NCBI GenBank assembly: GCA_937997485.1
Contig: CALKTH010000004.1
Location: forward strand, 46,382-110,381
Direction of reading: 5' to 3'
DNA length: 64,000 nucleotides
From: an uncultured Acidimicrobiales bacterium
Lineage (GTDB): Bacteria > Actinomycetota > Acidimicrobiia > Acidimicrobiales > SZUA-35
In this document: piece after piece, positions 1-64,000 of the stretch
Numbering within the stretch: position 1 is the first letter of the stretch
Layout of the letters: every line of letters begins with the position of its first letter
Position numbers and translations under genes: made by a program
Notes under the pieces: generated by a model
Seen by the model: the letters and a program-made list of their open reading frames with translations, nothing else
Told to the model about the DNA's origin: nothing
Databases searched by the model: none

Positions 1-2087
1 TGACCTTCGAATCGGAACGCTCGGCCCTCGGTCGTGGTCAACCGCATGCGGTAGGACATGTTCCACTCCTCAGCGCTCGAGGCAACGCGCCCGAGAAGGC
101 GGAACTCGCCGTCGCTCACCATGAGTGGTTCGGTTGACAGTCGCGGGGCATCGACGGTCCCGGTGAACCGGTGGACCGAGCTCGGGTCGTTCGCCAGAGC
201 GTCGACGTCAGCGATGGCGATGGTCAGCACGAACGAGAAGGGGGACGCGTCGGCCTGGCCCCGACGGACGCCGCTTTCGTAGTCGTCGGCGTCGAGCCCA
301 AGCCAGCCCACCATGCGCTCGGTGAACACCACGCCGTTGGTCCGGCCAGCGACTTGGAGCGCCGCATCGATGGGCGCAGTCGCATCAGAAACGTCGAGCG
401 GCCATCCGCGTTCGGCTGCGATCTTGTCGACCGCCCGCTCGGTCAGGGCGGAGATCGTGAGCGAGGGATTGGTGTCCACAGGTCGAGGGAGGACCGAGCC
501 GTCCATCACATGGAGGCCAGCGTGGGTTTCGGTGCCAGTTCGGCCTGAGAACACTTCACAGTGATCGTTGACGACGCCTGACTCGGCGGTGTCAGCCATC
601 ACGCAACCACCGAGTGGATGCACCGTGATCAGCTGATGGCCCGATGCAGCGGTGTACCAGAGCTCCGGTGCGTACTGCGCTCCAATAGCCGGCGACACCT
701 TTTCCAGCAGGGCGTTGTTGCGCTTGACGTAGATGTCCTTCGGGCCTTCGGGCCAGTTGACCGCCACGCGATCACCCACAAGTTCAAGCCGCCCGCTGGC
801 ATCGTCGTTGCTCATCACGAGGTAGGTGAGGGTGTGGCGCGCAGCGCGTCGCCACGAACGCAGGATCATGCGAATCTTCTCCCGCCACGGAGCGTTGCTC
901 GCCGTCAGTGCCGTGAAGAGCAGCGTCAACGGAAGAATCCTGTCGAGCATGCCGGGAATGGCCCCCTCCTCGATGACGAGGTCGTCGCGGCCGAGCCCCG
1001 GTGTCGTGCCATCAGTGGCTCTTTCCGCCGATGCGTCGTTGACGAAGACAGCGCCGCTGATCGTGGGCCCGACGGGTGGGTGCGTCTGTTGCTTCGCCGC
1101 GGCCATCGGACCTGTCCAACCAATGGCGTTGACATCCTGGTCGGAGTCGTACCCGAATCCGAGCACATCGCCGTTTCCGTTGAATCGCTCACCGAGTTGG
1201 TCCGACATCGTCAGTCCTTTGGCCCGCGAGCGAAGCAGGATCTCGGTTGAGCCCAACGTGCCAGCAGCCAGAACAACCAGGTCGGCCTGCACCGTCTGCC
1301 GCGGTGCGTCAAAGAACCGGCGGCCACTCGCGACCTCGTGAAAGGTCACCTCCCAGCGTCGGCCACCCACTGGTGCGTGGCTCACGGAGTCGACAGACCG
1401 CTCGGTGAAGATGGCAGCGCCGTGCTGCACGGCATCCGGCAGGTAGTTCATCAGCACGGTGTTCTTGGCGCCGACGTTGCAGCCGGACACACAGTTGCCG
1501 CAGCCGTTGCACGCGGGCTGACTGACGCCAGCAGCGTTGATGGCCTCGCCGAAGGTGACGTTGACCGGTGCTCGTCGCAGCGGCGCTCCCAAGTGGTCAG
1601 CCACCGTGTTGAGGGCATCGAGCTTGGCGAGACGTGGAGCGGCGTCGGGGTACGCGTTTGAGCCGAGCCATTGCTCGGCAAGGGCGAAATATCGCTCGAG
1701 GTCGTGCTTGTTGTCGCCACGAAGCGCTTCGGGCCAACGTCGATCGTCGAAGACTTCGGGAATGGGGCGAAGCGCCACGTTGGCGTTGATGAGCGACGTG
1801 CCGCCAAGGCCACAGCCGACGAGGACGTTGACTTCATCGTCGAAGCGGATATCGAAGAGAGCCGTTCGGGATCCGTAGTGCCGTTTCTCGGTCTGAAGTT
1901 GGCTGTTTCGAACCGCGGCGCGGAGCGTTTCCGGGTAGGAACCCGGCCAGCGCTCTGAGCCCCGCTCCAGGACACACACGCTTTGGCCAGCCCGGGCGAA
2001 ACGCGATGCGGCGATGGCGCCGCCGTACCCGGAGCCGACCACGATCACGTCGTAGGTCGGTTGCAGCGTTCCCTCTTCAGCCAACAT
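1..2087 (-). CDS. GMC-family FAD oxidoreductase (cholesterol-oxidase type), C-terminus beyond window
   Basis: Flavin oxidoreductase of the glucose-methanol-choline family; substrate unknown, sterol or alcohol likely from the family. The reverse strand reads open from the ATG at 2085-2087 to the left edge, about 695 codons, so the stop lies outside. Residues 11-35 carry the FAD dinucleotide fold (VIVVGSGYGGAIAASRFA, then VCVLERG). GCGLGGTSLINANV follows, and near residue 190 there is a Cys cluster CNGCGNCVSGCNVGAKNT, also found in ChoD-like actinobacterial members. A late HPLGGC motif and the DGSVLPRPVDTNPSLTISAL segment are the usual GMC C-terminal signature. A leaderless promoter precedes the start. 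Family assignment is firm, substrate is not. Confidence 0.9.
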   Translation of the reverse strand, partial: MLAEEGTLQPTYDVIVVGSGYGGAIAASRFARAGQSVCVLERGSERWPGSYPETLRAAVRNSQLQTEKRHYGSRTALFDIRFDDEVNVLVGCGLGGTSLINANVALRPIPEVFDDRRWPEALRGDNKHDLERYFALAEQWLGSNAYPDAAPRLAKLDALNTVADHLGAPLRRAPVNVTFGEAINAAGVSQPACNGCGNCVSGCNVGAKNTVLMNYLPDAVQHGAAIFTERSVDSVSHAPVGGRRWEVTFHEVASGRRFFDAPRQTVQADLVVLAAGTLGSTEILLRSRAKGLTMSDQLGERFNGNGDVLGFGYDSDQDVNAIGWTGPMAAAKQQTHPPVGPTISGAVFVNDASAERATDGTTPGLGRDDLVIEEGAIPGMLDRILPLTLLFTALTASNAPWREKIRMILRSWRRAARHTLTYLVMSNDDASGRLELVGDRVAVNWPEGPKDIYVKRNNALLEKVSPAIGAQYAPELWYTAASGHQLITVHPLGGCVMADTAESGVVNDHCEVFSGRTGTETHAGLHVMDGSVLPRPVDTNPSLTISALTERAVDKIAAERGWPLDVSDATAPIDAALQVAGRTNGVVFTERMVGWLGLDADDYESGVRRGQADASPFSFVLTIAIADVDALANDPSSVHRFTGTVDAPRLSTEPLMVSDGEFRLLGRVASSAEEWNMSYRMRLTTTEGRAFRFEG

Positions 2088-2094
2088 GGCGCGC

Positions 2095-2100
2095 AATCTA
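2095..2100 (-). promoter_or_regulatory. -10 box for leaderless GMC oxidoreductase mRNA
   Basis: Read on the minus strand, TAGATT is followed by 7 bases and then the ATG at 2087. This spacing places transcription start at the start codon. Confidence 0.6.
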
Positions 2101-2143
2101 GTGCGGCGTCGGACAACCGGGGCCTTCGAACGGGTGCAAGCCG

Positions 2144-3817
2144 TCAGCCGGCGGCCGGACGCTCGAGAACTCGAACCGTGCCCGCTGTCGGGTCGATCTC
2201 CACTCGGTCGCCGCTGGCGATGTGCTCGATGCAGCCCCTGGCGCCGATCACGGCAGGAAGGCCGAGCTCTCGGGCGAGCACGGCCGCATGACTCATCGGC
2301 CCGCCGTCTGCGGTGACAATGCCGCCAGCGATGGAGAGGGCAAGGTTGAACGCAGGCGACGTCACTCGGGTGACAAGGATTTCGCCATCCTCGAGCTCGC
2401 TGAGAGCTTGCTCGGCCGTGACAGCGTTGCGGGCGATGCCGGTGAATGACTCGGCACCGATGCCGGCGCCGCGCATCATGTCGACCGAACCGGCGACAGC
2501 CTCCGGCAACTCCTCGACGGACAGCATGCCGAGTTCCTCGGTGATTGCGTTGACCATGCGAATCAACTGAGCGGGCGCATCCGGCAAGGCGTCGAGCGGC
2601 GGAGGCGGTTGCAGAGGCCCCAGCCGGACGGGCGGATCCAACTGTCGGTTGGCTGCACGAGCGGAAGCCCGATCGGCGAACTCATCAGCCGTCGGCCCCG
2701 AACCGTCACGAATGAGCTCCGGCACCTCGTCCGCTGTTGCTTCGAAGATGTGTTCGGCATCGTGCAGCCGCGTTGACGCCACCAGACGGGAGCCGGCTTC
2801 CAGCATTGCGAGCCGAAGCAGACCCGCCGGCCACTCGACAGTGATCGGCCCGTTGTCGTCCCGCATGTCCATCGCCGCTCGGGCATTGGCAAGAAGTTCG
2901 TCGAACTCGGCATGGTCTGTGGACGCGAGCTGAGCCCGCAACGACTGAGCGAGTTCCTCGGACACCGTCATCGTGTCTCGTGGCGGCGCGGCGTTGAGGA
3001 CCGAGCTGACGAACACGTCTGGCCGCTCTCGCAGCGTGGGTGTGTCGAGGTCGTACCCGGCGAACAACACCGAGCCGTGACGAGCCAAGTAACGATCGGC
3101 GAGTTCTGCGGCCCGGGGAGAGTGGGCACGTAGATCTTCCAGTGACGCAGGGACGGCGCCATCGAGCTCCTGCTGAATCGCGAAGAGGTCGTGGAGCGGT
3201 TCCGTCGTCGATGGTGAGGCGCCGACGAGCGTGGCGAGGATCTGCGAGGTGTCGAATCCCCAGTCCTTGCCGGCAACAACGAACTGGCCGAGAGGGCCCA
3301 AGTCGTAGCCGTGGAGGCGGTGGTGTTCCTGGAAGTTCGTGCGGAGGTGCTGGACGAGGCGGGCGAGGTGGTCAGCCAGTGCCTGGTCATCGATCGCTCC
3401 GAGATCAACGTCTTGCAGGGCCGTGTTGGCGGCAACGAGTCGGGGCTTGATGGATGATCGCCACTCCTCGACGACCTCGGCGAAGCCCGGGTCAGCCAGC
3501 GTCGCTTCGGCTCGCTTCGTCCGTCGTCGGAACTCAGGATGCACATGAGCGATGAGCTTGATGAGCAAGGCGGGTGGTGTTCGTGTGGAGTTGCTGTCGG
3601 CCCCCAGAAGAGGCCGCACGCGGGTGTAGGTGAAGCCGTTCACGGCCCGCATCTCGACGGTGTCGGCGGGGACACCCATCTCAGCGAACAGTCTGCGGTA
3701 GGCATCGGCCGTGCCAACGCGCATCAACTCCTCGCTGATCGGCGTGATGCCACCCGGGTAGTGGGAGCGGTCCAGATCCCACTGACCTGGCCCGGGCGCC
3801 TCGAAGCTTGAGTTCAT
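2144..3817 (-). CDS. PEP-utilising enzyme mobile-domain protein (no ATP-grasp domain seen)
   Basis: About 557 aa. The C-terminus (around residues 490-545) is the swivelling phosphohistidine domain of PEP synthase, PPDK and rifampin phosphotransferase: a TxGGxxSHAAxxARExGxPAVxG motif with the phospho-accepting His in GGPMSHAA, then a GDRVEIDPTAGTV strand. The N-terminal 480 residues are helical and lack a recognisable ATP-grasp nucleotide-binding domain, so the protein may transfer phosphate only with a partner or may be regulatory. The ATG at 3817 is preferred over a start 12 codons upstream because GGAG lies 8 bases before it. It lies divergent to the SRAP gene. The substrate is unknown. Confidence 0.75.
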   Translation of the reverse strand: MNSSFEAPGPGQWDLDRSHYPGGITPISEELMRVGTADAYRRLFAEMGVPADTVEMRAVNGFTYTRVRPLLGADSNSTRTPPALLIKLIAHVHPEFRRRTKRAEATLADPGFAEVVEEWRSSIKPRLVAANTALQDVDLGAIDDQALADHLARLVQHLRTNFQEHHRLHGYDLGPLGQFVVAGKDWGFDTSQILATLVGASPSTTEPLHDLFAIQQELDGAVPASLEDLRAHSPRAAELADRYLARHGSVLFAGYDLDTPTLRERPDVFVSSVLNAAPPRDTMTVSEELAQSLRAQLASTDHAEFDELLANARAAMDMRDDNGPITVEWPAGLLRLAMLEAGSRLVASTRLHDAEHIFEATADEVPELIRDGSGPTADEFADRASARAANRQLDPPVRLGPLQPPPPLDALPDAPAQLIRMVNAITEELGMLSVEELPEAVAGSVDMMRGAGIGAESFTGIARNAVTAEQALSELEDGEILVTRVTSPAFNLALSIAGGIVTADGGPMSHAAVLARELGLPAVIGARGCIEHIASGDRVEIDPTAGTVRVLERPAAG

Positions 3818-3941
3818 CGTGCGATGCTCCCACCGTTGGAGCCCCTTGAACAAGGGGGCGTTGACGTTCTCGCGGTGTCGAGCCCGTGTCGATGCAGTGT
3901 CGAGCGATCGGCTTGTGCGCAGTTGCCTGATCAGGCCCGAC

Positions 3942-3947
3942 TACCGT
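3942..3947 (+). promoter_or_regulatory. -10 box, leaderless SRAP mRNA
   Basis: TACCGT, 7 bases, then ATG at 3955. The upstream in-frame GTG at 3946 lies inside the box, which supports the ATG that places Cys at position 2. Confidence 0.65.
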
Positions 3948-3954
3948 GACGTGC

Positions 3955-4662
3955 ATGTGTGGCCGGTTCGTCTCAACGCAGACAACAGACGACCTCGCCC
4001 AGTACTTCAGCGCTGAAGTACCGGAGCAGGCGTTGGAGGAGAACTTCAACGTCGCGCCGACGCAGCCGGTGTACGCCGTTCGCGCAGCAGCGGGAAACCG
4101 CTCGATCGCCTCACTTCGGTGGGGCTTGGTCCCGTTCTGGGCCAAAGACATCAAGGTCGGCTCCCGGATGATCAACGCCCGGTCAGAGACGGCGCCAGAC
4201 AAACCAGCGTTCCGACGTGCGTTCACCAAGCGACGATGCTTGATTCCGGCGGACGGGTTCTACGAGTGGCAGAAGATTGAGGGGCAGAAGCAGAAGCAGC
4301 CCTTCTTCATCCATCGGGCCGACGAGGAACCCCTCGTGTTCGCTGGTCTTTGGGAACGATGGATGCCGAAGGACGAGGACGGACAGGGCATCCCGGATGC
4401 CACTCCCATCGATACCTGCACCATTCTCACGACGGCGGCCAACGAAACAATGGCGCCAGTTCATGACCGAATGCCTGTGTTCATTCCCCCCACGATGTGG
4501 GACGACTGGCTGGATCCCGAGACCGACCCAGCTCGCATGCGGGATCTCATGGTCCCCGCTCCCGAGGGTCTGCTCACGATGTACCCCATCACGACGGCCG
4601 TGAATAGCGTGCGCAACAACGGCGCCGAACTGCTCGCTCCGGTTCGGCGAGACGAGTCGTGA
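3955..4662 (+). CDS. SRAP-domain protein (HMCES/YedK family), abasic-site DNA-protein crosslinker
   Basis: 235 aa. Family members crosslink through Cys2 to abasic sites in single-stranded DNA and shield them during replication. After removal of the initiator Met the protein begins CGRF, so Cys2 is the catalytic residue. The other active-site residues are in place: Asn74 (MINARSET), Glu104 (GFYEWQK) and His170 (APVHDRMPV). Length is normal for the family. The start is fixed both by the need for Cys at position 2 and by the -10 box. The stop overlaps the GTG of the next gene (GTGA), so the two are probably translationally coupled. No SOS box was found upstream. Confidence 0.95.
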   Translation: MCGRFVSTQTTDDLAQYFSAEVPEQALEENFNVAPTQPVYAVRAAAGNRSIASLRWGLVPFWAKDIKVGSRMINARSETAPDKPAFRRAFTKRRCLIPADGFYEWQKIEGQKQKQPFFIHRADEEPLVFAGLWERWMPKDEDGQGIPDATPIDTCTILTTAANETMAPVHDRMPVFIPPTMWDDWLDPETDPARMRDLMVPAPEGLLTMYPITTAVNSVRNNGAELLAPVRRDES

Positions 4663-6143
4663 GCGATCTCACGATCCAGCGTCGCACCCAACGACGCATC
4701 GTCAAGTTCCAATCTCGCCTCGAGGCGGGTGCCGGTGATCGTTGGATTCCACTGCTGGTCGGTGCGGCGTTGGCCGCCGTGTTGGTCTGGCTGAGCCTGG
4801 GGCGAGTCGACAGCTTCGAGTCCGGAGGTGACCTTCCCGGTTACGCCCAGGCGATCTGGCTCATCGGGCAAGGGTTCACACCCGAAGCCACCCTGTTCGG
4901 CGACGACGTGCACCTGCTTGAGCGGCATTGGTCCGGCATCCTGTACGCGTTGGTGCCGTTCACCTGGCTGTTCTCCGCTGCTCGGGTGCTGGTGGTGGCG
5001 CAGGCTCTCGCGCTCGGGCTCGCCGTCGTTCCGCTCTGGCGCATCGCACGCCGGGTGGCCAAGCTTCGAGTCGGCGCGGCCTCCGCCCTCGTGCTGGCCT
5101 ACGCCTTGCATCCGGCCACGCACCGGCTGGGTGTCACCGACTTTCACCCCGAGTCGCTGGCCATTCCCGGCATTCTGTTCCTGGCCTACTTCGGCGCCAC
5201 CAAGCGCTGGGTTTGGTATTGGGTGGCCGTCGCTGTGGTGTTGCTTTGCCGTGCCGATCTCGGGCTCGCCGTCGGGCTGTGGGGCTTCGTGCTCCTCGGG
5301 GATGGTGAACGGCGAGCAGGCCTGTGGACCCTCGGGGTCGGCTTGCTGTGGGCGCTCGGTCTTCTGCTCGTGGTGCAGCCCCTCGTTGGCGAGGCGTCGC
5401 TGATCGGTGGGCAGTACGGCTCGTATGGCGACAGCCTCGGCGAAGTGCTGCTCAACGTGGTCAGCAATCCGATCGAACTGCTGCGAGATCTCACGGCCCA
5501 AGCGAATGTCAACCTGCTGGTGAGCTTGTTGGCACCGGTGCTCTTCTTGCCACTGCTGTCTATTCGGTATCTCCTTCCCGCAGTGCCATTGGCTGGGCTC
5601 TTCCTCATCGCCAATATCGACGGCACGGGCGAGTTCGGCGAACGCACGGCGCTGCTGCTGGCCTTCATGTTCGTGGCCGCACCCCATGCGCTTGACCGCC
5701 TCGGCAACATGGGGGTGAATCGGGTGTTCGTCGATGTGCGGTTGCTGACCACGATCGCCGCTGCCGCAGCGTTGTCGTTCGTCAGCACGTCGCCCACGTC
5801 TCTGTACCAACAACCATGGCAATGGGGCACACCTGATGCCACCGAGCAAGCGATCATTGATGCCGCTGCCCAACTCGACACCGATGTCGCGGTGCGAGCG
5901 TCACCGAGCGCTCTTGTCGAACTGGCGGAACGCACCTGGCTCTACCCGCTCGAGACCAGCCGCCCGCCCACGGTCCAATTCGATGCCATTGGCGTTCGAG
6001 CGCTGCTGATCGTCGATCGGGACATTCCCGAGCGTACGGCACAAGAACGCGACGACTTCACGCGGAGCATGGCGGAGCGGGCCGGCTTCGATTTGATCAT
6101 CGACGACCGAGAGAACGGCGTGGCGCTGTTCTTCCGGCCGTGA
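4659..6143 (+). CDS. DUF2079 polytopic membrane protein
   Basis: 494 aa, start GTG overlapping the SRAP stop. It has about ten hydrophobic segments, beginning with WIPLLVGAALAAVLVWLSLG. Between the first two is an outside loop with DLPGYAQAIWLIGQG, typical of the DUF2079 family, which resembles glycosyltransferase-C (mannosyltransferase-like) membrane enzymes. The charged C-terminal 100 residues after the last membrane helix probably form a soluble domain. Enzymatic activity is unproven. Overlap with SRAP and proximity to pgsA suggest co-expression, without implying a shared pathway. Confidence 0.8.
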   Translation: MSDLTIQRRTQRRIVKFQSRLEAGAGDRWIPLLVGAALAAVLVWLSLGRVDSFESGGDLPGYAQAIWLIGQGFTPEATLFGDDVHLLERHWSGILYALVPFTWLFSAARVLVVAQALALGLAVVPLWRIARRVAKLRVGAASALVLAYALHPATHRLGVTDFHPESLAIPGILFLAYFGATKRWVWYWVAVAVVLLCRADLGLAVGLWGFVLLGDGERRAGLWTLGVGLLWALGLLLVVQPLVGEASLIGGQYGSYGDSLGEVLLNVVSNPIELLRDLTAQANVNLLVSLLAPVLFLPLLSIRYLLPAVPLAGLFLIANIDGTGEFGERTALLLAFMFVAAPHALDRLGNMGVNRVFVDVRLLTTIAAAAALSFVSTSPTSLYQQPWQWGTPDATEQAIIDAAAQLDTDVAVRASPSALVELAERTWLYPLETSRPPTVQFDAIGVRALLIVDRDIPERTAQERDDFTRSMAERAGFDLIIDDRENGVALFFRP

Positions 6144-6156
6144 ACGAGCGGACAGC

Positions 6157-6774
6157 ATGAGCGGACGCATTCCTTCCTCCCCCTCAATCAAATCCTCGGA
6201 CTTCCGCTACAGCCGCGCTGACATCATGACGGTGCCGAACCTCATCACGTTCGTGCGTCTGCTCTTCATCCCGGTGTTTCTGTACTTCCTCTTCGCTCGG
6301 GACAACCGGGCCGCAGCAGCCTGGATCCTTGGCGGACTCGGGGCCACCGACTGGGTGGATGGATCGATCGCTCGACGGTTCGGCATGGTCTCGGAGTTCG
6401 GAAAGATCTTCGACCCGGCCGTCGATCGCCTCATGTTCTTCATCGCCATTCCAGCGATTCTCATCGATGGTGCGGTTCCTCTCTGGGTTGCTGGATCGGC
6501 GCTCTTGCGCGAGCTGCTGGTCGCCGTCCTCGCCATTCGGTTGGCGTCGGTAGGGGAGCGGCTCGAAGTCACGTGGGAAGGCAAGACCGCCGCATTCCTC
6601 CTCATGTTCGCCTTCCCGTTGTTCTTGGGGGCGCAGAGCACACTGTCCTATGCCGGGGTGCTGGAGTGGTTGGCCTGGATCACCGCGATCCCGGGTCTCG
6701 GCTACGGCTACTGGTCCTTGCTCATGCAATACCTACCAACCGCTCGACGAGCGCTGTCAGCGGCGCCGGAGTGA
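6157..6774 (+). CDS. pgsA: CDP-alcohol phosphatidyltransferase (PgsA family)
   Basis: 205 aa membrane enzyme that joins CDP-diacylglycerol to an alcohol, probably glycerol-3-phosphate. The full signature D-x2-D-G-x2-A-R-x8-G-x3-D-x3-D is present: DWVDGSIARRF, then GKIFDPAVD. About five membrane helices follow. The N-terminus before MTVPNLITFVRLLFIPVF is about 23 residues longer than usual, so the ATG at 6226 is an alternative start. It lies 15 bp before gcvH, in the same neighbourhood that holds pgsA2 in mycobacteria. The exact head group is not provable from sequence. Confidence 0.85.
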   Translation: MSGRIPSSPSIKSSDFRYSRADIMTVPNLITFVRLLFIPVFLYFLFARDNRAAAAWILGGLGATDWVDGSIARRFGMVSEFGKIFDPAVDRLMFFIAIPAILIDGAVPLWVAGSALLRELLVAVLAIRLASVGERLEVTWEGKTAAFLLMFAFPLFLGAQSTLSYAGVLEWLAWITAIPGLGYGYWSLLMQYLPTARRALSAAPE

Positions 6775-6776
6775 TG

Positions 6777-6782
6777 TACCGT
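6777..6782 (+). promoter_or_regulatory. -10 box, leaderless gcvH mRNA
   Basis: TACCGT, 7 bases, then ATG at 6790. It lies in the 15-bp gap after pgsA, so gcvH and the genes behind it have their own promoter. Confidence 0.65.
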
Positions 6783-6789
6783 TCCCGAG

Positions 6790-7173
6790 ATGAACGTTCC
6801 TGAGGACCTTCGATACTCGAGCGACCACGAATGGCTTCGACTCGAGGACGGTAACAAGGTGCGAATCGGCATCACCGACTACGCACAAGACGCGCTCGGC
6901 GATGTGGTCTTTGTTGAGCTTCCCGAAGTCGGTGCCGTGGTCTCCGGTGGCGGCGCGATGAGCGAGGTGGAGTCCACCAAGTCGGTGTCGGACGTCTATG
7001 CCCCGGTTGCTGGCACCGTTGTTGATGCCAACGCCGATCTCGGTGATGCGCCGGAGCGTCTCAACGAGGATCCCTACGGTGAAGGCTGGATCTGCGTGAT
7101 CGAGATGGCCGAGGGCGTGACGCTCGAGGAGTTCATGGACGCGGCGGCGTACCGGGAGCTCACCGAGGGATGA
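6790..7173 (+). CDS. gcvH: Glycine cleavage system H protein
   Basis: 127 aa, normal length. It shuttles the aminomethyl group between the P and T proteins on a lipoyl arm. The lipoylation lysine is Lys64 in SEVESTKSVSDVYAP, and SSDHEWLRL plus GITDYAQDALGD are the family N-terminal signatures. No gcvP or gcvT lies nearby. As in mycobacteria, gcvH sits directly upstream of the FHA protein gene, overlapping it by ATGA. Confidence 0.97.
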   Translation: MNVPEDLRYSSDHEWLRLEDGNKVRIGITDYAQDALGDVVFVELPEVGAVVSGGGAMSEVESTKSVSDVYAPVAGTVVDANADLGDAPERLNEDPYGEGWICVIEMAEGVTLEEFMDAAAYRELTEG

Positions 7174-7700
7174 GCGAGAACGCGTGCGCCTCGTGCGGGT
7201 ATCACAACCCACTGGGCGCCAACTTCTGCACGTCGTGTGGGCATCAGCTCATGGATCGTTCAGACAGTTCCACCGAGATGCTCGACCCGACGCTGTCGAC
7301 ACCGCTCGCTGCCCCCACAGCCGAGTCAGTTGCTGTGGCCGGCCTCGGGATGTTCATCGTGCGGCAGGGTTCCAAGCGCGGCAGCCGTATGGCCTTGGAT
7401 GCTCCGACGGTGTCGATCGGTCGACACCCAGACTCTGACATCTTCCTGGATGACATCACGGTGTCCCGCCGCCATGCAACGGTGTCGATCACCCCGAACG
7501 GGCACCAGGTGGCCGACGCCGGGAGCTTGAATGGCACCTATGTGAACAAGGAGCGCGTCGATGACGCGCTGCTCCACGACGGTGATGAAGTGCAGGTCGG
7601 CAAGTTCAAGCTTGTGTACGTAGCCTTGGGTTCTGATCTCGAGGCCGCAGACTCCGATGAAGCACCGGACGAAGAAGCGAGCAGCGACACTGATGCATGA
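7170..7700 (+). CDS. garA: Zinc-ribbon and FHA-domain protein (GarA/OdhI-like)
   Basis: 176 aa. Residues 6-24 form a short zinc ribbon (CASC then CTSC). The C-terminal half is an FHA phosphothreonine-binding domain with the canonical SIGRHPDSDI, SRRHA and GSLNGTYVN motifs. Between them, SSTEMLDPT could be the phospho-acceptor segment, comparable in place to the ETTS motif of GarA, which in mycobacteria switches the 2-oxoglutarate node after PknB/PknG phosphorylation. The N-terminal zinc ribbon is an addition relative to mycobacterial GarA. It is coupled to gcvH by a 4-bp overlap and sits upstream of ftsR, as in mycobacteria. Confidence 0.85.
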   Translation: MSENACASCGYHNPLGANFCTSCGHQLMDRSDSSTEMLDPTLSTPLAAPTAESVAVAGLGMFIVRQGSKRGSRMALDAPTVSIGRHPDSDIFLDDITVSRRHATVSITPNGHQVADAGSLNGTYVNKERVDDALLHDGDEVQVGKFKLVYVALGSDLEAADSDEAPDEEASSDTDA

Positions 7701-7778
7701 AGTGCGGCCAGCACGCCGCACGACGGTGAACAGCATGATCTCGGGACACATGATGGGGACGATGGGTATGGGGGCGGC

Positions 7779-9014
7779 GTGACACAGCGACACAACTACT
7801 GGTCGATCGGTGAAGTCCTTTCGCTGCTTCAGGATGAGTTCCCCGAAGTCACGATCTCCAAGATTCGGTTTCTCGAAAGTCAGGGTCTGATCGATCCCGA
7901 GCGAACCCCGTCCGGCTATCGCCGGTTCTACCAATCCGACTTCGATCGTCTGCAGTGGATTCTCACCCAGCAGCGCGATCACTATCTGCCGCTGAAGGTG
8001 ATTCGCGACCGTCTCGATGCGGGTGAAGAACCGTTCCTCACCGATGAGGCCCGGGCCCAAGACGCGGCCCGCGCCGAGGGCGCAGCCGACGATGGCCAGA
8101 TGGACGGCCAGATGACGCTCCTGGCTGATGTGATCGACATTCGCAGCACGGCTGGCGCCGACGTCGTTTCCGACATCGCTGAGACGCCGGCCGCAGGCCC
8201 GGCGGCGGCAGGATCTGCGGTTGCTGCTGCATCCAGCCAGAGCCCGGCGAGCGTCTCACCCGCACCTGCCGATGTCGGCGCATCCGCCCCGTCCGAGGGC
8301 TCGGCCGAATCAGCAGTGTCGCCGGCGTCGCCTGAACTTCCTTCCTCAGTGGGAGCCCACGACGCCGTGCGGGCGGCAGCCACAGAGACGAGTGCAAGCC
8401 CTTCCGAGGCGTCCGGGGCCGGATCGAATCGGAGTGCTGAGACCACCTCGGGCGACGCACGCCTGGAGCCGGACGAATCCGAGAGCCAGGTTGAGGTCGC
8501 ATCGAACGGTCCCAGCGGTTCGGAGAGTTCAGCCGCCGCTGACGCTGCGGAGGCGCTCGGCGCCGTGCCATCCCGTTCCGGTGCGCCAGCGCCCCGGAGC
8601 TCGTCCCAGGCCATGGCTGACACCGACCCCAGTCTGGCGCTCACCCTCGACGAACTGGCCGAGGCGTCGGGGTGCGACGTTGCCATGATTCGAGAGCTGG
8701 AGCGATTCGGCTTGGTCGCCGGTCGAACGGTTGGCCCGACGGTGTTGTACGACGGCGAGACCCTCATGGTTGCTCGCCACGCAGCCCAGTTCCGGTCCTT
8801 CGGACTGGATCCCCGCCACCTTCGCACCTTTCGCGTCGGCGCCGAGCGAGAGGTGGCGCTGCTGGCGCAGGTCGTCGAGCCGCTGCGACACCGCCGAGAC
8901 CCAGAAACCCGACGAAAGTCGGTCGAAACGATGGAAGATCTCACCGATCTGGCCGCGTCGTTGCGGGCAATTCTGATGCGCCAAATCACACGCGAGCAGC
9001 TCCCTCCGATGTGA
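7779..9014 (+). CDS. ftsR: MerR-type regulator, FtsR-like, with long Ala/Ser/Pro-rich insert
   Basis: 411 aa, start GTG, the first start in the frame. Residues 5-75 form a MerR winged helix ([36 protein letters not shown]). A second DNA-binding-like region starts near residue 280 ([26 protein letters not shown]). Mycobacterial FtsR (Rv1828) is about 250 aa. The extra length here is a low-complexity Ala/Ser/Glu/Pro insert at residues 115-280 between the two helix-turn-helix parts. FtsR is known to activate ftsZ in relatives. Synteny with gcvH, garA and the DUF151 nuclease supports the name. Confidence 0.85.
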
Positions 9015-9083
9015 TCCCTCCGTTCCGCGGGAGCATGCTCAGAAGAGTCCGCTTCTCGTCGGGTCACACGGACTGAATCCGAC

Positions 9084-9089
9084 TACGGT
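9084..9089 (+). promoter_or_regulatory. -10 box, leaderless DUF151 mRNA
   Basis: TACGGT, 7 bases, then ATG at 9097. The GTG at 9088 lies in the box and is rejected as start. Confidence 0.6.
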
Positions 9090-9096
9090 GACGCAG

Positions 9097-9594
9097 ATGA
9101 CAGTCGAAATGGAGTTGGTCGGCGTCAGAGTGCAGATGCCTGCGAACGCACCCATTCTCCTCCTTCGGGAGACGAGCGGGTCCAAGCGAACCGTGCCGAT
9201 CTACATCGGTGGACCCGAAGCGCACGCCATCGATCTCGCTCTTTCTGAGACCAAGATGGCACGGCCCATGACCCACGATCTGGTCGTGCTGTTGCTGGAG
9301 CAGCTTGGAGCGAAGTTGGAGCGGGTGGTGATCACCGAACTCCGTCAGGGAACGTTCTACGCCGACATCTTTCTGCGTGATCGTGGCGGAGAGGTGTCCA
9401 CACTCTCGGTCCGGCCGAGTGACGCTGTGGCCCTCGCGGCGCGCACGGGAACGCCGATCTTTGCCGAGGAAGCCTTGGTGGAAGATGCTGGTATCGAAGA
9501 CGACGATCCGGAAGACGTGGCCAACGAGGAAGAGATCGTGGAGGAACTCAGGCGCTTCCTCGACGACGTGAACCCCGACGACTTCAAGTCCTAA
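9097..9594 (+). CDS. Bifunctional nuclease family protein (DUF151)
   Basis: 165 aa from the preferred ATG. The core is typical of the family: VPIYIGGPEAHAIDLAL, RPMTHDLVVLLLEQLGA, TFYADIFL and RPSDAVALAARTGTPIFAEE. Plant and bacterial homologues have RNase and DNase activity, and the mycobacterial homologue (Rv1829) sits in the same position after ftsR. The last 30 residues are acidic (EDDDPEDVANEEE), a common tail in this family. Activity has not been shown for this subgroup. Confidence 0.9.
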   Translation: MTVEMELVGVRVQMPANAPILLLRETSGSKRTVPIYIGGPEAHAIDLALSETKMARPMTHDLVVLLLEQLGAKLERVVITELRQGTFYADIFLRDRGGEVSTLSVRPSDAVALAARTGTPIFAEEALVEDAGIEDDDPEDVANEEEIVEELRRFLDDVNPDDFKS

Positions 9595-9604
9595 CCAAGC
9601 GGCC

Positions 9605-10684
9605 TCAACGCGGGGTAACGATCTCAGACACGGCCAAGTCGTTGACGGCGGTGGCGATGCGAGCAACGCTCGTCGTGACGAAACGCTCAACGCTGGGGTT
9701 CGATCGCTGACGCTGGGCGAGGAGCAGGACCGCAAGCCCTGGCAGCACCATGCCCAAGCGATAGCGGTGCCAGGTCGTTGCTGCGTCTTGGCCCCGAGCA
9801 AGGCCGTACTCGGCCACCACGGCCGCTTCGATCTCGCGCCGGCGATTCGGCACGACGCTGGTCGCCATCATCCAGGCAAGATCGGCCTCGCCGAATTGCA
9901 CCGCGATCTGCTGCCAGTCGAACAGGACGGCTCGCGCCATTTGGCCGGAGCGAGGGCGAACGCCGCTCTCCGGCGCCTTCTCGAAACAGAGATTGTCGGC
10001 TCGTGGGTCGCCGTGGCAGAGGGTCGAGCCGGGCTCGGCGATGAAGGCAGCAACCAGGCGGTCCCTTGCCGCAGCGAGATCCCGAAGGGCATCGAGCGGA
10101 GCGGACTGGAGGGCGCGCAGCCCTTCGAGTTCTGCGATGGCGGCGAGCCCTCGCTCGAGTCCGGCAACGGGGAGGTGGCGTGGCGTGTGGTGGCGTAGCG
10201 AGATGTGTGCGAGGTCTGGATGGTCGAGAGCATCGCCCCTCCAGGCATCGTGGAGCGCTGCGAGCTCGGCGGTCACAGCGAGAACGTCTGCGGGCTCGAG
10301 GCCATCCATCTGGTCGACCCAGCGTTGGGCTGACAGGTCTTCGAGCACGGCATCGACGGAGCCGTCAGCGTTGGTTCGCTCCCCGAACCAGTGGGCATGA
10401 CGGACCTGTGGTGACCGAGGGAGGAGGTGTTGGTAGGCGAGCGTCTCCCTTGCCACCGCTCCGCTTTGCACGGCGGAGCGGCCGTTGGCGTCGGATCGGG
10501 TGGACTTGATGGCCACGCTCCGGAGCGGCGTCGGGTGCCCCGGTGGTGCGAACGGCTCGGCGAAGGTGGCTCGAAAAACCGTGCTGAAGACACCACGGTC
10601 GGCGTCGACGCCGGAGGTCTTGACCACCACCGGCGGGTTCGGCCAGACCGTCGCCAGCACAGCGTGTGCCTCGTCAACGTTCAT
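9605..10684 (-). CDS. Aminoglycoside phosphotransferase-fold (APH) kinase
   Basis: 359 aa from the ATG at 10684, which has GGGGAG 8 bases upstream; longer upstream starts would run through the promoter region of the divergent merR gene. The kinase core is clear: the catalytic loop STLCHGDPRADNLCFE holds the Brenner HxDxxxxN pattern, and VLFDWQQ supplies the metal-binding Asp. Most chromosomal members of this fold phosphorylate small metabolites, and drug resistance should not be assumed. The gene is inserted between DUF151 and merR, which are adjacent in mycobacteria. Confidence 0.85.
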   Translation of the reverse strand: MNVDEAHAVLATVWPNPPVVVKTSGVDADRGVFSTVFRATFAEPFAPPGHPTPLRSVAIKSTRSDANGRSAVQSGAVARETLAYQHLLPRSPQVRHAHWFGERTNADGSVDAVLEDLSAQRWVDQMDGLEPADVLAVTAELAALHDAWRGDALDHPDLAHISLRHHTPRHLPVAGLERGLAAIAELEGLRALQSAPLDALRDLAAARDRLVAAFIAEPGSTLCHGDPRADNLCFEKAPESGVRPRSGQMARAVLFDWQQIAVQFGEADLAWMMATSVVPNRRREIEAAVVAEYGLARGQDAATTWHRYRLGMVLPGLAVLLLAQRQRSNPSVERFVTTSVARIATAVNDLAVSEIVTPR

Positions 10685-10757
10685 CGGCGCTCCCCATCCA
10701 TCCGACGAGTGTGCCCCGTCTCGGCCCATTGTGACGATTGTGTGTCGCAATCGCGCG

Positions 10758-10790
10758 CTGCGCGCGCAGTCGTTGACTCGGCGCGCGCAG
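10758..10790. repeat. GC-alternating palindrome and half repeat in divergent promoter region
   Basis: CTGCGCGCGCAG (10758-10769) is a perfect 12-bp palindrome. GCGCGCGCAG recurs at 10781-10790. They flank the TTGACT -35 box of the merR promoter, so they could be a regulator site or simply Z-prone alternating sequence. Confidence 0.4.
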
Positions 10791-10801
10791 GACCGTAGGT
10801 T
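10773..10801 (+). promoter_or_regulatory. Sigma70-type promoter of the second merR gene
   Basis: -35 TTGACT at 10773-10778, 17-bp spacer, -10 TAGGTT at 10796-10801. Start of transcription is expected near 10808. This gives a leader of about 59 bases, unlike the leaderless genes around it. Confidence 0.65.
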
Positions 10802-10814
10802 TCCTTGCGTCGGT

Positions 10815-10836
10815 GTAATTACTGCCGAATAATTAC
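10815..10836. promoter_or_regulatory. AT-rich inverted repeat, likely operator
   Basis: GTAATTA (10815-10821) and TAATTAC (10830-10836) are perfect inverted 7-mers with an 8-bp spacer. They lie about 8-29 bases after the predicted transcription start and stand out in a high-GC region. Autoregulation by the encoded MerR protein is a reasonable guess. Confidence 0.5.
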
Positions 10837-10866
10837 CTGGATGTTCGCTGCGTGAGGACGAATGCC

Positions 10867-11340
10867 ATGCCCAAGAATGCACAATCGCTGACGGCGAGCT
10901 ATAGCGGAAAACGAACCGCTGAGATCGTCGGCATCACCTACCGCCAACTCGACTACTGGGCGCGCACGGATCTCGTGCGCCCCTCAGTCACCGATGCCTC
11001 GGGCAGCGGAACGCGCCGGAAGTACAGCTACCAGGACCTGCTCGAGCTCAAGGTCATCAAGACGCTGCTCGACTCCGGTATTCGGTTGGAGTCGGTGCGC
11101 GAAGCGTTCAACTACTTCCGTGACCACCTGGGTGATGACATTGCGTCAGCGAACCTGGTGATCAACGGTGCCAAATCCGTCGTGACGAACAGCGGCCAGG
11201 AACTCGTCGACATCCTCCAGCAGGGCCAGGGTGTGCTGAACATTCTTCCGCTTGCTGGCGTGAAGGATGAGATCGACGCCGCGATCATTGAGCTCTTCCC
11301 CGGAGAGAAGAACGCAACCGCCACTCGCGTGGCGGGCTGA
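10867..11340 (+). CDS. MerR-family regulator (Rv1830-like)
   Basis: 157 aa. The ATG at 10867 is preferred because GAGGA lies 8 bases before it; a GTG at 10852 in the same frame is possible. Residues 10-75 are a MerR helix-turn-helix (KRTAEIVGITYRQLDYWARTDLVRPS, RKYSYQDLLELKVIKTLLDSG). The C-terminal part (NLVINGAKSVV, LVDILQQGQGVLNILPL) matches the actinobacterial Rv1830 group. No metal-binding Cys is seen. Together with ftsR and DUF151 it forms a conserved cell-division and metabolism neighbourhood. Confidence 0.88.
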   Translation: MPKNAQSLTASYSGKRTAEIVGITYRQLDYWARTDLVRPSVTDASGSGTRRKYSYQDLLELKVIKTLLDSGIRLESVREAFNYFRDHLGDDIASANLVINGAKSVVTNSGQELVDILQQGQGVLNILPLAGVKDEIDAAIIELFPGEKNATATRVAG

Positions 11341-11372
11341 ACTCGCTCCGAGCCGGTCGAGCCCGGTCGAGT

Positions 11373-11409
11373 CTGACCAGTCGAAACTGGTCGAATCGAG
11401 ACTGGTCAG
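11373..11409. terminator. Inverted repeat between convergent genes, probable two-way terminator
   Basis: CTGACCAGT (11373-11381) pairs with ACTGGTCAG (11401-11409). An inner hairpin GACCAGT, loop CGAA, ACTGGTC uses 11375-11392. There is no U tract. It lies at the merged 3' ends of merR and the class II aldolase gene. Confidence 0.45.
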
Positions 11410-12209
11410 TCGAAGAGGTCTGGCTCTTCTTTGGTGATCCAGTCCCACAGGGGCTGGAAGCTGAACCAGCCGGCGCTGTGCGAGCCCACCTGGGTTGAGG
11501 TGTGCTTCGCCATCTCGGACTCGATCAACACGGGCTCCATGCCCTGCACTTGCGCCACCTGGAGCTGCGCCTGGCAGGTGCGCTCCATCGTGATGAACCA
11601 GAACGCCGCCTCATCGACCGAATGGCCAACGGTGAGGTTGCCGTGGTTGCTGAGAATCGCAGCCTTCCGATGGCCCAGGGCGTCGGCGATGCGGTCACCT
11701 TCGCCGAGATCAAGCACCACACCGGTGGAGTCGTCGAACACGGCGTGATCGTCGTAGAACGCACAAGCATCTTGTGTCAGCGGTTGCAGCGGCTGGCGGA
11801 ATGATGACCAGGCCTTGCCGTAGATCGAGTGGGCGTGGGCTGCAGCGACCACGTCGGGCCGAGCGGCATGGATGCGGGAGTGAATAGCGAACGCAGCCCC
11901 GTTGACCGGCCGGTCACCAACCACCACCTCGCCATCGTGATCCACACAGATGAGGTCAGATACACGGATGTGCTTGAAGTTCATCCCGAACGGGTTGACC
12001 CAGAAGCGGTCGGGGTCTTCAGGATCTCGAGCGGTGATGTGGCCAGCCACACCTTCATCGAAGCCAAAGCGGCCGAACAGGCGGAAGGCAGCGGCGAGGC
12101 GTTCCTTGCGGTGCTGGCGCTCTGCCTCGAGGTCATCAAACACCGGCGGTCGAGGGACCTTCATGGTCTCCGGTGCAGGTGCGGCGGGTGCGGTGTCCAG
12201 ATCAGTCAT
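11406..12209 (-). CDS. Class II aldolase/adducin-family protein
   Basis: 267 aa from the ATG at 12209 (AGGGGA upstream). The fold uses a zinc held by three His. Here HAHSIYGKAW gives the H-x-H pair and NHGNLTVG the third region, with EGVAGHITARDP as the N-terminal phosphate loop. Members act as sugar-phosphate aldolases, decarboxylases or dehydratases, and this subgroup is often annotated without a substrate. The leading 25 residues are Ala/Pro-rich. A TAGCGT -10 box (12239-12244, minus strand) implies a leader of about 23 bases. Confidence 0.85.
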   Translation of the reverse strand: MTDLDTAPAAPAPETMKVPRPPVFDDLEAERQHRKERLAAAFRLFGRFGFDEGVAGHITARDPEDPDRFWVNPFGMNFKHIRVSDLICVDHDGEVVVGDRPVNGAAFAIHSRIHAARPDVVAAAHAHSIYGKAWSSFRQPLQPLTQDACAFYDDHAVFDDSTGVVLDLGEGDRIADALGHRKAAILSNHGNLTVGHSVDEAAFWFITMERTCQAQLQVAQVQGMEPVLIESEMAKHTSTQVGSHSAGWFSFQPLWDWITKEEPDLFD

Positions 12210-12314
12210 GCGTGTCCCCTGAGAACGTCGTTCTGCCCACGCTAGACCGAGCGAGGTCCGTCGACGAAACGCCCAGCATGGAAACATGGCGGCGGCCCAC
12301 GGTCGCTGTGGCGG

Positions 12315-13808
12315 CTATGCCTCAGGCTCGGCGCTTGGCGGCCCTGTGGCGCTGCCCTTTGGCCAGGCACCCTCGTCGTCAGCGTCCATCCAGAGAACGG
12401 CCTGGTTCTTGCCCTTGGCTTTTGCGGTGTAAAGCGCTCGGTCCGAGCGCTCGAAGGTTCGCTCGCTCGGATCACCGGCGCGATGAAGGGCAACCCCAGC
12501 GCTGAGGGTCGTTCCCGTCGAACGATCCGCCCAACCGACGAGCACACGATCAGCAACGGCGAGCGGATCGGCATGCGCACGCCGAGCCACGATGAGGAAC
12601 TCGTCGCCACCGAGCCGGGCCGAGGTGTCGGAGTCGCGAAGACAATCGTGCAGGTGAGCGCTGAGGTCCTGTAGCACCGCATCGCCAGCGGCATGGCCCT
12701 GGGTGTCGTTCACGCTCTTGAAGCCATCGAGGGCGAGCACGATCAGTGCATCGCCTGGCGCAAGCGACTTGAGCAGCGCGTCGGCGTGCTTGCGATTGCC
12801 CATGCCCGTCAGTTCGTCACGAGTGTTGGCCCGTGAGAGCTCATCGATCACGAAGAGGTGTTCGATCGCAATGCCGATCTGGACGCCGAAGAGGCGAGCG
12901 AGATCGAGCGTGAATTCCGGGTCGTTCGTCGGCACCGGGTACACGAGCACCGCACCGGCCGGTGCTTCGGCGGCGGGGAGGGGAAGGACGAGCATCGTGC
13001 CGTTGGTGCCGGTTGGGACCATTCGAGGTTCGTCACCGTTGATGGTCTCGCTGACCAGCCGGGCGACGGCCGGGGCCGGTTCCTTGTCGTTCGTCGGGCC
13101 GAGGCTGACGGGCAAGAGATTGCCCAGAGAGTCGCGCAGCACCACAGTGGAGCGTTCGACGTCGAAGATTTCCCGGGCCGCAACCGCGACCTGGTTTGCT
13201 GCCTGCTGGAGCGAGCCAGGACGGCGGAAGCGGCGGAGCACTTCCTCGAGACGAGCCAGCCGTTCGAGACGTTCTTGACCCTGGCTGTCAGCGGTGCGCG
13301 AGCGGTCGACCAAAGCGGAGACGAGCTCGGCAACGAGGGCGGCAATCGGGACCGCGACGAGGGGCAGAGCGAGGGAGATGCGGTCCGGCGCCCGCTGCTG
13401 GGCGATGAGGAGCACCACCAGCACGATGGGCGCCAGCACCAAGGGGAGCCCGGGTGAGAGGGCGATCCCTACGTAGGTGAGAATGAGCACAGCAACCAGG
13501 ACAAGGCCGATCGAGGCATCGATCGAGGCCTGGGCGATGTCAGCTTGAAGCACCGCGAGCAGGAGTGCGGCCGCCACGATGGCGGCCGGGAGTGACCGTT
13601 TCGGCGCCTCCCATGACTCGATGGGCGTGCGCAGGCTTACCGCACCCAGGGCCAGGAGGACGAAGGTGAGCGAGGCCATGATCGCCGTGGCCGCCGTCGT
13701 TCCGCCGGCGGGGCGGGTCACCCAGTCCAGGAGCGCGAGGAAGCCAGCACTGGCGAAGAGGACGGCAGCAGACGCCCGATATGTCCTTGACCAGAGAAAC
13801 TCCGCCAT
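12315..13808 (-). CDS. Membrane GAF-GGDEF diguanylate cyclase
   Basis: 497 aa from the ATG at 13808; an upstream in-frame extension would overlap the divergent promoter. The first 160 residues hold five to six membrane helices. A coiled stretch and a GAF-like domain follow (about 185-330), then a GGDEF domain at about 340-490 with RLGGDEFLIVAR and DELTGMGNRKHAD intact, so synthesis of c-di-GMP is expected. The inhibitory RxxD site was not identified with confidence. The signal sensed by the GAF domain is unknown. Confidence 0.88.
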   Translation of the reverse strand: MAEFLWSRTYRASAAVLFASAGFLALLDWVTRPAGGTTAATAIMASLTFVLLALGAVSLRTPIESWEAPKRSLPAAIVAAALLLAVLQADIAQASIDASIGLVLVAVLILTYVGIALSPGLPLVLAPIVLVVLLIAQQRAPDRISLALPLVAVPIAALVAELVSALVDRSRTADSQGQERLERLARLEEVLRRFRRPGSLQQAANQVAVAAREIFDVERSTVVLRDSLGNLLPVSLGPTNDKEPAPAVARLVSETINGDEPRMVPTGTNGTMLVLPLPAAEAPAGAVLVYPVPTNDPEFTLDLARLFGVQIGIAIEHLFVIDELSRANTRDELTGMGNRKHADALLKSLAPGDALIVLALDGFKSVNDTQGHAAGDAVLQDLSAHLHDCLRDSDTSARLGGDEFLIVARRAHADPLAVADRVLVGWADRSTGTTLSAGVALHRAGDPSERTFERSDRALYTAKAKGKNQAVLWMDADDEGAWPKGSATGPPSAEPEA

Positions 13809-13963
13809 CGCAACTTTCTGTGTGTCGTCGACGAACGGCAATTCGTCGGACGACTCACGTCTCCCGCATGACCACACAACGTGCGAGCAAAGGTACCGCG
13901 GGTGGTTTCCGGGGGGAAGAATGGTTGATAGGTCGATATCTGGTCCTGTGACGTTGCACGTCG

Positions 13964-13969
13964 TACCCT
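13964..13969 (+). promoter_or_regulatory. -10 box, leaderless hydrolase mRNA
   Basis: TACCCT, 8 bases, then ATG at 13978. Confidence 0.55.
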
Positions 13970-13977
13970 CCCGAGCC

Positions 13978-14691
13978 ATGCGTGTGCATCTCGAATCCAG
14001 CGACCCATCTGCGGACGGCTCTGCGCCGGCCATCGTGTTCCTTCACGGCGTCGGCTCATCGGCCGCCACATGGCAGAACGTGATGGCGTTGCTCGACGAC
14101 CGCTACGCAGTTGCTGCGTTTGACCTTCTGGGACACGGCAGCTCCCCGGTTTTGGACGACCCGGCGGAGTACACCCGGGACCGAGCACTCGATGACCTGG
14201 ACGAGGTCATCGCGTCGCTGCGGACCAGCGGACGTGGGCCCGTCGTCTTGGTCGGACACTCTCTGGGTGGCTACCTGTCGCTCGCTCACGCTGCGACGCG
14301 AACGTGGGGCAACGACGAGCGGGCGGCGCGGGGCGTCATCGTGCTGAACACCGGCCCTGGTTTCCGAGACCCGGAGAAGCGCGCGGCATGGAACGAACGG
14401 TCACGACGCAATGCGCACCGGTTCGGCGTGCCTGAGCAGGCGGCCGAACTGAACATCCAGGAAGACGGCGTCGTGATGGAGCGCTTGGCCGAGATGACCG
14501 TGCCAACCCTCGTCTTGGCCGGCGATGCCGACCGACCGGAGTACAGCGGCGCCGGTCAGTACCTGGAACGCAAGATGCCGAACGGAGCCTTCATCTCCGT
14601 CGCCGGTGGCGAGCACGCCATGCACGAGGAATCTCACGCGCAGGAAGTGGCCGACATCATCGACGAGTTCGTCCAATCCCTTCAAGGCTGA
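13978..14691 (+). CDS. Alpha/beta-fold hydrolase
   Basis: 237 aa. FLHGVGSSAATW forms the oxyanion region, VGHSLGGYLSL the nucleophile elbow with the catalytic Ser, LVLAGDADRPEY the acid region, and GGEHAMHEES the catalytic His. The frame stays open 133 codons upstream, but that part overlaps the divergent GGDEF gene on the other strand and the -10 box fixes the ATG at 13978. The substrate is unknown. Confidence 0.87.
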   Translation: MRVHLESSDPSADGSAPAIVFLHGVGSSAATWQNVMALLDDRYAVAAFDLLGHGSSPVLDDPAEYTRDRALDDLDEVIASLRTSGRGPVVLVGHSLGGYLSLAHAATRTWGNDERAARGVIVLNTGPGFRDPEKRAAWNERSRRNAHRFGVPEQAAELNIQEDGVVMERLAEMTVPTLVLAGDADRPEYSGAGQYLERKMPNGAFISVAGGEHAMHEESHAQEVADIIDEFVQSLQG

Positions 14692-14739
14692 TGGGGTTGC
14701 GAGCCTGCGCCGATCGTTCGGGGAAACCGATCTGTCCGG

Positions 14740-15435
14740 TCAGTCAGGCGGCGGCGTATCGGCCGTGAGCGGGCCGGTGTGTGCCGCATCATTGAACGAG
14801 CGCACGACCCACCCCTCGTCGGTAACGACGAGATGGCTGATGGCGCCGTTGCGTGAGCCCATCGTCCGGAACATGTTGATCCTGAAGGCATGGCCCAACA
14901 GCGCGCCGATCACGCCACCGTGGCAAAACACCGCCACCATCTCGTCGGGGTGTGCCGCCGCAATCTTCTGGATTGCCCCAACAGTGCGGGCCTCGAAAAT
15001 GGCGTTGGTTTCGGCGCCCTCGATCTCGCCCCACTCCAGATTGGCCCGCATGGCGAGCGCCTGCGGGTGCCCTTCCGCTGACATCTTGCGGAACGTGCCG
15101 CCCTCGCCAACACCCAGGTACACCTCTCGGACATCCGGCTCGATGCGGACCTCGAGCCCGGTGTGTGCCGCAAGGGGAGCAGCGGTTTGCTGGGTTCGAG
15201 TCAACGTGGATGCGTAGATCGCAGAGATCGGCTCGTCCTTGAGGCGTTCGCCGACGCAGTCCGCCTGATAGAGCCCGAGCGGCGACAGGGGTGGATCGCC
15301 ATGGCCATCCACGAGGGTAAAGGGTTGCCCCTCGAGATACGGGGCCGACTGCCCGTGACGCACCAGCACGATCTGGCAGGCGCCCGGTGGCGGTTCGAAG
15401 AAGGTCTGCGGGTAGCTCTTGGGAGTGTCGCTCAT
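14740..15435 (-). CDS. Histidine phosphatase (phosphoglycerate-mutase fold)
   Basis: 231 aa. VLVRHGQSAPY holds the RHG motif with the phosphohistidine, STLTRTQQTAAPL the second Arg, and VAVFCHGGVIGALLG the second catalytic His. It points toward the hydrolase gene and is divergent to the S9 peptidase gene. On the minus strand TACGTT (15445-15450) lies 9 bases before the ATG. The substrate is unknown. Confidence 0.88.
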   Translation of the reverse strand: MSDTPKSYPQTFFEPPPGACQIVLVRHGQSAPYLEGQPFTLVDGHGDPPLSPLGLYQADCVGERLKDEPISAIYASTLTRTQQTAAPLAAHTGLEVRIEPDVREVYLGVGEGGTFRKMSAEGHPQALAMRANLEWGEIEGAETNAIFEARTVGAIQKIAAAHPDEMVAVFCHGGVIGALLGHAFRINMFRTMGSRNGAISHLVVTDEGWVVRSFNDAAHTGPLTADTPPPD

Positions 15436-15461
15436 CGGGAACGGAACGTAGTGGACGTGCG

Positions 15462-15467
15462 TAGCAT
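15462..15467 (+). promoter_or_regulatory. -10 box, leaderless S9 peptidase mRNA
   Basis: TAGCAT, 8 bases, then ATG at 15476. Confidence 0.55.
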
Positions 15468-15475
15468 CGGCAGCA

Positions 15476-17590
15476 ATGAATGCTGAAGCGATGGGTTTTG
15501 GAGACGTTCCCGCACCACCGACACTCCCCGAGGTCGATCACGAACCGGTCGTTCGAGAACTCTGGGGGGAGACGGTCGTCGATGAGCTGGCCTGGCTGCG
15601 AGAGAGCGACGATCCCGCGGTGCTCGCCCTGCTCGAGGAAGAGAACGCCCACGTGGATGCGGTGCTGTCGTCCCACGCAGACCTGCCTGACACGATCTTC
15701 GGTGAGTTCAAGAACCGGATCAAAGAGACGGATCTTTCCGTGCCTGTCGAAAAGGATGGGTGGTCCTACTACGCCCGGACTGAAGAGGGCTTGGAGTACA
15801 CGATTCACTGCCGCAAGCCAGTCCCGGTCGGAACCGTCGGCCCGGTGGCAGACGTCAGCGAGAACGCCGCACAAGAGCACATCCTGTTGGACGAGAACGT
15901 CGAGTCCGCTCCGCACGACTTCTTCGAGCTCGGTGTCTTCGAGCTTTCGCCTGATCACCAGCTCCTCCTCTGGGGAAGCGACACCACCGGCGAGGAACGC
16001 TTCCGGGCGGTGGTTCGAGATCTTTCCTCCGGGAAGGAACTGAGTGACGAGCTGTTCGACCTCAGCTACGGATCGGCGTGGGCCCTCGACAACCGCACCT
16101 TTTTCTATATCCGCCCTGACGACGCCAATCGGCCGTACCAGGTCTGGCGGCACGAGCTTGGCACGTCACAAGCGGACGACGTCCTGGTGTTCGAGGAGTC
16201 AGACGAGGCGTACTTCGTCGGCGTGGGACGAGAGCGGGACGACTCCTACATCCAGATCTCTGTTGGCTCTGCGGTCACGGATGAGACGTGGCTGATTCCA
16301 GCCGACGTGCCCGATGCAGCGCCGCGCTGCCTGCAGCCACGTCGGCACGGAATCGAATACGCCGCCTCTCACCAGGGCGATCGATTCATCATCCATACGA
16401 ACGAGAACGCCGAGAACTTCAAACTCGTCGAGGCACCCGAAGCGACGCCAGGGAGTGAGCACTGGGTCGACCTCATCCCGCACCGGCCAGACGTCAATCT
16501 CGCAGGCTTCGATGCGCTCCGAGACCACCTGGTGCTGTTCGAACGCGTCGACGCGACGATGCGCATGCGAGTTCGGGCATGGGAGACGGGTGATGAACAC
16601 ATCGTCGAGCAGGCCGAACCCGTGTCGAGCGTGTGGGCAGGCGCGAACCCCACGGCTGACACGTCCGTCTATCGCTACGGCTACAGCAGCATGGTCTCTC
16701 CGGCCGCGGTCATGCTCTACGACCTCGAGACACGAGAGCGCACGGTCTTGAAGGAGACCGAAGTCCTGGGCGGATTCGACGCGTCGGATTACGAGACAAA
16801 ACGAGAGTGGGCGGTGGCGGACGACGGCACCCGCGTGCCAATGAGTCTCGTCTGGAAGAAGGATCGTCCCGCCGGTCCCGGCCCGGCGGTCATCGGCGCG
16901 TACGGCGCCTACGAGATCTCAAGTGATCCCACGTTCTCGGCCGCACGCCTCTCGTTGCTCGATCGAGGCTTCGTCGTTGCCATTGCCCACGTGCGAGGCG
17001 GCGGCGAGATGGGACGGCCCTGGTATCTGGACGGAAAGTTCGAGCACAAGCCCAACACGTTCTCCGACACCGTTGCCTGTGCGCGCCATCTGATTGACGA
17101 AGGCTGGACCACTCCAGCGCAGCTTGGTGTGCGGGGAGGCTCGGCCGGCGGGCTCCTCGTCGGCGCCACGATCAATCTTGCTCCCGAGCTCTTCGGCGCT
17201 GCCGTCGCTCAGGTCGCGTTCGTCGACTCCCTCAACACGATCCTCGATCCGAGCTTGCCGCTCACGGTCACTGAGTGGGAGGAGTGGGGCAATCCCGCCG
17301 AGTCGGAAGAGATTTATCGGGTCATGCGCTCGTACACGCCTTACGAGAACGTGCAGGCAGCGCCCTATCCCGCCATTTACGCCTCGGGTGGTTTGAACGA
17401 CTCCCGGGTCGGCTACTGGGAACCGGCGAAGTGGGTCCACCGTCTGCGGGAGGTCACCACGGGGAACAAGCCGATCGTGCTCCACACTGACCTTGGTGCG
17501 GGCCATGGGGGACCGTCGGGCCGCTATGAGTCCTGGCGAGACGAAGCACGGGTCCTGACCTTCCTCCTCATCGCCCTTGGTGCGGCGTAG
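15476..17590 (+). CDS. Prolyl-oligopeptidase-family serine peptidase (S9A, oligopeptidase B-like)
   Basis: 704 aa, normal length. The N-terminal two thirds is the beta-propeller gate, and the catalytic domain begins near residue 440. The triad is visible: Ser in GVRGGSAGGLLVG, Asp in the NDSRVGYWEPAKW region and His in DLGAGHGGPSGRY. No signal peptide is seen, so it acts in the cytoplasm on short peptides. It lies directly upstream of arc, which suggests it may trim proteasome products. That link is inference. Confidence 0.93.
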   Translation: MNAEAMGFGDVPAPPTLPEVDHEPVVRELWGETVVDELAWLRESDDPAVLALLEEENAHVDAVLSSHADLPDTIFGEFKNRIKETDLSVPVEKDGWSYYARTEEGLEYTIHCRKPVPVGTVGPVADVSENAAQEHILLDENVESAPHDFFELGVFELSPDHQLLLWGSDTTGEERFRAVVRDLSSGKELSDELFDLSYGSAWALDNRTFFYIRPDDANRPYQVWRHELGTSQADDVLVFEESDEAYFVGVGRERDDSYIQISVGSAVTDETWLIPADVPDAAPRCLQPRRHGIEYAASHQGDRFIIHTNENAENFKLVEAPEATPGSEHWVDLIPHRPDVNLAGFDALRDHLVLFERVDATMRMRVRAWETGDEHIVEQAEPVSSVWAGANPTADTSVYRYGYSSMVSPAAVMLYDLETRERTVLKETEVLGGFDASDYETKREWAVADDGTRVPMSLVWKKDRPAGPGPAVIGAYGAYEISSDPTFSAARLSLLDRGFVVAIAHVRGGGEMGRPWYLDGKFEHKPNTFSDTVACARHLIDEGWTTPAQLGVRGGSAGGLLVGATINLAPELFGAAVAQVAFVDSLNTILDPSLPLTVTEWEEWGNPAESEEIYRVMRSYTPYENVQAAPYPAIYASGGLNDSRVGYWEPAKWVHRLREVTTGNKPIVLHTDLGAGHGGPSGRYESWRDEARVLTFLLIALGAA

Positions 17591-17627
17591 ATCGATGGCT
17601 TGAGCGACCACTGGGGGGAGCGAGACT

Positions 17628-17665
17628 TCCCCCGAACCCGTTCTCCGCGAGCGGGGGAGTCCGGC
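17628..17665 (+). terminator. Possible hairpin between the S9 peptidase and arc genes
   Basis: CCCCCG near 17630 pairs with CGGGGG near 17651, extended outward by GACT and AGTC with one bulged base. There is no U tract. It sits before the arc promoter. Confidence 0.35.
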
Positions 17666-17671
17666 TAGGGT
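17666..17671 (+). promoter_or_regulatory. -10 box of the arc-dop-pup operon
   Basis: TAGGGT, about 30 bases before the arc start. This transcript has a short leader with GGAGG, unlike the leaderless genes. Confidence 0.5.
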
Positions 17672-17701
17672 CCGGAGACGGCTCCTGCTGGAGGTAGATC
17701 G

Positions 17702-19462
17702 TTGAACGAAGCTGAATACGAGAACCGACTCTCGGCCTACGAGGTCGGGATGGCGGAACTCCAATCACAGCTCAAGTCCATGGAGGAAGAGGTCGTCACG
17801 CTGCGACGTCGCCTCCAAGACGCGCCCAAGCGCGTCCGCACGCTCGAGGAGCGACTTCTCGATACCAAGGGCCAGCTTGCCCAGGCGATTAGCCAGAACG
17901 AAAAGCTGACCTACACCCTGCGAGAGGCACGAGAACACATCGCAGCCCTCCGAGAGGAAGTCGAGAAGCTGACGAACCCACCGTCGGCCTACGGCACGTT
18001 CCTGGCTCGCAATCCCGACGACACCGCTGATGTCTTCACCAGCGGCCGAAAGATGCGCGTCGAAGTGCACCCGGCCATCGGCGAAGAGGAGCTCGCCAAG
18101 GGTGCCGAGGTCGTGCTGAACGAGTCGCTCAACATCGTGAAGGTCCGAGCTCCCGAAGTCTCCGGCGAGGTGGTCTCGATCAAGGAGGTGCTGGAGAGCG
18201 GCTTGCGCGCCGTGGTCGTCGGCCGCGCTGACGAAGAGCGTGTGGTCGAGATGGGTGAGGCCCTCGTGGGCACGCTGGTGCGCGCCGGCGATTCCATGCT
18301 GCTCGACCCTCGATCCAACTTGCTGGTGGAGAAGCTCCCGAAGGCCGAGGTCGAAGATCTCGTCCTGGAAGAGGTGCCCGACGTCGCCTACGACGACATC
18401 GGTGGCCTCGACAAGCAGATCGAAGAGATCGTCGACGCCGTGGAACTGCCGTTCCTGCATGCGGATCTCTTTGCCGAGCACGAGCTGCCGGCCCCCAAGG
18501 GCATCCTGCTCTACGGTCCACCCGGTTGCGGTAAGACCCTCATCGCCAAGGCCGTGGCGGCCTCTCTCGCCAAAAAGGTGGCCGAGGTCTCCGGCGATGT
18601 GGAAGCGAAGAGTTTCTTCCTGAACATCAAAGGCCCTGAGCTTCTCAACAAATATGTGGGCGAGACCGAGCGGCAGATCCGCCTCATCTTCCAGCGTGCA
18701 CGGGAGAAGGCCGAAGAGGGCATGCCCGTCATCATCTTCTTCGACGAGATGGAATCGTTGTTCCGCACCCGCGGTAGCGGCATCTCGTCCGACATCGAGA
18801 GCACGATCGTTCCGCAGCTGTTGGCCGAGATCGACGGTGTGGAGACGCTCAAGAACACGATCGTCATCGGCGCATCGAACCGTGAAGATCTCATCGATCC
18901 GGCGATTCTGCGCCCGGGTCGTCTCGACGTGAAGATCAAGATCGAGCGTCCGGATGAAACCTCATCCAAACAGATCTTCGCCCGCTACCTCACCGATGAG
19001 CTGCCGCTGCACGCCGACGAGCTTGCCGCTCACGGCTCACGTGACGCAGCGGTCACCGCCATGATCGAGGAGGCCTCGGCCTTCATGTATCGGGCCGATG
19101 ACGCCACTCGCTTCCTCGAGGTCACGTACCAGAACGGCGACAAGGAGATCCTGTACTTCCGGGATTTCGCCTCCGGCGCCATGATCGAGAACGTGGTTCG
19201 CCGCGGCAAGAAGCTCGCCATCAAGCGGTTCCTCGACAACGGTGAGAAGGGCCTCAAGGCGGGAGATCTCATGGCCTCGGTGACCCAGGAGTTCAAGGAG
19301 CACGAGGACCTCCCGAACACGACCAACCCCGACGACTGGGCCAAGGTGTCCGGCAAGAAGGGCGAGCGGATCGTGTACGTGCGCACGCTCATCAAGCAGG
19401 GCGACGGCGACGAGACCGGCGGCCGTGCCATCGAGCAAGTCACGACCGGTCAGTACCTGTAG
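17702..19462 (+). CDS. arc: Proteasome-associated AAA+ ATPase ARC (Mpa)
   Basis: 586 aa. The start is TTG, chosen because GGAGG lies about 6 bases upstream and the protein begins at the normal family position. Residues 1-90 form the coiled coil that binds Pup. OB domains follow to about 240, then the AAA module with Walker A GPPGCGKT near 275, Walker [10 protein letters not shown] near 345 and the arginine region LRPGRLD. The C-terminus is GQYL, the motif that docks on the 20S core and opens its gate. The next gene, dop, starts 3 bp after the stop. Confidence 0.97.
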
Positions 19463-19465
19463 CTC

Positions 19466-20974
19466 ATGGCCATTCCCAAGATCGTCGGCGTCGAGACCGA
19501 GCTCGGCATCATGGTGCGCGGTACCACTGAGTGGAACCCAGTGTCCGCCAGCTCGCTGCTGATCAACGCCTACGTGGGTTCCGAGCCGGGAAGCCTTGAC
19601 GAGCGCTCCACGCCCGTCGCTTGGGACTTCATCGACGAGATGCCCGGCGCGGACGCACGCGAGTTCATGCCTGAGTTCGCCATGCCACCCGAGATCGAAA
19701 CGCACCTCGTGAACGCAGTGCTCACGAACGGTGCCCGGTACTACGTGGATCACGCACATCCCGAAGTTTCCACGCCCGAGTGCCGAGATGCCCTGTCTGC
19801 CGTGCTCTACGACCGGGCGGCCGAGCTGATCGCCATCGACTCGATGACGGCAGCGCGTTCTGCACTGCCGCCCGACCAGGAGATCATTCTCTATAAGGAC
19901 AACACCGACCGGAAGGGCAACGCCTACGGCACGCACGAGAACTATCTCGTCGATCGTTCGTTGCCATTCGGACAGATCATCACCGGGGCCACGATTCACT
20001 TCGTCACCCGGCAGATCTTCACCGGGTCAGGCAAGGTCGGCACCGAGCTGCCGGGAACTACGTCGGAGGCGGTCCCGTACCAAATCACACAGCGGGCCGA
20101 GCATTTCGAAGAAGAAGTTGGTCTCGAGACCACCCTGAAGCGGCCGATCATCAACACTCGAGACGAACCACACGCCGACAGCACCCGGTATCGCCGTCTC
20201 CACGTCATCGTTGGCGACGCCAACATGTCCCAGGTGGCAACCTTCCTCAAGGTCGGCACCACCTCGATCATTCTGGCCATGCTCGAAGATCACGCGCTGC
20301 TCCGAGCCCACCCACTCGCCGATCCCGTGCGAGCAATGCACCAGGTCTCCCACGATCTCACGCTGGCCCGCCCCCTTGATCTCGAGAGCGGCAAGAAGAT
20401 GACGGCGCTGGAGATCCAATTCGATCTCTTGGAGCAAGCAACAGCGTGGGCCTCCGAGCGTGGCCTTGCATCGGTTGGCGAAGAGACAGGCAAGCTCGTT
20501 CTCGAGCGCTGGGAACGGGTACTGACCGGACTGCAGTCTGACCCTTCCACCGTGGCCGATCAGGTCGACTGGCTGGCGAAGAAGCGTGTCATCGACGGCT
20601 TCCGAGAGCGCCATGACGCGGGCTGGGATGACACCCGGCTTCGCGCCCTCGACCTTCAGTACCACGACCTTCGCCCCGGCAAGTCGCTGGCTGCTCGAGC
20701 CGGCCTCGAGACGCTGGTCGACGACGAGGAAGCTCATCTCGCCAAGCACGAGCCGCCCTCGGACACGCGGGCCTACTTCCGGGGCAAGTGCCTGCAGAAG
20801 TTCGGCGACTCGATTGTTGCCGCGAACTGGGATTCGATCGTGTTTGATGTGGGAGATGACCCACTCCGACGTGTTCCCATGCTGGAACCGGGGAGAGGTA
20901 CAGTCGAACATGTCGGCAACTTGCTGGACGAGAGCGACACCGTCGCTGAACTCCTCGCCAAGCTCGGTGCCTGA
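19466..20974 (+). CDS. dop: Pup deamidase/depupylase Dop
   Basis: 502 aa of the carboxylate-amine ligase fold. It converts the C-terminal Gln of Pup to Glu and removes Pup from substrates. GVETELGIMV carries the metal-binding Glu residues, and [27 protein letters not shown] is the conserved ATP-site region shared with PafA. The N-terminal extension around residues 17-85 (DERSTPVAWDFIDEMPGADAREF) is the Dop-specific loop missing from PafA. It sits between arc and pup in one operon. Confidence 0.97.
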   Translation: MAIPKIVGVETELGIMVRGTTEWNPVSASSLLINAYVGSEPGSLDERSTPVAWDFIDEMPGADAREFMPEFAMPPEIETHLVNAVLTNGARYYVDHAHPEVSTPECRDALSAVLYDRAAELIAIDSMTAARSALPPDQEIILYKDNTDRKGNAYGTHENYLVDRSLPFGQIITGATIHFVTRQIFTGSGKVGTELPGTTSEAVPYQITQRAEHFEEEVGLETTLKRPIINTRDEPHADSTRYRRLHVIVGDANMSQVATFLKVGTTSIILAMLEDHALLRAHPLADPVRAMHQVSHDLTLARPLDLESGKKMTALEIQFDLLEQATAWASERGLASVGEETGKLVLERWERVLTGLQSDPSTVADQVDWLAKKRVIDGFRERHDAGWDDTRLRALDLQYHDLRPGKSLAARAGLETLVDDEEAHLAKHEPPSDTRAYFRGKCLQKFGDSIVAANWDSIVFDVGDDPLRRVPMLEPGRGTVEHVGNLLDESDTVAELLAKLGA

Positions 20975-20995
20975 GTCGCAGATGGGAGCCAACTG

Positions 20996-21190
20996 ATGGC
21001 TGAACGAGAGCAAATTCGCAAAACACCCTCACGGTCAGACGAGAAGACCGTCGAGGAAACACCTGCCAATAGCGAGTCCGGGGAGAAGCTGAAGGCCGAG
21101 CTCGACGATCTCCTCGACGAGATCGATGAAGTCCTCGAAACCAACGCCGAAGATTTCGTGAAGTCCTACATCCAAAAGGGCGGCCAGTAG
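20996..21190 (+). CDS. pup: Prokaryotic ubiquitin-like protein Pup
   Basis: 64 aa, disordered and acidic. The C-terminal half holds the ARC-binding helix ([28 protein letters not shown] in parts), and the protein ends YIQKGGQ. The terminal Gln means Dop must deamidate it before PafA can ligate it to lysines. GGGAG 7 bases before ATG is the ribosome site. It lies 21 bp after dop. Confidence 0.97.
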
Positions 21191-21206
21191 CCAACCTTCC
21201 CTTGCT

Positions 21207-21252
21207 TCTGCAAGACCGCCAGTGGCGGATACGCGAGTGAGATTCTTGCAGA
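21207..21252. terminator. Nested inverted repeat after pup
   Basis: TCTGCAAGA (21207-21215) pairs with TCTTGCAGA (21244-21252), enclosing CCGCC, loop AGT, GGCGG (21216-21228). It lies between the convergent pup and winged-helix genes and probably ends the arc-dop-pup transcript. Confidence 0.5.
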
Positions 21253-21261
21253 GGGTCAGGG

Positions 21262-22461
21262 TCAGGGTGAGGCGAGGAGGCGTTGCTGGTTGGGGACCGG
21301 GAAGCGGATCCGGTAGCGGGTGTCGCCGAGGGCGGCGTCCAAACGGAGGATCTCGGCGTCGAGAAGTTCGCGGTGTTCCGGGCCAAGTGAAGCATCGAGA
21401 TCGAGACGGAGTTCTCCGCTCGGATGCTGGGCCCAGCCCCCGACAATGTGGCCGTCAATCCAGACAGTGGGGCCGATGTTTCCCCACCGATCCGTGATTC
21501 GGGCGTTCGTGCTGGCCTGGAGATACCAGCTCCGCTGTTTCCACGCCATCGATGTCGAATCAAGGCTCGGGAGTAGAGCGACGGAAGGACCGAGATCTGC
21601 GGTCTCGTGAAGATCGTTGGGGAGAACCCAACCAGTCGGCTCACCCGGATCCGGGTCCGAAGGCGCTGCCGGGAGGGCAACCTGCACCGCATCGAGATCG
21701 GTCAGCGCCTGCACAACTTGTGTTTTCGTCCAACCGGACCACCACCGAAGATCGGTCATGGTGCCAGGACCGAAGGCGGCGAGCCATCGTCGAAGCACGC
21801 CGGCGGCACCGCTTCGCACGCTGATCTCGGCGTCATCGATCGGCGCAGGAGTCCATTGCGAGCGCAGCGCCCATGCATACTGCGAGGCAACCCACGATCC
21901 GAGGGGCCGCCCCCGCACGAATCGAGCGTCGAAGCCGCCCAGCACCATGAGCTTGGTGTGGATCGGGATATCAATCGTCTTGCCCTTCCCCGCCGGCCAT
22001 GCCGCCGTTCGGCGAACGTGGGGGAGCGCTTCGCCAATTGAGCGGGTATCGGTCGGCCCTCGCTCGGCGAGGAGGTCCGAGATGTCGGTCAGGGCCGCGT
22101 CGATCCAGCGCTCTCCCTCGGAGAGATGTTTGAGGATCGTTTTTCGCTCCGCAGCGGCCAGCTTCCGAGTCGACGACGCGTGCATGTCCCGCACGACCGC
22201 CGGGTCGGTGAGCCAGATCGTCCGCCGCATGGCGTGATGACGGAGCAGTGTCCGGTGCTCATACAACGCACCCTCGATCGACCGAATCGACGGTTCTTCC
22301 TGACGGACGAGGACCGACAGGAAGGGCGTGACCGGATCGGACGAATGCAGTGCGACGAGGTCCCGAGCGATCTCGGCCGGGTCATTGGTGCGTCGGTCCG
22401 GATGCAGACGATGACGCTCGACCAGCCGTCGTCGGCGCTCGGCGACGTCAATGGAAAGCAC
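21262..22461 (-). CDS. Winged-helix DNA-binding protein (HTH_42, AlkZ/YcaQ-like)
   Basis: 399 aa from a GTG at 22461, just inside the end of the upstream phosphatase gene, whose stop is 22469-22471. The frame is open for 112 codons further, but those overlap the phosphatase. The HTH_42 pattern is seen in RRTIWLTDPAVVRDMHA, LGSWVASQYAW, LRRWLAAFGPGTMTDLRWWSG and WIDGHIVGGWA. AlkZ-type DNA glycosylases of this fold use a Q-x-Q or Q-x-D near residue 35, where this protein has HSSD, so glycosylase activity is doubtful. Confidence 0.8.
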   Translation of the reverse strand: MLSIDVAERRRRLVERHRLHPDRRTNDPAEIARDLVALHSSDPVTPFLSVLVRQEEPSIRSIEGALYEHRTLLRHHAMRRTIWLTDPAVVRDMHASSTRKLAAAERKTILKHLSEGERWIDAALTDISDLLAERGPTDTRSIGEALPHVRRTAAWPAGKGKTIDIPIHTKLMVLGGFDARFVRGRPLGSWVASQYAWALRSQWTPAPIDDAEISVRSGAAGVLRRWLAAFGPGTMTDLRWWSGWTKTQVVQALTDLDAVQVALPAAPSDPDPGEPTGWVLPNDLHETADLGPSVALLPSLDSTSMAWKQRSWYLQASTNARITDRWGNIGPTVWIDGHIVGGWAQHPSGELRLDLDASLGPEHRELLDAEILRLDAALGDTRYRIRFPVPNQQRLLASP

Positions 22462-22468
22462 AGCCAGC

Positions 22469-23056
22469 TCAGGCGGTCGTCGAGCCTTCGATGTCGTCGA
22501 TCGCCCGCCATCCATGCAACATCCGCTGCTCGAGCAAGTCGTAACGCCAGTAGTGCCCCATGCCGGGTTGGTCGTGCTCCTGAGCGATGGGCAGGCCAGC
22601 CAAGTGGCAGCGGAGCAAGGTGCCCACGCCGCCGTGCCCGAACACTGCCACGTCGGCGTCGGCTGCCTCGAGGATGTCTGTGAGACAGCGAACGACTCGG
22701 GCCTGGGAGTCGATCGAGCGCTCCCAGCCCCGGGCGGACTTGTGCGGCTCGGCGTAGTAGAGAGCCGCCAACCTGGTGTGCTCTTCCTCGGAGACATAGC
22801 CGGTCGAGGAGCGGTCCGTCTCTCCCGAACACGGACGCACGTCGATCTCGAGACCCAGATGGGCGGCCAGGACGCCGCTGGTGTCCAGCGCCTTCTGCTC
22901 GTCGCTCGACACGATGTTGGTGATGTCGGAAGTCCACGGCTGAGCGAGCATGGCGCGAGCGCGGGAGAACCCGAGCTCGTTGAGTCCCCAGCGAGGAACC
23001 GGCACGTCGGGATCCTTCACGACGTTGGGATGTGAGACATAGGTCAGCGTCGGCAT
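22469..23056 (-). CDS. Histidine-phosphatase-fold protein with altered RHG motif
   Basis: 195 aa from ATG at 23056; a GTG two codons upstream is possible. The usual RHG reads SHPNV (YVSHPNV), so the His is kept but the Arg before it is lost. [13 protein letters not shown] provides the second His, and [14 protein letters not shown] the family helix. Activity may be reduced or changed. Its 3' end touches the start of the winged-helix gene, so the two are probably co-transcribed. Confidence 0.8.
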
Positions 23057-23110
23057 CTGCACAGTTTGGCCTACCGACGGGATGGTCGTTCGGAGCGAGG
23101 AGAGCGCGGG

Positions 23111-23116
23111 TAGATT
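23111..23116 (+). promoter_or_regulatory. -10 box, leaderless dapD mRNA
   Basis: TAGATT, 8 bases, then ATG at 23125. Confidence 0.6.
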
Positions 23117-23124
23117 CGGCGGCC

Positions 23125-24264
23125 ATGAGCACCGGCTTCACCTCCATGGATCAGATCACTGCCGCACGACTCGAGTTGGAGGCGACGATCGACGGTTACG
23201 ACACGTCAGCGGCGTTTGCCGTCGGCGTGGCCACGATCGCTCCGAGTGGTGATGTGCTCGATGTCGCATATCCGCACGTTCAGACCAATGGCGATGGATC
23301 GTTCCCTGCCGCCATTGCCGCCAAGGTGACCGGACACGCCGCAGGCACCGCCACCTATCACCTCTCGAGCGAGCAAGTAGCGGAGATGATCGCGCTTGCG
23401 TTGCCGGCCGAGTCGGTCGAGATCCCGCACCCGAACCTGGCATCGTGGCGGGCCTGCCTCGAGGTCGCGGCAACGCCGTCGCTCGCTGGCACGCGCCAGA
23501 TCGTTGCCGCGTTCATCGGGTCACTTGACGACGCTCCCATCGACGCCGTGGACGGCTACCTCCGCCTTCACCTGCTTTCTCACCGCGCCGTCCAGCCACA
23601 CGGCATCAACATGAATGGCATCTTTGGGGCGCTCACGAACGTTGTCTGGACGAACCTCGGGCCGTTCCCGGTCGCCGACTTCGAGATGACTCGGATGAAG
23701 CTGCGGGCCGCAGGCCACCACGTCGTTGTGTTCGGAGTCGACAAGTTCCCGCGCATGATTGACTACGTCGTCCCGAGTGGGGTGCGCATTGCCGAGGGCG
23801 GTCGTGTACGCCTCGGTGCTCACCTGGCCGAGGGAACCACCGTGATGCATGAGGGATTCTGCAACTTCAACGCCGGCACGCTGGGCTCCTCGATGGTCGA
23901 AGGGCGCATCTCTGCCGGCGTGCTCGTGGGTGACGGCTCCGACGTCGGCGGCGGTGCCTCGATCATGGGCACGCTCAGCGGCGGTGGCGAGGAGACGATC
24001 AGCCTCGGGAAGAACTGCCTGCTTGGTGCCAACTCCGGGCTCGGCATCTCACTTGGCGACGACTGCATCGTGGAAGCTGGGCTCTACGTGACGGCCGGGA
24101 CGCTGATTTCGATGCCGGACGGATCAATGATGAAGGCTCGGGATCTTTCCGGGGCCAACGGGCTCCTCTTCCGGCGCAACTCCACGACCGGTGCCGTCGA
24201 GGCCCTTGCCCGGTCCGGGGCCTCGTGGAAAGGCTTGAACGAGGATCTTCACAAGAACGACTGA
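23125..24264 (+). CDS. dapD: 2,3,4,5-tetrahydropyridine-2,6-dicarboxylate N-succinyltransferase
   Basis: 379 aa. It makes N-succinyl-2-amino-6-ketopimelate in the succinylase branch of lysine and meso-diaminopimelate synthesis. The C-terminal half shows the left-handed beta-helix of hexapeptide transferases ([23 protein letters not shown] in parts, [21 protein letters not shown] in parts). The long N-terminal domain matches the actinobacterial DapD type. The frame is open 31 codons upstream, but the -10 box supports the ATG at 23125. Confidence 0.93.
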
Positions 24265-24287
24265 CCCGGCGCAGAGCCGGGATCCTC
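24241..24287 (+). terminator. Nested hairpin at the 3' end of dapD
   Basis: CCCGGC (24265-24270), loop GCAGA, GCCGGG (24276-24281), enclosed by GAGGATC (24241-24247) and GATCCTC (24281-24287). The stem begins inside the last codons. There is no U tract. Confidence 0.45.
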
Positions 24288-24305
24288 ACACCGGAGGTGC
24301 CCCAG

Positions 24306-24311
24306 TAGGGT
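24306..24311 (+). promoter_or_regulatory. -10 box, leaderless TauE-family mRNA
   Basis: TAGGGT, 6 bases, then GTG at 24318. Confidence 0.55.
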
Positions 24312-24317
24312 GCGCCG

Positions 24318-25076
24318 GTGGATGTCGAACTTGCCCTTGGGCTCGTGCTCTTGGCCTTCGTCGTCGGTACCTACGGGTCGATCATCGGGGCAGGTGGCGG
24401 ATTCGCCATGGTCGCTGGGCTCGTGCTCTTCTTCGACCTCACCGGCGCGGCTGCGGTTGCAACGAGCTCGATCACGATCCTGTTCGTCCAATCCACCGGG
24501 GCGATCACGTATCACCGCAAGGGTCTCGTCGACGGTCCGACGGTCTGGTGGTTCGTGCTGGGGTCCGTGCCGGTGGCGTTGCTCTCCGCCGCGCTGCTGG
24601 CCAGTCGGATTCCGCAGCGTCTCTTCGATGCGTTGATTGGCGCCCTGCTCCTCGTGCTGGCTGCATTCGTCGTCTTCGTGTCTTCGCCGACCGGAGAGGG
24701 CGTTGACGGCGCAGAACCTCGACACAAGGAGCTGGCGGCTTCCGGGTCCCTCATTGGCATTCTCTCCGGAGCGTTCGGTGTCGGCGCGGGCCTTGTCACC
24801 GTCCCCTTGATCTCATGGCTTCGCGAATTGAGGCCGCACCGAGCGACAGCGACAACCTCGGCAATAGGGGCCATCAGCGGTATCGCCGCGTCCATCGGCC
24901 ACATCGCGGCTCGCAACCCGCGTTGGTCGTTCCTGCCGTTCGTTATCGCCGGTGCCATCGTCGGTGGGCGGTTGGGAGCACAGTCCGCCCATCGCCTCTC
25001 GGAACGCGCAGTGCAGGTGCTTCTTGCCGGTGGTCTCGTTGCCGCTGGTCTGCCGCTGCTTCTACGAGCCGTCTGA
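24318..25076 (+). CDS. TSUP-family (TauE/SafE) membrane transporter
   Basis: 252 aa with about eight membrane helices in two repeats. The signature GTYGSIIGAGGGFAMV in the first helix and GILSGAFGVGAGLVTVPLI in the second half are the TauE/SafE pair. Members move sulfite, sulfonates or other sulfur or carbon anions; the substrate is not predictable here. The last 15 bp overlap the end of the convergent esterase gene. Confidence 0.9.
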   Translation: MDVELALGLVLLAFVVGTYGSIIGAGGGFAMVAGLVLFFDLTGAAAVATSSITILFVQSTGAITYHRKGLVDGPTVWWFVLGSVPVALLSAALLASRIPQRLFDALIGALLLVLAAFVVFVSSPTGEGVDGAEPRHKELAASGSLIGILSGAFGVGAGLVTVPLISWLRELRPHRATATTSAIGAISGIAASIGHIAARNPRWSFLPFVIAGAIVGGRLGAQSAHRLSERAVQVLLAGGLVAAGLPLLLRAV

Positions 25077-25973
25077 ACGCAGGGGCCCCGATGGTGTCTG
25101 CCCCAAGTGGCGAGCAGCCCACCAACGGAGGCCTCGAGACAGAACGAGCGGCGCCACGGTGACATGGAACTCGTCAGCGAAGACCTCGTGTTCGATCACA
25201 AGTGAGTTGGCGGGCGCGACCTCGCGAACGGCGCGTACGAACCGGTCCAAGTCCTCCACCATGTCGAGGTAGTGGCCCGCCGCCGGCTTAGCGGGGTGGC
25301 CGACCGGGAGCGCAGCTGCTTCTTGCTCGCGGCCCCACTGCGTTTCGTGAGCTCCGATTCCGAAGAACACGCTTGCCTTCTTGGGAGGGGAGGAGAGTTC
25401 ACCACTGCCGGCTCGATCGAGCAGCGATCCGTTGTTCCACCACAACGACGGACTGCCGAGCAGGTACGCATCGAAGGGGCAACCCTCGTCCCAGATCAGG
25501 TGGCAACCGAGGAGCCCGCCGAGTGAGTGGCCGAAGAAAATTTGATGTGCCCCGGCCTCTGGCCACCGTTGGTTGAGCGAGGGCACCAGTTCGTCAGTAA
25601 GGAATCGGGTGAATGCCTTGGCCCCTCCGCTCCTGGCAAACATGGGAGTCCGCGACGGGGTGAGATCTCGGGCCCGAACCTGAACGGTGTCGATCAGGCC
25701 TTCGGCTCCCGGGTAACCCACACCGACCACCAACATGGACGGCAGTTGGTGCATGAGCTGCAGGCTCCGCACCACGTCGACGGCCGTGCCGAAGAACCCG
25801 TCGCCATCGCTGACCATGAGCGTGTGCCGAATCGGATCGACATCTGTCTCCGGTGCGGTGTGGCGAACGCGACACTCCGCGGTCAGGACTCGGAACTCGT
25901 CACCCACCGATGTCGAGGGGAACACCTCTGCCGTGGCACCACCAATGATCGGGGGCGGCAAATCTGCAGTCAT
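25062..25973 (-). CDS. Alpha/beta hydrolase, esterase D/IroE-like
   Basis: 303 aa. Family features are HTLMVSDGDGFFGTAVDVV after the first strand, VVGVGYPG, and the nucleophile elbow FFGHSLGGLLGCHLI. DEFHVTVAP near the C-terminus provides the His region. It resembles the putative-esterase family that hydrolyses siderophore or thioester bonds; no siderophore genes are nearby. It is transcribed away from prcB, sharing a 35-bp gap with it. Confidence 0.83.
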   Translation of the reverse strand: MTADLPPPIIGGATAEVFPSTSVGDEFRVLTAECRVRHTAPETDVDPIRHTLMVSDGDGFFGTAVDVVRSLQLMHQLPSMLVVGVGYPGAEGLIDTVQVRARDLTPSRTPMFARSGGAKAFTRFLTDELVPSLNQRWPEAGAHQIFFGHSLGGLLGCHLIWDEGCPFDAYLLGSPSLWWNNGSLLDRAGSGELSSPPKKASVFFGIGAHETQWGREQEAAALPVGHPAKPAAGHYLDMVEDLDRFVRAVREVAPANSLVIEHEVFADEFHVTVAPLVLSRGLRWWAARHLGQTPSGPLRSDGS

Positions 25974-25994
25974 GTCACCAGACTGGCTCAGCGC

Positions 25995-26000
25995 TAGGGT
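25995..26000 (+). promoter_or_regulatory. -10 box, leaderless prcBA mRNA
   Basis: TAGGGT, 8 bases, then GTG at 26009. It lies in a 35-bp gap shared with the divergent esterase gene. Confidence 0.65.
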
Positions 26001-26008
26001 TCGCTGCT

Positions 26009-26851
26009 GTGACGCTTCCGTTGTTTTCTCCCCACGACGACCCAGGGCCGAGCTTCCCCGGCCTTCTCGACAAGGTCGGAATCGATCCCTCCTACAAGGT
26101 TTCCAAGGCCGCGGCCGATGCTGGAGCCGAGCACGGGATGACCTTCACCCACGGCACGACGGTGGTCGCTGCTCGAAGCACAGAAGGCGTGGTAATCGCC
26201 GGTGACCGTCGGGCGACTTCCGGGAACCTGATCAGCTATCGCAACATGCAGAAGGTCTTCATGGCCGACCGCTGGAGTGGCGTGGCGATCGCTGGAGCGG
26301 CGGGACCGGCAATCGAGATGGTGAAGATGTTCCAGCTGCAGCTGGAACACTACGAAAAGGTGGAGGGCCACACGCTGTCGCTGGAGGGCAAGGCCAACCA
26401 GCTCAGCCAGATGGTCCGCCAACATCTTCCCGCAGCCATGCAGGGAATGGTCGTGGTGCCGATCTTTGCCGGCTTCGATCGCCGTCGAGGACGGGGTCGA
26501 CTCTTCGCCTACGACGTGACTGGCGGCCGCTATGAGGAGGAGGATCACATCGCCTCCGGCTCCGGAAGCTTGCACGCCAAGACCGTCATCAAGCTGGGGC
26601 GCGGCGGTTCGCTCGGAACCGAGGACACGGTGAATCTGCTGATTCGGGCCCTCTTCACCGCGGCTGACGATGACAGCGCCACCGGCGGCCCCGACAGCAT
26701 GCGTGGCATCTACCCGATCGTGGCCACCATCACCGCCGATGGTTACCAGGCCCTCGAAGAAGACGACATCGCCGCCCGCTTTGCCACGATCATCGATGAG
26801 TACACCGAAGCCAACAACCAAGATCGCATCGCCAACGGGGAGGCTGTCTGA
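26009..26851 (+). CDS. prcB: 20S proteasome beta subunit
   Basis: 280 aa precursor, start GTG. The propeptide of 49 residues ends FTHG, and cleavage exposes Thr50 (TTVVAARS), the catalytic nucleophile. GVVIAGDRRATSG brings the Asp and Lys/Arg region, and SGSGSLHAKTVI the conserved Ser/Gly segment. It assembles with PrcA into the 28-subunit core that degrades pupylated proteins delivered by ARC. The stop overlaps the prcA start (TGATG). Confidence 0.97.
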   Translation: MTLPLFSPHDDPGPSFPGLLDKVGIDPSYKVSKAAADAGAEHGMTFTHGTTVVAARSTEGVVIAGDRRATSGNLISYRNMQKVFMADRWSGVAIAGAAGPAIEMVKMFQLQLEHYEKVEGHTLSLEGKANQLSQMVRQHLPAAMQGMVVVPIFAGFDRRRGRGRLFAYDVTGGRYEEEDHIASGSGSLHAKTVIKLGRGGSLGTEDTVNLLIRALFTAADDDSATGGPDSMRGIYPIVATITADGYQALEEDDIAARFATIIDEYTEANNQDRIANGEAV

Positions 26852-27540
26852 TGAACATGCCGTTCTATGTCGCACCCGAACAGGTGATGAAGGACCGAGC
26901 CGACTACGCCCAGAAAGGCATCGCTCGGGGCCGAAGCCTGGTGGCCATCGAATTCGATGAGGGAATTCTCATCTGCGCCGAGAACCCGTCTCGCAATCTG
27001 AAGAAGATCTCCGAGATCTACGATCGCATCGCCTTCGGCGGCGTCGGGAAATACAACGAATACGACCAGCTCCGTATCGCCGGCATTCGACACGCCGATC
27101 TGAAGGGGTACACCTACAGCCGAGACGACGTCGACTCGCAGGCGCTGGCCAATCAGTACGCACAGATGCTCGGGCAGATCTTCACGCATGAGATGAAGCC
27201 CCTCGAGGTGGAGATTCTTGTCGTCGCCGTCGGATTCGAGCGCCCAGGCGACCGCCTTTTCCACATTCGGTACGACGGCTCGGTCAGTGACGAAGACGGG
27301 TTTGCAGCGCTGGGTGGCGAGGCCGATGCCATTCGGGAGCGGCTGACTGCAGCAAACCTCGATGGTCTCGACGCCGCTGGTGCGCTCAAGGCAGCGGTGG
27401 CCGCCCTCAGCGGTCCCGATCGCAACATCGAGAGCGGTCATCTCGAGGTGTCCTTGCTCGACCGTCTCCCCGAGGGCCGATGCTTTCGGCGACTCGAGAA
27501 TGGCGAGATCGCCGCACTGTTGGGTTCGTCCGCTCGCTGA
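26851..27540 (+). CDS. prcA: 20S proteasome alpha subunit
   Basis: 229 aa. It forms the outer rings that gate entry and bind the ARC C-terminus. MPFYVAPEQVMKDRADYAQKGIARG is the N-terminal gate and H0 helix region (cited in parts), then GILICAENPSRNLKKISEIYDRI. No catalytic Thr, as expected. It is translationally coupled to prcB. Confidence 0.97.
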   Translation: MNMPFYVAPEQVMKDRADYAQKGIARGRSLVAIEFDEGILICAENPSRNLKKISEIYDRIAFGGVGKYNEYDQLRIAGIRHADLKGYTYSRDDVDSQALANQYAQMLGQIFTHEMKPLEVEILVVAVGFERPGDRLFHIRYDGSVSDEDGFAALGGEADAIRERLTAANLDGLDAAGALKAAVAALSGPDRNIESGHLEVSLLDRLPEGRCFRRLENGEIAALLGSSAR

Positions 27541-27563
27541 GCTGGCGGTCGGGCTGCGCGGCT

Positions 27564-27578
27564 AGGTCATTTTGACCT
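27564..27578. promoter_or_regulatory. Perfect palindrome AGGTCA-TTT-TGACCT
   Basis: A 15-bp dyad lies 24 bp after the prcA stop and about 34-50 bp before the start of the PAS-GGDEF-EAL gene. It is AT-richer than its surroundings and has no U tract, so an operator is more likely than a terminator. Confidence 0.4.
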
Positions 27579-27611
27579 CCGTGATCGGTCCCTATTCAAC
27601 CTGACGATCGT

Positions 27612-30080
27612 TTGGGCCGATGGACTGGCGTGGTCAACAACGTCACCGGGCGCCCAGCCTCGAACGCGAACTCTTCAGCAACGCCGCTGAGCGACGCGGT
27701 CTTGTTGGAGTTGCGCGTCGATGCGCAGCTGGTCGTCACATCGGTGGAACGACTCCCAGCTGGTCTCTCCGTTCTCGGTGGCTCGATTGCCGACCTTGTC
27801 GAACCGACAGATCGAGGACGCTTCACCGACATTGCTCGAAGTGCCATCATCAACCAGCGAAGCCGCTGGGCGGTCGTGGTCATCGACGCGAGTACCCCCC
27901 AACCCATGCGTGTCACGCTGGTGCCGTTCAACGGCGACGGCGGAGACGGACTCCACGTCTACGGCATCCCGACGGATCGCCGGTCCGTTCTCTCCGCTGA
28001 TTCTGGGAGTCCCGCAGCTCCCGTCATCGATGAAGTCGAACTGGCAACCACGCTGCTGGATCTCGTTCCGTGCGCGGTGTTCGTCAAAGACCGGCACGCC
28101 CGTTTCGTCGCTGTGAACAAGGCGTTGTACCGAGCGCTTGGGTGCGACCATGAGCTGGACATGATTGGTCGGAGCGATCGCGACTTCCACGCCAGGGCGG
28201 AGGCCGACGTCTACCACGCCATCGATGAGCAGATCATGGCGACCGGCGAGCCGGTGTTCGATCTCGAAGAGGTCCAGACGCGACCGAACGGCACAGTCGA
28301 GATCGTCCGTACGACCAAGCTTCCCGTCCGAGACACCGCAGGCCAGGTCGTCGGACTCATGGGGTTCTCCACCGATGTCACCGAGCCCGTACGGGTTGCC
28401 GAGGCCCTGTTGGCCAGCGAGCAGCGGTACGCGCTCGCTGCTCGAGCCTCTCGGGATGGCATCTGGGAGCTGGATGTTGCCACCGACGACGTCACGCTGT
28501 CGCCTCGGTGCTGCCAGCTCTTTGGCATTCCCGTCACCAGTCGCCCTGTCGACTGGGAGCTGATCTTCGCCCGCCTTGGGCATGAGCAGACACTCGCCAT
28601 GCAAGCCTTGGTCGATGCGTTCGTGAAGGAGCCATCGCCGTATCTCGAGTTCGAACTCTCCGTTCATGACCACGAGGGCAACGAGCGGTGGATCCAGCTC
28701 GTGGGGACCACGGACGAGGTAGACGGGACCGTCCGCCGTGTGGTCGGTTCTGCAGCCGACATCACCGAAGATCGTCTGCGGGAGCAGGAATTGCTCCGCC
28801 TCGCATTCAACGACGATCTGACCGGATTGCCGAACCGACGAGCGCTCACCAAAGCAATCGACGAGTCGTCCGGCACGCTGCTCTACCTCGATCTGGACTC
28901 GTTCAAGGTCATCAACGACTCGCTTGGGCATCACGCGGGTGACGAGATGCTGACAACGGTTGCGGATCGGCTTCGGTTCACGGTCAGGGCCAGCGAGGCA
29001 GGTGGCACCGTGCACCGCCTTGGCGGCGACGAGTTCGCCGTGTTGATCGAGTCGACCGATACCCGAGTCGTTGGCAAGCTCGCCCGCGACATCCACGAAG
29101 CGATCGGCGCCCCGATCTGGATCTCCGGGCTCGAGATTTATTCGACTGCGAGCGTGGGGATCGCACACATTGTCGGTGCGGCAGGCAACGGGGAGACCGC
29201 AGCCACGGTGCTCCGCAACGCCGACATCGCCATGTACGAGGCCAAGCGGGCGGGACGGAACCGGACGCGTATCTTCGCTACGGAGATGCGGGAACGGGCG
29301 GATCAGCAACTCGATCTGCAGATGCGGCTACGCCGAGCGGTGGAGGAGATGGAGTTCACGCTCCACTACCAGCCGCTGTTCGACGGCCCGTCGGGAACCA
29401 TGACCGGTGTGGAAGCGCTGCTTCGCTGGTCCCCGCCGGGTCAGGATGTCTCTGGCCCAGCCTTGTTCCTTCCGTATCTGGAGGAGACGAATCTGATCGT
29501 CGAAGTCGGCAGATTCGTCATGGACGAGGCATGCCGGCAGATGGCCGAGTGGCGGTCGCACAATCCGGAGATGGATTCGGTTCATCTCGCAGTGAACGTG
29601 TCTCGCAAACAGTTCGACTCCGGTCTCCTGACCGAACAGGTGGCCGATTCACTGTCCCGCCATGGTCTCGACGCGACAGACCTGATCGTGGAGATCACCG
29701 AAACCGCCGTGACCGACTGTCCGGCCGATCTCGTCGCTCGGCTGAGCGAACTCCGGGCGATGGGAGTGAAGATCGCCATCGATGACTTTGGTGTGGGTCA
29801 GTCGTCGCTGAGCCAGCTCTACGGTTTGCCGGTCGACATTCTGAAGGTTGATCGCAGCTTTGTGTCCAGGCTCGAAGCCGGCGAGCCCGAACCCGTGACC
29901 GATGCCGTGCTGGCCATCGCTGCCTCCCTTGGCTTGCGCACTGTCGCAGAGGGCATCGAGTCCGCCGAGCAGATGGAATGGCTGGTGGCTGCAGGCTGCA
30001 ACACGATGCAGGGCTATCACCTATCTCGACCGGTCGCTCCGGACCGAATTCCGTCGCTGCTGACGATCCACTGCCCGTAG
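27612..30080 (+). CDS. PAS-PAS-GGDEF-EAL c-di-GMP turnover protein
   Basis: 822 aa from TTG at 27612; a GTG at 27630 fits as well, and neither has a clear ribosome site. There are no membrane helices, so it is cytoplasmic. Two PAS domains lie at about 135-260 and 265-390 (PCAVFVKDRHARFVAVNKALY; RDGIWELDVATDDVTLS). The GGDEF domain (395-550) keeps RLGGDEFAVLIE and the EAL domain (565-815) keeps EALLRW, DDFGVGQSSLSQLY and KVDRSFV, so both synthesis and breakdown of c-di-GMP are possible. Its place inside the proteasome locus is unusual. Confidence 0.9.
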   Translation: MGRWTGVVNNVTGRPASNANSSATPLSDAVLLELRVDAQLVVTSVERLPAGLSVLGGSIADLVEPTDRGRFTDIARSAIINQRSRWAVVVIDASTPQPMRVTLVPFNGDGGDGLHVYGIPTDRRSVLSADSGSPAAPVIDEVELATTLLDLVPCAVFVKDRHARFVAVNKALYRALGCDHELDMIGRSDRDFHARAEADVYHAIDEQIMATGEPVFDLEEVQTRPNGTVEIVRTTKLPVRDTAGQVVGLMGFSTDVTEPVRVAEALLASEQRYALAARASRDGIWELDVATDDVTLSPRCCQLFGIPVTSRPVDWELIFARLGHEQTLAMQALVDAFVKEPSPYLEFELSVHDHEGNERWIQLVGTTDEVDGTVRRVVGSAADITEDRLREQELLRLAFNDDLTGLPNRRALTKAIDESSGTLLYLDLDSFKVINDSLGHHAGDEMLTTVADRLRFTVRASEAGGTVHRLGGDEFAVLIESTDTRVVGKLARDIHEAIGAPIWISGLEIYSTASVGIAHIVGAAGNGETAATVLRNADIAMYEAKRAGRNRTRIFATEMRERADQQLDLQMRLRRAVEEMEFTLHYQPLFDGPSGTMTGVEALLRWSPPGQDVSGPALFLPYLEETNLIVEVGRFVMDEACRQMAEWRSHNPEMDSVHLAVNVSRKQFDSGLLTEQVADSLSRHGLDATDLIVEITETAVTDCPADLVARLSELRAMGVKIAIDDFGVGQSSLSQLYGLPVDILKVDRSFVSRLEAGEPEPVTDAVLAIAASLGLRTVAEGIESAEQMEWLVAAGCNTMQGYHLSRPVAPDRIPSLLTIHCP

Positions 30081-30083
30081 CCT
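30078..30083 (+). promoter_or_regulatory. -10 box, leaderless hydrolase mRNA, overlapping the upstream stop
   Basis: TAGCCT, 7 bases, then GTG at 30091. Its first three bases are the TAG stop of the EAL gene. Confidence 0.6.
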
Positions 30084-30090
30084 CGACGAG

Positions 30091-30735
30091 GTGCTGCCGG
30101 AACTCTTGCCCGTCGTGCTCGTCCACGGAGGCTTGTACGAAGATATGACGCCGGGCGAGTTCTGGGGCGAAACCGGTGTGCTTGCCGCGCTCGCGGCGAC
30201 GAACACGCCCTTTATCGCTCCCCAGCGACCGCGCAAACCGCAGTCGTGGGCCGAAGAGCGCCGCTGGTTGAGCGAGTCCATCGATGAGGCGGGCTTCGAC
30301 CGAGTTGCCCTTGTCGGGGCATCCAATGGGTGCAGTGCCGCTGCTCGGGTGGCCATCGACGAGCCGCATCGCGTGGCCCGCCTCATGCTGGCGTGGCCGG
30401 CCACGGCAAACGATCAGGTGCTGGATGGCCTGGCACGAATCATCATCACCGACGAGATCGGTGAGGCCGCAGCGGACGCACTCCTTCGAGGCGACACGCT
30501 GCGAGGCGTTGCCGATGCCGAGCTTTCCGCCCTGTCGTCGCCGGTTGTGGTGTATCCCTCACTACCGGAGAACCACGCCCACCAGCGGCACACCGTGATG
30601 GGCATCCTGGCTGCTCAGCCGAACGCATTCCTCGTCGGCGGGAGCCCTGAGCCGCCCGACAAGCAGTTTCCCGAGTACCTCGATGCGTTCATCACCATGG
30701 TCACCGAGTTCGCCCGAATCGAACACGATGACTGA
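30091..30735 (+). CDS. Small alpha/beta hydrolase-like protein
   Basis: 214 aa, start GTG. VVLVHGGLYEDMTPGEFWGE resembles the first strand and oxyanion loop, and VALVGASNGCSAAARVA the nucleophile elbow with Ser. ENHAHQRHTV may provide the His. The length and weak cap region place it in a poorly described subgroup. It lies between the c-di-GMP gene and pafA. Confidence 0.7.
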   Translation: MLPELLPVVLVHGGLYEDMTPGEFWGETGVLAALAATNTPFIAPQRPRKPQSWAEERRWLSESIDEAGFDRVALVGASNGCSAAARVAIDEPHRVARLMLAWPATANDQVLDGLARIIITDEIGEAAADALLRGDTLRGVADAELSALSSPVVVYPSLPENHAHQRHTVMGILAAQPNAFLVGGSPEPPDKQFPEYLDAFITMVTEFARIEHDD

Positions 30736-30930
30736 GTGAGAGGAATACGGTCGCCCAACGTCTTGCCGGTCGTCGCTACAGCCATGAGCCTGCGGTTCTG
30801 CCCAACAGACGGGTGGAGCGCTCGAACTGGTACGAGTGGGACGTGCGAGCGCGACGGTGTCCTGCGTTGCCTGGTGGAACCGATGCAGAGAGTCACCGTG
30901 TCTGAAGCGCGTCGCGGCGGGGAAGCCCAC

Positions 30931-30936
30931 TAGGTT
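30931..30936 (+). promoter_or_regulatory. -10 box, leaderless pafA mRNA
   Basis: TAGGTT, 7 bases, then ATG at 30944. The 208 bp between 30736 and 30943 contain no other supported feature. Confidence 0.65.
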
Positions 30937-30943
30937 GGCGACG

Positions 30944-32308
30944 ATGGTTCCGCAGCGGCGTATCTATGGCATCGAAACTGAGTACGGCGTCACGTGCACT
31001 TTGCGCGGTCAACGTCGCCTGAGCCCAGACGAAGTCGCCCGCTACCTGTTCCGACGGGTGGTGAGCTGGGGCCGGAGCTCGAACGTGTTCCTCGTGAACG
31101 GCGCTCGCCTCTATCTCGACGTTGGTAGCCACCCCGAATACGCCACCGCCGAATGTGACTCGATTGGCGACGTCGTTATTCACGACAAGGCGGGCGAACG
31201 CATTCTCGAACAGCTTCTCGACGCCGCCGAGGAGCGGCTCCGTGACGAGGGCATCCGAGGCACCGTTCATCTGTTCAAGAACAACACGGACTCAGCCGGG
31301 AACTCTTACGGCTGCCACGAGAACTTCCTGACCACCCGCAACGACGACATGGCGCACTACAACGAGGTGCTCATCCCGTTCCTCGTGAGTCGCCAGATCT
31401 ATGCCGGCGCCGGGAAAGTCCTCCAGACGGCACGCGGTTCGATGTTTGCCGTGAGCCAGCGGGCCGAGCACATTTGGGAAGGCGTGAGCAGTGCCACCAC
31501 GCGGAGCCGACCCATCATCAACACTCGGGACGAGCCCCACGCCGACGCCGAACACTTCCGCCGCCTTCACGTGATCGTTGGCGACTCAAACATGAGCGAG
31601 TACACGACCTATCTGAAGGTCGGCGCCATGGCCATCCTGCTTCGCATGGTCGAAGATCCGTCGTGTGTCTTGCGAGACATGACACTCGAAAACCCCATTC
31701 GAGCGATTCGCGAGATCAGCCACGACCTCACGTTCCAGCGCAAGGTGCGGCTGGCGAATGGTCGAGAAGCCTCCGCGCTCGACATCCAGTCGGAGTATCT
31801 GAACCGGGCACTGCGATACGCCGATCAAAAGGGGCTTCCGGACGACGAAATGAAGGCGTTGCACATGTGGGAACACGTGATGACGCATCTCGAAACTGAT
31901 CCGTTCAAGCTCGATCGAGAGCTCGACTGGGTCATCAAGCACAACCTCGTCGAGGCGTATCGGGCCAAGCATGGTCTCGAACTCAGCGACGCTCGAGTGC
32001 AACTGCTCGATCTCCAATATCACGATGTTCGCCGTAGCCGGGGCCTGTTCTACAAGCTCCAGGATCGTGGCCTGGTGGAACGAACCCTGGATGATCAGCA
32101 GATGTTTGATGCGATCGATACGCCACCCCAGACCACTCGAGCCAAGCTCCGGGGCGACTTCATTCGCCGGGCGAAGGAACGCAAGCGGGACTACACCGTC
32201 GACTGGGTCCATCTGAAGCTGAACGATCAGGCGCAACGCACTGTCTTGTGTAAGGACCCGTTCAAGAGTGAGGACGAGCGCGTCACCAAGCTCATCGAGA
32301 GCCTTTGA
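30944..32308 (+). CDS. pafA: Pup-protein ligase PafA
   Basis: 454 aa. It activates the C-terminal Glu of Pup with ATP and joins it to substrate lysines. [11 protein letters not shown] carries the metal-binding Glu residues, and [28 protein letters not shown] is the shared ligase core. It lacks the Dop-specific loop. The frame runs 36 codons upstream, but the -10 box and the conserved protein start at [11 protein letters not shown] fix the ATG at 30944. Confidence 0.97.
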
Positions 32309-32333
32309 GCGTCCCGACGTTTCGTCGGAACGC
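32309..32333 (+). terminator. Hairpin between pafA and pafB
   Basis: CCGACG, loop TTT, CGTCGG, extended outward by GCGT and ACGC with one C/A mismatch. It starts at the base after the pafA stop. No U tract, so it may attenuate rather than end transcription into pafB. Confidence 0.45.
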
Positions 32334-32371
32334 CCACATCACCGGATTCGAAAGCGAAAGCGAAACAAGCG

Positions 32372-33310
32372 ATGTCCAAGTTGGAGCGGCTGCTGAACCT
32401 CACCGCCGTGCTGCTGGAGACGACCCAACCCCTGTCGGCAAACCAGATTCACGAGCGCATCGAGGGCTATCCCGAGGCCTTTGACTCGTTCCGCCGAGCG
32501 TTCGAGCGTGACAAGGACGATCTCCGCGTCCTCGGGGTGCCGCTGGCCATCGAGCGCGTTCCCGGAATGGATCCCCCGCTGGATGGCTACCGCATCCGTC
32601 CCGAGGAGTATTACCTTCCGGACCCAGGACTAGAGCCTGACGAGCTCGCCGCGATCCATCTCGCCTCCCTGACCGTCAAACTGGACGGATTCGGTGACCG
32701 CGAGGCGCTGTGGAAGCTCGGCGGGATCAGCGACGTTGACGTTTCCCGCGGCGCCGAGGCCGTCGCCAACCTGCCAACCGATCCGGCTCTGGTGCCCATT
32801 TTCGCCGCCATCACGGACAAGCGACGCTTGGCGTTCACATACAACGGCGCGGAGCGGAGCATCGATCCCTGGCGCATCGACTTTCATCGGGGCCGCTGGT
32901 ATCTGACGGGTCTTGATCACACCAGGGGAGAGGAACGGCAGTTCCGCCTCGACCGCATCGAGGGTGAGGTCCAACCCGAGGGTGAAGCCGGTGTCGCCCA
33001 GCGGCCCGAGGCGCCCGTCTCCGGTCGGCGGCTCCCATCATGGGAGATCGGCGATGAGGCGCCGACGATGGTCGACCTCTTGGTCGATGGTTCTCACGCT
33101 GCGTGGGCTGCACAACAGTTCGGGCCGGACGTCGAGTTTGTCGAACACGCCGATGGCAGCATCACCTTCACGGTTCCGGTCGTCATGAGGCATGCCTTCC
33201 GATCGTTCGTCATCGACTTCCTCGACCACGCCGAGATCGTTGGGCCACCAGACATGCGCGAAGAATTCATGGACTGGTTGCGAACCGTCGCTACCGGAGG
33301 TTCACGATGA
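32372..33310 (+). CDS. pafB: WYL-domain transcription regulator PafB
   Basis: 312 aa. An N-terminal winged helix (KLERLLNLTAVLLETTQPLSANQIHERI in parts) precedes a WYL domain (FTYNGAERSIDPWRIDFHRGRWYLTGLD in parts; the motif reads W-Y-L at GRWYLTG) and a WCX domain. In mycobacteria PafB and PafC form a heterodimer that activates the LexA-independent DNA-damage response, with single-stranded DNA as ligand. It overlaps pafC by ATGA. Confidence 0.93.
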   Translation: MSKLERLLNLTAVLLETTQPLSANQIHERIEGYPEAFDSFRRAFERDKDDLRVLGVPLAIERVPGMDPPLDGYRIRPEEYYLPDPGLEPDELAAIHLASLTVKLDGFGDREALWKLGGISDVDVSRGAEAVANLPTDPALVPIFAAITDKRRLAFTYNGAERSIDPWRIDFHRGRWYLTGLDHTRGEERQFRLDRIEGEVQPEGEAGVAQRPEAPVSGRRLPSWEIGDEAPTMVDLLVDGSHAAWAAQQFGPDVEFVEHADGSITFTVPVVMRHAFRSFVIDFLDHAEIVGPPDMREEFMDWLRTVATGGSR

Positions 33311-34278
33311 GCCAGCGGGGCAACAAGAAGGCAACGGCTCAGGACCGCATGAAGCGGCTACTGGCGATGGTCCCTTGGATCGTGGCCAACCCCGGCGTCC
33401 GATTGAGCGAATTGGCCGAGCGCTTCGGACTGACCGAAGCGGAGTTGGCCGAAGACATCGATGTTGTGTTCATGGTTGGTCTGCCGCCGTACACGCCAGA
33501 CGCACTGATCGATTTCACCTTCGACGAAGATCGCATCTGGATTCGATACGCCGACTTCTTCGCTCGTCCACTCAAGCTCACGCCGGCGCAGGCTCTGGCG
33601 TTGCTGGCGTCGTCTGACGGCCTCATGTCCGTGCCGGGAAGCGATCCTGACGGCCCGCTGGCCCGTGCGCTCGACAAGTTGGGAAGTGCGCTCGGCGTCG
33701 ATGTCGATGCCACGGTCGATGTTCACCTCGGCTCCGCAGCACCGGAGAACCTGGCGTTGCTGCGCACTGCGGTGGCGGAAAAGACCGACGTTGACATCGT
33801 CTACTACTCCCACGGCCGGGACGAACGCTCTGCTCGGCGCATCTCGCCCTGGCGACTGAACGCGGCCGGCGGCTATTGGTACGTCCAAAGCTGGTGCCAT
33901 CGAGCCGAAGGCGAGCGCCTCTTCCGAGTGGACCGAATCGAGAGCGTCACCGCGACCGGAGAAGCGAGTAGCCATCCAGCGCCCGTCGAGGACGCTGAGG
34001 CCGTCATGTTCCGGGCGGCGGAAGCGCATGACTCGATCACGCTGCGCTTGGACTCGGAAGCGAGGTGGGTCGCCGAGACCTACCCTTACGAGTCAGTCGA
34101 CCACCACGATGACGGCTCCGTCACCGTCACACTGCGGGTCTCGGGGCGACCGTGGCTCGAGCGCTTGCTCGTTCGTCTGGGCCCCTTGGCCACCGTCGTC
34201 GACGCCGCTGATGTAGCGGAAGCCAAGGAGATCGGACCGGCGGCGGCCCTGCGCATGCTGCAGCGGTACGAAGGCTAA
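33307..34278 (+). CDS. pafC: WYL-domain transcription regulator PafC
   Basis: 323 aa. Same architecture as PafB: helix-turn-helix (RMKRLLAMVPWIVANPGVRLSELAERFG in parts), WYL domain (ISPWRLNAAGGYWYVQSWCH) and a C-terminal WCX domain. The WYL motif reads WYV here. It is the partner of PafB and is coupled to it by a 4-bp overlap. Its TAA stop forms the first half of the lepB -10 box. Confidence 0.93.
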   Translation: MSQRGNKKATAQDRMKRLLAMVPWIVANPGVRLSELAERFGLTEAELAEDIDVVFMVGLPPYTPDALIDFTFDEDRIWIRYADFFARPLKLTPAQALALLASSDGLMSVPGSDPDGPLARALDKLGSALGVDVDATVDVHLGSAAPENLALLRTAVAEKTDVDIVYYSHGRDERSARRISPWRLNAAGGYWYVQSWCHRAEGERLFRVDRIESVTATGEASSHPAPVEDAEAVMFRAAEAHDSITLRLDSEARWVAETYPYESVDHHDDGSVTVTLRVSGRPWLERLLVRLGPLATVVDAADVAEAKEIGPAAALRMLQRYEG

Positions 34279-34281
34279 GGT
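34276..34281 (+). promoter_or_regulatory. -10 box, leaderless lepB mRNA, overlapping the pafC stop
   Basis: TAAGGT, 7 bases, then ATG at 34289. TAA is the pafC stop codon. Confidence 0.65.
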
Positions 34282-34288
34282 CCTTCGA

Positions 34289-35248
34289 ATGGCAGAATCG
34301 CCCAGCGACGATCAGTGGATCAACGACATGCTCGCGAGCGCTCTGTCCAAGGCTCCGGAGGGCCCGGACTCCGGCATCCCGCTGGTGGACGTCCCCCCGC
34401 CCGAGCACCGCACGTTGGATCCTGTTGTCGAGACCCCCGCCGCTGCCAATGTGCCGGCTGAGGACACGTTCACACGCACGACGGCTGCAGGAGCCGCAAC
34501 GCCAGACCCCGTGGTGCGAGCAACTACGCCCAGCCAGCCCACCGCCGCCGAACCTGGCCTCGTCGACGCGTCGGTTGCGGACTTCCCGGCGCCCAGTATT
34601 GAGCCGGCATCGTCTGCCGCATTCGCACCGACTGGTGTGCTCGATACCCCGATTCCGGATGCCCTGGTCGATGATCTTCCCGACGACGAGGCGGTTGCTG
34701 CCGCCGACGATGAGTTGCCGCCCGAGAGCAATGCGGTTCGCAGCATCATCGAGTGGATCGTCGTCCTTGTCGGCGCCGTGGCGGTGGCACTCCTCTTACG
34801 GGCGTTCCTCTTCCAAGCGTTCTGGATTCCATCGGAATCGATGGAGACCACGCTGCTCAAGCAGGATCGAGTGCTGGTCAACAAGCTCAGCTATCGCCTT
34901 CACGACGTCAACCGTGGCGATGTCGTGGTCTTCCGTCGTCCCGATGATGAGCAGGCGGAGATCCGCGATCTGATCAAGCGAGTGATTGGCCTGCCGGGAG
35001 AAACGGTCAGTGCTCGCGACAACACGATCTTCATCAACGATCAGCCTCTGATCGAGCCGTACCTCGCCGCTGATGAGGTCATCGAAGACTTTGGGCCGAC
35101 ACTGGTGCCGGATGGTGAGGTCTTCGTGATGGGGGACAATCGCGACCGCTCGTTGGACTCGCGTTTCTTCGGCACGGTTGAGGAAGAGCGAATCGTCGGG
35201 CGAGCCTTCGTGCTGTTCTGGCCGCTGAATCGAATCGATTCTCTGTAG
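34289..35248 (+). CDS. lepB: Signal peptidase I with long cytoplasmic N-terminus
   Basis: 319 aa. It cleaves signal peptides of Sec and Tat substrates at the membrane. The first 150 residues are Ala/Pro/Asp-rich and probably disordered in the cytoplasm. One helix follows (SIIEWIVVLVGAVAVALLL). Catalytic Ser184 lies in IPSESMETTL, general-base Lys230 in DLIKRVIGLPGE, and box E reads MGDNRDRSLDSR. The location next to pafC and near tat genes may be coincidental. Confidence 0.94.
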   Translation: MAESPSDDQWINDMLASALSKAPEGPDSGIPLVDVPPPEHRTLDPVVETPAAANVPAEDTFTRTTAAGAATPDPVVRATTPSQPTAAEPGLVDASVADFPAPSIEPASSAAFAPTGVLDTPIPDALVDDLPDDEAVAAADDELPPESNAVRSIIEWIVVLVGAVAVALLLRAFLFQAFWIPSESMETTLLKQDRVLVNKLSYRLHDVNRGDVVVFRRPDDEQAEIRDLIKRVIGLPGETVSARDNTIFINDQPLIEPYLAADEVIEDFGPTLVPDGEVFVMGDNRDRSLDSRFFGTVEEERIVGRAFVLFWPLNRIDSL

Positions 35249-35255
35249 CGAAGTC

Positions 35256-35270
35256 GCTGCTCAGAGCAGC
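35256..35270. terminator. Palindrome between lepB and barstar gene ends
   Basis: GCTGC, loop TCAGA, GCAGC; it can extend to 7 bp as a pure palindrome. It lies in the 12-bp gap of convergent genes and enters the barstar 3' end. Confidence 0.35.
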
Positions 35271-35728
35271 TCGAAGAAGGGCTGGTCACCAAAGGGCGAA
35301 GGCGCTTCGGCTGACTCCCACACCACGTTGAGGACTCCACCGATCCGGCCGATCTCCTCTGCTGCCTCGCTCACGATGTCGAGCAGAACGGCCCCATCGG
35401 TCTGGTTCCCAGCTGCGGCGCGACGAACGATGATGAGCGCCTGGCGGCCGGGCCCGAGATCGAGGTCCCCGAGGCAGTCGGCGGCTGCGTCCCAGTTGCG
35501 GCCGAAATGGGCAGGAAACGATGCTTGCGTCGCCAGGTCGTCGAGTAGCTCTTGCTTGTTGGGCGTGCGCCCGAGGTCCAGCTCGATCACACGCCATCCC
35601 AGGGCGGCGGCGAGGGCACCGAAGTTGGCCGTGACGGCATGTGTCTTCCACACACCGGGAGCGAGATGCTGCAGAAGGAGTGCGATCTCCGCGCTCGTGG
35701 ATGGAGTGGTTGCTGGGGGAGCAGTCAT
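35261..35728 (-). CDS. Barstar-family RNase inhibitor
   Basis: 155 aa. The barstar core is evident: VIELDLGRTPNKQELLDDLA, then FPAHFGRNWDAAADCLGDL, matching the inhibitory helix and loop of barstar, and a late hydrophobic LNVVWESA strand. It should stay in the cytoplasm and neutralise the RNase encoded just upstream, whose stop overlaps this start (ATGA). The N-terminal 30 residues are an extra leader of Ala/Thr/Pro. Confidence 0.9.
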   Translation of the reverse strand: MTAPPATTPSTSAEIALLLQHLAPGVWKTHAVTANFGALAAALGWRVIELDLGRTPNKQELLDDLATQASFPAHFGRNWDAAADCLGDLDLGPGRQALIIVRRAAAGNQTDGAVLLDIVSEAAEEIGRIGGVLNVVWESAEAPSPFGDQPFFELL

Positions 35729-36243
35729 CGCAGTGGACCGTTCTGGGCGATTTCGTGGAACGAGGCGTAGTGGTCGGACGTGTAGAACAGCTCGCCTTCA
35801 GCGCCGCTCACGATGCGGCGGGCGCCACGATCGTTCTCACCCGGAGTGACGACCGTGTACTCCCGGTAGTGGCCGCGCCGCTGATCGGGGAGAAAGCCCT
35901 CCCGATTCTGGAACGTGCCGTCGTCCTGACGAAACGGATACGGCCCGTCCGACATGATCAAGTCGATGGTGACGAGGGCCTCCCCAGGCAACTCATCGAG
36001 GAAGATCAGCGGCAGGTCGGTGAACCTCGTCGCAGACGCCTCCAGGGGAGCGTCCAGCACGGTCGTGTCGGGAGCAACGGTCGTGTCGGGAGCAAAGGTG
36101 CCGCCGCTGGCAAATGAGCTCGCTGTCTGGTCGGCCGCCCCCGGCGAATCGTTCAGCGCCTCGCCGCCGCAGGCCCCGAGCACAAGGGTCAACAGCGCAG
36201 CGAGAAGGACGATGACACCGCACCGGCGCGTCGAGCGATTCAT
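35725..36243 (-). CDS. Guanyl-specific RNase (RNase Sa/barnase family) with lipoprotein signal
   Basis: 172 aa. The C-terminal 75 residues match secreted microbial RNases: FRQDDGTFQNREGFLP, HYREYTVVTPG with catalytic Glu128, RGARRIVSG with Arg142, and TSDHYASFHEI with catalytic His158. The N-terminus is a signal peptide ending in lipobox LGAC, so Cys25 is likely lipidated and the enzyme held outside the membrane by a Ser/Thr/Asp linker (26-75). The stop overlaps the barstar gene. The pair looks like an exported effector with a cytoplasmic immunity protein. Confidence 0.92.
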   Translation of the reverse strand: MNRSTRRCGVIVLLAALLTLVLGACGGEALNDSPGAADQTASSFASGGTFAPDTTVAPDTTVLDAPLEASATRFTDLPLIFLDELPGEALVTIDLIMSDGPYPFRQDDGTFQNREGFLPDQRRGHYREYTVVTPGENDRGARRIVSGAEGELFYTSDHYASFHEIAQNGPLR

Positions 36244-36977
36244 GCGTCGTCTTCAGGGAAGAACTGATTGATCGTCTCCACCATACGATCGACGTGATCG
36301 CTGAAGATCCCATCGATCCCGACATCGACAAGCGAGGCGATCTCTCGGGCGTGTTGGGCATCCCAGCCCAGCGCATAGCGGCCAAAGCGATGGAACGTGG
36401 TCACGAGGCCGCCGGTCCAGTCCGGGAGCCGCAGGTTCACCGCGTCGATGCCGAGATCGCGCAAGGTGAAGGCGCGGCGCTCCGGGCCTTCCTTCATTCG
36501 AGACAGCCTTGTTGAGTCAACAAGACGGGCTGAGGTGTGTTCACGCCAGACCATCAGCTGGTCGAGTTCCGGATGACACAACCAGAGCCGTTGTTCGGCA
36601 TCTCCGCCGGCGTTGCGAGCCGTCGCGACGATCCCGTCGAACGTTGCCGAGTCCTTCACGTCGATCGAGAGGTCGAAGTCGGTGCCGATCTCGTCATAAA
36701 ACTCTTCGAGGGTCGGAATGTGTTCGCCAAGCTCGTCTCGCCGGACGTTCGCGATCGGGCGCCGCCGAGGCCAACGGCCAGCGACACCATCGTGGTCGAG
36801 GATCACCTGCTTGTCCGAGGTGATCCAGCAATCTGTCTCGATGCCGGTCGCACCGAGCCTTCGGGCTAAGGCAAAGGCCTCCAGCGTGTTTTCGGGAGCG
36901 TGTGCTCGGGCACCACGATGGGCGAACGAGATGGGCTGGTCGAGAAGAGAGCGGAGGCGAGGCGCCATAGCTGACAT
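36240..36977 (-). CDS. glpQ: Glycerophosphodiester phosphodiesterase (GlpQ/UgpQ-like)
   Basis: 245 aa from ATG 36977; ATG 36968 is an alternative. It hydrolyses glycerophosphodiesters to glycerol-3-phosphate. The metal and catalytic residues are visible in FAHRGARAHAPENTLEAF, GIETDCW and VILDHDG. No signal peptide is convincing, so it is probably cytoplasmic. It leads an operon with the RNase and barstar genes, each joined by an ATGA overlap. Confidence 0.88.
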   Translation of the reverse strand: MSAMAPRLRSLLDQPISFAHRGARAHAPENTLEAFALARRLGATGIETDCWITSDKQVILDHDGVAGRWPRRRPIANVRRDELGEHIPTLEEFYDEIGTDFDLSIDVKDSATFDGIVATARNAGGDAEQRLWLCHPELDQLMVWREHTSARLVDSTRLSRMKEGPERRAFTLRDLGIDAVNLRLPDWTGGLVTTFHRFGRYALGWDAQHAREIASLVDVGIDGIFSDHVDRMVETINQFFPEDDA

Positions 36978-37146
36978 GGTGCCGTGCGGGATCCACCACT
37001 GCCACCCCGGGCTCTGAGAGCATGTCGGCCCCTGGGGAGAGGTAGGAGGCTGGGGTCTCTTACCTATTTTCCTCAAGAGGTCCCCTGCAGCTGCCGACCC
37101 TAAGAGTGTTCACGTAACGGGTAGAAGCAGTGAGGAGACCACGCAG

Positions 37147-37476
37147 ATGGCGACCATCCGAGCGAGTTGTGGTGATTGCGGTGACGTCGAGCTGACCACA
37201 GCCGATGTGCAGGTACGTATCTGCGACGACACCAACGAGGGAACGTATGCGTTCCGGTGCCCACAGTGCCGCATGACGGTGGTGAAGCCAGCAGAAACGC
37301 GGACCATCGACCTTTTGGTTGCCAGCGGGGTTGCCTTCAGCACCTGGAGCCTGCCGGCCGAACTGCGGGAGCCCAGAATCGGCGAGCCGATCTCGCACGA
37401 CGACCTGCTGGACTTCCACGATCTCTTGAACGACGATTCGGCCCTCGAGAACGCTCTCGCCGAATTCACCGGCTGA
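37147..37476 (+). CDS. Small zinc-ribbon protein of unknown function
   Basis: 109 aa. Residues 8-11 (CGDC) and 38-41 (CPQC) form a CxxC pair spaced about 30 residues apart, a likely zinc knuckle. The rest is helical and acidic (EPISHDDLLDFHDLLNDDSALENAL in parts). GAGGAG lies about 11 bases before ATG, so the transcript has a leader. Similar short proteins occur in actinobacteria; no function is known to me. Confidence 0.75.
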   Translation: MATIRASCGDCGDVELTTADVQVRICDDTNEGTYAFRCPQCRMTVVKPAETRTIDLLVASGVAFSTWSLPAELREPRIGEPISHDDLLDFHDLLNDDSALENALAEFTG

Positions 37477-37549
37477 GCCGACCCCTCAGCGGGCCGGACC
37501 GAACCTAGGATCGCCCGATCGAACGGCGACCGACTACCCAGATCTCCCG

Positions 37550-37576
37550 AGAACCGTCGGCTTGGCCGACGGTTCT
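37550..37576 (+). terminator. Intrinsic terminator-like hairpin before tatB
   Basis: GAACCGTCGG (37551-37560), loop CTTGG, CCGACGGTTC (37566-37575), with A and T closing one more pair. TTC follows, a weak U tract. It ends the zinc-ribbon transcript just before the tatB promoter. Confidence 0.65.
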
Positions 37577-37587
37577 TCGCGTGCGGG

Positions 37588-37593
37588 TAGTCT
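37588..37593 (+). promoter_or_regulatory. -10 box, leaderless tatB-tatC-helY mRNA
   Basis: TAGTCT, 7 bases, then ATG at 37601. Confidence 0.65.
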
Positions 37594-37600
37594 GACCGGC

Positions 37601-38200
37601 ATGTTCAACATCGGTGGTCCGGAGGTGTTGGTGATCGCCCTGGTTGCGCTCATCGTCGTCGGACCCGATCAGCTGCCCAGCGTGCTTCGCAAAGCCGGGC
37701 AGTATGCCTCGCAGGCTCGATCCATGACCGCTGGCCTTCGTCAGGAGTTCATGGCGGGCGTCGACGAGATCGATCCGACGAAGTGGTCGGAGGACGCAGA
37801 GAAGAACAATGGAACGGCTTCCTCCTCTTCCGGGCCGCTCGATCCCGACACCAAGGCTGCGACGAACCCGAACCCGATCGTGCCACGCGGCTACGCCGAG
37901 CGCGTTGCTGCCAACGACCCGGACAACCCGTTCTCCGTGAAGCCTGTGTCGGGGACGGTGCCACAGCGCCCGATGGCCGAGCCAACCCCGGAAGAAGCAG
38001 CAGCCGAGGCGGCAGCAGCGGCCGAGAAGGCAGAACGAGCGGCACAGGAGGCCAGGGCCGAGGCGAATCGAGCCAGGGCCAAGGCGAAGGCAGCGCAAGC
38101 CGCGGAAGCAGCTGAGGCCGCAGCCGCCGCCCCTGAGAACGGCGATGCCTCAGCCACACAGGATGCGCCGGCGTCAGGCGAGAGTGAGCCCAGCGCATGA
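37601..38200 (+). CDS. tatB: Twin-arginine translocase subunit, TatB-like
   Basis: 199 aa. It begins MFNIGGPEVLVIALVALIV with Glu8 and a Gly-Pro hinge (VVGPDQLP), which is the TatB rather than TatA pattern, followed by an amphipathic helix. The C-terminal 130 residues are Ala/Glu/Lys-rich, with a coiled-coil AEKAERAAQEARAEANRARAK stretch. It binds TatC to receive folded twin-arginine substrates. The frame is open 13 codons upstream, but the -10 box fixes the start. Its stop overlaps tatC. Confidence 0.9.
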   Translation: MFNIGGPEVLVIALVALIVVGPDQLPSVLRKAGQYASQARSMTAGLRQEFMAGVDEIDPTKWSEDAEKNNGTASSSSGPLDPDTKAATNPNPIVPRGYAERVAANDPDNPFSVKPVSGTVPQRPMAEPTPEEAAAEAAAAAEKAERAAQEARAEANRARAKAKAAQAAEAAEAAAAAPENGDASATQDAPASGESEPSA

Positions 38201-38979
38201 TGAAATTCTTGCCGAAGCGAGGGGCGAAAGGTGCCGCCGCCGGACCAGACGAGATGACCCTCATCGGTCATCTCGCCGAGCTACGGACCCGGTTGATCCG
38301 GAGCGTGATTGCCGTGGCGCTCGGGGCGATCGTCATCTGGATCTTCCGCAATCAGCTCTTCGATGTTCTCACCCAGCCCTACTGCGACATTCGCCCCGAG
38401 GACGACTGTGCGCTGCTGGTCACCAGTCCGCTCGACGAGTTCAACACGGCACTGACACTGTCGGGCTACGGCGGACTGATCGTGGCCATGCCGGTGATCA
38501 TCTACCAACTGGGCAAGTTCATCCTGCCGGGGCTGTACCCGAACGAGAAGAAGGCGCTGATTCCGTTCGTCGCCGTCGCTGTCGTACTCCTCTTTGCCGG
38601 CATCATCGTCGCCTACCTGTTCATGCCTCGGGCGCTCGCGGTGCTCACGGACATTCTTGGCGCTGAGAATCGCACCGAGGCGTTCTTCACACCCACGGCG
38701 TACCTGGGCTTCTTCATCAAGATGATGTTGGCCTTCGGCCTGGCCTTCGAGTTGCCCTTGATCTTGGTTTTCCTCCAGCTCGTTGGGGTGCTGCAGACCG
38801 AAACGCTGCGGAAGAACCGGCGGATCGCCGCGGTGGCCGTGGTGATCCTTTCCGCAGTCATCACGCCCACTGGGGACCCTCTGACACTGCTGGTTCTCGC
38901 GCTGCCGATGTACCTGTTCTACGAAGTGGCGATGATTATCGGCGGGCGTCTCACCAAGAATCGGGGTGTCGTCGTCTGA
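38197..38979 (+). CDS. tatC: Sec-independent translocase TatC
   Basis: 260 aa with six membrane helices. MTLIGHLAELRTRLIRS is the N-terminal signal-peptide-binding region with the conserved Glu. FILPGLYPNEKKALIPF and FELPLILVFLQLVGV follow, the latter with conserved Glu. It overlaps tatB (ATGATGA) and helY (TGATG), so the three form one operon, as in mycobacteria. Confidence 0.96.
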   Translation: MMKFLPKRGAKGAAAGPDEMTLIGHLAELRTRLIRSVIAVALGAIVIWIFRNQLFDVLTQPYCDIRPEDDCALLVTSPLDEFNTALTLSGYGGLIVAMPVIIYQLGKFILPGLYPNEKKALIPFVAVAVVLLFAGIIVAYLFMPRALAVLTDILGAENRTEAFFTPTAYLGFFIKMMLAFGLAFELPLILVFLQLVGVLQTETLRKNRRIAAVAVVILSAVITPTGDPLTLLVLALPMYLFYEVAMIIGGRLTKNRGVVV

Positions 38980-41606
38980 TGGGCCAAGCGGCCTTTCTGG
39001 CACGACTCGGCTTTCCCGTTGACGACTTCCAGCAGCAGTCCTTTGATGCGCTCGACGAGGGCAACCACGTCATCGTCGCAGCGCCCACCGGCGCCGGGAA
39101 GACGCTCGTTGCTTCCTACGCCGTGCATCGGGCGATGGAACATGGCACGCGGGTGTTCTACACCACGCCCATCAAGGCGTTGTCGAACCAAAAATTCCAT
39201 GACCTCGTCGCCGAGCACGGGATCGACAACGTCGGGCTCTTGACCGGCGACAACGTCATCAACGGCGAGGCTCCCGTGGTCGTGATGACCACCGAGGTCC
39301 TGCGCAACATGCTGTACGCCGGGAGAAACCTGGACGCCCTCGAAGCCGTTGTTCTCGACGAGGTCCACTATCTCCAAGACAGCTATCGAGGCTCGGTCTG
39401 GGAAGAAGTGATCATCCATCTGCCGCACCGGATTCAGCTGGTCGCGTTGTCCGCCACGGTCTCGAACGCCGACGAGCTCGCCGACTGGATGACCACGGTG
39501 CGTGGCCCGACGCGCCTCGTCGTGGAGCACCGACGGCCCGTTGAGCTCGAGAATCTGTACTTGGTGGGGGAGCGGTCGGGCAACAAGCCCACGATGATCA
39601 AGACCCTCATCGGCGGCAAAGCGAATCAGAAGGGTTTCCGGTTCGACCCTGACGTTCGCAATCGCTCGAAGGGCCGGGCCGTCAAGGGCCGAGGCCATCA
39701 GCGTCGGAAGTATCAGACGCCCTCCAGGCTGGACGTGGCCCAGGTACTTCGCGAGAAGGAACTTCTGCCCGCGATCTTCTTCATCTTCAGCCGGGCTGCC
39801 TGTACCGACGCCGCGAAGGCGGTGCAAGGCTCAGGTCTCACGCTGACCACCCGGGCTGAGCGGGAGCGAATCCGCGAAATCGTCAGCGAGCGGCTGGGCG
39901 TGCTGACCGAAGCCGACCGGGAGATGCTCGACTACGACACGTTCGTCGCCGGCCTGGAGGCTGGTGTGGCTCCCCACCATGCGGGGATGGTGCCCCCGAT
40001 GAAGGAAGCGGTCGAGGCATGTTTCGTCGAGGGCCTGACGAAGCTGGTGTTTGCGACCGAGACCTTGGCTCTCGGCATCAACATGCCGGCTCGCACCGTG
40101 GTGCTCGAAAAGCTCACCAAGTGGACCGGCGAGCATCACGAATCGCTCACGCCGGCGCAATTCACCCAGCTCACGGGCCGAGCGGGACGACGGGGCATTG
40201 ACACCAAGGGCCAGGCCGTCGTGCTCTGGAGTCCCTGGGTGCCGTTCGAGCAGGTCGCCTCGTTGGCCTCCAGCAAGAATTTTGTCCTTTCCTCGGCGTT
40301 CCGGCCCACGTACAACATGGCGGCGAATCTTGTTCGACGGTACGACCCCGAGCGGGCCCGGCAGCTTTTGAATCTCTCGTTCGCCCAGTTCCGAACTGAC
40401 GCCGACGTGGTGCGGGCCGAGCAGAAACTCGATCGATTGCTCGACCGGCGACGCCAGATGCTGGGCCGGCTCGAATCCGAATTCGGGCCGCTCGAAGAAG
40501 TGTTGGCTGCGATCGGGACACCCGAACAAGCGAACGCTGACGCGCAAGACGTCGCCTTTGCCCTGAGCCAGGTCAGCCTCGGCGACATTCTCGAGATCGA
40601 TGCGGAAGGATTACCGACGCCTCTGGTTGTGCTCTCCGTGGCCTATCGCAAGGGCAGGCGCATCAAAGTCACCGCCGCCGATGTCGATGCCGACACGTAC
40701 GAACTGACCGTCGACATGCTCGAGGCACCGCCAACCGTGATCGGCGGTATCGAGGTGCCTGAGCCGTACCTACCGCACAGCATGACGTTCGTCTATGACT
40801 GCGCTCAGAGGATGAAGTCGGCCCAGCTGCTCTCTCAGAAGCGCCGCAAGCGGCTCGGACCGACCGGTGGGATGAGCTCGGTCCAAGACGTGCCAGCGGC
40901 CGCTCGCAAGGCCGTCAAGCGGCTGGAGAAGATGGACGCCGAGGTAGCCACCCTGCAGCGCAGCATGGCCAGCCGCTCTGAATCGTTGGCCGGGCAATTC
41001 GATCGAGTGATCGATCTGCTGACCGATCGGGGACACCTCGACGGGTGGTCGTTGACCGACAGCGGCCAACGACTGGCCCGCCTCTATCACGAGTGTGATC
41101 TGTTGCTGGTGGAGGCACTCGATCAGGGACTCTTCGACGACTTGTCATCGGGGGAGATGGCGGCGATGGCGTCGGCATTCACGTACGAGGACCGTCGTTC
41201 AGGCCCGGAAGCCCACGCGTGGTTCCCGACCTCAGAGTTGCGCCGCCGCTTCGGGTCGCTGACCAAGATGCATCGCGATCTGAGCCGTCGAGAACGTGAT
41301 GCGCGGTTGCCGCTGACTCGTCAACCGGATGCAGGCTTCATGGCGATCGCCCACGCCTGGGAGTCCGGCGGCGAACTGGATGACGTGCTGGCCGACGAGG
41401 AGATCACCGCTGGTGATTTCGTGCGTACCGCCAAGTTACTGATCGATGTGCTTCGCCAGATCGCCCAGCTTGCTCCCGCGGCCGAGACCGGCCGGGCGGC
41501 AGGTCGAGCCGCGGAGGCCATCTTCCGTGATCTCGTCGCCGCTTCGTCGATCGTGGACACGGGCGAAGCGCCACCGAGCGGCGAGCAGGAGCGAGAGGAG
41601 GTCTGA
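38979..41606 (+). CDS. helY: Ski2/Mtr4-like DEAD/H-box helicase HelY
   Basis: 875 aa. Helicase motifs: FQQQSFDAL (Q-motif-like), Walker A APTGAGKT near 35, DEVHYLQD near 126, SATVSNADE, then HAGMVPPMKEAVE and QLTGRAGRRGID with the arginine finger. The C-terminal part resembles the DSHCT domain of Mtr4/Ski2 RNA helicases. It follows tatC with a 1-bp overlap, an order kept in mycobacteria. Its RNA target is unknown. Confidence 0.93.
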   Translation: MGQAAFLARLGFPVDDFQQQSFDALDEGNHVIVAAPTGAGKTLVASYAVHRAMEHGTRVFYTTPIKALSNQKFHDLVAEHGIDNVGLLTGDNVINGEAPVVVMTTEVLRNMLYAGRNLDALEAVVLDEVHYLQDSYRGSVWEEVIIHLPHRIQLVALSATVSNADELADWMTTVRGPTRLVVEHRRPVELENLYLVGERSGNKPTMIKTLIGGKANQKGFRFDPDVRNRSKGRAVKGRGHQRRKYQTPSRLDVAQVLREKELLPAIFFIFSRAACTDAAKAVQGSGLTLTTRAERERIREIVSERLGVLTEADREMLDYDTFVAGLEAGVAPHHAGMVPPMKEAVEACFVEGLTKLVFATETLALGINMPARTVVLEKLTKWTGEHHESLTPAQFTQLTGRAGRRGIDTKGQAVVLWSPWVPFEQVASLASSKNFVLSSAFRPTYNMAANLVRRYDPERARQLLNLSFAQFRTDADVVRAEQKLDRLLDRRRQMLGRLESEFGPLEEVLAAIGTPEQANADAQDVAFALSQVSLGDILEIDAEGLPTPLVVLSVAYRKGRRIKVTAADVDADTYELTVDMLEAPPTVIGGIEVPEPYLPHSMTFVYDCAQRMKSAQLLSQKRRKRLGPTGGMSSVQDVPAAARKAVKRLEKMDAEVATLQRSMASRSESLAGQFDRVIDLLTDRGHLDGWSLTDSGQRLARLYHECDLLLVEALDQGLFDDLSSGEMAAMASAFTYEDRRSGPEAHAWFPTSELRRRFGSLTKMHRDLSRRERDARLPLTRQPDAGFMAIAHAWESGGELDDVLADEEITAGDFVRTAKLLIDVLRQIAQLAPAAETGRAAGRAAEAIFRDLVAASSIVDTGEAPPSGEQEREEV

Positions 41607-41609
41607 GCG

Positions 41610-42269
41610 ATGCCGATCGCCAAAGGCCAACCCTGGGGCCAATCGGCACCGCGGCCGCCCGGACTGGTCGTCGCGGCGGACGACGTCGATCTTGCTCGTC
41701 TTGTCCTCGCTGCGAAGCAGGCGGGGGAGAACCACCCGGTCCTTGGAGTGAGCTCCGGCGATCTGCTTCGGACGCTCGGCTTTCCGCCGGTCGCACCTGT
41801 CTCGACCGAACCCGTGCCCGCGATGCACTTTCCGATGGATCTCGGTTTCGTGACGATCGACGGAGCGGCGGAGCAACCCTTTGTCGCGCACGTCTTGGCC
41901 CGCGGGCCGCTGTGGTCCGGCCCCGGCTTCGTGGCGATGAACGCTGGCTGGCTCGGGGAGATGTATCTCGGGCCGAAGGCCCACCCCAATGACGGGCTGG
42001 TGGACACCACGCACGGATCCCTGGCGCTGCAACAACGCTGGCAGGCGCGCTCGCGGGTTCGATCAGGGACGCACCTGCCGCACCAGCGGCTGAAGGTCCG
42101 GCGCGCTCGCGAGGTCGCTGTTGCGCTCGATGTCCCTCGTCCGCTGCGACGAATGGTGTGGATCGACGGGGTTCGGCACGGTCGGGGGACCGCCCTCTCG
42201 GTGCGTGTGGAACCCGATGCGTTCACACTCGTCGTTGAGGTCCGCGTGTCTGGCGGTGGAAGTGAATAA
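41610..42269 (+). CDS. Lipid-kinase (DAGK/YegS) C-terminal-domain-like protein
   Basis: 219 aa. The segment from about residue 95 (FVAMNAGWLGEMYLGPKAHPNDGLVD, cited in parts) through RLKVRRAREVAVALD and WIDGV matches the C-terminal beta-sandwich of diacylglycerol kinase-like enzymes. The nucleotide-binding GGDGT half is absent; the N-terminal 90 residues do not show it. It may therefore be a non-catalytic or partner-dependent relative. It begins 3 bp after helY. Confidence 0.6.
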   Translation: MPIAKGQPWGQSAPRPPGLVVAADDVDLARLVLAAKQAGENHPVLGVSSGDLLRTLGFPPVAPVSTEPVPAMHFPMDLGFVTIDGAAEQPFVAHVLARGPLWSGPGFVAMNAGWLGEMYLGPKAHPNDGLVDTTHGSLALQQRWQARSRVRSGTHLPHQRLKVRRAREVAVALDVPRPLRRMVWIDGVRHGRGTALSVRVEPDAFTLVVEVRVSGGGSE

Positions 42270-42272
42270 CCT
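42267..42272 (+). promoter_or_regulatory. -10 box, leaderless ThyX-like mRNA, overlapping the upstream stop
   Basis: TAACCT, 8 bases, then GTG at 42281. TAA is the stop of the upstream gene. Confidence 0.6.
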
Positions 42273-42280
42273 CTGACGCC

Positions 42281-43888
42281 GTGGGCGCCTACGTCGTCGA
42301 AGAATTCACCCCAGAAGAAGCCGACGTCCTGCGTCGCTATTTCACGAACCTCGATTTGCCGGTCTTTGCACTCGTCAATCTTCCCGAGGTGGTGAAAGGT
42401 GCGCTCTTTGCCCGCTATTCGCGTTCGGCGAAGAGCTTGCGTCGATTGTTCTTGGACGAGTTCGTGGGCGAGCTCGACATCGAGGGCGATGCCACGATCG
42501 ACGCCACCATCGGCCTGGAACGAGCCGAGGACCTCTACGAGAAGGTCTTCGTCGAGTACGGCGATGACAGTGTTGCCCAGTTGGGTGGGGTCCACCTGGC
42601 GTGCGAGCAGGCATCGAACTTGCTGACCAAGGTGCTCGAATGGGGCCGTCTCGCCTCCTACCTGGAGCAGTCCACGCGTTACATCGCCTATGACAGCCGC
42701 GCCGATGGTCGGTACCGGTACTACCGGGACTCCGAGATCCTGAGTTCTGAGCTCGGCACCCGCTACATCGGCGATATGGATCGGCTCTTCGACACCTACG
42801 CCCGTCTTGCGCCCATCGTGCAGGACTTCGTCCGAGAGTCGACGCCCAAGGGAGTCAACGACAGCGACTTCGTCTACCGAATGGCGACCAAGGCCAAGGC
42901 GCTCGACGCGGTGCGAGGCATCCTCCCCGCAGCCGCGCAGTCCAACGTCGGCATCTACGGAACCGGTCAGGCCTACGAGCAGCTGCTCGTGCGCATGCGT
43001 TCACACCCGCTGCCCGAGGCTCGCCACTACGCGGATCTCATGCTCTCTGAGCTACGCAAGGTCATTCCGTCGTTCGTCCGGCGGGTCGACATCCCCGATC
43101 GTGGCGGCGCGTCCAGCGCGTACTTGGCCGACAACCGGGTCGCCATTGAAGATCTTTCTGAAGCGCTGCTCGGGCCGGCAGAGGTTGAACCCGGTCCCGG
43201 TGTCGATTTGATCGACTTCGATCCAGACGCGGAGATCAAGGTCGTGGCGTCGATGCTGTACTCCGCGTCGTCGCTCTCCGAGCGCGAGCTCGAGCGTCAG
43301 GTCGCCAACATGTCGGTCGACGACCGTCTCCGCGTGATGCGGGCCTACGTGGGGGAGCGTCAGAACCGTCGTCACCGCCCCGGTCGGGCCATGGAACGTC
43401 CCTTCTACCGATTCGACGTGCTCGCCGACTACGGCGCCTTCCGTGACCTCCAACGGCACCGCCTGCTCACGGTCGAGTGGCAGAAGCTGTCTCCGGCCCA
43501 CGGCTATGTTCGTCCGCCGCTGATCGATGAAGCCGGACTCACCGACGACTTCGACGCGGCGATGGAGCGCTCCGCCAACCTCTACGATGCGCTTGAGCCA
43601 CCGTTCGAGGACCAAGCTTCATATGCCGTGGCGCTTGCGTATCGCGTGCGGTTCAACTTCAACCTGAACGCTCGAGCCGCCATGCACATGCTGGAGCTGC
43701 GGAGTACGCCTCAGGGCCATCCTGCGTACCGCACCGTGGCGCAGGAAATGCACCGCCAGATTGCCGATGTTGCTGGCCACCGGGCGATTGCGGAGATGAT
43801 GACGTTCGTCGATCACTCGACCGAAAGCGACCTCGAACGACTCGACGCCGAGCGTCGGGCTGAGGCCAAAAGGGCGAAATTCAGCTGA
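42281..43888 (+). CDS. Tandem ThyX-like (Thy1-domain) protein
   Basis: 535 aa, about twice the size of ThyX. ThyX makes dTMP with FAD using the motif RHRxxSxxxxSxRY. The N-terminal half has YGDDSVAQLGGVHLACEQ and WGRLASYLEQSTRYIAYD, keeping S, E-x-S-x-R-Y but not RHR. The C-terminal half has FRDLQRHRLLTVEWQKLSP, keeping RHR but not the Ser/Arg end. The two halves may together form a site, or the protein may have a new function. No thyA lies nearby. Confidence 0.82.
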   Translation: MGAYVVEEFTPEEADVLRRYFTNLDLPVFALVNLPEVVKGALFARYSRSAKSLRRLFLDEFVGELDIEGDATIDATIGLERAEDLYEKVFVEYGDDSVAQLGGVHLACEQASNLLTKVLEWGRLASYLEQSTRYIAYDSRADGRYRYYRDSEILSSELGTRYIGDMDRLFDTYARLAPIVQDFVRESTPKGVNDSDFVYRMATKAKALDAVRGILPAAAQSNVGIYGTGQAYEQLLVRMRSHPLPEARHYADLMLSELRKVIPSFVRRVDIPDRGGASSAYLADNRVAIEDLSEALLGPAEVEPGPGVDLIDFDPDAEIKVVASMLYSASSLSERELERQVANMSVDDRLRVMRAYVGERQNRRHRPGRAMERPFYRFDVLADYGAFRDLQRHRLLTVEWQKLSPAHGYVRPPLIDEAGLTDDFDAAMERSANLYDALEPPFEDQASYAVALAYRVRFNFNLNARAAMHMLELRSTPQGHPAYRTVAQEMHRQIADVAGHRAIAEMMTFVDHSTESDLERLDAERRAEAKRAKFS

Positions 43889-43893
43889 GCCGT

Positions 43894-43899
43894 TACCGT
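43894..43899 (+). promoter_or_regulatory. -10 box for leaderless leader ORF and LysM gene
   Basis: TACCGT, 8 bases, then ATG at 43908. Confidence 0.55.
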
Positions 43900-43907
43900 G
43901 GGTGATC

Positions 43908-43979
43908 ATGCTCACTGAACACGGTTGTTGGAGCAAGGCCCTCACAGAGCAGCGCGAGACGCCGATTGTGGTGGCATGA
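43908..43979 (+). CDS. Leaderless 23-residue leader peptide overlapping the LysM gene start
   Basis: ATG at 43908 sits 8 bases after a TACCGT box. The reading frame begins MLTEHGCWSK, ends with TPIVVA and stops with TGA at 43977-43979, overlapping the LysM gene ATG (ATGA). It holds one Cys and one Trp. Ribosomes finishing it could restart on the downstream gene, so it may control the transglycosylase. Protein function otherwise unknown. Confidence 0.5.
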   Translation: MLTEHGCWSKALTEQRETPIVVA

Positions 43980-44938
43980 AACGTCGCCTCTTTGCCGCCC
44001 TGACCGTGGTGCTCGCCACGCTTGCCTCGGTGACTGCTCCGGCCTCTGCCCACGACTCGTACGAAGTCCGGTCGGGAGACACCCTGTCGCACATCGCAGT
44101 GCGCTTCGGCGTTTCGGTCTCCGACATCGTTGCCGACAACGACCTTGGCAGCGCCGACCAGATCCGAGTCGGGCAGAAGCTCAGAATCCCGCACGGCGGA
44201 ACCACCACCACGCAGGCTTCGGCCACCACAACGCAGGCAGAAACGCCAGCGCCAGCGGCGACCACGCCGACCAGCAACGGCTCGACCTACACGGTCGCCT
44301 CCGGCGACACGCTGAGTGGTATTGCGCTCAAACTCCGTGTGCGTCAAGCGGAGCTGACCTCGCTCAACGGCATCACGAATCCCAACCGCATTCGCATCGG
44401 CCAGAAACTGCAGGTGCCAGCGGGCGCTGTCGTGACGACCAACGGAGCCGGTGGCGATCCCACCCCGTCCACTGACAACGTGGCCGCTCATCTCGCTCGA
44501 TACCCCCGCATGCCCCAGCGCATTACGTCTCGTCCCGAGCGAGCTGCCTTGATTCCGATCTTTGAACGCTGGGCCGCCGCCAACAATCTCCCGGTCGACC
44601 TCGTGATGGGCGTGGCGTGGCAGGAGTCGGGCTGGAACAACGAAGCCGTTTCCTACGCTGGTGCCGTTGGTGTTGGGCAGATCATGCCCGCAACCGGCGA
44701 GTGGGTGGCCACCGACCTCATCGGCCAACCGGGCCTGCGTCGCGAGAACCCCGAAGACAACATTCGGATGAGCGCTCGCTATCTCCGTTGGTTGATCAAC
44801 TTCATGGGCTCAGAAGACCTGGCACTCGCTGGATACTTCCAGGGACCGAACTCGGTGAAGGCCGGCCAGATGCTGGGAGCCACCGAGCGCTACGTGGCAA
44901 GCGTCAACGCCCACCGAGGCTTCTTCGTGGCTGGTTGA
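43976..44938 (+). CDS. Secreted LysM-LysM lytic transglycosylase
   Basis: 320 aa. Residues 1-25 are a Sec signal peptide with cleavage after ASA. Two LysM peptidoglycan-binding repeats (SYEVRSGDTLSHIAVRFGVS; TYTVASGDTLSGIALKL) are joined by a Thr-rich linker. The C-terminal SLT domain has WQESGWNNEAVSYAGAVG with catalytic Glu217, then QIMPATGEW. It should cut peptidoglycan glycan strands outside the cell. The start is fixed by the signal peptide and the overlap with the leader ORF. Confidence 0.92.
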   Translation: MKRRLFAALTVVLATLASVTAPASAHDSYEVRSGDTLSHIAVRFGVSVSDIVADNDLGSADQIRVGQKLRIPHGGTTTTQASATTTQAETPAPAATTPTSNGSTYTVASGDTLSGIALKLRVRQAELTSLNGITNPNRIRIGQKLQVPAGAVVTTNGAGGDPTPSTDNVAAHLARYPRMPQRITSRPERAALIPIFERWAAANNLPVDLVMGVAWQESGWNNEAVSYAGAVGVGQIMPATGEWVATDLIGQPGLRRENPEDNIRMSARYLRWLINFMGSEDLALAGYFQGPNSVKAGQMLGATERYVASVNAHRGFFVAG

Positions 44939-44991
44939 CCACGCGTGTCGGATATCTCTTTGTGGTACCGCGCAGAACACCGGCGACTGTG

Positions 44992-44997
44992 TAGAGT
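44992..44997 (+). promoter_or_regulatory. -10 box of the DUF4193 gene
   Basis: TAGAGT, 38 bases before ATG at 45036. The leader contains AAAAGGG about 8 bases before the start. Confidence 0.5.
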
Positions 44998-45035
44998 CCG
45001 CCCCGTTCGGCGAGTACCAGCCAAAAGGGCCTTCC

Positions 45036-45509
45036 ATGACTGACGAAACTGAAGACCTCGACATCGAAGAAGAAATCGACGGCGAGGAAGATCTGGAGCT
45101 CGACGCTGATGACGTCGAAGAAGACGTCATCGACCTCGAGGATGATTTCGACGACGATGCGCCAGTCGTGGCGGCCGTTGACGACGACGAGGAAGAGGAC
45201 GACGACGAGGAAGAGTCGCGTCCGAAGGCTCGGAAGGTCGATGACGACGAAGACGAAGACGAAGACGTCGATCCCGACGACGTTGAGGCCGACCTCGATG
45301 CGATCCTGAAGAATCGGATGGCGGCTGAGGACGACGACGAAGACGAAGACGAAGAAGCGCCGGTCGAGAACCCCACCGGAGTTTCGGCTAAGAAGGCCGG
45401 CGAGTTCCTCTGCGAGATGTGTTTCCTGATGAGGGACAAGACGGGCCCCGGCTCCCCACCCTGTTCGATGGGTGACGGCGTCGAGTGGTGCCGTCCGCTC
45501 GAGCGCTGA
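45036..45509 (+). CDS. DUF4193 protein, strongly acidic
   Basis: 157 aa. The first 110 residues are nearly all Asp, Glu and Val. The C-terminal 40 (AGEFLCEMCFLMRDK then CSMGDGVEWC) carry the DUF4193 Cys motif, a likely zinc site. Actinobacterial homologues are about 100 aa, so the acidic region is extended here. The acidic repeats make large mirror ORFs in other frames, which are not genes. Function unknown. Confidence 0.85.
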   Translation: MTDETEDLDIEEEIDGEEDLELDADDVEEDVIDLEDDFDDDAPVVAAVDDDEEEDDDEEESRPKARKVDDDEDEDEDVDPDDVEADLDAILKNRMAAEDDDEDEDEEAPVENPTGVSAKKAGEFLCEMCFLMRDKTGPGSPPCSMGDGVEWCRPLER

Positions 45510-45520
45510 GAGCCTTCGCC

Positions 45521-46189
45521 GTGCCTGCAGCAGAGGACTCCTCTCCACTCGACCAGCTTGTTGAGCTCTTCGTCTACGCCCCAGTGGGCATGATCTACGA
45601 GTACGAGAATGTGCTGCCCAAGCTGGTGAAGCGGGGCAAGAGCCAGGTGCAACTGGCCAAGCTTCTCGGCCAGATGGCGGCCAAGAAGGGGCAAGCCGAG
45701 GTGGGGGACACAGTCGGCGGCGCCGTTGGCGGTGTCGCGAGCGTCCTCGCCCAGAGCATCACCGAGTTCGGGACCCTCATTGGACTCGCCCCTGCCCCTG
45801 AGCCTCCTGCTGCTGGGAGCACGACCCCGGCCGCTGCGTCGAAGCGGCCGCTGACGGTCGTTCCTGACGCCGAGACCAAGGCCAAGAAGCCCGTTCGCAA
45901 AGCCGCACCCAAGAAGGCTGATCCGAAGAAGTCCGCCGCCAAGAAGGCGGCTCCGAAGAAGGCCGCCGCCAAGAAAGCCGCGACCAAAAAAGCCGCGACC
46001 CCCTCCGTCGTCGCCGATCTTCCGCTGCCGATCGCCTCCTATGAGGAGCTCAAGGCCAAAGACATCGTGGACATGCTCGGCGATCTCACACCGGAGCAGC
46101 GGGAACGGGTTCGGGAGCACGAGAGCAACACCCGAGGTCGGCGCACGATTCTCGGCAAGCTGGATCGTCTCGACCGAGCCGAGAGCTGA
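45521..46189 (+). CDS. Protein with histone-H1-like Lys/Ala tail and C-terminal Ala-x-Asp-Ile motif domain
   Basis: 222 aa from GTG at 45521; an upstream GTG at 45485 overlaps DUF4193. Residues 10-90 form a helical domain (QLVELFVYAPVGMIYEYENVLPKL in parts; VGDTVGGAVGGVASVLAQ). Residues 125-165 repeat PKKA/AKKA as in histone H1 or HupB tails, so nucleic-acid or polyanion binding is likely. The C-terminus (LPIASYEELKAKDIVDMLGDL, ERVREHESNTRGRRTILGK, cited in parts) resembles the end of actinobacterial lipid-droplet-associated proteins. No firm function. Confidence 0.75.
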   Translation: MPAAEDSSPLDQLVELFVYAPVGMIYEYENVLPKLVKRGKSQVQLAKLLGQMAAKKGQAEVGDTVGGAVGGVASVLAQSITEFGTLIGLAPAPEPPAAGSTTPAAASKRPLTVVPDAETKAKKPVRKAAPKKADPKKSAAKKAAPKKAAAKKAATKKAATPSVVADLPLPIASYEELKAKDIVDMLGDLTPEQRERVREHESNTRGRRTILGKLDRLDRAES

Positions 46190-46200
46190 GCCCGGTCACG

Positions 46201-46677
46201 ATGGAGGCCGCTCGGCTCGCGACAACGGACGACGTTGACGCCATCGCAGTCATCGACGCCGCGGTACGGACGGAGAAGCAGGATCAGCGCGGTGGATCGC
46301 TCTATCTCCGGCGCGAAGCAGTGATTCCTGCGGCAACGCGGGCCGAAGCTCTCCTCCAGAGCAAGACGGGGATCGTCGTGGTCGGAACGTTCGACGGCGT
46401 GCCCTTCGGCTACGCCCTCGCTGAAATCGAAGAGCTCGAGGACGGCAGCACGATCGGCCGCATCGATGATCTTGCCGTCGTGGAGGAAGCACGCAAGGTC
46501 GGCATCGGAGCCGCCATCATGCATCAGCTGCTCGATCACTTCCGGTCTGCCGGATGTATCGGAGCTGATGCTCGGGCTCTCCCTGGCGACCGGCACACCA
46601 AAAACTTCTTCGAGAGCTTTGGCCTGAAGGCACGCATGCTCACCGTGCACTTCGACCTCACCAACGAAGAAGGCTGA
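46201..46677 (+). CDS. GNAT-family N-acetyltransferase
   Basis: 158 aa. The acetyl-CoA pyrophosphate loop is visible as VEEARKVGIGAAIMHQLLDHF, after the IDDLAVVEE beta-4 strand. The end (DRHTKNFFESFGLKARML) is the usual GNAT C-terminal strand and helix. The substrate, protein or small amine, is unknown. It begins 11 bp after the Lys-rich protein gene and probably shares its transcript. Confidence 0.88.
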   Translation: MEAARLATTDDVDAIAVIDAAVRTEKQDQRGGSLYLRREAVIPAATRAEALLQSKTGIVVVGTFDGVPFGYALAEIEELEDGSTIGRIDDLAVVEEARKVGIGAAIMHQLLDHFRSAGCIGADARALPGDRHTKNFFESFGLKARMLTVHFDLTNEEG

Positions 46678-46722
46678 CGGCCTCGGTCGACCGCGGTCGC
46701 TCCTTCGAGCCGAAGCTGGATC

Positions 46723-47484
46723 TCAGCTACCGGTCCACTTTGGCGCTCGCTTCTCGATGAAGGCGAGTGGCCCCTCTCGGAAGTCGTTCGTTGAGGCCAA
46801 GGCCCCGATGGCCTGATTCGAGATGCGCATGGCCTCGCGATCGTCCAAACCCTCAGCCGCACGCATCACTCGAAGGCTCGCCCGCACCGCCAAGGGAGCG
46901 TTCACGGCGATGCGTTCGGCCAGCTGGTGTGCGGTCGCCAGTGCCTCGCCCGGTTCGCAGAGTTCGTTGACCATGCCGAAGTGGTACGCCCGCTCTGCTG
47001 AGATCGGGTCGCCGGTGAGAATCAGCTCGGTGGCTACGTTGCGGGGCAACACCTGTGGCAGGCGGAACAGACCACCGGCGGCGGCGACAAGGGATCGCTT
47101 GACCTCGGGAACCCCGAACCGAGCAGTGCGAGAAGAGACGACGAGGTCGCAGGCCAGAACCAACTCGGTCCCTCCGGCCAGTGCCGGTCCATCGACCGCA
47201 GCGATCAGGGGCTTGGTGCGATCTCGCAGCACCAAGCCGCCGAAGCCACCCCGTTTGGTGTTGAGCGCACCTGCATCGCCGGAGGACACGGCTTTCAGAT
47301 CGGCCCCGGCAGAAAAGGCCGGGCCGGCACCGGTGAGGATGCCGACCCAGAGAGTGTCGTCGTCTTCGATGCGATCGATGGCGTCTTCGATGCCCTGGGC
47401 AACCTCGCCGTTCACGGCGTTGCGAGCTTCAGGACGATTGATGGTGATGGTGGCGACGTGACCGTCGACGGAGAACTCGATCAT
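46723..47484 (-). CDS. Enoyl-CoA hydratase/isomerase family protein
   Basis: 253 aa crotonase. FSAGADLKAV forms the oxyanion hole, and GPALAGGTELVLACDLVVSS carries the first catalytic Glu position. FGVPEVKRSLVAAAGG carries the second. Both acids are present, so hydratase activity is plausible. Beta-oxidation partners are not nearby. A leaderless promoter precedes it. Confidence 0.92.
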   Translation of the reverse strand: MIEFSVDGHVATITINRPEARNAVNGEVAQGIEDAIDRIEDDDTLWVGILTGAGPAFSAGADLKAVSSGDAGALNTKRGGFGGLVLRDRTKPLIAAVDGPALAGGTELVLACDLVVSSRTARFGVPEVKRSLVAAAGGLFRLPQVLPRNVATELILTGDPISAERAYHFGMVNELCEPGEALATAHQLAERIAVNAPLAVRASLRVMRAAEGLDDREAMRISNQAIGALASTNDFREGPLAFIEKRAPKWTGS

Positions 47485-47492
47485 GGATCGAG

Positions 47493-47498
47493 ACCCTA
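47493..47498 (-). promoter_or_regulatory. -10 box, leaderless enoyl-CoA hydratase mRNA
   Basis: On the minus strand TAGGGT, 8 bases, then ATG at 47484. Confidence 0.65.
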
Positions 47499-47503
47499 AG
47501 GGA

Positions 47504-49117
47504 TCAGGCGTCGGGCGCCGAATCCTCGGCCTCGGGTGCTGCTTCGGCCTCGGGTGCTGCTTCAGCTTCGGGTGCTGCTTCAGCTTCGGGTGCTGCTTCA
47601 GCTTCGGGTGCTGCTTCGGCTTCGGGTGCTGCTTCGGCTTCGGGTGCTGCTTCGGCTTCGGGTGCTGCTTCGGCTTCGGGTGCTGCTTCGGCTTCGGGTG
47701 CTGCTTCGGCTTCGGGTGCTGCTTTAGCGTCCGGGGCCGGAGACTCGACGGGCGGTGCCTCGGTGGTGGCCGCAGTCACGACCTGGTCGGCCTCGGCGGG
47801 AGGAGGTGTCTCAGCCGTTTCCTTCGGAGCTGGTGCCTCGGCTGCCGGCTTGCTGTCGGCTGGCTTCTTCCCCGCCGGCTTCTTGTCAGCAGCCGGCTTG
47901 CGGCCACCGCCGCCACGTCGCGCCGGGCCCCGACGATTGGCCTTCTTGGCCTCGGACGGATCGATGCCGAAGTGGGCGGCGATGGTTGGCACCCGGTCAG
48001 CGACCTTGCGAACGGCCTGCAGCAGCTCAGCGCTCGGCTCTGCCGGGAACCCAGCCGGAACCACGGCATTGCGAATCGGCGAGAACGCGACAGCATCGAT
48101 CACGGTGGCCCAGCGATCTTGCATGACGTCGGCCGCGAGGCCCTCTGAGGCCATCGCAGTCAGCTTGGTCGCCAATTCCTGAGGCAGCGGTGCGCCGGCC
48201 TTCACCGGGCGTGAGCTGAGTCGGAGTGCCCGAACGGAGCGACCACCCTCGACGGCTTCGGTGATGTCGGTCAGCCACTGCTGGTGATCGGTTTCGATGC
48301 GTTCGGCGAGCTTTGCCTTCAGCTGCTCGGCGAGTGCTCGTCCTTCGTCGTCGCGGGCGGAGTCGGAGGCGACAACAACGGTGCGCAGATCCTTGAGATC
48401 CAACTCGTCGACGTCGGCCATCGCGGCGTCAGCCTTGTCGCGCCACTCGGCGGCCTTGAGACGCGGCGCAAGATCTTCGGCGATCTTCAGCACGGGAGCA
48501 GTCGGAATCTCTGGCGTGCCAGCTTCCTTGGCCTCAGCGTTCTGCTTTTCGATGGCCTCGCGAACGGCGGGGATGCCACCACGCAAGACCTGCTCGGCGA
48601 TGGGACGATGCTCTTCGGGAACCTCGGCCAATACGGCATTCCGGTGGTCGCGGCGGGGCCGCAAGCGCTTGGGCTTGGGCCGAAGATCGGGTGCGGGGCC
48701 ACGGTTGCCGCGATCACCACGGCCCTCGCCGCGACCGCCACCGTCACGCCCGCCTTCACGGCGTCGGCCATCACGACCGCCGCCCTTGCCACCCTTGCGG
48801 CCGTCGCGGCCGCCGCGGTCGGAGCGACCACGGGGAGCACGCACCTCGGTGACGAGTTCGTCGTCGCGGAGCTGACGCGGCTTCATCTCGAGGATGTCGG
48901 TCCGCTCCTTCTTTTTCTTGGGCGGGAACACCTCCACGATCTCGATGCCGTCGAGCAGGAACTCTGCCTCGACCTTGCACACGTCACCGATGGACGCACC
49001 TTCATAGAGAAGCGAGCTGTTCACCTCACCCTTGGGTTGCTTGGCCCCGGCAGCGCGCCAGGTCCAGGATCCGTCTTCTCGGGTGCTGGTGAGTTCTACT
49101 TCGATGCGTCGTGACAT
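47504..49117 (-). CDS. Actinobacterial charged protein with basic Gly/Arg region and AAPEAE repeat tail
   Basis: 537 aa from ATG at 49117 (CAGGA upstream); upstream codons are not conserved in character. Residues 1-70 form a small beta domain (RRIEVELTSTREDGSWTWRAAG in parts; LLDGIEIVEVFPPKKKK). An RG/RGG-like stretch follows (about 90-140), then helical segments with VPEEHRPIAEQVLRGGIPAV and DLRTVVVASDSARDD. A Lys/Ala/Pro linker leads to 11 copies of AAPEAE. RGG-like and basic stretches suggest RNA binding. Similar actinobacterial proteins have no known role. Confidence 0.8.
   Translation of the reverse strand: MSRRIEVELTSTREDGSWTWRAAGAKQPKGEVNSSLLYEGASIGDVCKVEAEFLLDGIEIVEVFPPKKKKERTDILEMKPRQLRDDELVTEVRAPRGRSDRGGRDGRKGGKGGGRDGRRREGGRDGGGRGEGRGDRGNRGPAPDLRPKPKRLRPRRDHRNAVLAEVPEEHRPIAEQVLRGGIPAVREAIEKQNAEAKEAGTPEIPTAPVLKIAEDLAPRLKAAEWRDKADAAMADVDELDLKDLRTVVVASDSARDDEGRALAEQLKAKLAERIETDHQQWLTDITEAVEGGRSVRALRLSSRPVKAGAPLPQELATKLTAMASEGLAADVMQDRWATVIDAVAFSPIRNAVVPAGFPAEPSAELLQAVRKVADRVPTIAAHFGIDPSEAKKANRRGPARRGGGGRKPAADKKPAGKKPADSKPAAEAPAPKETAETPPPAEADQVVTAATTEAPPVESPAPDAKAAPEAEAAPEAEAAPEAEAAPEAEAAPEAEAAPEAEAAPEAEAAPEAEAAPEAEAAPEAEAAPEAEDSAPDA
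47527..47724. repeat. Tandem repeat, 11 copies of 18 bp
   Basis: The unit CGGCTTCGGGTGCTGCTT, read on the plus strand, varies by one or two silent bases between copies. It encodes AAPEAE on the minus strand near the protein C-terminus. Confidence 0.9.
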
Positions 49118-49187
49118 CTGTCCTGTGTTCCTGTCTGAACGGCCGCAAGTTCGGCCGCAGAAGGTTGCCGTGAGCGGAGGACGCTTT

Positions 49188-50174
49188 TCAACCCTCGGGC
49201 GAGACTTTGGCTGAGTCGATCGAGCGCAGGACTCGGTAGGCGTCGTTCGACCTCGCCGCCTGTCGGACCTCGCGAGCGGTTGCGTCGACGTACCGCTGTG
49301 TCGTCGCCAGCGACTCGTGGCCGAGCAATCGTTGCAGTTCGGTCCCCGACGCGCCGTTCCGGGCCAACGACGTGGCAAAGGTGTGCCGCAGCGCGTGAAC
49401 GAGGGCCCCGGCCGGCACCCGGGACCGTATTCCCGCCTCTCGGTAGAGCTGTTCGATCATGTACTGCAACGCACCACGCTTCATTGGCTCACCACTGTTT
49501 GCGACGAAGAGGGCCGCATCAACGGCGATTCGCCCGGGAAAGCGGCGCAAGCGAGACGAGATGTAGTCGGTAATGATCGCCTCGACCTCGGGCTCGAGCG
49601 GCACTGTCCGTTCCTTGTTCCCTTTGCCCCGAACGCCGATCACTCGCTCGCCCTCGGGCCCGTCGATCGAACGGACCTTCAGGTCGAGCAGTTCGCTCAG
49701 GCGGAGGCCACAGGTCACGAGCGTGACGACGACGGCGAGATCACGCTCGGGCCACGGGTCTCGTGCGGTCTGTCGACCGGCAGCGGCGACCTGGATCAGG
49801 CGTTCGACGCTGTCGTCGCCAGTAATGGATTTCGGTCGGCTCTTCGGGATACGCGGCTTTTCCACTGCGGCCATCGGATTACCCGGAAGCACGCCGTCGG
49901 CGACGAGGAACGTGAAGAGCTGATTCCACGTGGACCAGGTTCGCGAGATCGTGGCGGCGGACTGATGGGAGATCGCGGCAAACGCCCGCCGGAGCGTTCG
50001 GACATCGAGATCATCGACGAGGACTGTGGGGACCTCTTTGCCAAGGACATCACCGAGCTGGAGAAGGATCGTGTCCAGATCTCGCCGGTAGGCCTTGAGT
50101 GTGTGTTCGGAGTGTTTCTTTGGGCGTCGAGCGAGGAAGAACTCCTCGATTTGGTCCTCGACGGTCACTCCCAT
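49188..50174 (-). CDS. Tyrosine recombinase (XerC/XerD-like)
   Basis: 328 aa. All catalytic residues are in place: Arg158 (CGLRLSELLDL), Lys184 or Lys187 (RGKGNKERTVPL), His260 and Arg263 (HALRHTFATSL), His286 (LLGHESLATT) and Tyr295 (QRYVDATA). The N-terminal SAM-like domain reads HTLKAYRRDLDT. No phage or transfer genes flank it, so chromosome-dimer resolution or another housekeeping role fits better than an active element. Confidence 0.9.
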   Translation of the reverse strand: MGVTVEDQIEEFFLARRPKKHSEHTLKAYRRDLDTILLQLGDVLGKEVPTVLVDDLDVRTLRRAFAAISHQSAATISRTWSTWNQLFTFLVADGVLPGNPMAAVEKPRIPKSRPKSITGDDSVERLIQVAAAGRQTARDPWPERDLAVVVTLVTCGLRLSELLDLKVRSIDGPEGERVIGVRGKGNKERTVPLEPEVEAIITDYISSRLRRFPGRIAVDAALFVANSGEPMKRGALQYMIEQLYREAGIRSRVPAGALVHALRHTFATSLARNGASGTELQRLLGHESLATTQRYVDATAREVRQAARSNDAYRVLRSIDSAKVSPEG

Positions 50175-50181
50175 GCACCGA

Positions 50182-50187
50182 ACGGTA
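50182..50187 (-). promoter_or_regulatory. -10 box, leaderless recombinase mRNA
   Basis: On the minus strand TACCGT, 7 bases, then ATG at 50174. Confidence 0.6.
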
Positions 50188-50196
50188 CTCCGGGCG

Positions 50197-51696
50197 TCAG
50201 ATCGGGCGTTGGAATCCTGCTGGCGCTTGCTGCGGAGTGGGGGTGGCCATCTGTCCGGCGAGCGCGGGAGCCGGGGCGGCTACGGGTGCTGGCATGGGGG
50301 ACTGCGTGGGCGTGGGCGTGGGTGTGGGAGCGGGCGCCGGACCGGGAGCTGGCGTCGAGCCAACACCATTGACCGTGGCCCGTGGAGCGTTCTTGCGGCT
50401 CACCGTGGCCGCACCCTTGGCGTCGGTCACGAAGTAGACGTCGGCGACTCGGTCGATCATGGCCTTGTCCAACTTCTTCGGCACGTTCTCATACAGACAG
50501 ATGCCTTCCATCAGTTCGCAGAAGTCGGGGACGAGATAGGGGCGAAGTTCGCCGATCTCTCGCTGGGCGATGCTGCGCAGGTACGAGGCGTCGTCAGCGG
50601 TGACTTCGATTCCTCTGGCCTTCGCGACGCGCACGAGGATCCAGTTGAACGCGTTCTCGCTGATCGGTCCAACGAACACCTTGTTGCGGAGTCGGCGGAG
50701 AAAGGCGTCGTCGCCGAGGGCGTTCGGGTCGAGGTTGGTCGATGCGACGAGCTTCAACTCGAACGGCACCGTGAACTTTGCGCCGCTGCCGATCTTGAGA
50801 AAGTCCACGCCTCGTGAGAGGGGCATGATCCACCGGTTCAGCAGCTGATCGGGCTTGAACGTCTGTCGGCCGAAGTCGTCAACGACCAAGATGCCGTTGT
50901 TTGCCTGCATCTGTATTGGAGCGGCGTAGATGCCGTTGTTGGCGTCGTACTCGAGTTCCACGCTCTCCAGGCTCATCTCGCCACCAACGACCACGAGGGG
51001 GCGGCTGCAGGCCACCCATCGGGGATCGAGGTCCACGGGTTGTTCGGGGGCAGCGTGATGGATCGAGGGGTCGAACACGGTGATGATCGCGCCATCCACA
51101 CAAATCGCGTGGGGGATGAGCACCTGATCCTTGTGAATGCGAATCATGCGCTCGGCGAGACTGGTCTTGCCGGTTCCCGGAGGCCCGTACAGGAAGATGG
51201 CGCCGTCGTTGAGGAAGGCGGGGCCGAGCTGGTCGAGCATCGTGTCCTCAACGACCAGGTCGCTGAACGCAGAGCGGATCGACTCTCGGTTGATCTGCAG
51301 TTCTGCCTTCTGACTCTCGATGGTGGAGATGTAGGACTCCAGCGACACCGGCACGATGTCGGCGTAGGTAGAGGTCTGCATCCGCTCCATGGCAACTCGA
51401 GTGCCGTGCTCGGTCAGGCCGACTCGATAGTCCCTGCCCTCCATGCCGTGGTATTCGAGGAGGTGCTTGTCTCTGAGTTCCTCGCTGATCTCTTGGCCGA
51501 TCGACATGCGAATACCGAGAGCCACGGAGATGTCGTGCACCGTCGACATGCGCTCGATCATCAGACGACGCATGAAAAGGTCCTCGACGAGTGCTGCAGG
51601 CACACCGAGATCTTCGAGCTTGCCGGGTGGTCGCTGTTGCACCAGTGACGCGAGGGAATCAGGCATGCCATGAACATCGGCGTGCAATGCAGTCAC
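50197..51696 (-). CDS. AAA+ ATPase with N-terminal winged-helix-like region and Pro/Ala/Thr tail
   Basis: 499 aa from GTG at 51696; ATG at 51666 is an alternative. Residues 25-115 look like a winged helix (EDLFMRRLMIERMSTVHDISVAL in parts). The AAA module has Walker A LYGPPGTGKTSLAERM near 175, Walker B NGILVVDDFGRQ near 270 and an Arg finger FLRRLRNKV. The tail after residue 450 is Pro/Ala/Thr-rich. Similar ATPases occur near pilus genes in bacteria, none here. It is divergent to an HTH protein. Confidence 0.82.
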   Translation of the reverse strand: MTALHADVHGMPDSLASLVQQRPPGKLEDLGVPAALVEDLFMRRLMIERMSTVHDISVALGIRMSIGQEISEELRDKHLLEYHGMEGRDYRVGLTEHGTRVAMERMQTSTYADIVPVSLESYISTIESQKAELQINRESIRSAFSDLVVEDTMLDQLGPAFLNDGAIFLYGPPGTGKTSLAERMIRIHKDQVLIPHAICVDGAIITVFDPSIHHAAPEQPVDLDPRWVACSRPLVVVGGEMSLESVELEYDANNGIYAAPIQMQANNGILVVDDFGRQTFKPDQLLNRWIMPLSRGVDFLKIGSGAKFTVPFELKLVASTNLDPNALGDDAFLRRLRNKVFVGPISENAFNWILVRVAKARGIEVTADDASYLRSIAQREIGELRPYLVPDFCELMEGICLYENVPKKLDKAMIDRVADVYFVTDAKGAATVSRKNAPRATVNGVGSTPAPGPAPAPTPTPTPTQSPMPAPVAAPAPALAGQMATPTPQQAPAGFQRPI

Positions 51697-51812
51697 CTGA
51701 GGGGGTCTTTCTGCTCACTTCCAGGGCGCACCTGCCGAACAGATCTGGGTCGAACTGCCCGTTCATGTCCCGACCCGTTCAGGTCAGGCCGTATTGGGCC
51801 GATTCTTTCCCC

Positions 51813-52487
51813 ATGCACACGATGGTCCCCTCCACCGCAGCCCGTTCGAAGGGCACGTTGAATCTCGCTCCGATCGAGGGAAGCGCGGACCAAAAGACGT
51901 ATGTCGTTGAGGTGACCCTCGATCACGAGCCAGGCGTGCTCACGCTCGGAGATCTGCGTCGCGCCGCCGAGAAGCTGTCGGTTTCTGGTGAGTACGAACA
52001 GGCCTTCCGGGTGTGGTCCTACGTCGAGACGGCGGCGGAGCGGGTGGGCAACGAAGCCTTGAAGCAGGTGGCCACGTCTCGTGCCGGCGCCGCTGCTGCG
52101 TCCGCCCATGGAAGCGATTCGAAGGTGCGCACTCCCAGCCCAGCGACTCGTTTGGAGCGTCGGGAGCCCGAATCGTTCGATCCTGCCGCCGGTGTGCTGG
52201 AAGTCCCTGGCAGGGGCCCGAAGTACGACTACGACCGCCTCGCCGCCGATCGAGCCGAGGGCATGTCGCTCAGCGCCGTGGCGAAGAAGTGGGGTTGCTC
52301 GCCCAGCACGGTTCACCGGGCCGAGGAATACGTGGCGCAGCGCGACGACGTCGTTGACATGTACCCCGAGCTCCTCGATCAGCTGATGGCCGGCGTTGAC
52401 TTGCAGGAACTGTCGGACCGATATGACGTGTCGACCAAGGTCCTGAAGTGGATGGTCAGCACACGATTCGAGCGTCGACGTTCCTGA
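51813..52487 (+). CDS. Helix-turn-helix protein of unknown function
   Basis: 224 aa from ATG at 51813; ATG at 51822 is an alternative. The frame is open further upstream but overlaps the divergent ATPase gene. Residues 30-85 are helical (LGDLRRAAEKLSVSGEYEQAFRVW in parts). The region near 160-180 (GMSLSAVAKKWGCSPSTVHRAEE) is a resolvase-type HTH, and a second HTH-like stretch is DLQELSDRYDVSTKVLKWMV. It may regulate itself and the ATPase across the 116-bp gap. Confidence 0.7.
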   Translation: MHTMVPSTAARSKGTLNLAPIEGSADQKTYVVEVTLDHEPGVLTLGDLRRAAEKLSVSGEYEQAFRVWSYVETAAERVGNEALKQVATSRAGAAAASAHGSDSKVRTPSPATRLERREPESFDPAAGVLEVPGRGPKYDYDRLAADRAEGMSLSAVAKKWGCSPSTVHRAEEYVAQRDDVVDMYPELLDQLMAGVDLQELSDRYDVSTKVLKWMVSTRFERRRS

Positions 52488-52520
52488 CTTCGGCTCGGAT
52501 CGGTCTCTGGGTCCCGCCAC

Positions 52521-52526
52521 TAGCCT
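52521..52526 (+). promoter_or_regulatory. -10 box, leaderless HelD-type helicase mRNA
   Basis: TAGCCT, 7 bases, then GTG at 52534. Confidence 0.65.
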
Positions 52527-52533
52527 TGGCTCG

Positions 52534-55008
52534 GTGAGCGACCAGGCGGAAACCGAGTCTCGCGACGGCGCGTCGGCGATCGAAGACGCCGCGGCCTTCG
52601 ACCTCGAACTCGAACTCGAGAACGCCGTCATCAAACAAATCGACGCCGCACACGGTCGAGACCTCGAGCGGGCGCGTGCCGTTGCGCGGCAGCTGGCTGA
52701 CGAAGCCGCAGAGGCCTCAGAAGAAGGCATTCGAGACCTCGTCGACGAAGACGGCGAAGTGGATGCCGCGGTTCGAGCAGCGCTCGTGCGTCAGACCTCG
52801 GCACGAGCCATGCATGCCTTTCGGCGGGCACAGGAGCTGGAAGATCTCGGCGATGCGCTCGCGTTCGGCCGCGTGGTGAACGATGCGGGCGAGACCACGT
52901 ACATCGGCCGTCACAGCGTCATCGAGGGGGACGATGCGCTTCTTGTTGACTGGCGAGCACGCGCCGCTATGCCGTTCTACCGAGCGACGCCGATGGAGCG
53001 GCTCGGTGTCCAGCGACGCCGCCACTTGCTCTACGGCGAGGGCGAACACAGCCACGAGCTGGCTGGCTATTCAGACGAGGTCTTTGACGTCGACGACTTG
53101 CACCGGCACCAGGGCCTTCGGGGAGAAGCGGCGATTCTCGCCTCCGTTTCGGCCCCAACGGCGCAGCAGATGCAATCGGTCGTGGCCACGATCCAGGCCG
53201 AGCAAGATGCGATCGTTCGTGCACCGAGCGATGGTGCGCTTGTCGTACAGGGTGGGCCCGGCACGGGCAAGACCGTCGTCGCACTGCACCGTGCGGCCTA
53301 TCTGTTGTACGACCAGCGGGCCGAGCTGGCCGACACCGGCGTGCTCATCGTCGGGCCCAGTAGCGAGTTCCTGAGCTACATCGCTGGGGTTCTGCCGTCG
53401 CTGGGGGAGAGCGGAGTGGTGTCGCTCACGGCCGAGCAGCTCTATCCAGGTGTCCTGTTGGGCCGCTCCGAGGACGCCGCCGTTGCGGCGACGAAGGGCC
53501 GGCCCGAGATGGCCTTGCTCCTGGCGCAGGCGGTCAAGGACCGGCAGCGCCAGCCTCAGAGCGATCTCAAGGTTCGATACGGGGCAACCCGGGTCCGGTT
53601 GACCGCGTCCGAACTGCAGCGGTTGTTCGTACGAGCACAGCGTTACCGAGCCCACAACGAGGGTTCGAACGCCTTCCGAGCGCTGGTCATCGAAGCCTTG
53701 TGCGACGCGGTGTACGACCCGTCGTTCAACAATCGGGCGGATGCACGAGAGACGTTCTCCCGTAGTTCTGAGGTCGAGCGATTCCTTTTGCGTCATTGGC
53801 CGTCGTTGACTCCCGAGCAGGCGCTGAATGATCTCTTTGGATCCTCAGCACTGCTTCGGCTGGCGCGCCGAGACACGGGACTGCGAACTCGTGATGTTCT
53901 CCCGATGTGGCGTGAACGAGTTGACGAGGAGGATCTCGATCGGTCGAGGTGGACGGTGGCTGACGCCCCGCTGCTCGACGAACTCCTGGTGCTTGTGGGC
54001 GGCAAGCTGGGCGGACAAACCGAGGAGGAACGCAGCAAGGAACGTGACGCCGCTGACGAGTTCGAGCTGAGCGAGGAGGAAGACGAATCCGTCAGCCTCG
54101 ATGCCGAGGACCTCGCGGTCGACCCGGGTCTGTTGGACTTCGAGGATCCGTGGACGGTCGAGGATGAGCCGGCCGACCCCGAGGATGTGATGGCTCACGC
54201 CGACCTGCTCCACGAGGACGTCGAAGGCAGCACCGTCGAGGTGGACCTCGAGGAAGAAGGCGAGCTCATTCCTGACAGCGTTGACGCGCTGGAGGATGGG
54301 GGAGTGACCGTCGCGGAGCTGGCCTTCGGCCAGCGGGACTGGCGTTTCGGCCATGTGATTGTGGATGAAGCGCAAGATCTCACCCCGATGCAGTGGCGCA
54401 TGATCGTCCGCCGAGCCCGAGGCGGTTCGATGACGATTGTTGGCGATCTGGCTCAGCGTTCGACCGGAGAACCTGGAGCGCTGGTCGAAGGGTGGCGCTC
54501 GCTTGTCCCCTCGTCGATCGCGTCCTTCAGCTATCGAGAGCTCACGGTCGACTACCGGTCGCCGGCGGAGATCAACGCGCTTGCAGCTCGGGTCTTGGCC
54601 GAGATCGCGCCCGCCCTGCCCAGTCCACGCCCGATTCGCACGGTCGGCCGAGCACCCGCAGCAGTGTGTCTGCATCGTGACCGGCTCGTAGAAGATCTGG
54701 TGGCGCTGGCCCGGAGCGTGCGCTCGGACACGGTTGGCACGGTTGCAGTGGTTGGCTTCGAACTCCCGCAGAGGCTGCACGCCGTCGATGGTGTGGCGGT
54801 GCTTGACCCGTGGCAGGCGAAGGGCCTGGAATTCGATGCGGCAATTGTCGTGGAGCCGGCGCGTATTCTCGAAGAGCCTCACGGCCCGAGCCTGCTTTAT
54901 GTCGCAATCACCCGGGCGACCCAATCACTCACGATTGCAGGAGTGGCGCCGCTGCCATCGATCTTGGGCCGTCTGGATCCACTCCAGGCATCCGCCGAAT
55001 CGTCCTGA
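52534..55008 (+). CDS. helR: HelD/HelR-type RNA polymerase recycling ATPase
   Basis: 824 aa, start GTG. The N-terminal part (YIGRHSVIEGDDALLVDWRARAAMPFYRAT, cited in parts; RRRHLLYGEG) is the HelD signature that enters RNA polymerase. SF1 motifs: Walker A GGPGTGKT near 242, Walker B VDEAQDLTPMQW near 608, DYRSPAEI and LYVAITRATQSL near 788. Actinobacterial HelR displaces rifamycins and frees stalled polymerase. A very acidic insert spans about residues 505-590. Confidence 0.88.
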   Translation: MSDQAETESRDGASAIEDAAAFDLELELENAVIKQIDAAHGRDLERARAVARQLADEAAEASEEGIRDLVDEDGEVDAAVRAALVRQTSARAMHAFRRAQELEDLGDALAFGRVVNDAGETTYIGRHSVIEGDDALLVDWRARAAMPFYRATPMERLGVQRRRHLLYGEGEHSHELAGYSDEVFDVDDLHRHQGLRGEAAILASVSAPTAQQMQSVVATIQAEQDAIVRAPSDGALVVQGGPGTGKTVVALHRAAYLLYDQRAELADTGVLIVGPSSEFLSYIAGVLPSLGESGVVSLTAEQLYPGVLLGRSEDAAVAATKGRPEMALLLAQAVKDRQRQPQSDLKVRYGATRVRLTASELQRLFVRAQRYRAHNEGSNAFRALVIEALCDAVYDPSFNNRADARETFSRSSEVERFLLRHWPSLTPEQALNDLFGSSALLRLARRDTGLRTRDVLPMWRERVDEEDLDRSRWTVADAPLLDELLVLVGGKLGGQTEEERSKERDAADEFELSEEEDESVSLDAEDLAVDPGLLDFEDPWTVEDEPADPEDVMAHADLLHEDVEGSTVEVDLEEEGELIPDSVDALEDGGVTVAELAFGQRDWRFGHVIVDEAQDLTPMQWRMIVRRARGGSMTIVGDLAQRSTGEPGALVEGWRSLVPSSIASFSYRELTVDYRSPAEINALAARVLAEIAPALPSPRPIRTVGRAPAAVCLHRDRLVEDLVALARSVRSDTVGTVAVVGFELPQRLHAVDGVAVLDPWQAKGLEFDAAIVVEPARILEEPHGPSLLYVAITRATQSLTIAGVAPLPSILGRLDPLQASAESS

Positions 55009-55047
55009 GGACCAGCAGTCAAAGAAATTTCAAAGAATCTTCGCTTG

Positions 55048-55063
55048 TGTGATTGCGATCACG
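55048..55063. promoter_or_regulatory. CRP/GlxR-type binding site
   Basis: TGTGATTGCGATCACG matches TGTGA-N6-TCAC. Its centre (55055.5) is about 42 bases before the start of transcription predicted from the next -10 box, the position of class II activation. Confidence 0.6.
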
Positions 55064-55085
55064 GTCAGCCGGTCGCCACCTGATT

Positions 55086-55091
55086 TACCGT
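55086..55091 (+). promoter_or_regulatory. -10 box of the iniB-like gene
   Basis: TACCGT within CCTGATTTACCGT. A leader of about 48 bases follows with AAGAGGGA before ATG at 55146. Confidence 0.6.
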
Positions 55092-55145
55092 CCTCTTCAA
55101 CGAACCGGAGGGGGCCTCCCTCCACAAAAAGAAGAGGGATCCATC

Positions 55146-56531
55146 ATGGACATCAACGAGCTTTTCAAGAGCCTCATGGGAACGCTGCTGAGCGATCCCG
55201 CCGAAGCATCAACCTACGCCGAGGACCCCAGCGGTTACCTCGCAGCCAGCGGCATCACCGAGATGGATCTGAGCGAACTCAACATCAACGACTCGATCGG
55301 TGATGTGAGCAACGAGCTCAACATGGCCCCGTCGGTGTCCCAGACCCTTTCCGAGGTCAACGTGGTGGACTCCACCATCGCCTCCCCGGTCTCCTCCGAG
55401 GCCACCTCAACCGGTTCCGCTCCCGCTGCCGCCGCTGCTTCCGCCTCGGCTCCTGCAGTCGCCACGGCGGCCGCTTCGGCTCCCGTCGCTCCAGCCCCGG
55501 CTCCTGCCGCCGCTGTCGTCGCTGCACCGCCCACCCCGGCTGCGCTCGAGCAGGTCATCAACGAGTACGTCACCATCGTGTACGAAGGCGACGAGACGAT
55601 CATCAACAACATCACCAACAACGACAACTCCACCGACTTCGAGATCGACATCGAAGGCGACGTCGAGGGCGATCTCGATCTCGAGATCGACAACCAGGTC
55701 GTGAACGCCAACGGCGACGGCGCAGCGGCCGCCGGCGGAGACCAAGAGGGTGTGGCCACCGGCGACGGCGCCATCGCCGTCGGCGACGACGTCAAGGACT
55801 CCCAGCTCAACTCCGGCGACGGGGCAGTGCAGCTGGGCGACGGCGCAAGCAACAGCGGCCAGGTCATCACTGGCGATGTCGACGGCATCGTGGCCGACGG
55901 TTCGGTCGAGGGCGTCGTCCAAGGCGACGGCAACACTCAGCTCAACGACAGCGACGGCAACGCCGTGGTCCAGGGTGATGGCAACGAGACCACCGTGTTC
56001 GGTGATGTCGACACTTCCGGAGGCGACTTCGTGAACGGCGACGGCAACGAGCTGCTCGACGTGAGTGGCAGCGGCAACACCATTGGCGACGGCAACATCG
56101 ATGTCGACGGCGACGCCGTCATCGGCAACGGCAACACCACAGCCCAGGGCTCGGGTGAAGGCAACGTCAACTTCGGCTCCGGCGATGTCAACGACTTCGG
56201 CGATGCGAGCTTCGGCGACGGCGCTCAGGTGGCCACCAGCGGCGGTGCGATTCAGGACAACGACGTCACGGACAACAGCACCACCACGGTCACCCAGACC
56301 GAGAACAACAACATCAACGACTCGTTCAACACCGACAACTCGATCAACGACTCGTTGAACGACCAGTCGGACAACTCGGACAACTCGGCAAACGACTCCT
56401 TCAACACCGAGGATTCGTTCAACAGCGAGATCGAGCAGACGCAGACGGTCGAAGAGACCTTCGTTGAGACCACGGTCGATGTCGATCACGGCGAAGCCGA
56501 CGTGGCAGTCGACGACGTCGTCGACGGCTGA
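55146..56531 (+). CDS. iniB: IniB-like protein with Gly/Asp/Asn repeats
   Basis: 461 aa. Residues 1-60 match the IniB N-terminal domain (LFKSLMGTLLSDPAEASTYAEDPSGYLAASGI in parts). An Ala/Pro/Ser stretch follows (about 75-135), then some 280 residues of GDG, GDGN and VDG-rich repeats that look like a beta-solenoid, ending in Asn/Asp/Ser/Thr-rich sequence. No signal peptide is clear. In mycobacteria iniB leads the cell-wall-stress operon iniBAC. The frame is open 31 codons upstream, but the ribosome site fixes ATG at 55146. Confidence 0.85.
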   Translation: MDINELFKSLMGTLLSDPAEASTYAEDPSGYLAASGITEMDLSELNINDSIGDVSNELNMAPSVSQTLSEVNVVDSTIASPVSSEATSTGSAPAAAAASASAPAVATAAASAPVAPAPAPAAAVVAAPPTPAALEQVINEYVTIVYEGDETIINNITNNDNSTDFEIDIEGDVEGDLDLEIDNQVVNANGDGAAAAGGDQEGVATGDGAIAVGDDVKDSQLNSGDGAVQLGDGASNSGQVITGDVDGIVADGSVEGVVQGDGNTQLNDSDGNAVVQGDGNETTVFGDVDTSGGDFVNGDGNELLDVSGSGNTIGDGNIDVDGDAVIGNGNTTAQGSGEGNVNFGSGDVNDFGDASFGDGAQVATSGGAIQDNDVTDNSTTTVTQTENNNINDSFNTDNSINDSLNDQSDNSDNSANDSFNTEDSFNSEIEQTQTVEETFVETTVDVDHGEADVAVDDVVDG

Positions 56532-56552
56532 TCGCAACGGTGCGAAGCGCTT

Positions 56553-56579
56553 GGAGCGGATCCCAGTGGGATCCGCTCC
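56553..56579 (+). terminator. 12-bp perfect hairpin between iniB and iniA
   Basis: GGAGCGGATCCC, loop AGT, GGGATCCGCTCC. No U tract follows. It lies 21 bp after the iniB stop within a 146-bp gap that otherwise shows no clear promoter. Confidence 0.6.
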
Positions 56580-56677
56580 GGCGCGACACCGGACACAGAT
56601 CTGGCGGAGGAGGCTCCGCACTGATGCTCCGGATTTGATAGTGAAGTGGTAGTGCAAGACACGAGGGGAGCGGACGG

Positions 56678-58516
56678 ATGAGTCAAGTGGTGGACGACAT
56701 TCAGAACGACGAGATGATGGCGACACTCGAGCTGGCGGGCCAGGCCTGCACGGCCTACGAGCGGCCCGATCTGGGCAAGCGAATGGAACGGGCGCTGGAG
56801 TCCGTCACCACCACGGACGCTCGTGTCGTCGTGGTCGGAGAGTTCAAGCAGGGCAAGAGCACGCTCATCAACTCGCTCCTCAACGTGAACGTCTGCCCGG
56901 TTGATGACGACATCGCCACTGCCGTCCCCACCGCCATTCGCTTCGGAGAGCGCTTCCACGCCGAAGCTGTCGTGCTTCCTCGTGGCGAAGAAGCCCCTGA
57001 GCCTGTGTCTTGGAGTCTGACTGCGGCGCAGATTCCGATGATGGTCACCGAGGGCAACGACGCCTATCCGGAAGTGGAAGTGAAGGGCGTCGAGGTCTCG
57101 ATGCCGAAGGCCCTTTTGAAGTCGGGCCTCATGCTGGTGGACACTCCCGGAGTCGGCGGACTGGGATCAGCCCACGCCACGGCCACCTTGGGAGCGCTGT
57201 CCATCGCTGACGCTGTTGTCTTCGTCACCGATGCGTCGCAAGAGCTGACGAACGCCGAGCTCGAGTTCCTCGAGCAGGCTCGCCAATTGTGTCCGAACGT
57301 CGTCTCCGTCCTGACCAAAATTGATTTCTATCCAGCCTGGCGACGAGTGCTCGAGTTGGACCAAAGCCACCTGCAACGACGGGGGATTGACACCGAAATC
57401 ATTCCCGTCTCGGCGGTGCTGCGACGATTTGCGGCCAAACACAACGATCGCACCGTCAACGAAGAATCGGGATTCCCCCGCCTCCTGTCGTTCCTACGAG
57501 ACGACATCGTCGGCAACGCGGCCGAACGAGCCCGCCTGCGAGCTGCCTCGGAGTTGCTCGACGTGAGCAGCACGCTGCACTCCCACTTCGAGACGAAGCT
57601 GGAGGCGCTGACGGACCCCGAAGCGGCCGAGGCGATGTTGCAGGACTTGCGCGACGCAAAGGAGCGGGCCGAGCTGCTCCGCTCGGGGTTGTCCAAGTGG
57701 CAGATCCGCTTGAACGACGGAATGACCGACATCATGGGCAACGTCGACTTCGACTTTCGAGGCCGCATGCGTCGGGTCGTAGCAGAGGCCGACGAGACAC
57801 TGTCTGAAGGCGATCCGGCCGATACGTGGGCTGAGTTCGAGCCGTGGTTGGTGAACAAGGTGTCGCAGGAAGTGATCGCGAACTACCGCTACCTCACGGA
57901 ACTGGCCTCCGAGCTCGCCTCCGATGTTGGGGACCTCTTCGCTGATGCCGGCACCGGGGCGGTAAGCCCCTTCTTGGATGTCTCGAGCCCGGAGATGCTG
58001 CTCGATCAGGTCGAAATGCGAGACGACATCGATCTCGAGAAGAAGTCGCTCGGCTCGCGTGGCTTCACCATGATGCGAGGCGGTCAGTCCGGCGTGATCA
58101 TGTTCTCGATGGTGGGAAGCATGGCGGGACTCACCGTGATCGCCCCAGTCCTCATCGGTGTTGGCCTGATCTTTGGCCGCAAGGGATTGAAGGACGAAGC
58201 GGAGCGGCAGCGGTCGATGCGGCAGAGTCAGGCCAAGAACGCCATGCGCAAATACTGCGACGACGTGAGCTTCCAAGTGAACAAAGACAGTCGAGACACC
58301 CTCAAACGGGTACAACGAACGATGCGTGATCAATTCGGTGAGCGGGCCGAAGAAGCCCGCAAGACCAGTTCCGCCTCACTGATCGAGGCGGAACGGGCGG
58401 CCAAGCTCGGGGCAGCCGAACGCCAGGCGGAAGCGAAGAACGCCAAGGCCGAACTTGCTCGGGTCGCTGCGCTGCGAGCCAAGGCCCAAGAACTTGCGGG
58501 GTTGCCAAGTGTCTGA
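56678..58516 (+). CDS. iniA: Dynamin-like GTPase, IniA-type
   Basis: 612 aa. G1 GEFKQGKSTLINSLL near 55, G3 DTPGVGG near 154, G4 TKID near 213 are all canonical. Two adjacent hydrophobic helices near 471-500 (VIMFSMVGSMAGL, VIAPVLIGVGLIFG) form a membrane paddle, as in bacterial dynamin-like proteins. The last 110 residues are a basic coiled coil. IniA in mycobacteria remodels membrane under cell-wall stress. Its end overlaps the next gene by 8 bp. Confidence 0.9.
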   Translation: MSQVVDDIQNDEMMATLELAGQACTAYERPDLGKRMERALESVTTTDARVVVVGEFKQGKSTLINSLLNVNVCPVDDDIATAVPTAIRFGERFHAEAVVLPRGEEAPEPVSWSLTAAQIPMMVTEGNDAYPEVEVKGVEVSMPKALLKSGLMLVDTPGVGGLGSAHATATLGALSIADAVVFVTDASQELTNAELEFLEQARQLCPNVVSVLTKIDFYPAWRRVLELDQSHLQRRGIDTEIIPVSAVLRRFAAKHNDRTVNEESGFPRLLSFLRDDIVGNAAERARLRAASELLDVSSTLHSHFETKLEALTDPEAAEAMLQDLRDAKERAELLRSGLSKWQIRLNDGMTDIMGNVDFDFRGRMRRVVAEADETLSEGDPADTWAEFEPWLVNKVSQEVIANYRYLTELASELASDVGDLFADAGTGAVSPFLDVSSPEMLLDQVEMRDDIDLEKKSLGSRGFTMMRGGQSGVIMFSMVGSMAGLTVIAPVLIGVGLIFGRKGLKDEAERQRSMRQSQAKNAMRKYCDDVSFQVNKDSRDTLKRVQRTMRDQFGERAEEARKTSSASLIEAERAAKLGAAERQAEAKNAKAELARVAALRAKAQELAGLPSV

Positions 58517-60059
58517 GGAATCAGCGTTTGAAGGACAGCTGGGGGCATCGGAGACGCCGTTGTCAGAGATCGGCGACACGAAGGACGATCATGCACTTCT
58601 CGTCGACCGAACACGACGGCTTGTGGAGGAGACGCGTCGGCGCTTCCCGGCCTACGACGAGGAGCTGCAAGCGGTGCTCGCTCGGTTCGACGAACCGCTG
58701 CGAGTGGCGATCGCTGGCAAGGTCAAGGCAGGCAAGTCGACGTTGCTGAACGCGCTGGTGGGGGAGCGGATCGCTCCGACCGACACTGGTGAGTGCACCA
58801 AGATCGTGACCTGGTACCAGGACAGTCACACCTACGGGGTCCGAGCTCACATGCGAGAGGGTGGCGACGTGCCAACGTTGCCATTCCGCCGTGAGGAGCG
58901 CTCGGTCACGATCGATCTTGGAGGACGCAGCCCAGACGACATCAGTCGGCTCGAAGTGGATTGGCCCTCGTCCAGCCTTCGTGAACTGACGCTGATCGAC
59001 ACGCCCGGTATCGACTCGGTCAACGCCGAAGTCGGCGCGCGATCCATCGAGTTTCTTGATGCGACGGAACGAAGCACGCCAGCCGACGCCGTTCTGTATC
59101 TGATGAAGCACATGCATGCGTCGGACTTCCATCTCCTCGAGGCGTTCCACGACGATGAGGTGTCTCAGCCCAATCCGATCAACGCCCTCGCTGTGCTCTC
59201 TCGAGCAGACGAGATCGGCGTCGGCCGACTGGATTCCATGGCCAGTGCTCGTCGCATCGCGCAGCGCTACGAGACCGATCCGCGCCTTCGCCGACTCGTC
59301 ACCGCGGTGGTTCCGGTCGCTGGCCTGCTGGGGGAGACGGCCCGAACGCTCACGCAGAACGAGTACACGCTGCTGTCCGAGCTGGCGACGGTCCCGCACA
59401 AAGACCTGGAGCCCCACCTGCTCAGCGCTGATCGGTTCCTCGAAGCTTCGCCCGAAACGCCGGGCACGTCGCTCGACCGCGAGCAGCTCCTCGGACGATT
59501 CGGAGTGTTCGGCATCCGCATTGCCCTCGTGCTGATTCGCAGGGGAGTGGTGAACTCGTCACGAGAGCTGGCGGATGAGCTTCTCAAGCGGTCCGGCGTC
59601 ATCGAGCTACGAGAGACGTTGTCGAAACTCTTCGTTGAGCGATCTGGAGTCTTGAAGGCACGGAGCGCATTGCTGGCGATCGAGAAGATCTGCACCACGG
59701 AGGGAGAGTCCGCTGACGACCTCATGGTGCAGGTGGAGCAAATCACCGCTGGTGCTCATCCGTTCCGTGAACTGGCAACGCTCGCCGCGCTTCGCAGCGG
59801 AACGATCTCCGGTCGCCCGGCCGATCTGCAGCTGCTGGAGCGAACGGTTGGTGCAAAGGGGACCGGTCCGGCACAACGGCTCGGTCTGGACGATGATGCA
59901 GACGTCTCCGCACAGCGAACTGCCGTCTTCACCCAGATCGAAGGCGCACGTCGTTTGGCGGAGAGCCCATTTACCGAGCACGATCTGGCGAAAGCCTGCA
60001 CCGTTGCCACCCGCAGTCTCGAAGGTGTTCTGAACAGCACCCCTGACGATCCATCCTGA
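58509..60059 (+). CDS. iniC: Dynamin-like GTPase, IniC-type
   Basis: 516 aa from GTG at 58509, inside the last codons of iniA. G1 AGKVKAGKSTLLNAL near 69 and G3 IDTPGID near 164 are clear. At G4 it reads LSRADEIG, so the Asn/Thr-Lys of NKxD is replaced by Ser-Arg. No membrane paddle is seen, so membrane binding may come from its IniA partner. Large dynamins of this type often act as pairs. Confidence 0.88.
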   Translation: MSEESAFEGQLGASETPLSEIGDTKDDHALLVDRTRRLVEETRRRFPAYDEELQAVLARFDEPLRVAIAGKVKAGKSTLLNALVGERIAPTDTGECTKIVTWYQDSHTYGVRAHMREGGDVPTLPFRREERSVTIDLGGRSPDDISRLEVDWPSSSLRELTLIDTPGIDSVNAEVGARSIEFLDATERSTPADAVLYLMKHMHASDFHLLEAFHDDEVSQPNPINALAVLSRADEIGVGRLDSMASARRIAQRYETDPRLRRLVTAVVPVAGLLGETARTLTQNEYTLLSELATVPHKDLEPHLLSADRFLEASPETPGTSLDREQLLGRFGVFGIRIALVLIRRGVVNSSRELADELLKRSGVIELRETLSKLFVERSGVLKARSALLAIEKICTTEGESADDLMVQVEQITAGAHPFRELATLAALRSGTISGRPADLQLLERTVGAKGTGPAQRLGLDDDADVSAQRTAVFTQIEGARRLAESPFTEHDLAKACTVATRSLEGVLNSTPDDPS

Positions 60060-60061
60060 TT

Positions 60062-60067
60062 TACCCT
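60062..60067 (+). promoter_or_regulatory. -10 box of the hsp70-like gene
   Basis: TACCCT within CCTGATTTACCCT, nearly the same element as at the iniB promoter. The leader carries GAGAGG before ATG at 60102. Confidence 0.5.
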
Positions 60068-60101
60068 GCTCGCCACGTTCCCTTCCTCCGAGAGGCCCGC
60101 A

Positions 60102-62405
60102 ATGACGTTTCGCCTAGGTATCGATCTCGGTACCACCTACACCGCCGCCGCTGTTCATCGTGAAGACAAGGCGTCGATCTTCCCGTTGGGAGGTCGGGCC
60201 GCGGCGATTCCATCCGTGGTGCACTTGCGGGAAGACGAGACGGTGCTGACCGGTGAGGCCGCAGTGCGTCGTGCGATCACCGAGCCGGACCGAGTTGCTC
60301 GAGAGTTCAAGCGACGGCTGGGAGACACGACGCCAATCATCGTTGGTGGTACGCCGTACTCGGCCGAAGCCTTGATGGCCCGCATTCTCAAGTACGTAAT
60401 GGCCGAGGTCTCCAAGCGGGAGGGCGGAGATCCGGATCACATCGCGATCTCGCATCCGGCGAACTGGGGTCCGTACAAGATTGATCTGCTGCATCAGGGT
60501 ATTCGTCGGGCCGGGATTGATCCCGACATTGTCTCCCTACTCACCGAGCCCGAGGCTGCCGCGATTTCCTACGCCCAGAGCGAGCGTGTGGACCCGGGCG
60601 AGATCGTTGCCGTCTACGACCTCGGTGGTGGCACGTTCGACGCTGCGGTGCTGCGCAAGACCGACGCCGGCTTCGAGATTCTGGGGCGTCCCGAAGGTAT
60701 TGAGCGTATGGGTGGCATCGACTTCGATGCGGCGCTGTTCGCTCACGTGAATCGCACGATCGGTGACTCCGTCCGCGAGCTCGACCCGGACGATCCGGCA
60801 AGCATCGCTGCCGTTGCTCGCCTCCGACAGGACTGCGTCGACGCCAAGGAAGCGTTGTCCTCCGATACCGACGCCTCGATTCCGGTCATGCTGCCGAATC
60901 TGCAGACCGAAATCCGGATCACCAGGGCGGAGTTCGAAGGGCTGATTCGACCTGTGCTGGCCGACAGCATCGACTCGATGCGGCGAGCGGTTGATTCGGC
61001 GAAAATCTCCCTCGACGACGTGTCTCGCATTCTTCTCGTTGGTGGCTCGAGCCGCATTCCGTTGGTGTCTCAGCTGGTTGCCTCTGAGCTTGGTCGCCCC
61101 ACCGCCGTCGATGCGCATCCCAAGCACGCCGTGGCCGTGGGTGCGGCGTACCACGCCGCAGTGGTTGCCACCGATGGCGCTGCCGCCGCATCGGAGCCCG
61201 CCAATCAACCCGTTGTACCGCCCGCAGCTCCGGTGGCTCCCGTTGCGGAAGCGGCGGCACCGCCTGCCCCGCCAGCCCCAGCCCCAGCGGCCGCGCCCGA
61301 AGCGCCGGCGCCAGCGGCCTCGCCACCTCCGGCAGCCGAAGCACCGACCGAGGCGCCCCCAAGCCCCGCGCCGGTGAAACCAGTTGCCACACCGCCCAAG
61401 CCAGCGCCGTCGACGCCTCGAGTCGAGACTCCGGCGCCACGTCCGGCACCGGCTCCCGCTCCCGCTCCGGCAGCAACGAAGCCCGCTGCGCAGAAGGCAG
61501 CCCCCGCAGCGGCCGCGACGGTGGCACCACCCGCTCGTTCCGAGAGCGCCACGCCAGGAACAGCAGCGGTGGGTGCTGGCGCCTCGGCATCGTCGAGCTC
61601 AAGCAGTTCCTCAGGTGGGGGCGGAGGCGGGAAGACCATGGTGTTGGTCGCCGGTGGACTCATCGGACTCATCGCCATCGTTGGTGGCGCGATCGCCCTG
61701 ACCGGGGGCGGCGGCGATGAGACGACGGCGACCACCGTCGAGCAAGCGCCGACGACAGCGGTCATCGAAGAAACAACCACCACGACCGAGGCGACCACCA
61801 CGACCACCGAGCCGCCTCCGGATCCGGTGGCTGACGCCGACGTGTCAGCGCTGATCACCGGCCTCGATCCGGTGCAGAACGAGGTTGAGTTCGCTATCGA
61901 AGAGAACACTGTCACGCTGACCGGGGTGTTGATCGATGAGGCAACTCGTGACGGACTCGTCGCCGACTTGGAGGGGCTGGAAGCAGCACCAGAGGTCATT
62001 GTCGACGAGGTAGCGGTGCTGCCTGAAGACGAGCGGTGTACCGAACTGATTCGTTCACAGCCTGAGTGGGCCTGCCTCACCGGCGCCACCCTCGATGCCA
62101 ACGGTGTGGTGCGGGCGGAGTACGAAACCATGGTGAGCACCGGGCAGCTCTCGGTCGCCAGCGGCTTCCACCTCCACTTGTTCAGTGGCAACATCGATCC
62201 GGCCACCGCTGGAACCGCCGGTGCGGCCAGTGTCGGCGGGGGAGGGTGGCAGGTCTGGGATCAAGACACCATCGAGACCGCCGGCGCGAACATTTATGGC
62301 GGGACGGTGCCAGAGAAGATCTGCGTGCGAATCGCCAACAGTTCCCACCAATTGGTATCGCTCGACAGCGGCCAGTGCATCCTGCTCGAGACGGCCGAGG
62401 CCTGA
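60102..62405 (+). CDS. Membrane-anchored Hsp70-like ATPase with BON-like outside domain
   Basis: 767 aa. Residues 1-355 form a complete Hsp70 ATPase: GIDLGTTYTAAAV (phosphate 1), VYDLGGGTFDAAVL near 171 (phosphate 2) and LLVGGSSRIP near 311 (adenosine). The peptide-binding domain is absent. A Pro/Ala linker (360-505) leads to one helix at about 511-533, a Thr/Glu-rich stretch, a BON-like domain (about 580-640, VTLTGVLIDEATRDGLVADLE in parts) and a C-terminal region with four Cys, presumably outside. ATP state inside may thus control an outside domain. Confidence 0.88.
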   Translation: MTFRLGIDLGTTYTAAAVHREDKASIFPLGGRAAAIPSVVHLREDETVLTGEAAVRRAITEPDRVAREFKRRLGDTTPIIVGGTPYSAEALMARILKYVMAEVSKREGGDPDHIAISHPANWGPYKIDLLHQGIRRAGIDPDIVSLLTEPEAAAISYAQSERVDPGEIVAVYDLGGGTFDAAVLRKTDAGFEILGRPEGIERMGGIDFDAALFAHVNRTIGDSVRELDPDDPASIAAVARLRQDCVDAKEALSSDTDASIPVMLPNLQTEIRITRAEFEGLIRPVLADSIDSMRRAVDSAKISLDDVSRILLVGGSSRIPLVSQLVASELGRPTAVDAHPKHAVAVGAAYHAAVVATDGAAAASEPANQPVVPPAAPVAPVAEAAAPPAPPAPAPAAAPEAPAPAASPPPAAEAPTEAPPSPAPVKPVATPPKPAPSTPRVETPAPRPAPAPAPAPAATKPAAQKAAPAAAATVAPPARSESATPGTAAVGAGASASSSSSSSSGGGGGGKTMVLVAGGLIGLIAIVGGAIALTGGGGDETTATTVEQAPTTAVIEETTTTTEATTTTTEPPPDPVADADVSALITGLDPVQNEVEFAIEENTVTLTGVLIDEATRDGLVADLEGLEAAPEVIVDEVAVLPEDERCTELIRSQPEWACLTGATLDANGVVRAEYETMVSTGQLSVASGFHLHLFSGNIDPATAGTAGAASVGGGGWQVWDQDTIETAGANIYGGTVPEKICVRIANSSHQLVSLDSGQCILLETAEA

Positions 62406-62450
62406 GCGGGAATTGCCCGGCATTCACCCACCGGTCGGAGCCAGCTCGAC

Positions 62451-62456
62451 TACGGT
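62451..62456 (+). promoter_or_regulatory. -10 box of the cNMP-binding gene
   Basis: TACGGT, followed by a leader of about 27 bases with AGGAGGGA before ATG at 62490. Confidence 0.55.
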
Positions 62457-62489
62457 CTGGCCACCCATTCACAGGAGGGAAACTGTCGC

Positions 62490-62900
62490 ATGAGTGACAT
62501 GACGAAGGAATTGGCCAAGCGCTTGGGAGAGGTCCCGCTGTTCTCTGGTGTCAAGGCCAAGGAGCGCAAGACCATCGCAACGCTCGGCCGAGTCGTCGAC
62601 TGGCCTGAAGGAAAGGCCGGCGTGATCGAAGGTTCGAAGGCCGCCGCTTTCTACTTGATCCTCGAAGGTTCGGTTGAGGTCACTCGTGACGGAAAGGCTG
62701 TCGCTCGGATGAATGCGGGCAACTTCTTCGGCGAGATGGCGATGCTCACCGGCGGCGAACGCAATGCCACCGTCACGGCTGTGGAACCGACGAAGCTGTT
62801 CACTCTCCGGCGTCCAGCGTTCGCCGCAGCCATCGAGGGCAAGCCGCAGATCGCCATCGATGTCATCAAGGTCATTGCCGAGCGGCAGAACCTCAGCTGA
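62490..62900 (+). CDS. Stand-alone cyclic-nucleotide-binding domain protein
   Basis: 136 aa, a single CRP-type beta-roll without a DNA-binding domain. The phosphate-binding cassette is intact: NFFGEMAMLTGGERNATVTA with Glu82 and Arg91. It should bind cAMP or cGMP and pass the signal by protein contact. It follows the Hsp70 gene and may serve the same cluster. A separate CRP-type protein would be needed to bind the iniB site. Confidence 0.92.
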   Translation: MSDMTKELAKRLGEVPLFSGVKAKERKTIATLGRVVDWPEGKAGVIEGSKAAAFYLILEGSVEVTRDGKAVARMNAGNFFGEMAMLTGGERNATVTAVEPTKLFTLRRPAFAAAIEGKPQIAIDVIKVIAERQNLS

Positions 62901-62950
62901 CCCGTCGCGTCACCCGCTCGAGGTCACCGGGCGTGGTCAACCGGTTTGGT

Positions 62951-63409
62951 TCAGGCCGATTGCGGGTTGGGAATGCGGCGCAGGTCGATGACCTGCGCCT
63001 CTTCGCCCGTCTCTACCAAGGCCGTGCACCAAGCCGTCATGATCTCTTCTGCAATCGCGACGGTGACCACGCGGCGTCCACTGATGACGACCTCGAGCTC
63101 GAGTTCGCCGAGCAGTAGGCGAGAAACGTGGGCTGAGCTTGGCGCCCACACGGGCTGATCAAGGGGTCCGTGGCTCGAGCATCCTGCTTCGACAAGCATG
63201 ATCTCGAGATCTCCATCGGGGGAGTGGTGTTCAGTGTTCTCAAGATCGATGTTGCTAACGGTGTGGCCGGCCTGCTTGCAGAACTCGGTGAGCCGCGAGC
63301 GGTTGTAGCCGTTCGCTCGGTCGCTGCCCACGCACATCGTCAGCCGTGGGTGGAATGCCATGAGCCTCGCCGAGGCCGATGAGCGCTTTGGGGCCGGTGC
63401 TTTGGACAT
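62951..63409 (-). CDS. Hypothetical protein
   Basis: 152 aa from ATG at 63409; ATG at 63361 is an alternative. The frame is open to 63670, but the upper part runs through the hairpin repeat A and is unlikely to be coding. It is a mixed alpha/beta sequence with VSNIDLENTEHHSPDGDLEIM and a LLLGELELEVVISGRRVVTVAI beta stretch (cited in parts). No motif is recognised. It is convergent with the cNMP gene. Confidence 0.6.
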   Translation of the reverse strand: MSKAPAPKRSSASARLMAFHPRLTMCVGSDRANGYNRSRLTEFCKQAGHTVSNIDLENTEHHSPDGDLEIMLVEAGCSSHGPLDQPVWAPSSAHVSRLLLGELELEVVISGRRVVTVAIAEEIMTAWCTALVETGEEAQVIDLRRIPNPQSA

Positions 63410-63526
63410 GCTGTGATCAAAGTCGGCAAGTGTTAGGGGCAGATGAGGGGTTTGTGAACGGACGTCGCAGACGCCCTGCCAAGCTCTCGGCTGGTCGGGG
63501 TCGATCGTTCCAGCCGCGCCGCCAAA

Positions 63527-63575
63527 ACATTGGGTGCACTGGGCTCCCGATCTTGACGGCAGCATGCACCCAATA
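63527..63575. repeat. Hairpin repeat, copy A
   Basis: 49 bp. ATTGGGTGCA (63529-63538) and TGCACCCAAT (63565-63574) are perfect inverted 10-mers around a core GCTCCCGATC. It is 84% identical (41/49) to copy B. Confidence 0.85.
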
Positions 63576-63605
63576 ACTCCTGGGGGAGTGGCTGGGTAGA
63601 CCGGT

Positions 63606-63751
63606 TGTGCCTGGGTGGTGCGGAGTACTCGAAAGTCGGGAACTTTCTCGCACCGGCGACGTTTAGACATGCAACGGTCAGCGCCAGCGGCGCTGGCGCA
63701 CGCCAGCCGAGGTTCGGCGATGCGGGAGGTTCGATTCCTCCCGATGGCACA
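63606..63751 (+). ncRNA. Candidate structured RNA with tRNA-like T-arm
   Basis: Ends can pair (TGTGCC with GGCACA). Inside are four hairpins: GGTGCG/CGCACC with inner GAAAGT/ACTTTC (63617-63654), GCGCCAGC/GCTGGCGC (63681-63699), GCCGA/TCGGC (63706-63718), and GGGAGG, loop TTCGATT, CCTCCC (63724-63742), which matches a tRNA T-arm. It cannot form a normal tRNA acceptor and anticodon. Direction is inferred from the T-arm. Confidence 0.4.
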
Positions 63752-63918
63752 TGTCCATTCGAGGCTTCATCCGCGCGTTCATCTCCGGCCCTTCGTCGCC
63801 AACGCCCAAGGCAACAACGGAGATTGCTCAGGAAGTTCGCGACGGAGTTTCAGCGGGCGGCCGAGTGACCGGTAGCGCGGTGTTCAAGCACTTGGAACGA
63901 CGCCACGGCGTTGATTGA
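63751..63918 (+). CDS. Possible small protein (55 aa)
   Basis: ATG at 63751 begins MSIRGFIRAFISGP; the frame continues TTEIAQEVRDGVSAGG and ends FKHLERRHGVD. Composition looks protein-like (basic, helical), but no ribosome site or -10 box is seen and it starts at the last base of the structured element. Low confidence. Confidence 0.3.
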   Translation: MSIRGFIRAFISGPSSPTPKATTEIAQEVRDGVSAGGRVTGSAVFKHLERRHGVD

Positions 63919-63937
63919 CCGCCCAATAGCTGTCCGA

Positions 63938-63986
63938 ACATTGGGTGCATTTCGCTCCCGATCCTGACGGTGACATGCACCCGATA
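63938..63986. repeat. Hairpin repeat, copy B
   Basis: Direct copy of the 49-bp repeat, 411 bp after copy A. Its arms ATTGGGTGCA and TGCACCCGAT pair with one G-T. Confidence 0.85.
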
Positions 63987-64000
63987 GCCGCAGGCAGGAG

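Follow-up and report, generated by a model that had tools for sequence, protein, structure and literature searches.

In the window analyzed here, a stretch of 64,000 nucleotides from an uncultured Acidimicrobiales bacterium, the iniB-, iniA- and iniC-like genes and the gene for a predicted transmembrane (TM) Hsp70-head protein belong together, and the adjacent gene for a stand-alone cyclic-nucleotide-binding (CNB) protein lies outside this set. An earlier note had described the five genes as one five-part set in this order on one strand. All five frames were confirmed on the + strand (55146–62900; Table 1), and IniB, IniA, IniC and the Hsp70-head protein recur together in other genomes as anticipated, whereas the CNB protein is not conserved with them.

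Table 1. Genes and domains of the cluster (positions are those of the window; residues are those of the Hsp70-head protein)
Feature	Position	Strand	Remarks
IniB-like protein	55146–56531	+	461 aa; ATG start
IniA-like dynamin GTPase	56678–58516	+	612 aa; Dynamin_N, E 9.4e-23
IniC-like dynamin GTPase	58509–60059	+	516 aa; GTG start chosen; Dynamin_N, E 1.8e-13
Transmembrane Hsp70-head protein	60102–62405	+	767 aa; nucleotide-binding domain, Pro/Ala-rich linker, predicted TM, outer part
Hsp70 nucleotide-binding domain	60102–61172	+	residues 1–357; aligned with the genome's own DnaK
Predicted TM helix	61638–61694	+	residues 513–531; hydropathy 2.49
BON-like domain	61824–62024	+	residues 575–641; predicted fold
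Unclassified Cys/His outer domain	62031–62402	+	residues 644–767; C..W.C....HLHxF...C......H.....G.C
Stand-alone CNB protein	62490–62900	+	136 aa; cNMP_binding, E 1.7e-16

Gene layout and the IniB-, IniA- and IniC-like proteins

The reading frames of iniA and iniC overlap by 8 bp, and IniC is a second dynamin directly downstream of IniA. The promoter and terminator scan of the cluster was uninformative, with terminator-like sites at or below shuffled expectation. The longest frame of the IniB-like protein begins at TTG 55053. No large LuxR/IniR gene was found in the window, and the contig ends 1.1 kb past the CNB gene. A HelD-like gene upstream (52534–55008) was considered as part of the cluster and was rejected because a scan of 94 further loci gave no match to it.

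IniA matches the M. smegmatis IniA structure (PDB 6j72) over residues 23–591 with an E value of 1.2e-107 and, on sequence grounds, is a true relative of that protein; a hydrophobic, TM-like stretch lies near residue 482. IniC adjoins IniA at the loci with IniA matches of at least 450 bits, except for two solitary-IniA loci (L132 and L133). The N-terminal domain of the IniB-like protein matches NF038175 with an E value of 1.3e-4 and 21.9 bits, under the cut-off of 40, and an iterated profile of this domain finds IniB-type N-domains recurring upstream of IniA in relatives. This helical domain (approximately residues 1–48) is followed by a long acidic Gly/Asp/Asn-rich repeat part, and inspection of the protein by eye revealed no signal peptide. 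In the structure model of IniB, the pLDDT is about 56–76 for residues 1–60 and mostly below 50 beyond (mean 40.7), and the model past the N-terminus was discarded as unusable.

The cluster is similar to the mycobacterial iniR-iniBAC system in its IniA homologue, paired IniC and gene order B-A-C, with a weakly matching candidate for the IniB-type N-terminal domain. Furthermore, an IniR-type regulator (NF038181, E 2.7e-35, below cut-off) lies beside the second dynamin pair of the window genome (L049, C109). Unlike mycobacterial iniBAC, the window cluster includes the gene for a predicted TM-Hsp70 from a distinct clade, its IniB repeat part is acidic and rich in Asp, Asn and Gly, and no IniR gene lies beside it.

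The predicted transmembrane Hsp70-head protein

The HSP70 match of this protein (E 3.1e-54) covers only positions 2–377 of the 599-position profile. Like DnaK/Hsp70 chaperones, the protein possesses a nucleotide-binding domain, in which the motifs GIDLGTT, DLGGGTFD and GGSSRIP are retained in the alignment with the genome's own DnaK. Unlike these chaperones, it carries a predicted TM and an outer domain, and the substrate-binding half and the DnaK interdomain linker are absent, as judged from the end of the profile match and the DnaK alignment. It scores 170 bits versus the DnaK cut-off of 822, and its head shares 32% identity with the DnaK-type gene of the same genome at C47 and 58–76% with the dynamin-linked copies of relatives. 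The view of this protein as an Hsp70 ATPase tethered to the membrane with an outside domain agrees with hydropathy prediction, which gives a single TM segment, with Lys just before it and Asp/Glu after it, followed by the outer part; the predicted topology places the head inside and the tail outside.

In the AlphaFold2 model of the outer part (mean pLDDT 55.3), the BON-like half alone is usable, with ten-residue blocks at pLDDT 72–87 over its first 60 residues and the element order helix-strand-strand-helix-strand. Foldseek returned OsmY and DolP for this half with a probability of 1.00 but with E values >0.001, and the BON_like profile matched with an E value of 0.03, below its cut-off. The Cys/His domain has no Pfam match; its alignment in 18 Hsp70 proteins shows invariant H116, H118, G140, C167 and C185 (numbering of the aligned piece), and the search for stand-alone relatives gave one match, on a 919-base contig. 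A search with the outer part within full-length proteins returned only its own protein, which reflects a word-filter limit, as the loci do show relatives.

Among relatives, the outer parts differ and include the Cys/His domain, a PQQ propeller, an FGE-sulfatase domain and Septum_form. With a constant ATPase head, a predicted TM and outer domains swapped among relatives, the build appears receptor-like. In the same vein, HSP70-head matches number 9–11 (DnaK included) in five genomes that have a single IniA and a single IniC match. PknB-type receptor Ser/Thr kinases likewise combine a constant cytoplasmic NTP-using head, one TM and a swappable outer domain; unlike in these kinases, the head of the window protein is an Hsp70/actin-fold ATPase and not a kinase. 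Copies that have just a tail anchor and lack the outer domain (L050, L051 and L058) and copies with no clear TM (L063, L134 and L194) are a misfit with a simple receptor.

Association of the Hsp70 clade with IniA and IniC

In the class sample of 148 genomes, IniA matches of at least 327 bits and Hsp70-clade matches of at least 321 bits mark the identical 10 genomes, and in the next tier, IniA matches of 74–92 bits and Hsp70 matches of 185–198 bits mark the identical four genomes. In the sample of 80 nearer relatives, the clade occurs in 22 of the 23 genomes with IniA versus none of the 57 others; genome G153 possesses IniA and no Hsp70 of the clade. The corresponding Fisher values of 7e-20 (14/0/0/134, class sample, both tiers) and 8.5e-19 (nearer relatives) overstate the evidence, because the sampled genomes are related by descent and the cuts in bit score were set post hoc at gaps. 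At 20 of the 26 loci whose flanks reach 4 kb or more on each side, the Hsp70 gene lies within 5 kb of IniA; the other six (L049, L057 and L167–L170) have no Hsp70 at that distance, and none of the eight control loci of distant dynamins shows such linkage. Co-occurrence and linkage together rule out a chance neighborhood of dynamins and Hsp70. The earlier note had named Hsp70 genes unlinked to iniBAC in neighboring genomes as evidence against its proposal, and the clade was instead found to track the IniA genomes and to be mostly linked, so that a recurrent set of iniB-iniA-iniC and a predicted membrane Hsp70 is upheld.

The full set is carried by Asanoa loci (L013 and L016–L018, with L016 from Asanoa ishikariensis DSM 44718), and a diverged TM-Hsp70 is present at all four classical iniBAC loci of family f92 that have IniC and 4 kb flanks (L128–L131). 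The pairwise identities of IniA and Hsp70 are correlated (rho 0.83, n = 30), and both trees contain the same cross-family group, in which G133 (f17) stands with G179, G183 and G184 (f1), as if the two had been inherited and moved together. Same-strand, divergent and reversed arrangements all occur, so the set is not one frozen operon. A conserved antisense gene between iniC and the Hsp70 gene at 15 loci implies that the latter often lies outside the iniBAC transcript. Hsp70 paralogues away from dynamins also exist, and the head may therefore have other partners.

Possible roles of the CNB gene and the membrane Hsp70

The earlier note had attributed cyclic-nucleotide sensing to the cluster, and a machine of five parts, with the CNB protein passing this signal to the dynamins, is consistent with the clear CNB fold of the 136-aa protein, with a gene start 84 bp after the Hsp70 gene on the same strand and with the lack of any excess of terminator-like sites. 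However, the gene accompanies the cluster in the window only: it has no match at the 25 other testable loci, and the 94 other loci scanned gave nothing except a Crp-type transcription factor at L134 and another at L135. The L134 factor is located 3.7 kb from a second-tier pair, and L135 is a control locus. Among the 80 nearer relatives, the closest CNB proteins (51% in G155 and 43% in G205) are found in genomes without an IniA match, with a pyruvate-ferredoxin-type enzyme and an aminotransferase as neighbors. In G148, a genome of the same genus as that of the window, IniB-IniA-IniC-Hsp70 is present (L158), yet the best CNB match reaches only 31%. Seven of the nine best-scoring other CNB genomes were read around the match, and none has IniA or IniC there; only L083, among these seven, has an Hsp70-type gene nearby, a distant one (29%) some 3.5 kb from the match. 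A CNB gene unlinked to iniBAC in relatives, which the note itself had named as a refutation, is thus what was found. The protein was rejected as a fifth member, being missing at the other first-tier loci and having its closest relatives in IniA-less genomes, and we consider the five-part machine extremely unlikely.

The membrane Hsp70 could alternatively be a transcription sensor that binds or releases an IniR-type STAND/LuxR regulator inducing iniBAC, with the dynamins left untouched. Large LuxR-type genes (at least 400 aa) are present at 18 of the 26 testable loci, the Hsp70 gene directly adjoins the regulator in L013, L016–L018, L146 and L174, and the two genes are 3 and 6 bp apart in L128 and L129, the L128 regulator being a full-scoring IniR (1414.9 bits; cut-off 750). 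A dnaK-like gene also adjoins iniR in M. smegmatis, as stated in section 10 of PMC5760070. This reading is nevertheless rather unlikely, since Hsp70 and dynamins occur with no LuxR gene in the stretch read at the window, L050, L055, L091, L172, L175 and L194, and the genome-level co-occurrence of Hsp70 was scored against IniA and not IniR. Hsc70 disassembles clathrin, and by this model the Hsp70 could be a chaperone-like factor that takes the dynamin polymer apart, bound to the membrane merely for closeness to its client. The retained nucleotide-binding motifs and the tail-anchored copies with no outer domain would suit such a factor, and an independent dynamin–Hsp70 link is provided in Nostoc by a DnaJ-like domain on the dynamin beside BDLP1, although there, in the portion of PMC6104087 covered, the J-domain is fused to a cyanobacterial dynamin and no membrane Hsp70 is described. 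The low DnaK score, the missing substrate-binding domain and linker, and the variable outer domains, which would be left with no role, argue against disassembly, and we regard it as quite unlikely. A mobile conflict (anti-phage) module, whose dynamins act at the membrane to protect or to kill, is very improbable. It could account for the patchy distribution and the cross-family group common to both trees, and PADLOC dynamin models match IniA (LeoBC, E 1.5e-22; LeoA, E 5.3e-14) and IniC (LeoA, E 7.9e-14), matches that likely reflect generic dynamin similarity; besides these, PADLOC gave CNB-domain matches. STAND regulators are common in conflict systems (PMC7159879), and the GTPase–HSP70 conflict systems of Kaur et al. 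2020 likewise pair GTPase and HSP70 genes, in actinobacteria as well, some with an HSP70 domain devoid of the peptide-binding domain (portion of PMC7159879 covered). Their GTPases differ, however, and the words dynamin and IniB are absent from the main text of that paper; PADLOC gave no match for Hsp70 or IniB, the iniBAC literature covered here concerns cell-wall stress, and no recurring toxin or nuclease was noticed among the neighbors in an unsystematic annotation.

The reading proposed here, an iniBAC-type cluster in which a predicted TM Hsp70-head receptor, likely reading the envelope state, would switch IniA and IniC at the membrane, is given an even chance. The outer part would bind a ligand or lipid, and this binding would alter the ATP cycle of the head, which would then act on IniA/IniC assembly either directly or via IniB as an assembly platform. 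Once the envelope is damaged, the resulting IniA/IniC action would drive fission or repair of the membrane or the shedding of vesicles. Membrane fission by IniA has been published (PMC6715688), and PMC11832169, citing an EMBO Rep. 2023 paper, mentions that IniA/IniC have a role in the release of vesicles. The membrane-stress role suggested earlier for the cluster is plausible given its homology to iniBAC, a system that mycobacteria induce when the cell wall is damaged (PMC5760070 and PMC13413693, in the parts covered). More tentatively, and with the balance of our judgment somewhat against it, an Actinomycetota family of TM-Hsp70 receptors with one type of head and varied outer sensors may directly gate IniA/IniC fission and vesicle release upon envelope damage, with mycobacterial iniBAC as a reduced branch.

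For iniBAC, transcriptional regulators are known, and the portions of the literature covered gave no membrane-acting partner beyond the suggested IniA–IniC pairing and, apart from one M. smegmatis sentence, no association of a TM-Hsp70 with IniA/IniC. A predicted membrane ATPase that strictly co-occurs with the dynamin pair is a concrete candidate for switching the iniBAC dynamins as proteins, and genera that are not known pathogens, among them Asanoa, have the full set and allow testing outside pathogens. Should the head truly be a receptor ATPase, this would add signaling with swappable sensors to the roles of Hsp70 folds.

The cluster, its Hsp70-type protein and the CNB gene

The earlier note described five genes facing the same way in the order IniB-like, IniA, IniC, Hsp70-type and cyclic-nucleotide-binding (CNB); reading frames and family profiles bear out this order and place all five on the plus strand. 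The iniC start taken is a GTG 8 bp inside iniA, and gaps of 42 bp and 84 bp precede the Hsp70 and CNB genes, respectively. IniA matches the solved M. smegmatis IniA structure (E 1.2e-107). The IniB N-terminal domain gives a weak NCBIfam match under the cut-off (E 1.3e-4), and an iterated profile built from the window finds it upstream of IniA in Asanoa, Ilumatobacter and others. The window reaches the right end of its contig (110 kb), and the surroundings of the cluster were read up to that point. Named relatives of the genome (Ilumatobacter, Asanoa) point to an actinobacterium. Two other features of the window are a HelD/HelR-like helicase of the RNA polymerase recycling type, which carries an acidic insert and scores 429 bits, under the cut-off of 1100, and a putative Pup-proteasome region, which as judged by eye holds genes for proteasome subunits, an ARC/Mpa-type ATPase, Dop- and PafA-type ligases and WYL regulators.

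Positions of the cluster genes and of related features (window positions unless a locus, L, is named)
Feature	Position	Strand	Basis
IniB-like gene	55146-56531	+	reading frame and weak family match
IniA gene	56678-58516	+	reading frame and family match
IniC gene	58509-60059	+	reading frame and family match
Hsp70-type gene	60102-62405	+	reading frame and family match
CNB gene	62490-62900	+	reading frame and family match
HelD/HelR-like helicase	52534-55008		
Presumed Pup-proteasome region	17702-33310		by eye
Second IniA/IniC pair of the window's genome (G000)	L049 (contig C109) 5486-11228		
Conserved gene (antisense at 15 loci)	L049:12702-13502		
Conserved gene (antisense at 15 loci)	L052:12009-12986		
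Conserved gene (antisense at 15 loci)	L160:4911-5624	-	
Tail-anchored Hsp70-head paralogue (G000)	L051 (contig C78) 6931-8673		
IniB-type gene and Hsp70-head gene (G161)	L189:7591-10659		
Hsp70 head with FHA domain	L194:8085-9902	-	

Judged from its sequence, the cluster Hsp70 protein is not a DnaK. The Pfam HSP70 match spans only profile positions 2-377 of 599, and alignment with the DnaK of the same genome shows that it retains the nucleotide motifs and lacks the linker ILLLDVTPLS. The head is followed by a Pro/Ala-rich stretch, a predicted transmembrane (TM) helix (residues 513-531) and a 236-residue outer part, one half of which is BON-like in the predicted model (pLDDT blocks of 72-87 across 60 residues) and matches OsmY and DolP in Foldseek with probability 1.00, yet with no E-value below 0.001. 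The outer part also has a Cys/His domain, without a Pfam match, that is conserved in 18 aligned Hsp70 proteins, with HxH and two cysteines invariant.

The five genes had been proposed to form one membrane-stress machine that senses cyclic nucleotides; the first four do recur together, but the CNB gene does not belong to the recurring set. Its product has a clear CNB domain, and its best matches among 80 relatives (G155, 51%; G205, 43%) sit beside metabolic genes in genomes that gave no IniA match. The same-genus genome G148 carries IniB-IniA-IniC-Hsp70 (L158) with a best CNB match of only 31%. Across 95 scanned stretches, CNB matches were confined to the window and to L134 and L135, where the matching genes encode Crp-type transcription factors. 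The CNB gene is not a conserved member; in the window's genome it may share the cluster transcript.

Co-occurrence, linkage and descent of IniA and the Hsp70 clade

The distribution of the dynamin-linked Hsp70 clade was compared with that of IniA in three samples. Among 148 genomes of the class (best 13 Hsp70 and best 8 IniA candidates scored per genome, some matches perhaps being missed), IniA matched in 22, with 10 at ≥327 bits, 4 at 74-92 and 8 at ≤67, and the Hsp70 head gave 10 at ≥321 bits and 4 at 185-198 before DnaK-like matches at ≤160, the cut lines being placed at gaps after inspection. The same genomes form both top tiers (G000, G002, G004, G027, G032, G040, G048, G103, G123, G133) and both second tiers (G010, G016, G020, G021), and none of the eight weak-IniA genomes has an Hsp70 of either tier. 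In 80 nearer relatives, some of which, such as G000 and G002, are also in the class sample (up to 25 Hsp70 and 16 IniA candidates scored, some matches perhaps missed), 22 of 23 genomes with IniA at ≥254 bits carry the clade (≥284 bits; exception G153), against none of the 57 below that IniA score. One of the latter, G180, scores 85.6 bits for IniA, which is within the range of the second tier, and its Hsp70 match is partial because it runs into the edge of a contig (151.7 bits, 37%). Fisher tests, which ignore ancestry, gave 7e-20 for the class and 8.5e-19 for the relatives. In the phylum sample (best 6 Hsp70 and best 4 IniA candidates, some matches again perhaps missed), the clade occurred in 5 of 296 genomes, all with IniA, and five more IniA genomes (≥332 bits), all of family f92, were without a close member.

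Outside f92, which was counted separately, 26 loci have IniA at ≥450 bits together with IniC and flanks of 4 kb or more on both sides, and the Hsp70 gene lies within 5 kb of the dynamins in 20 of them; this count includes G000 three times, G297 twice and four Asanoa loci, and some named loci may be the same as unnamed ones. It was not within 5 kb at L049, L057, L167, L168, L169 and L170. Of these 20, 19 have a predicted TM helix following the head (hydropathy ≥1.9); the twentieth, L194, has an FHA domain and no predicted TM. The gene is placed downstream on the same strand in loci arranged like the window, upstream and divergent at L055, L056, L058, L059, L092, L093, L171, L172, L175 and L194, upstream on the same strand at L050, and farther downstream and reversed at L174. 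The scan profiles were built from 25 IniA, 25 IniC and 18 Hsp70 sequences of the same loci, whose members score high by construction, and the independent evidence is that of the window-query searches. Family f92 holds classical iniBAC, with a full-scoring IniR, the STAND/LuxR-type regulator, at L128 (1414.9 bits); a diverged TM-Hsp70 lies within 3 kb in all four f92 loci that carry IniC and are flanked as widely (L128-L131). At L127, whose upstream flank is short, the sole match is a DnaK-like gene that lacks a TM, and no Hsp70 was found at two solitary IniA loci without IniC (L132, L133). Second-tier loci (L061-L064, L134) all have the Hsp70 gene within 300 bp, and of the distant-dynamin control loci with the same flanks 0 of 8 have an Hsp70.

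The IniA (40 rows) and Hsp70 head (30 rows) trees, in which several rows are long-branched and unsure in position, have groups in common, including a cross-family group of G133 (f17) with G179, G183 and G184 (f1) supported at 100/100 and 100/98. Pairwise identities of the two proteins (means 44% for IniA, 62% for the head) correlate over 30 loci with rho 0.83; the comparison covered these two proteins, and part of the correlation is plain common descent.

Variation and neighbours of the Hsp70 heads

Outer parts differ among copies in a receptor-like pattern, as far as sequences indicate. Besides the Cys/His domain, they comprise a PQQ propeller (L184), an FGE-sulfatase domain (L181), other repeats with DUF6923 (L175), Septum_form (L061) and a WD40 part (L134); L055, L092, L093 and L172 have only a low-complexity tail, and the proteins of L050, L051 and L058 end directly after the TM. 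TM prediction found no clear helix in the L063 and L134 copies. At L194, a head of the same clade has the FHA domain at its C-terminus, and its gene and a divergently oriented IniA frame are 6 bp apart.

Nine to eleven head matches, DnaK counted, occur in each of G154, G163, G169, G173 and G176, all of which have a single match to IniA and a single one to IniC. Tandem head genes with large, differing outer domains stand at L180, L181, L182 and L183 (genomes G148, G173, G167 and G163), and these genomes likewise show a single match each for IniA and IniC. Twenty further head stretches contained a dynamin pair member at L194 alone, so the heads form a family that extends beyond the tie to dynamins. 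Tail-anchored paralogues occur at L051, L185, L186, L198 and L199, and the sequence read around them contains no dynamin gene. The last four have a gene of exactly 164 aa nearby, a type of which the single copy tested (at L187) had no Pfam match, and L051 has a 166-aa GNAT acetyltransferase gene. At L189, 40 kb from the IniA/IniC pair on the same contig, an IniB-type N-domain gene lies immediately upstream of a head gene, with a LuxR gene nearby; from this layout, the partner of IniB may be Hsp70 instead of the dynamins.

At 15 loci, iniC and the Hsp70 gene are separated by a conserved gene on the opposite strand, which implies that in those relatives the Hsp70 gene is transcribed from a promoter of its own. 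The products of this conserved gene (about 178-325 residues at 21 loci, 11 of which built the profile) share an N-terminal motif LAPVVTRVxPVPF and an acidic C-terminus, and the copies tested had no match in Pfam (four) or NCBIfam (two). It is absent from the window and present at L049, where the second dynamin pair overlaps an upstream IniR-type STAND/LuxR gene by 4 bp (NF038181, E 2.7e-35) and no Hsp70 gene was found in the 19 kb read.

Possible control of the dynamin pair

Published papers report membrane fission by IniA (PMC6715688) and lowered envelope permeability through iniBAC (PMC13413693), cite IniA/IniC as vesicle-release factors (PMC11832169) and include one remark on a dnaK-like gene beside iniR in M. 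smegmatis (PMC5760070). A literature search, largely of freely available papers, found no account of the Hsp70 clade, its co-occurrence with IniA, its missing substrate-binding domain, its TM or its outer domains.

The main rival explanation is that Hsp70 controls IniR; large LuxR-type genes occur at 18 of the 26 loci, and such a gene directly adjoins the Hsp70 gene at L128, L129, L146, L174 and in Asanoa, and we nevertheless regard this as unlikely. That Hsp70 is a disassembly chaperone is less supported and more doubtful still, and a phage-conflict module, also less supported, is quite improbable. The simplest reading, to which we give about an even chance on the basis of co-occurrence, linkage and joint descent, is control of IniA/IniC by the predicted membrane Hsp70 protein, whose ATPase head, joined to outer sensors that vary among copies, would govern the dynamin pair.
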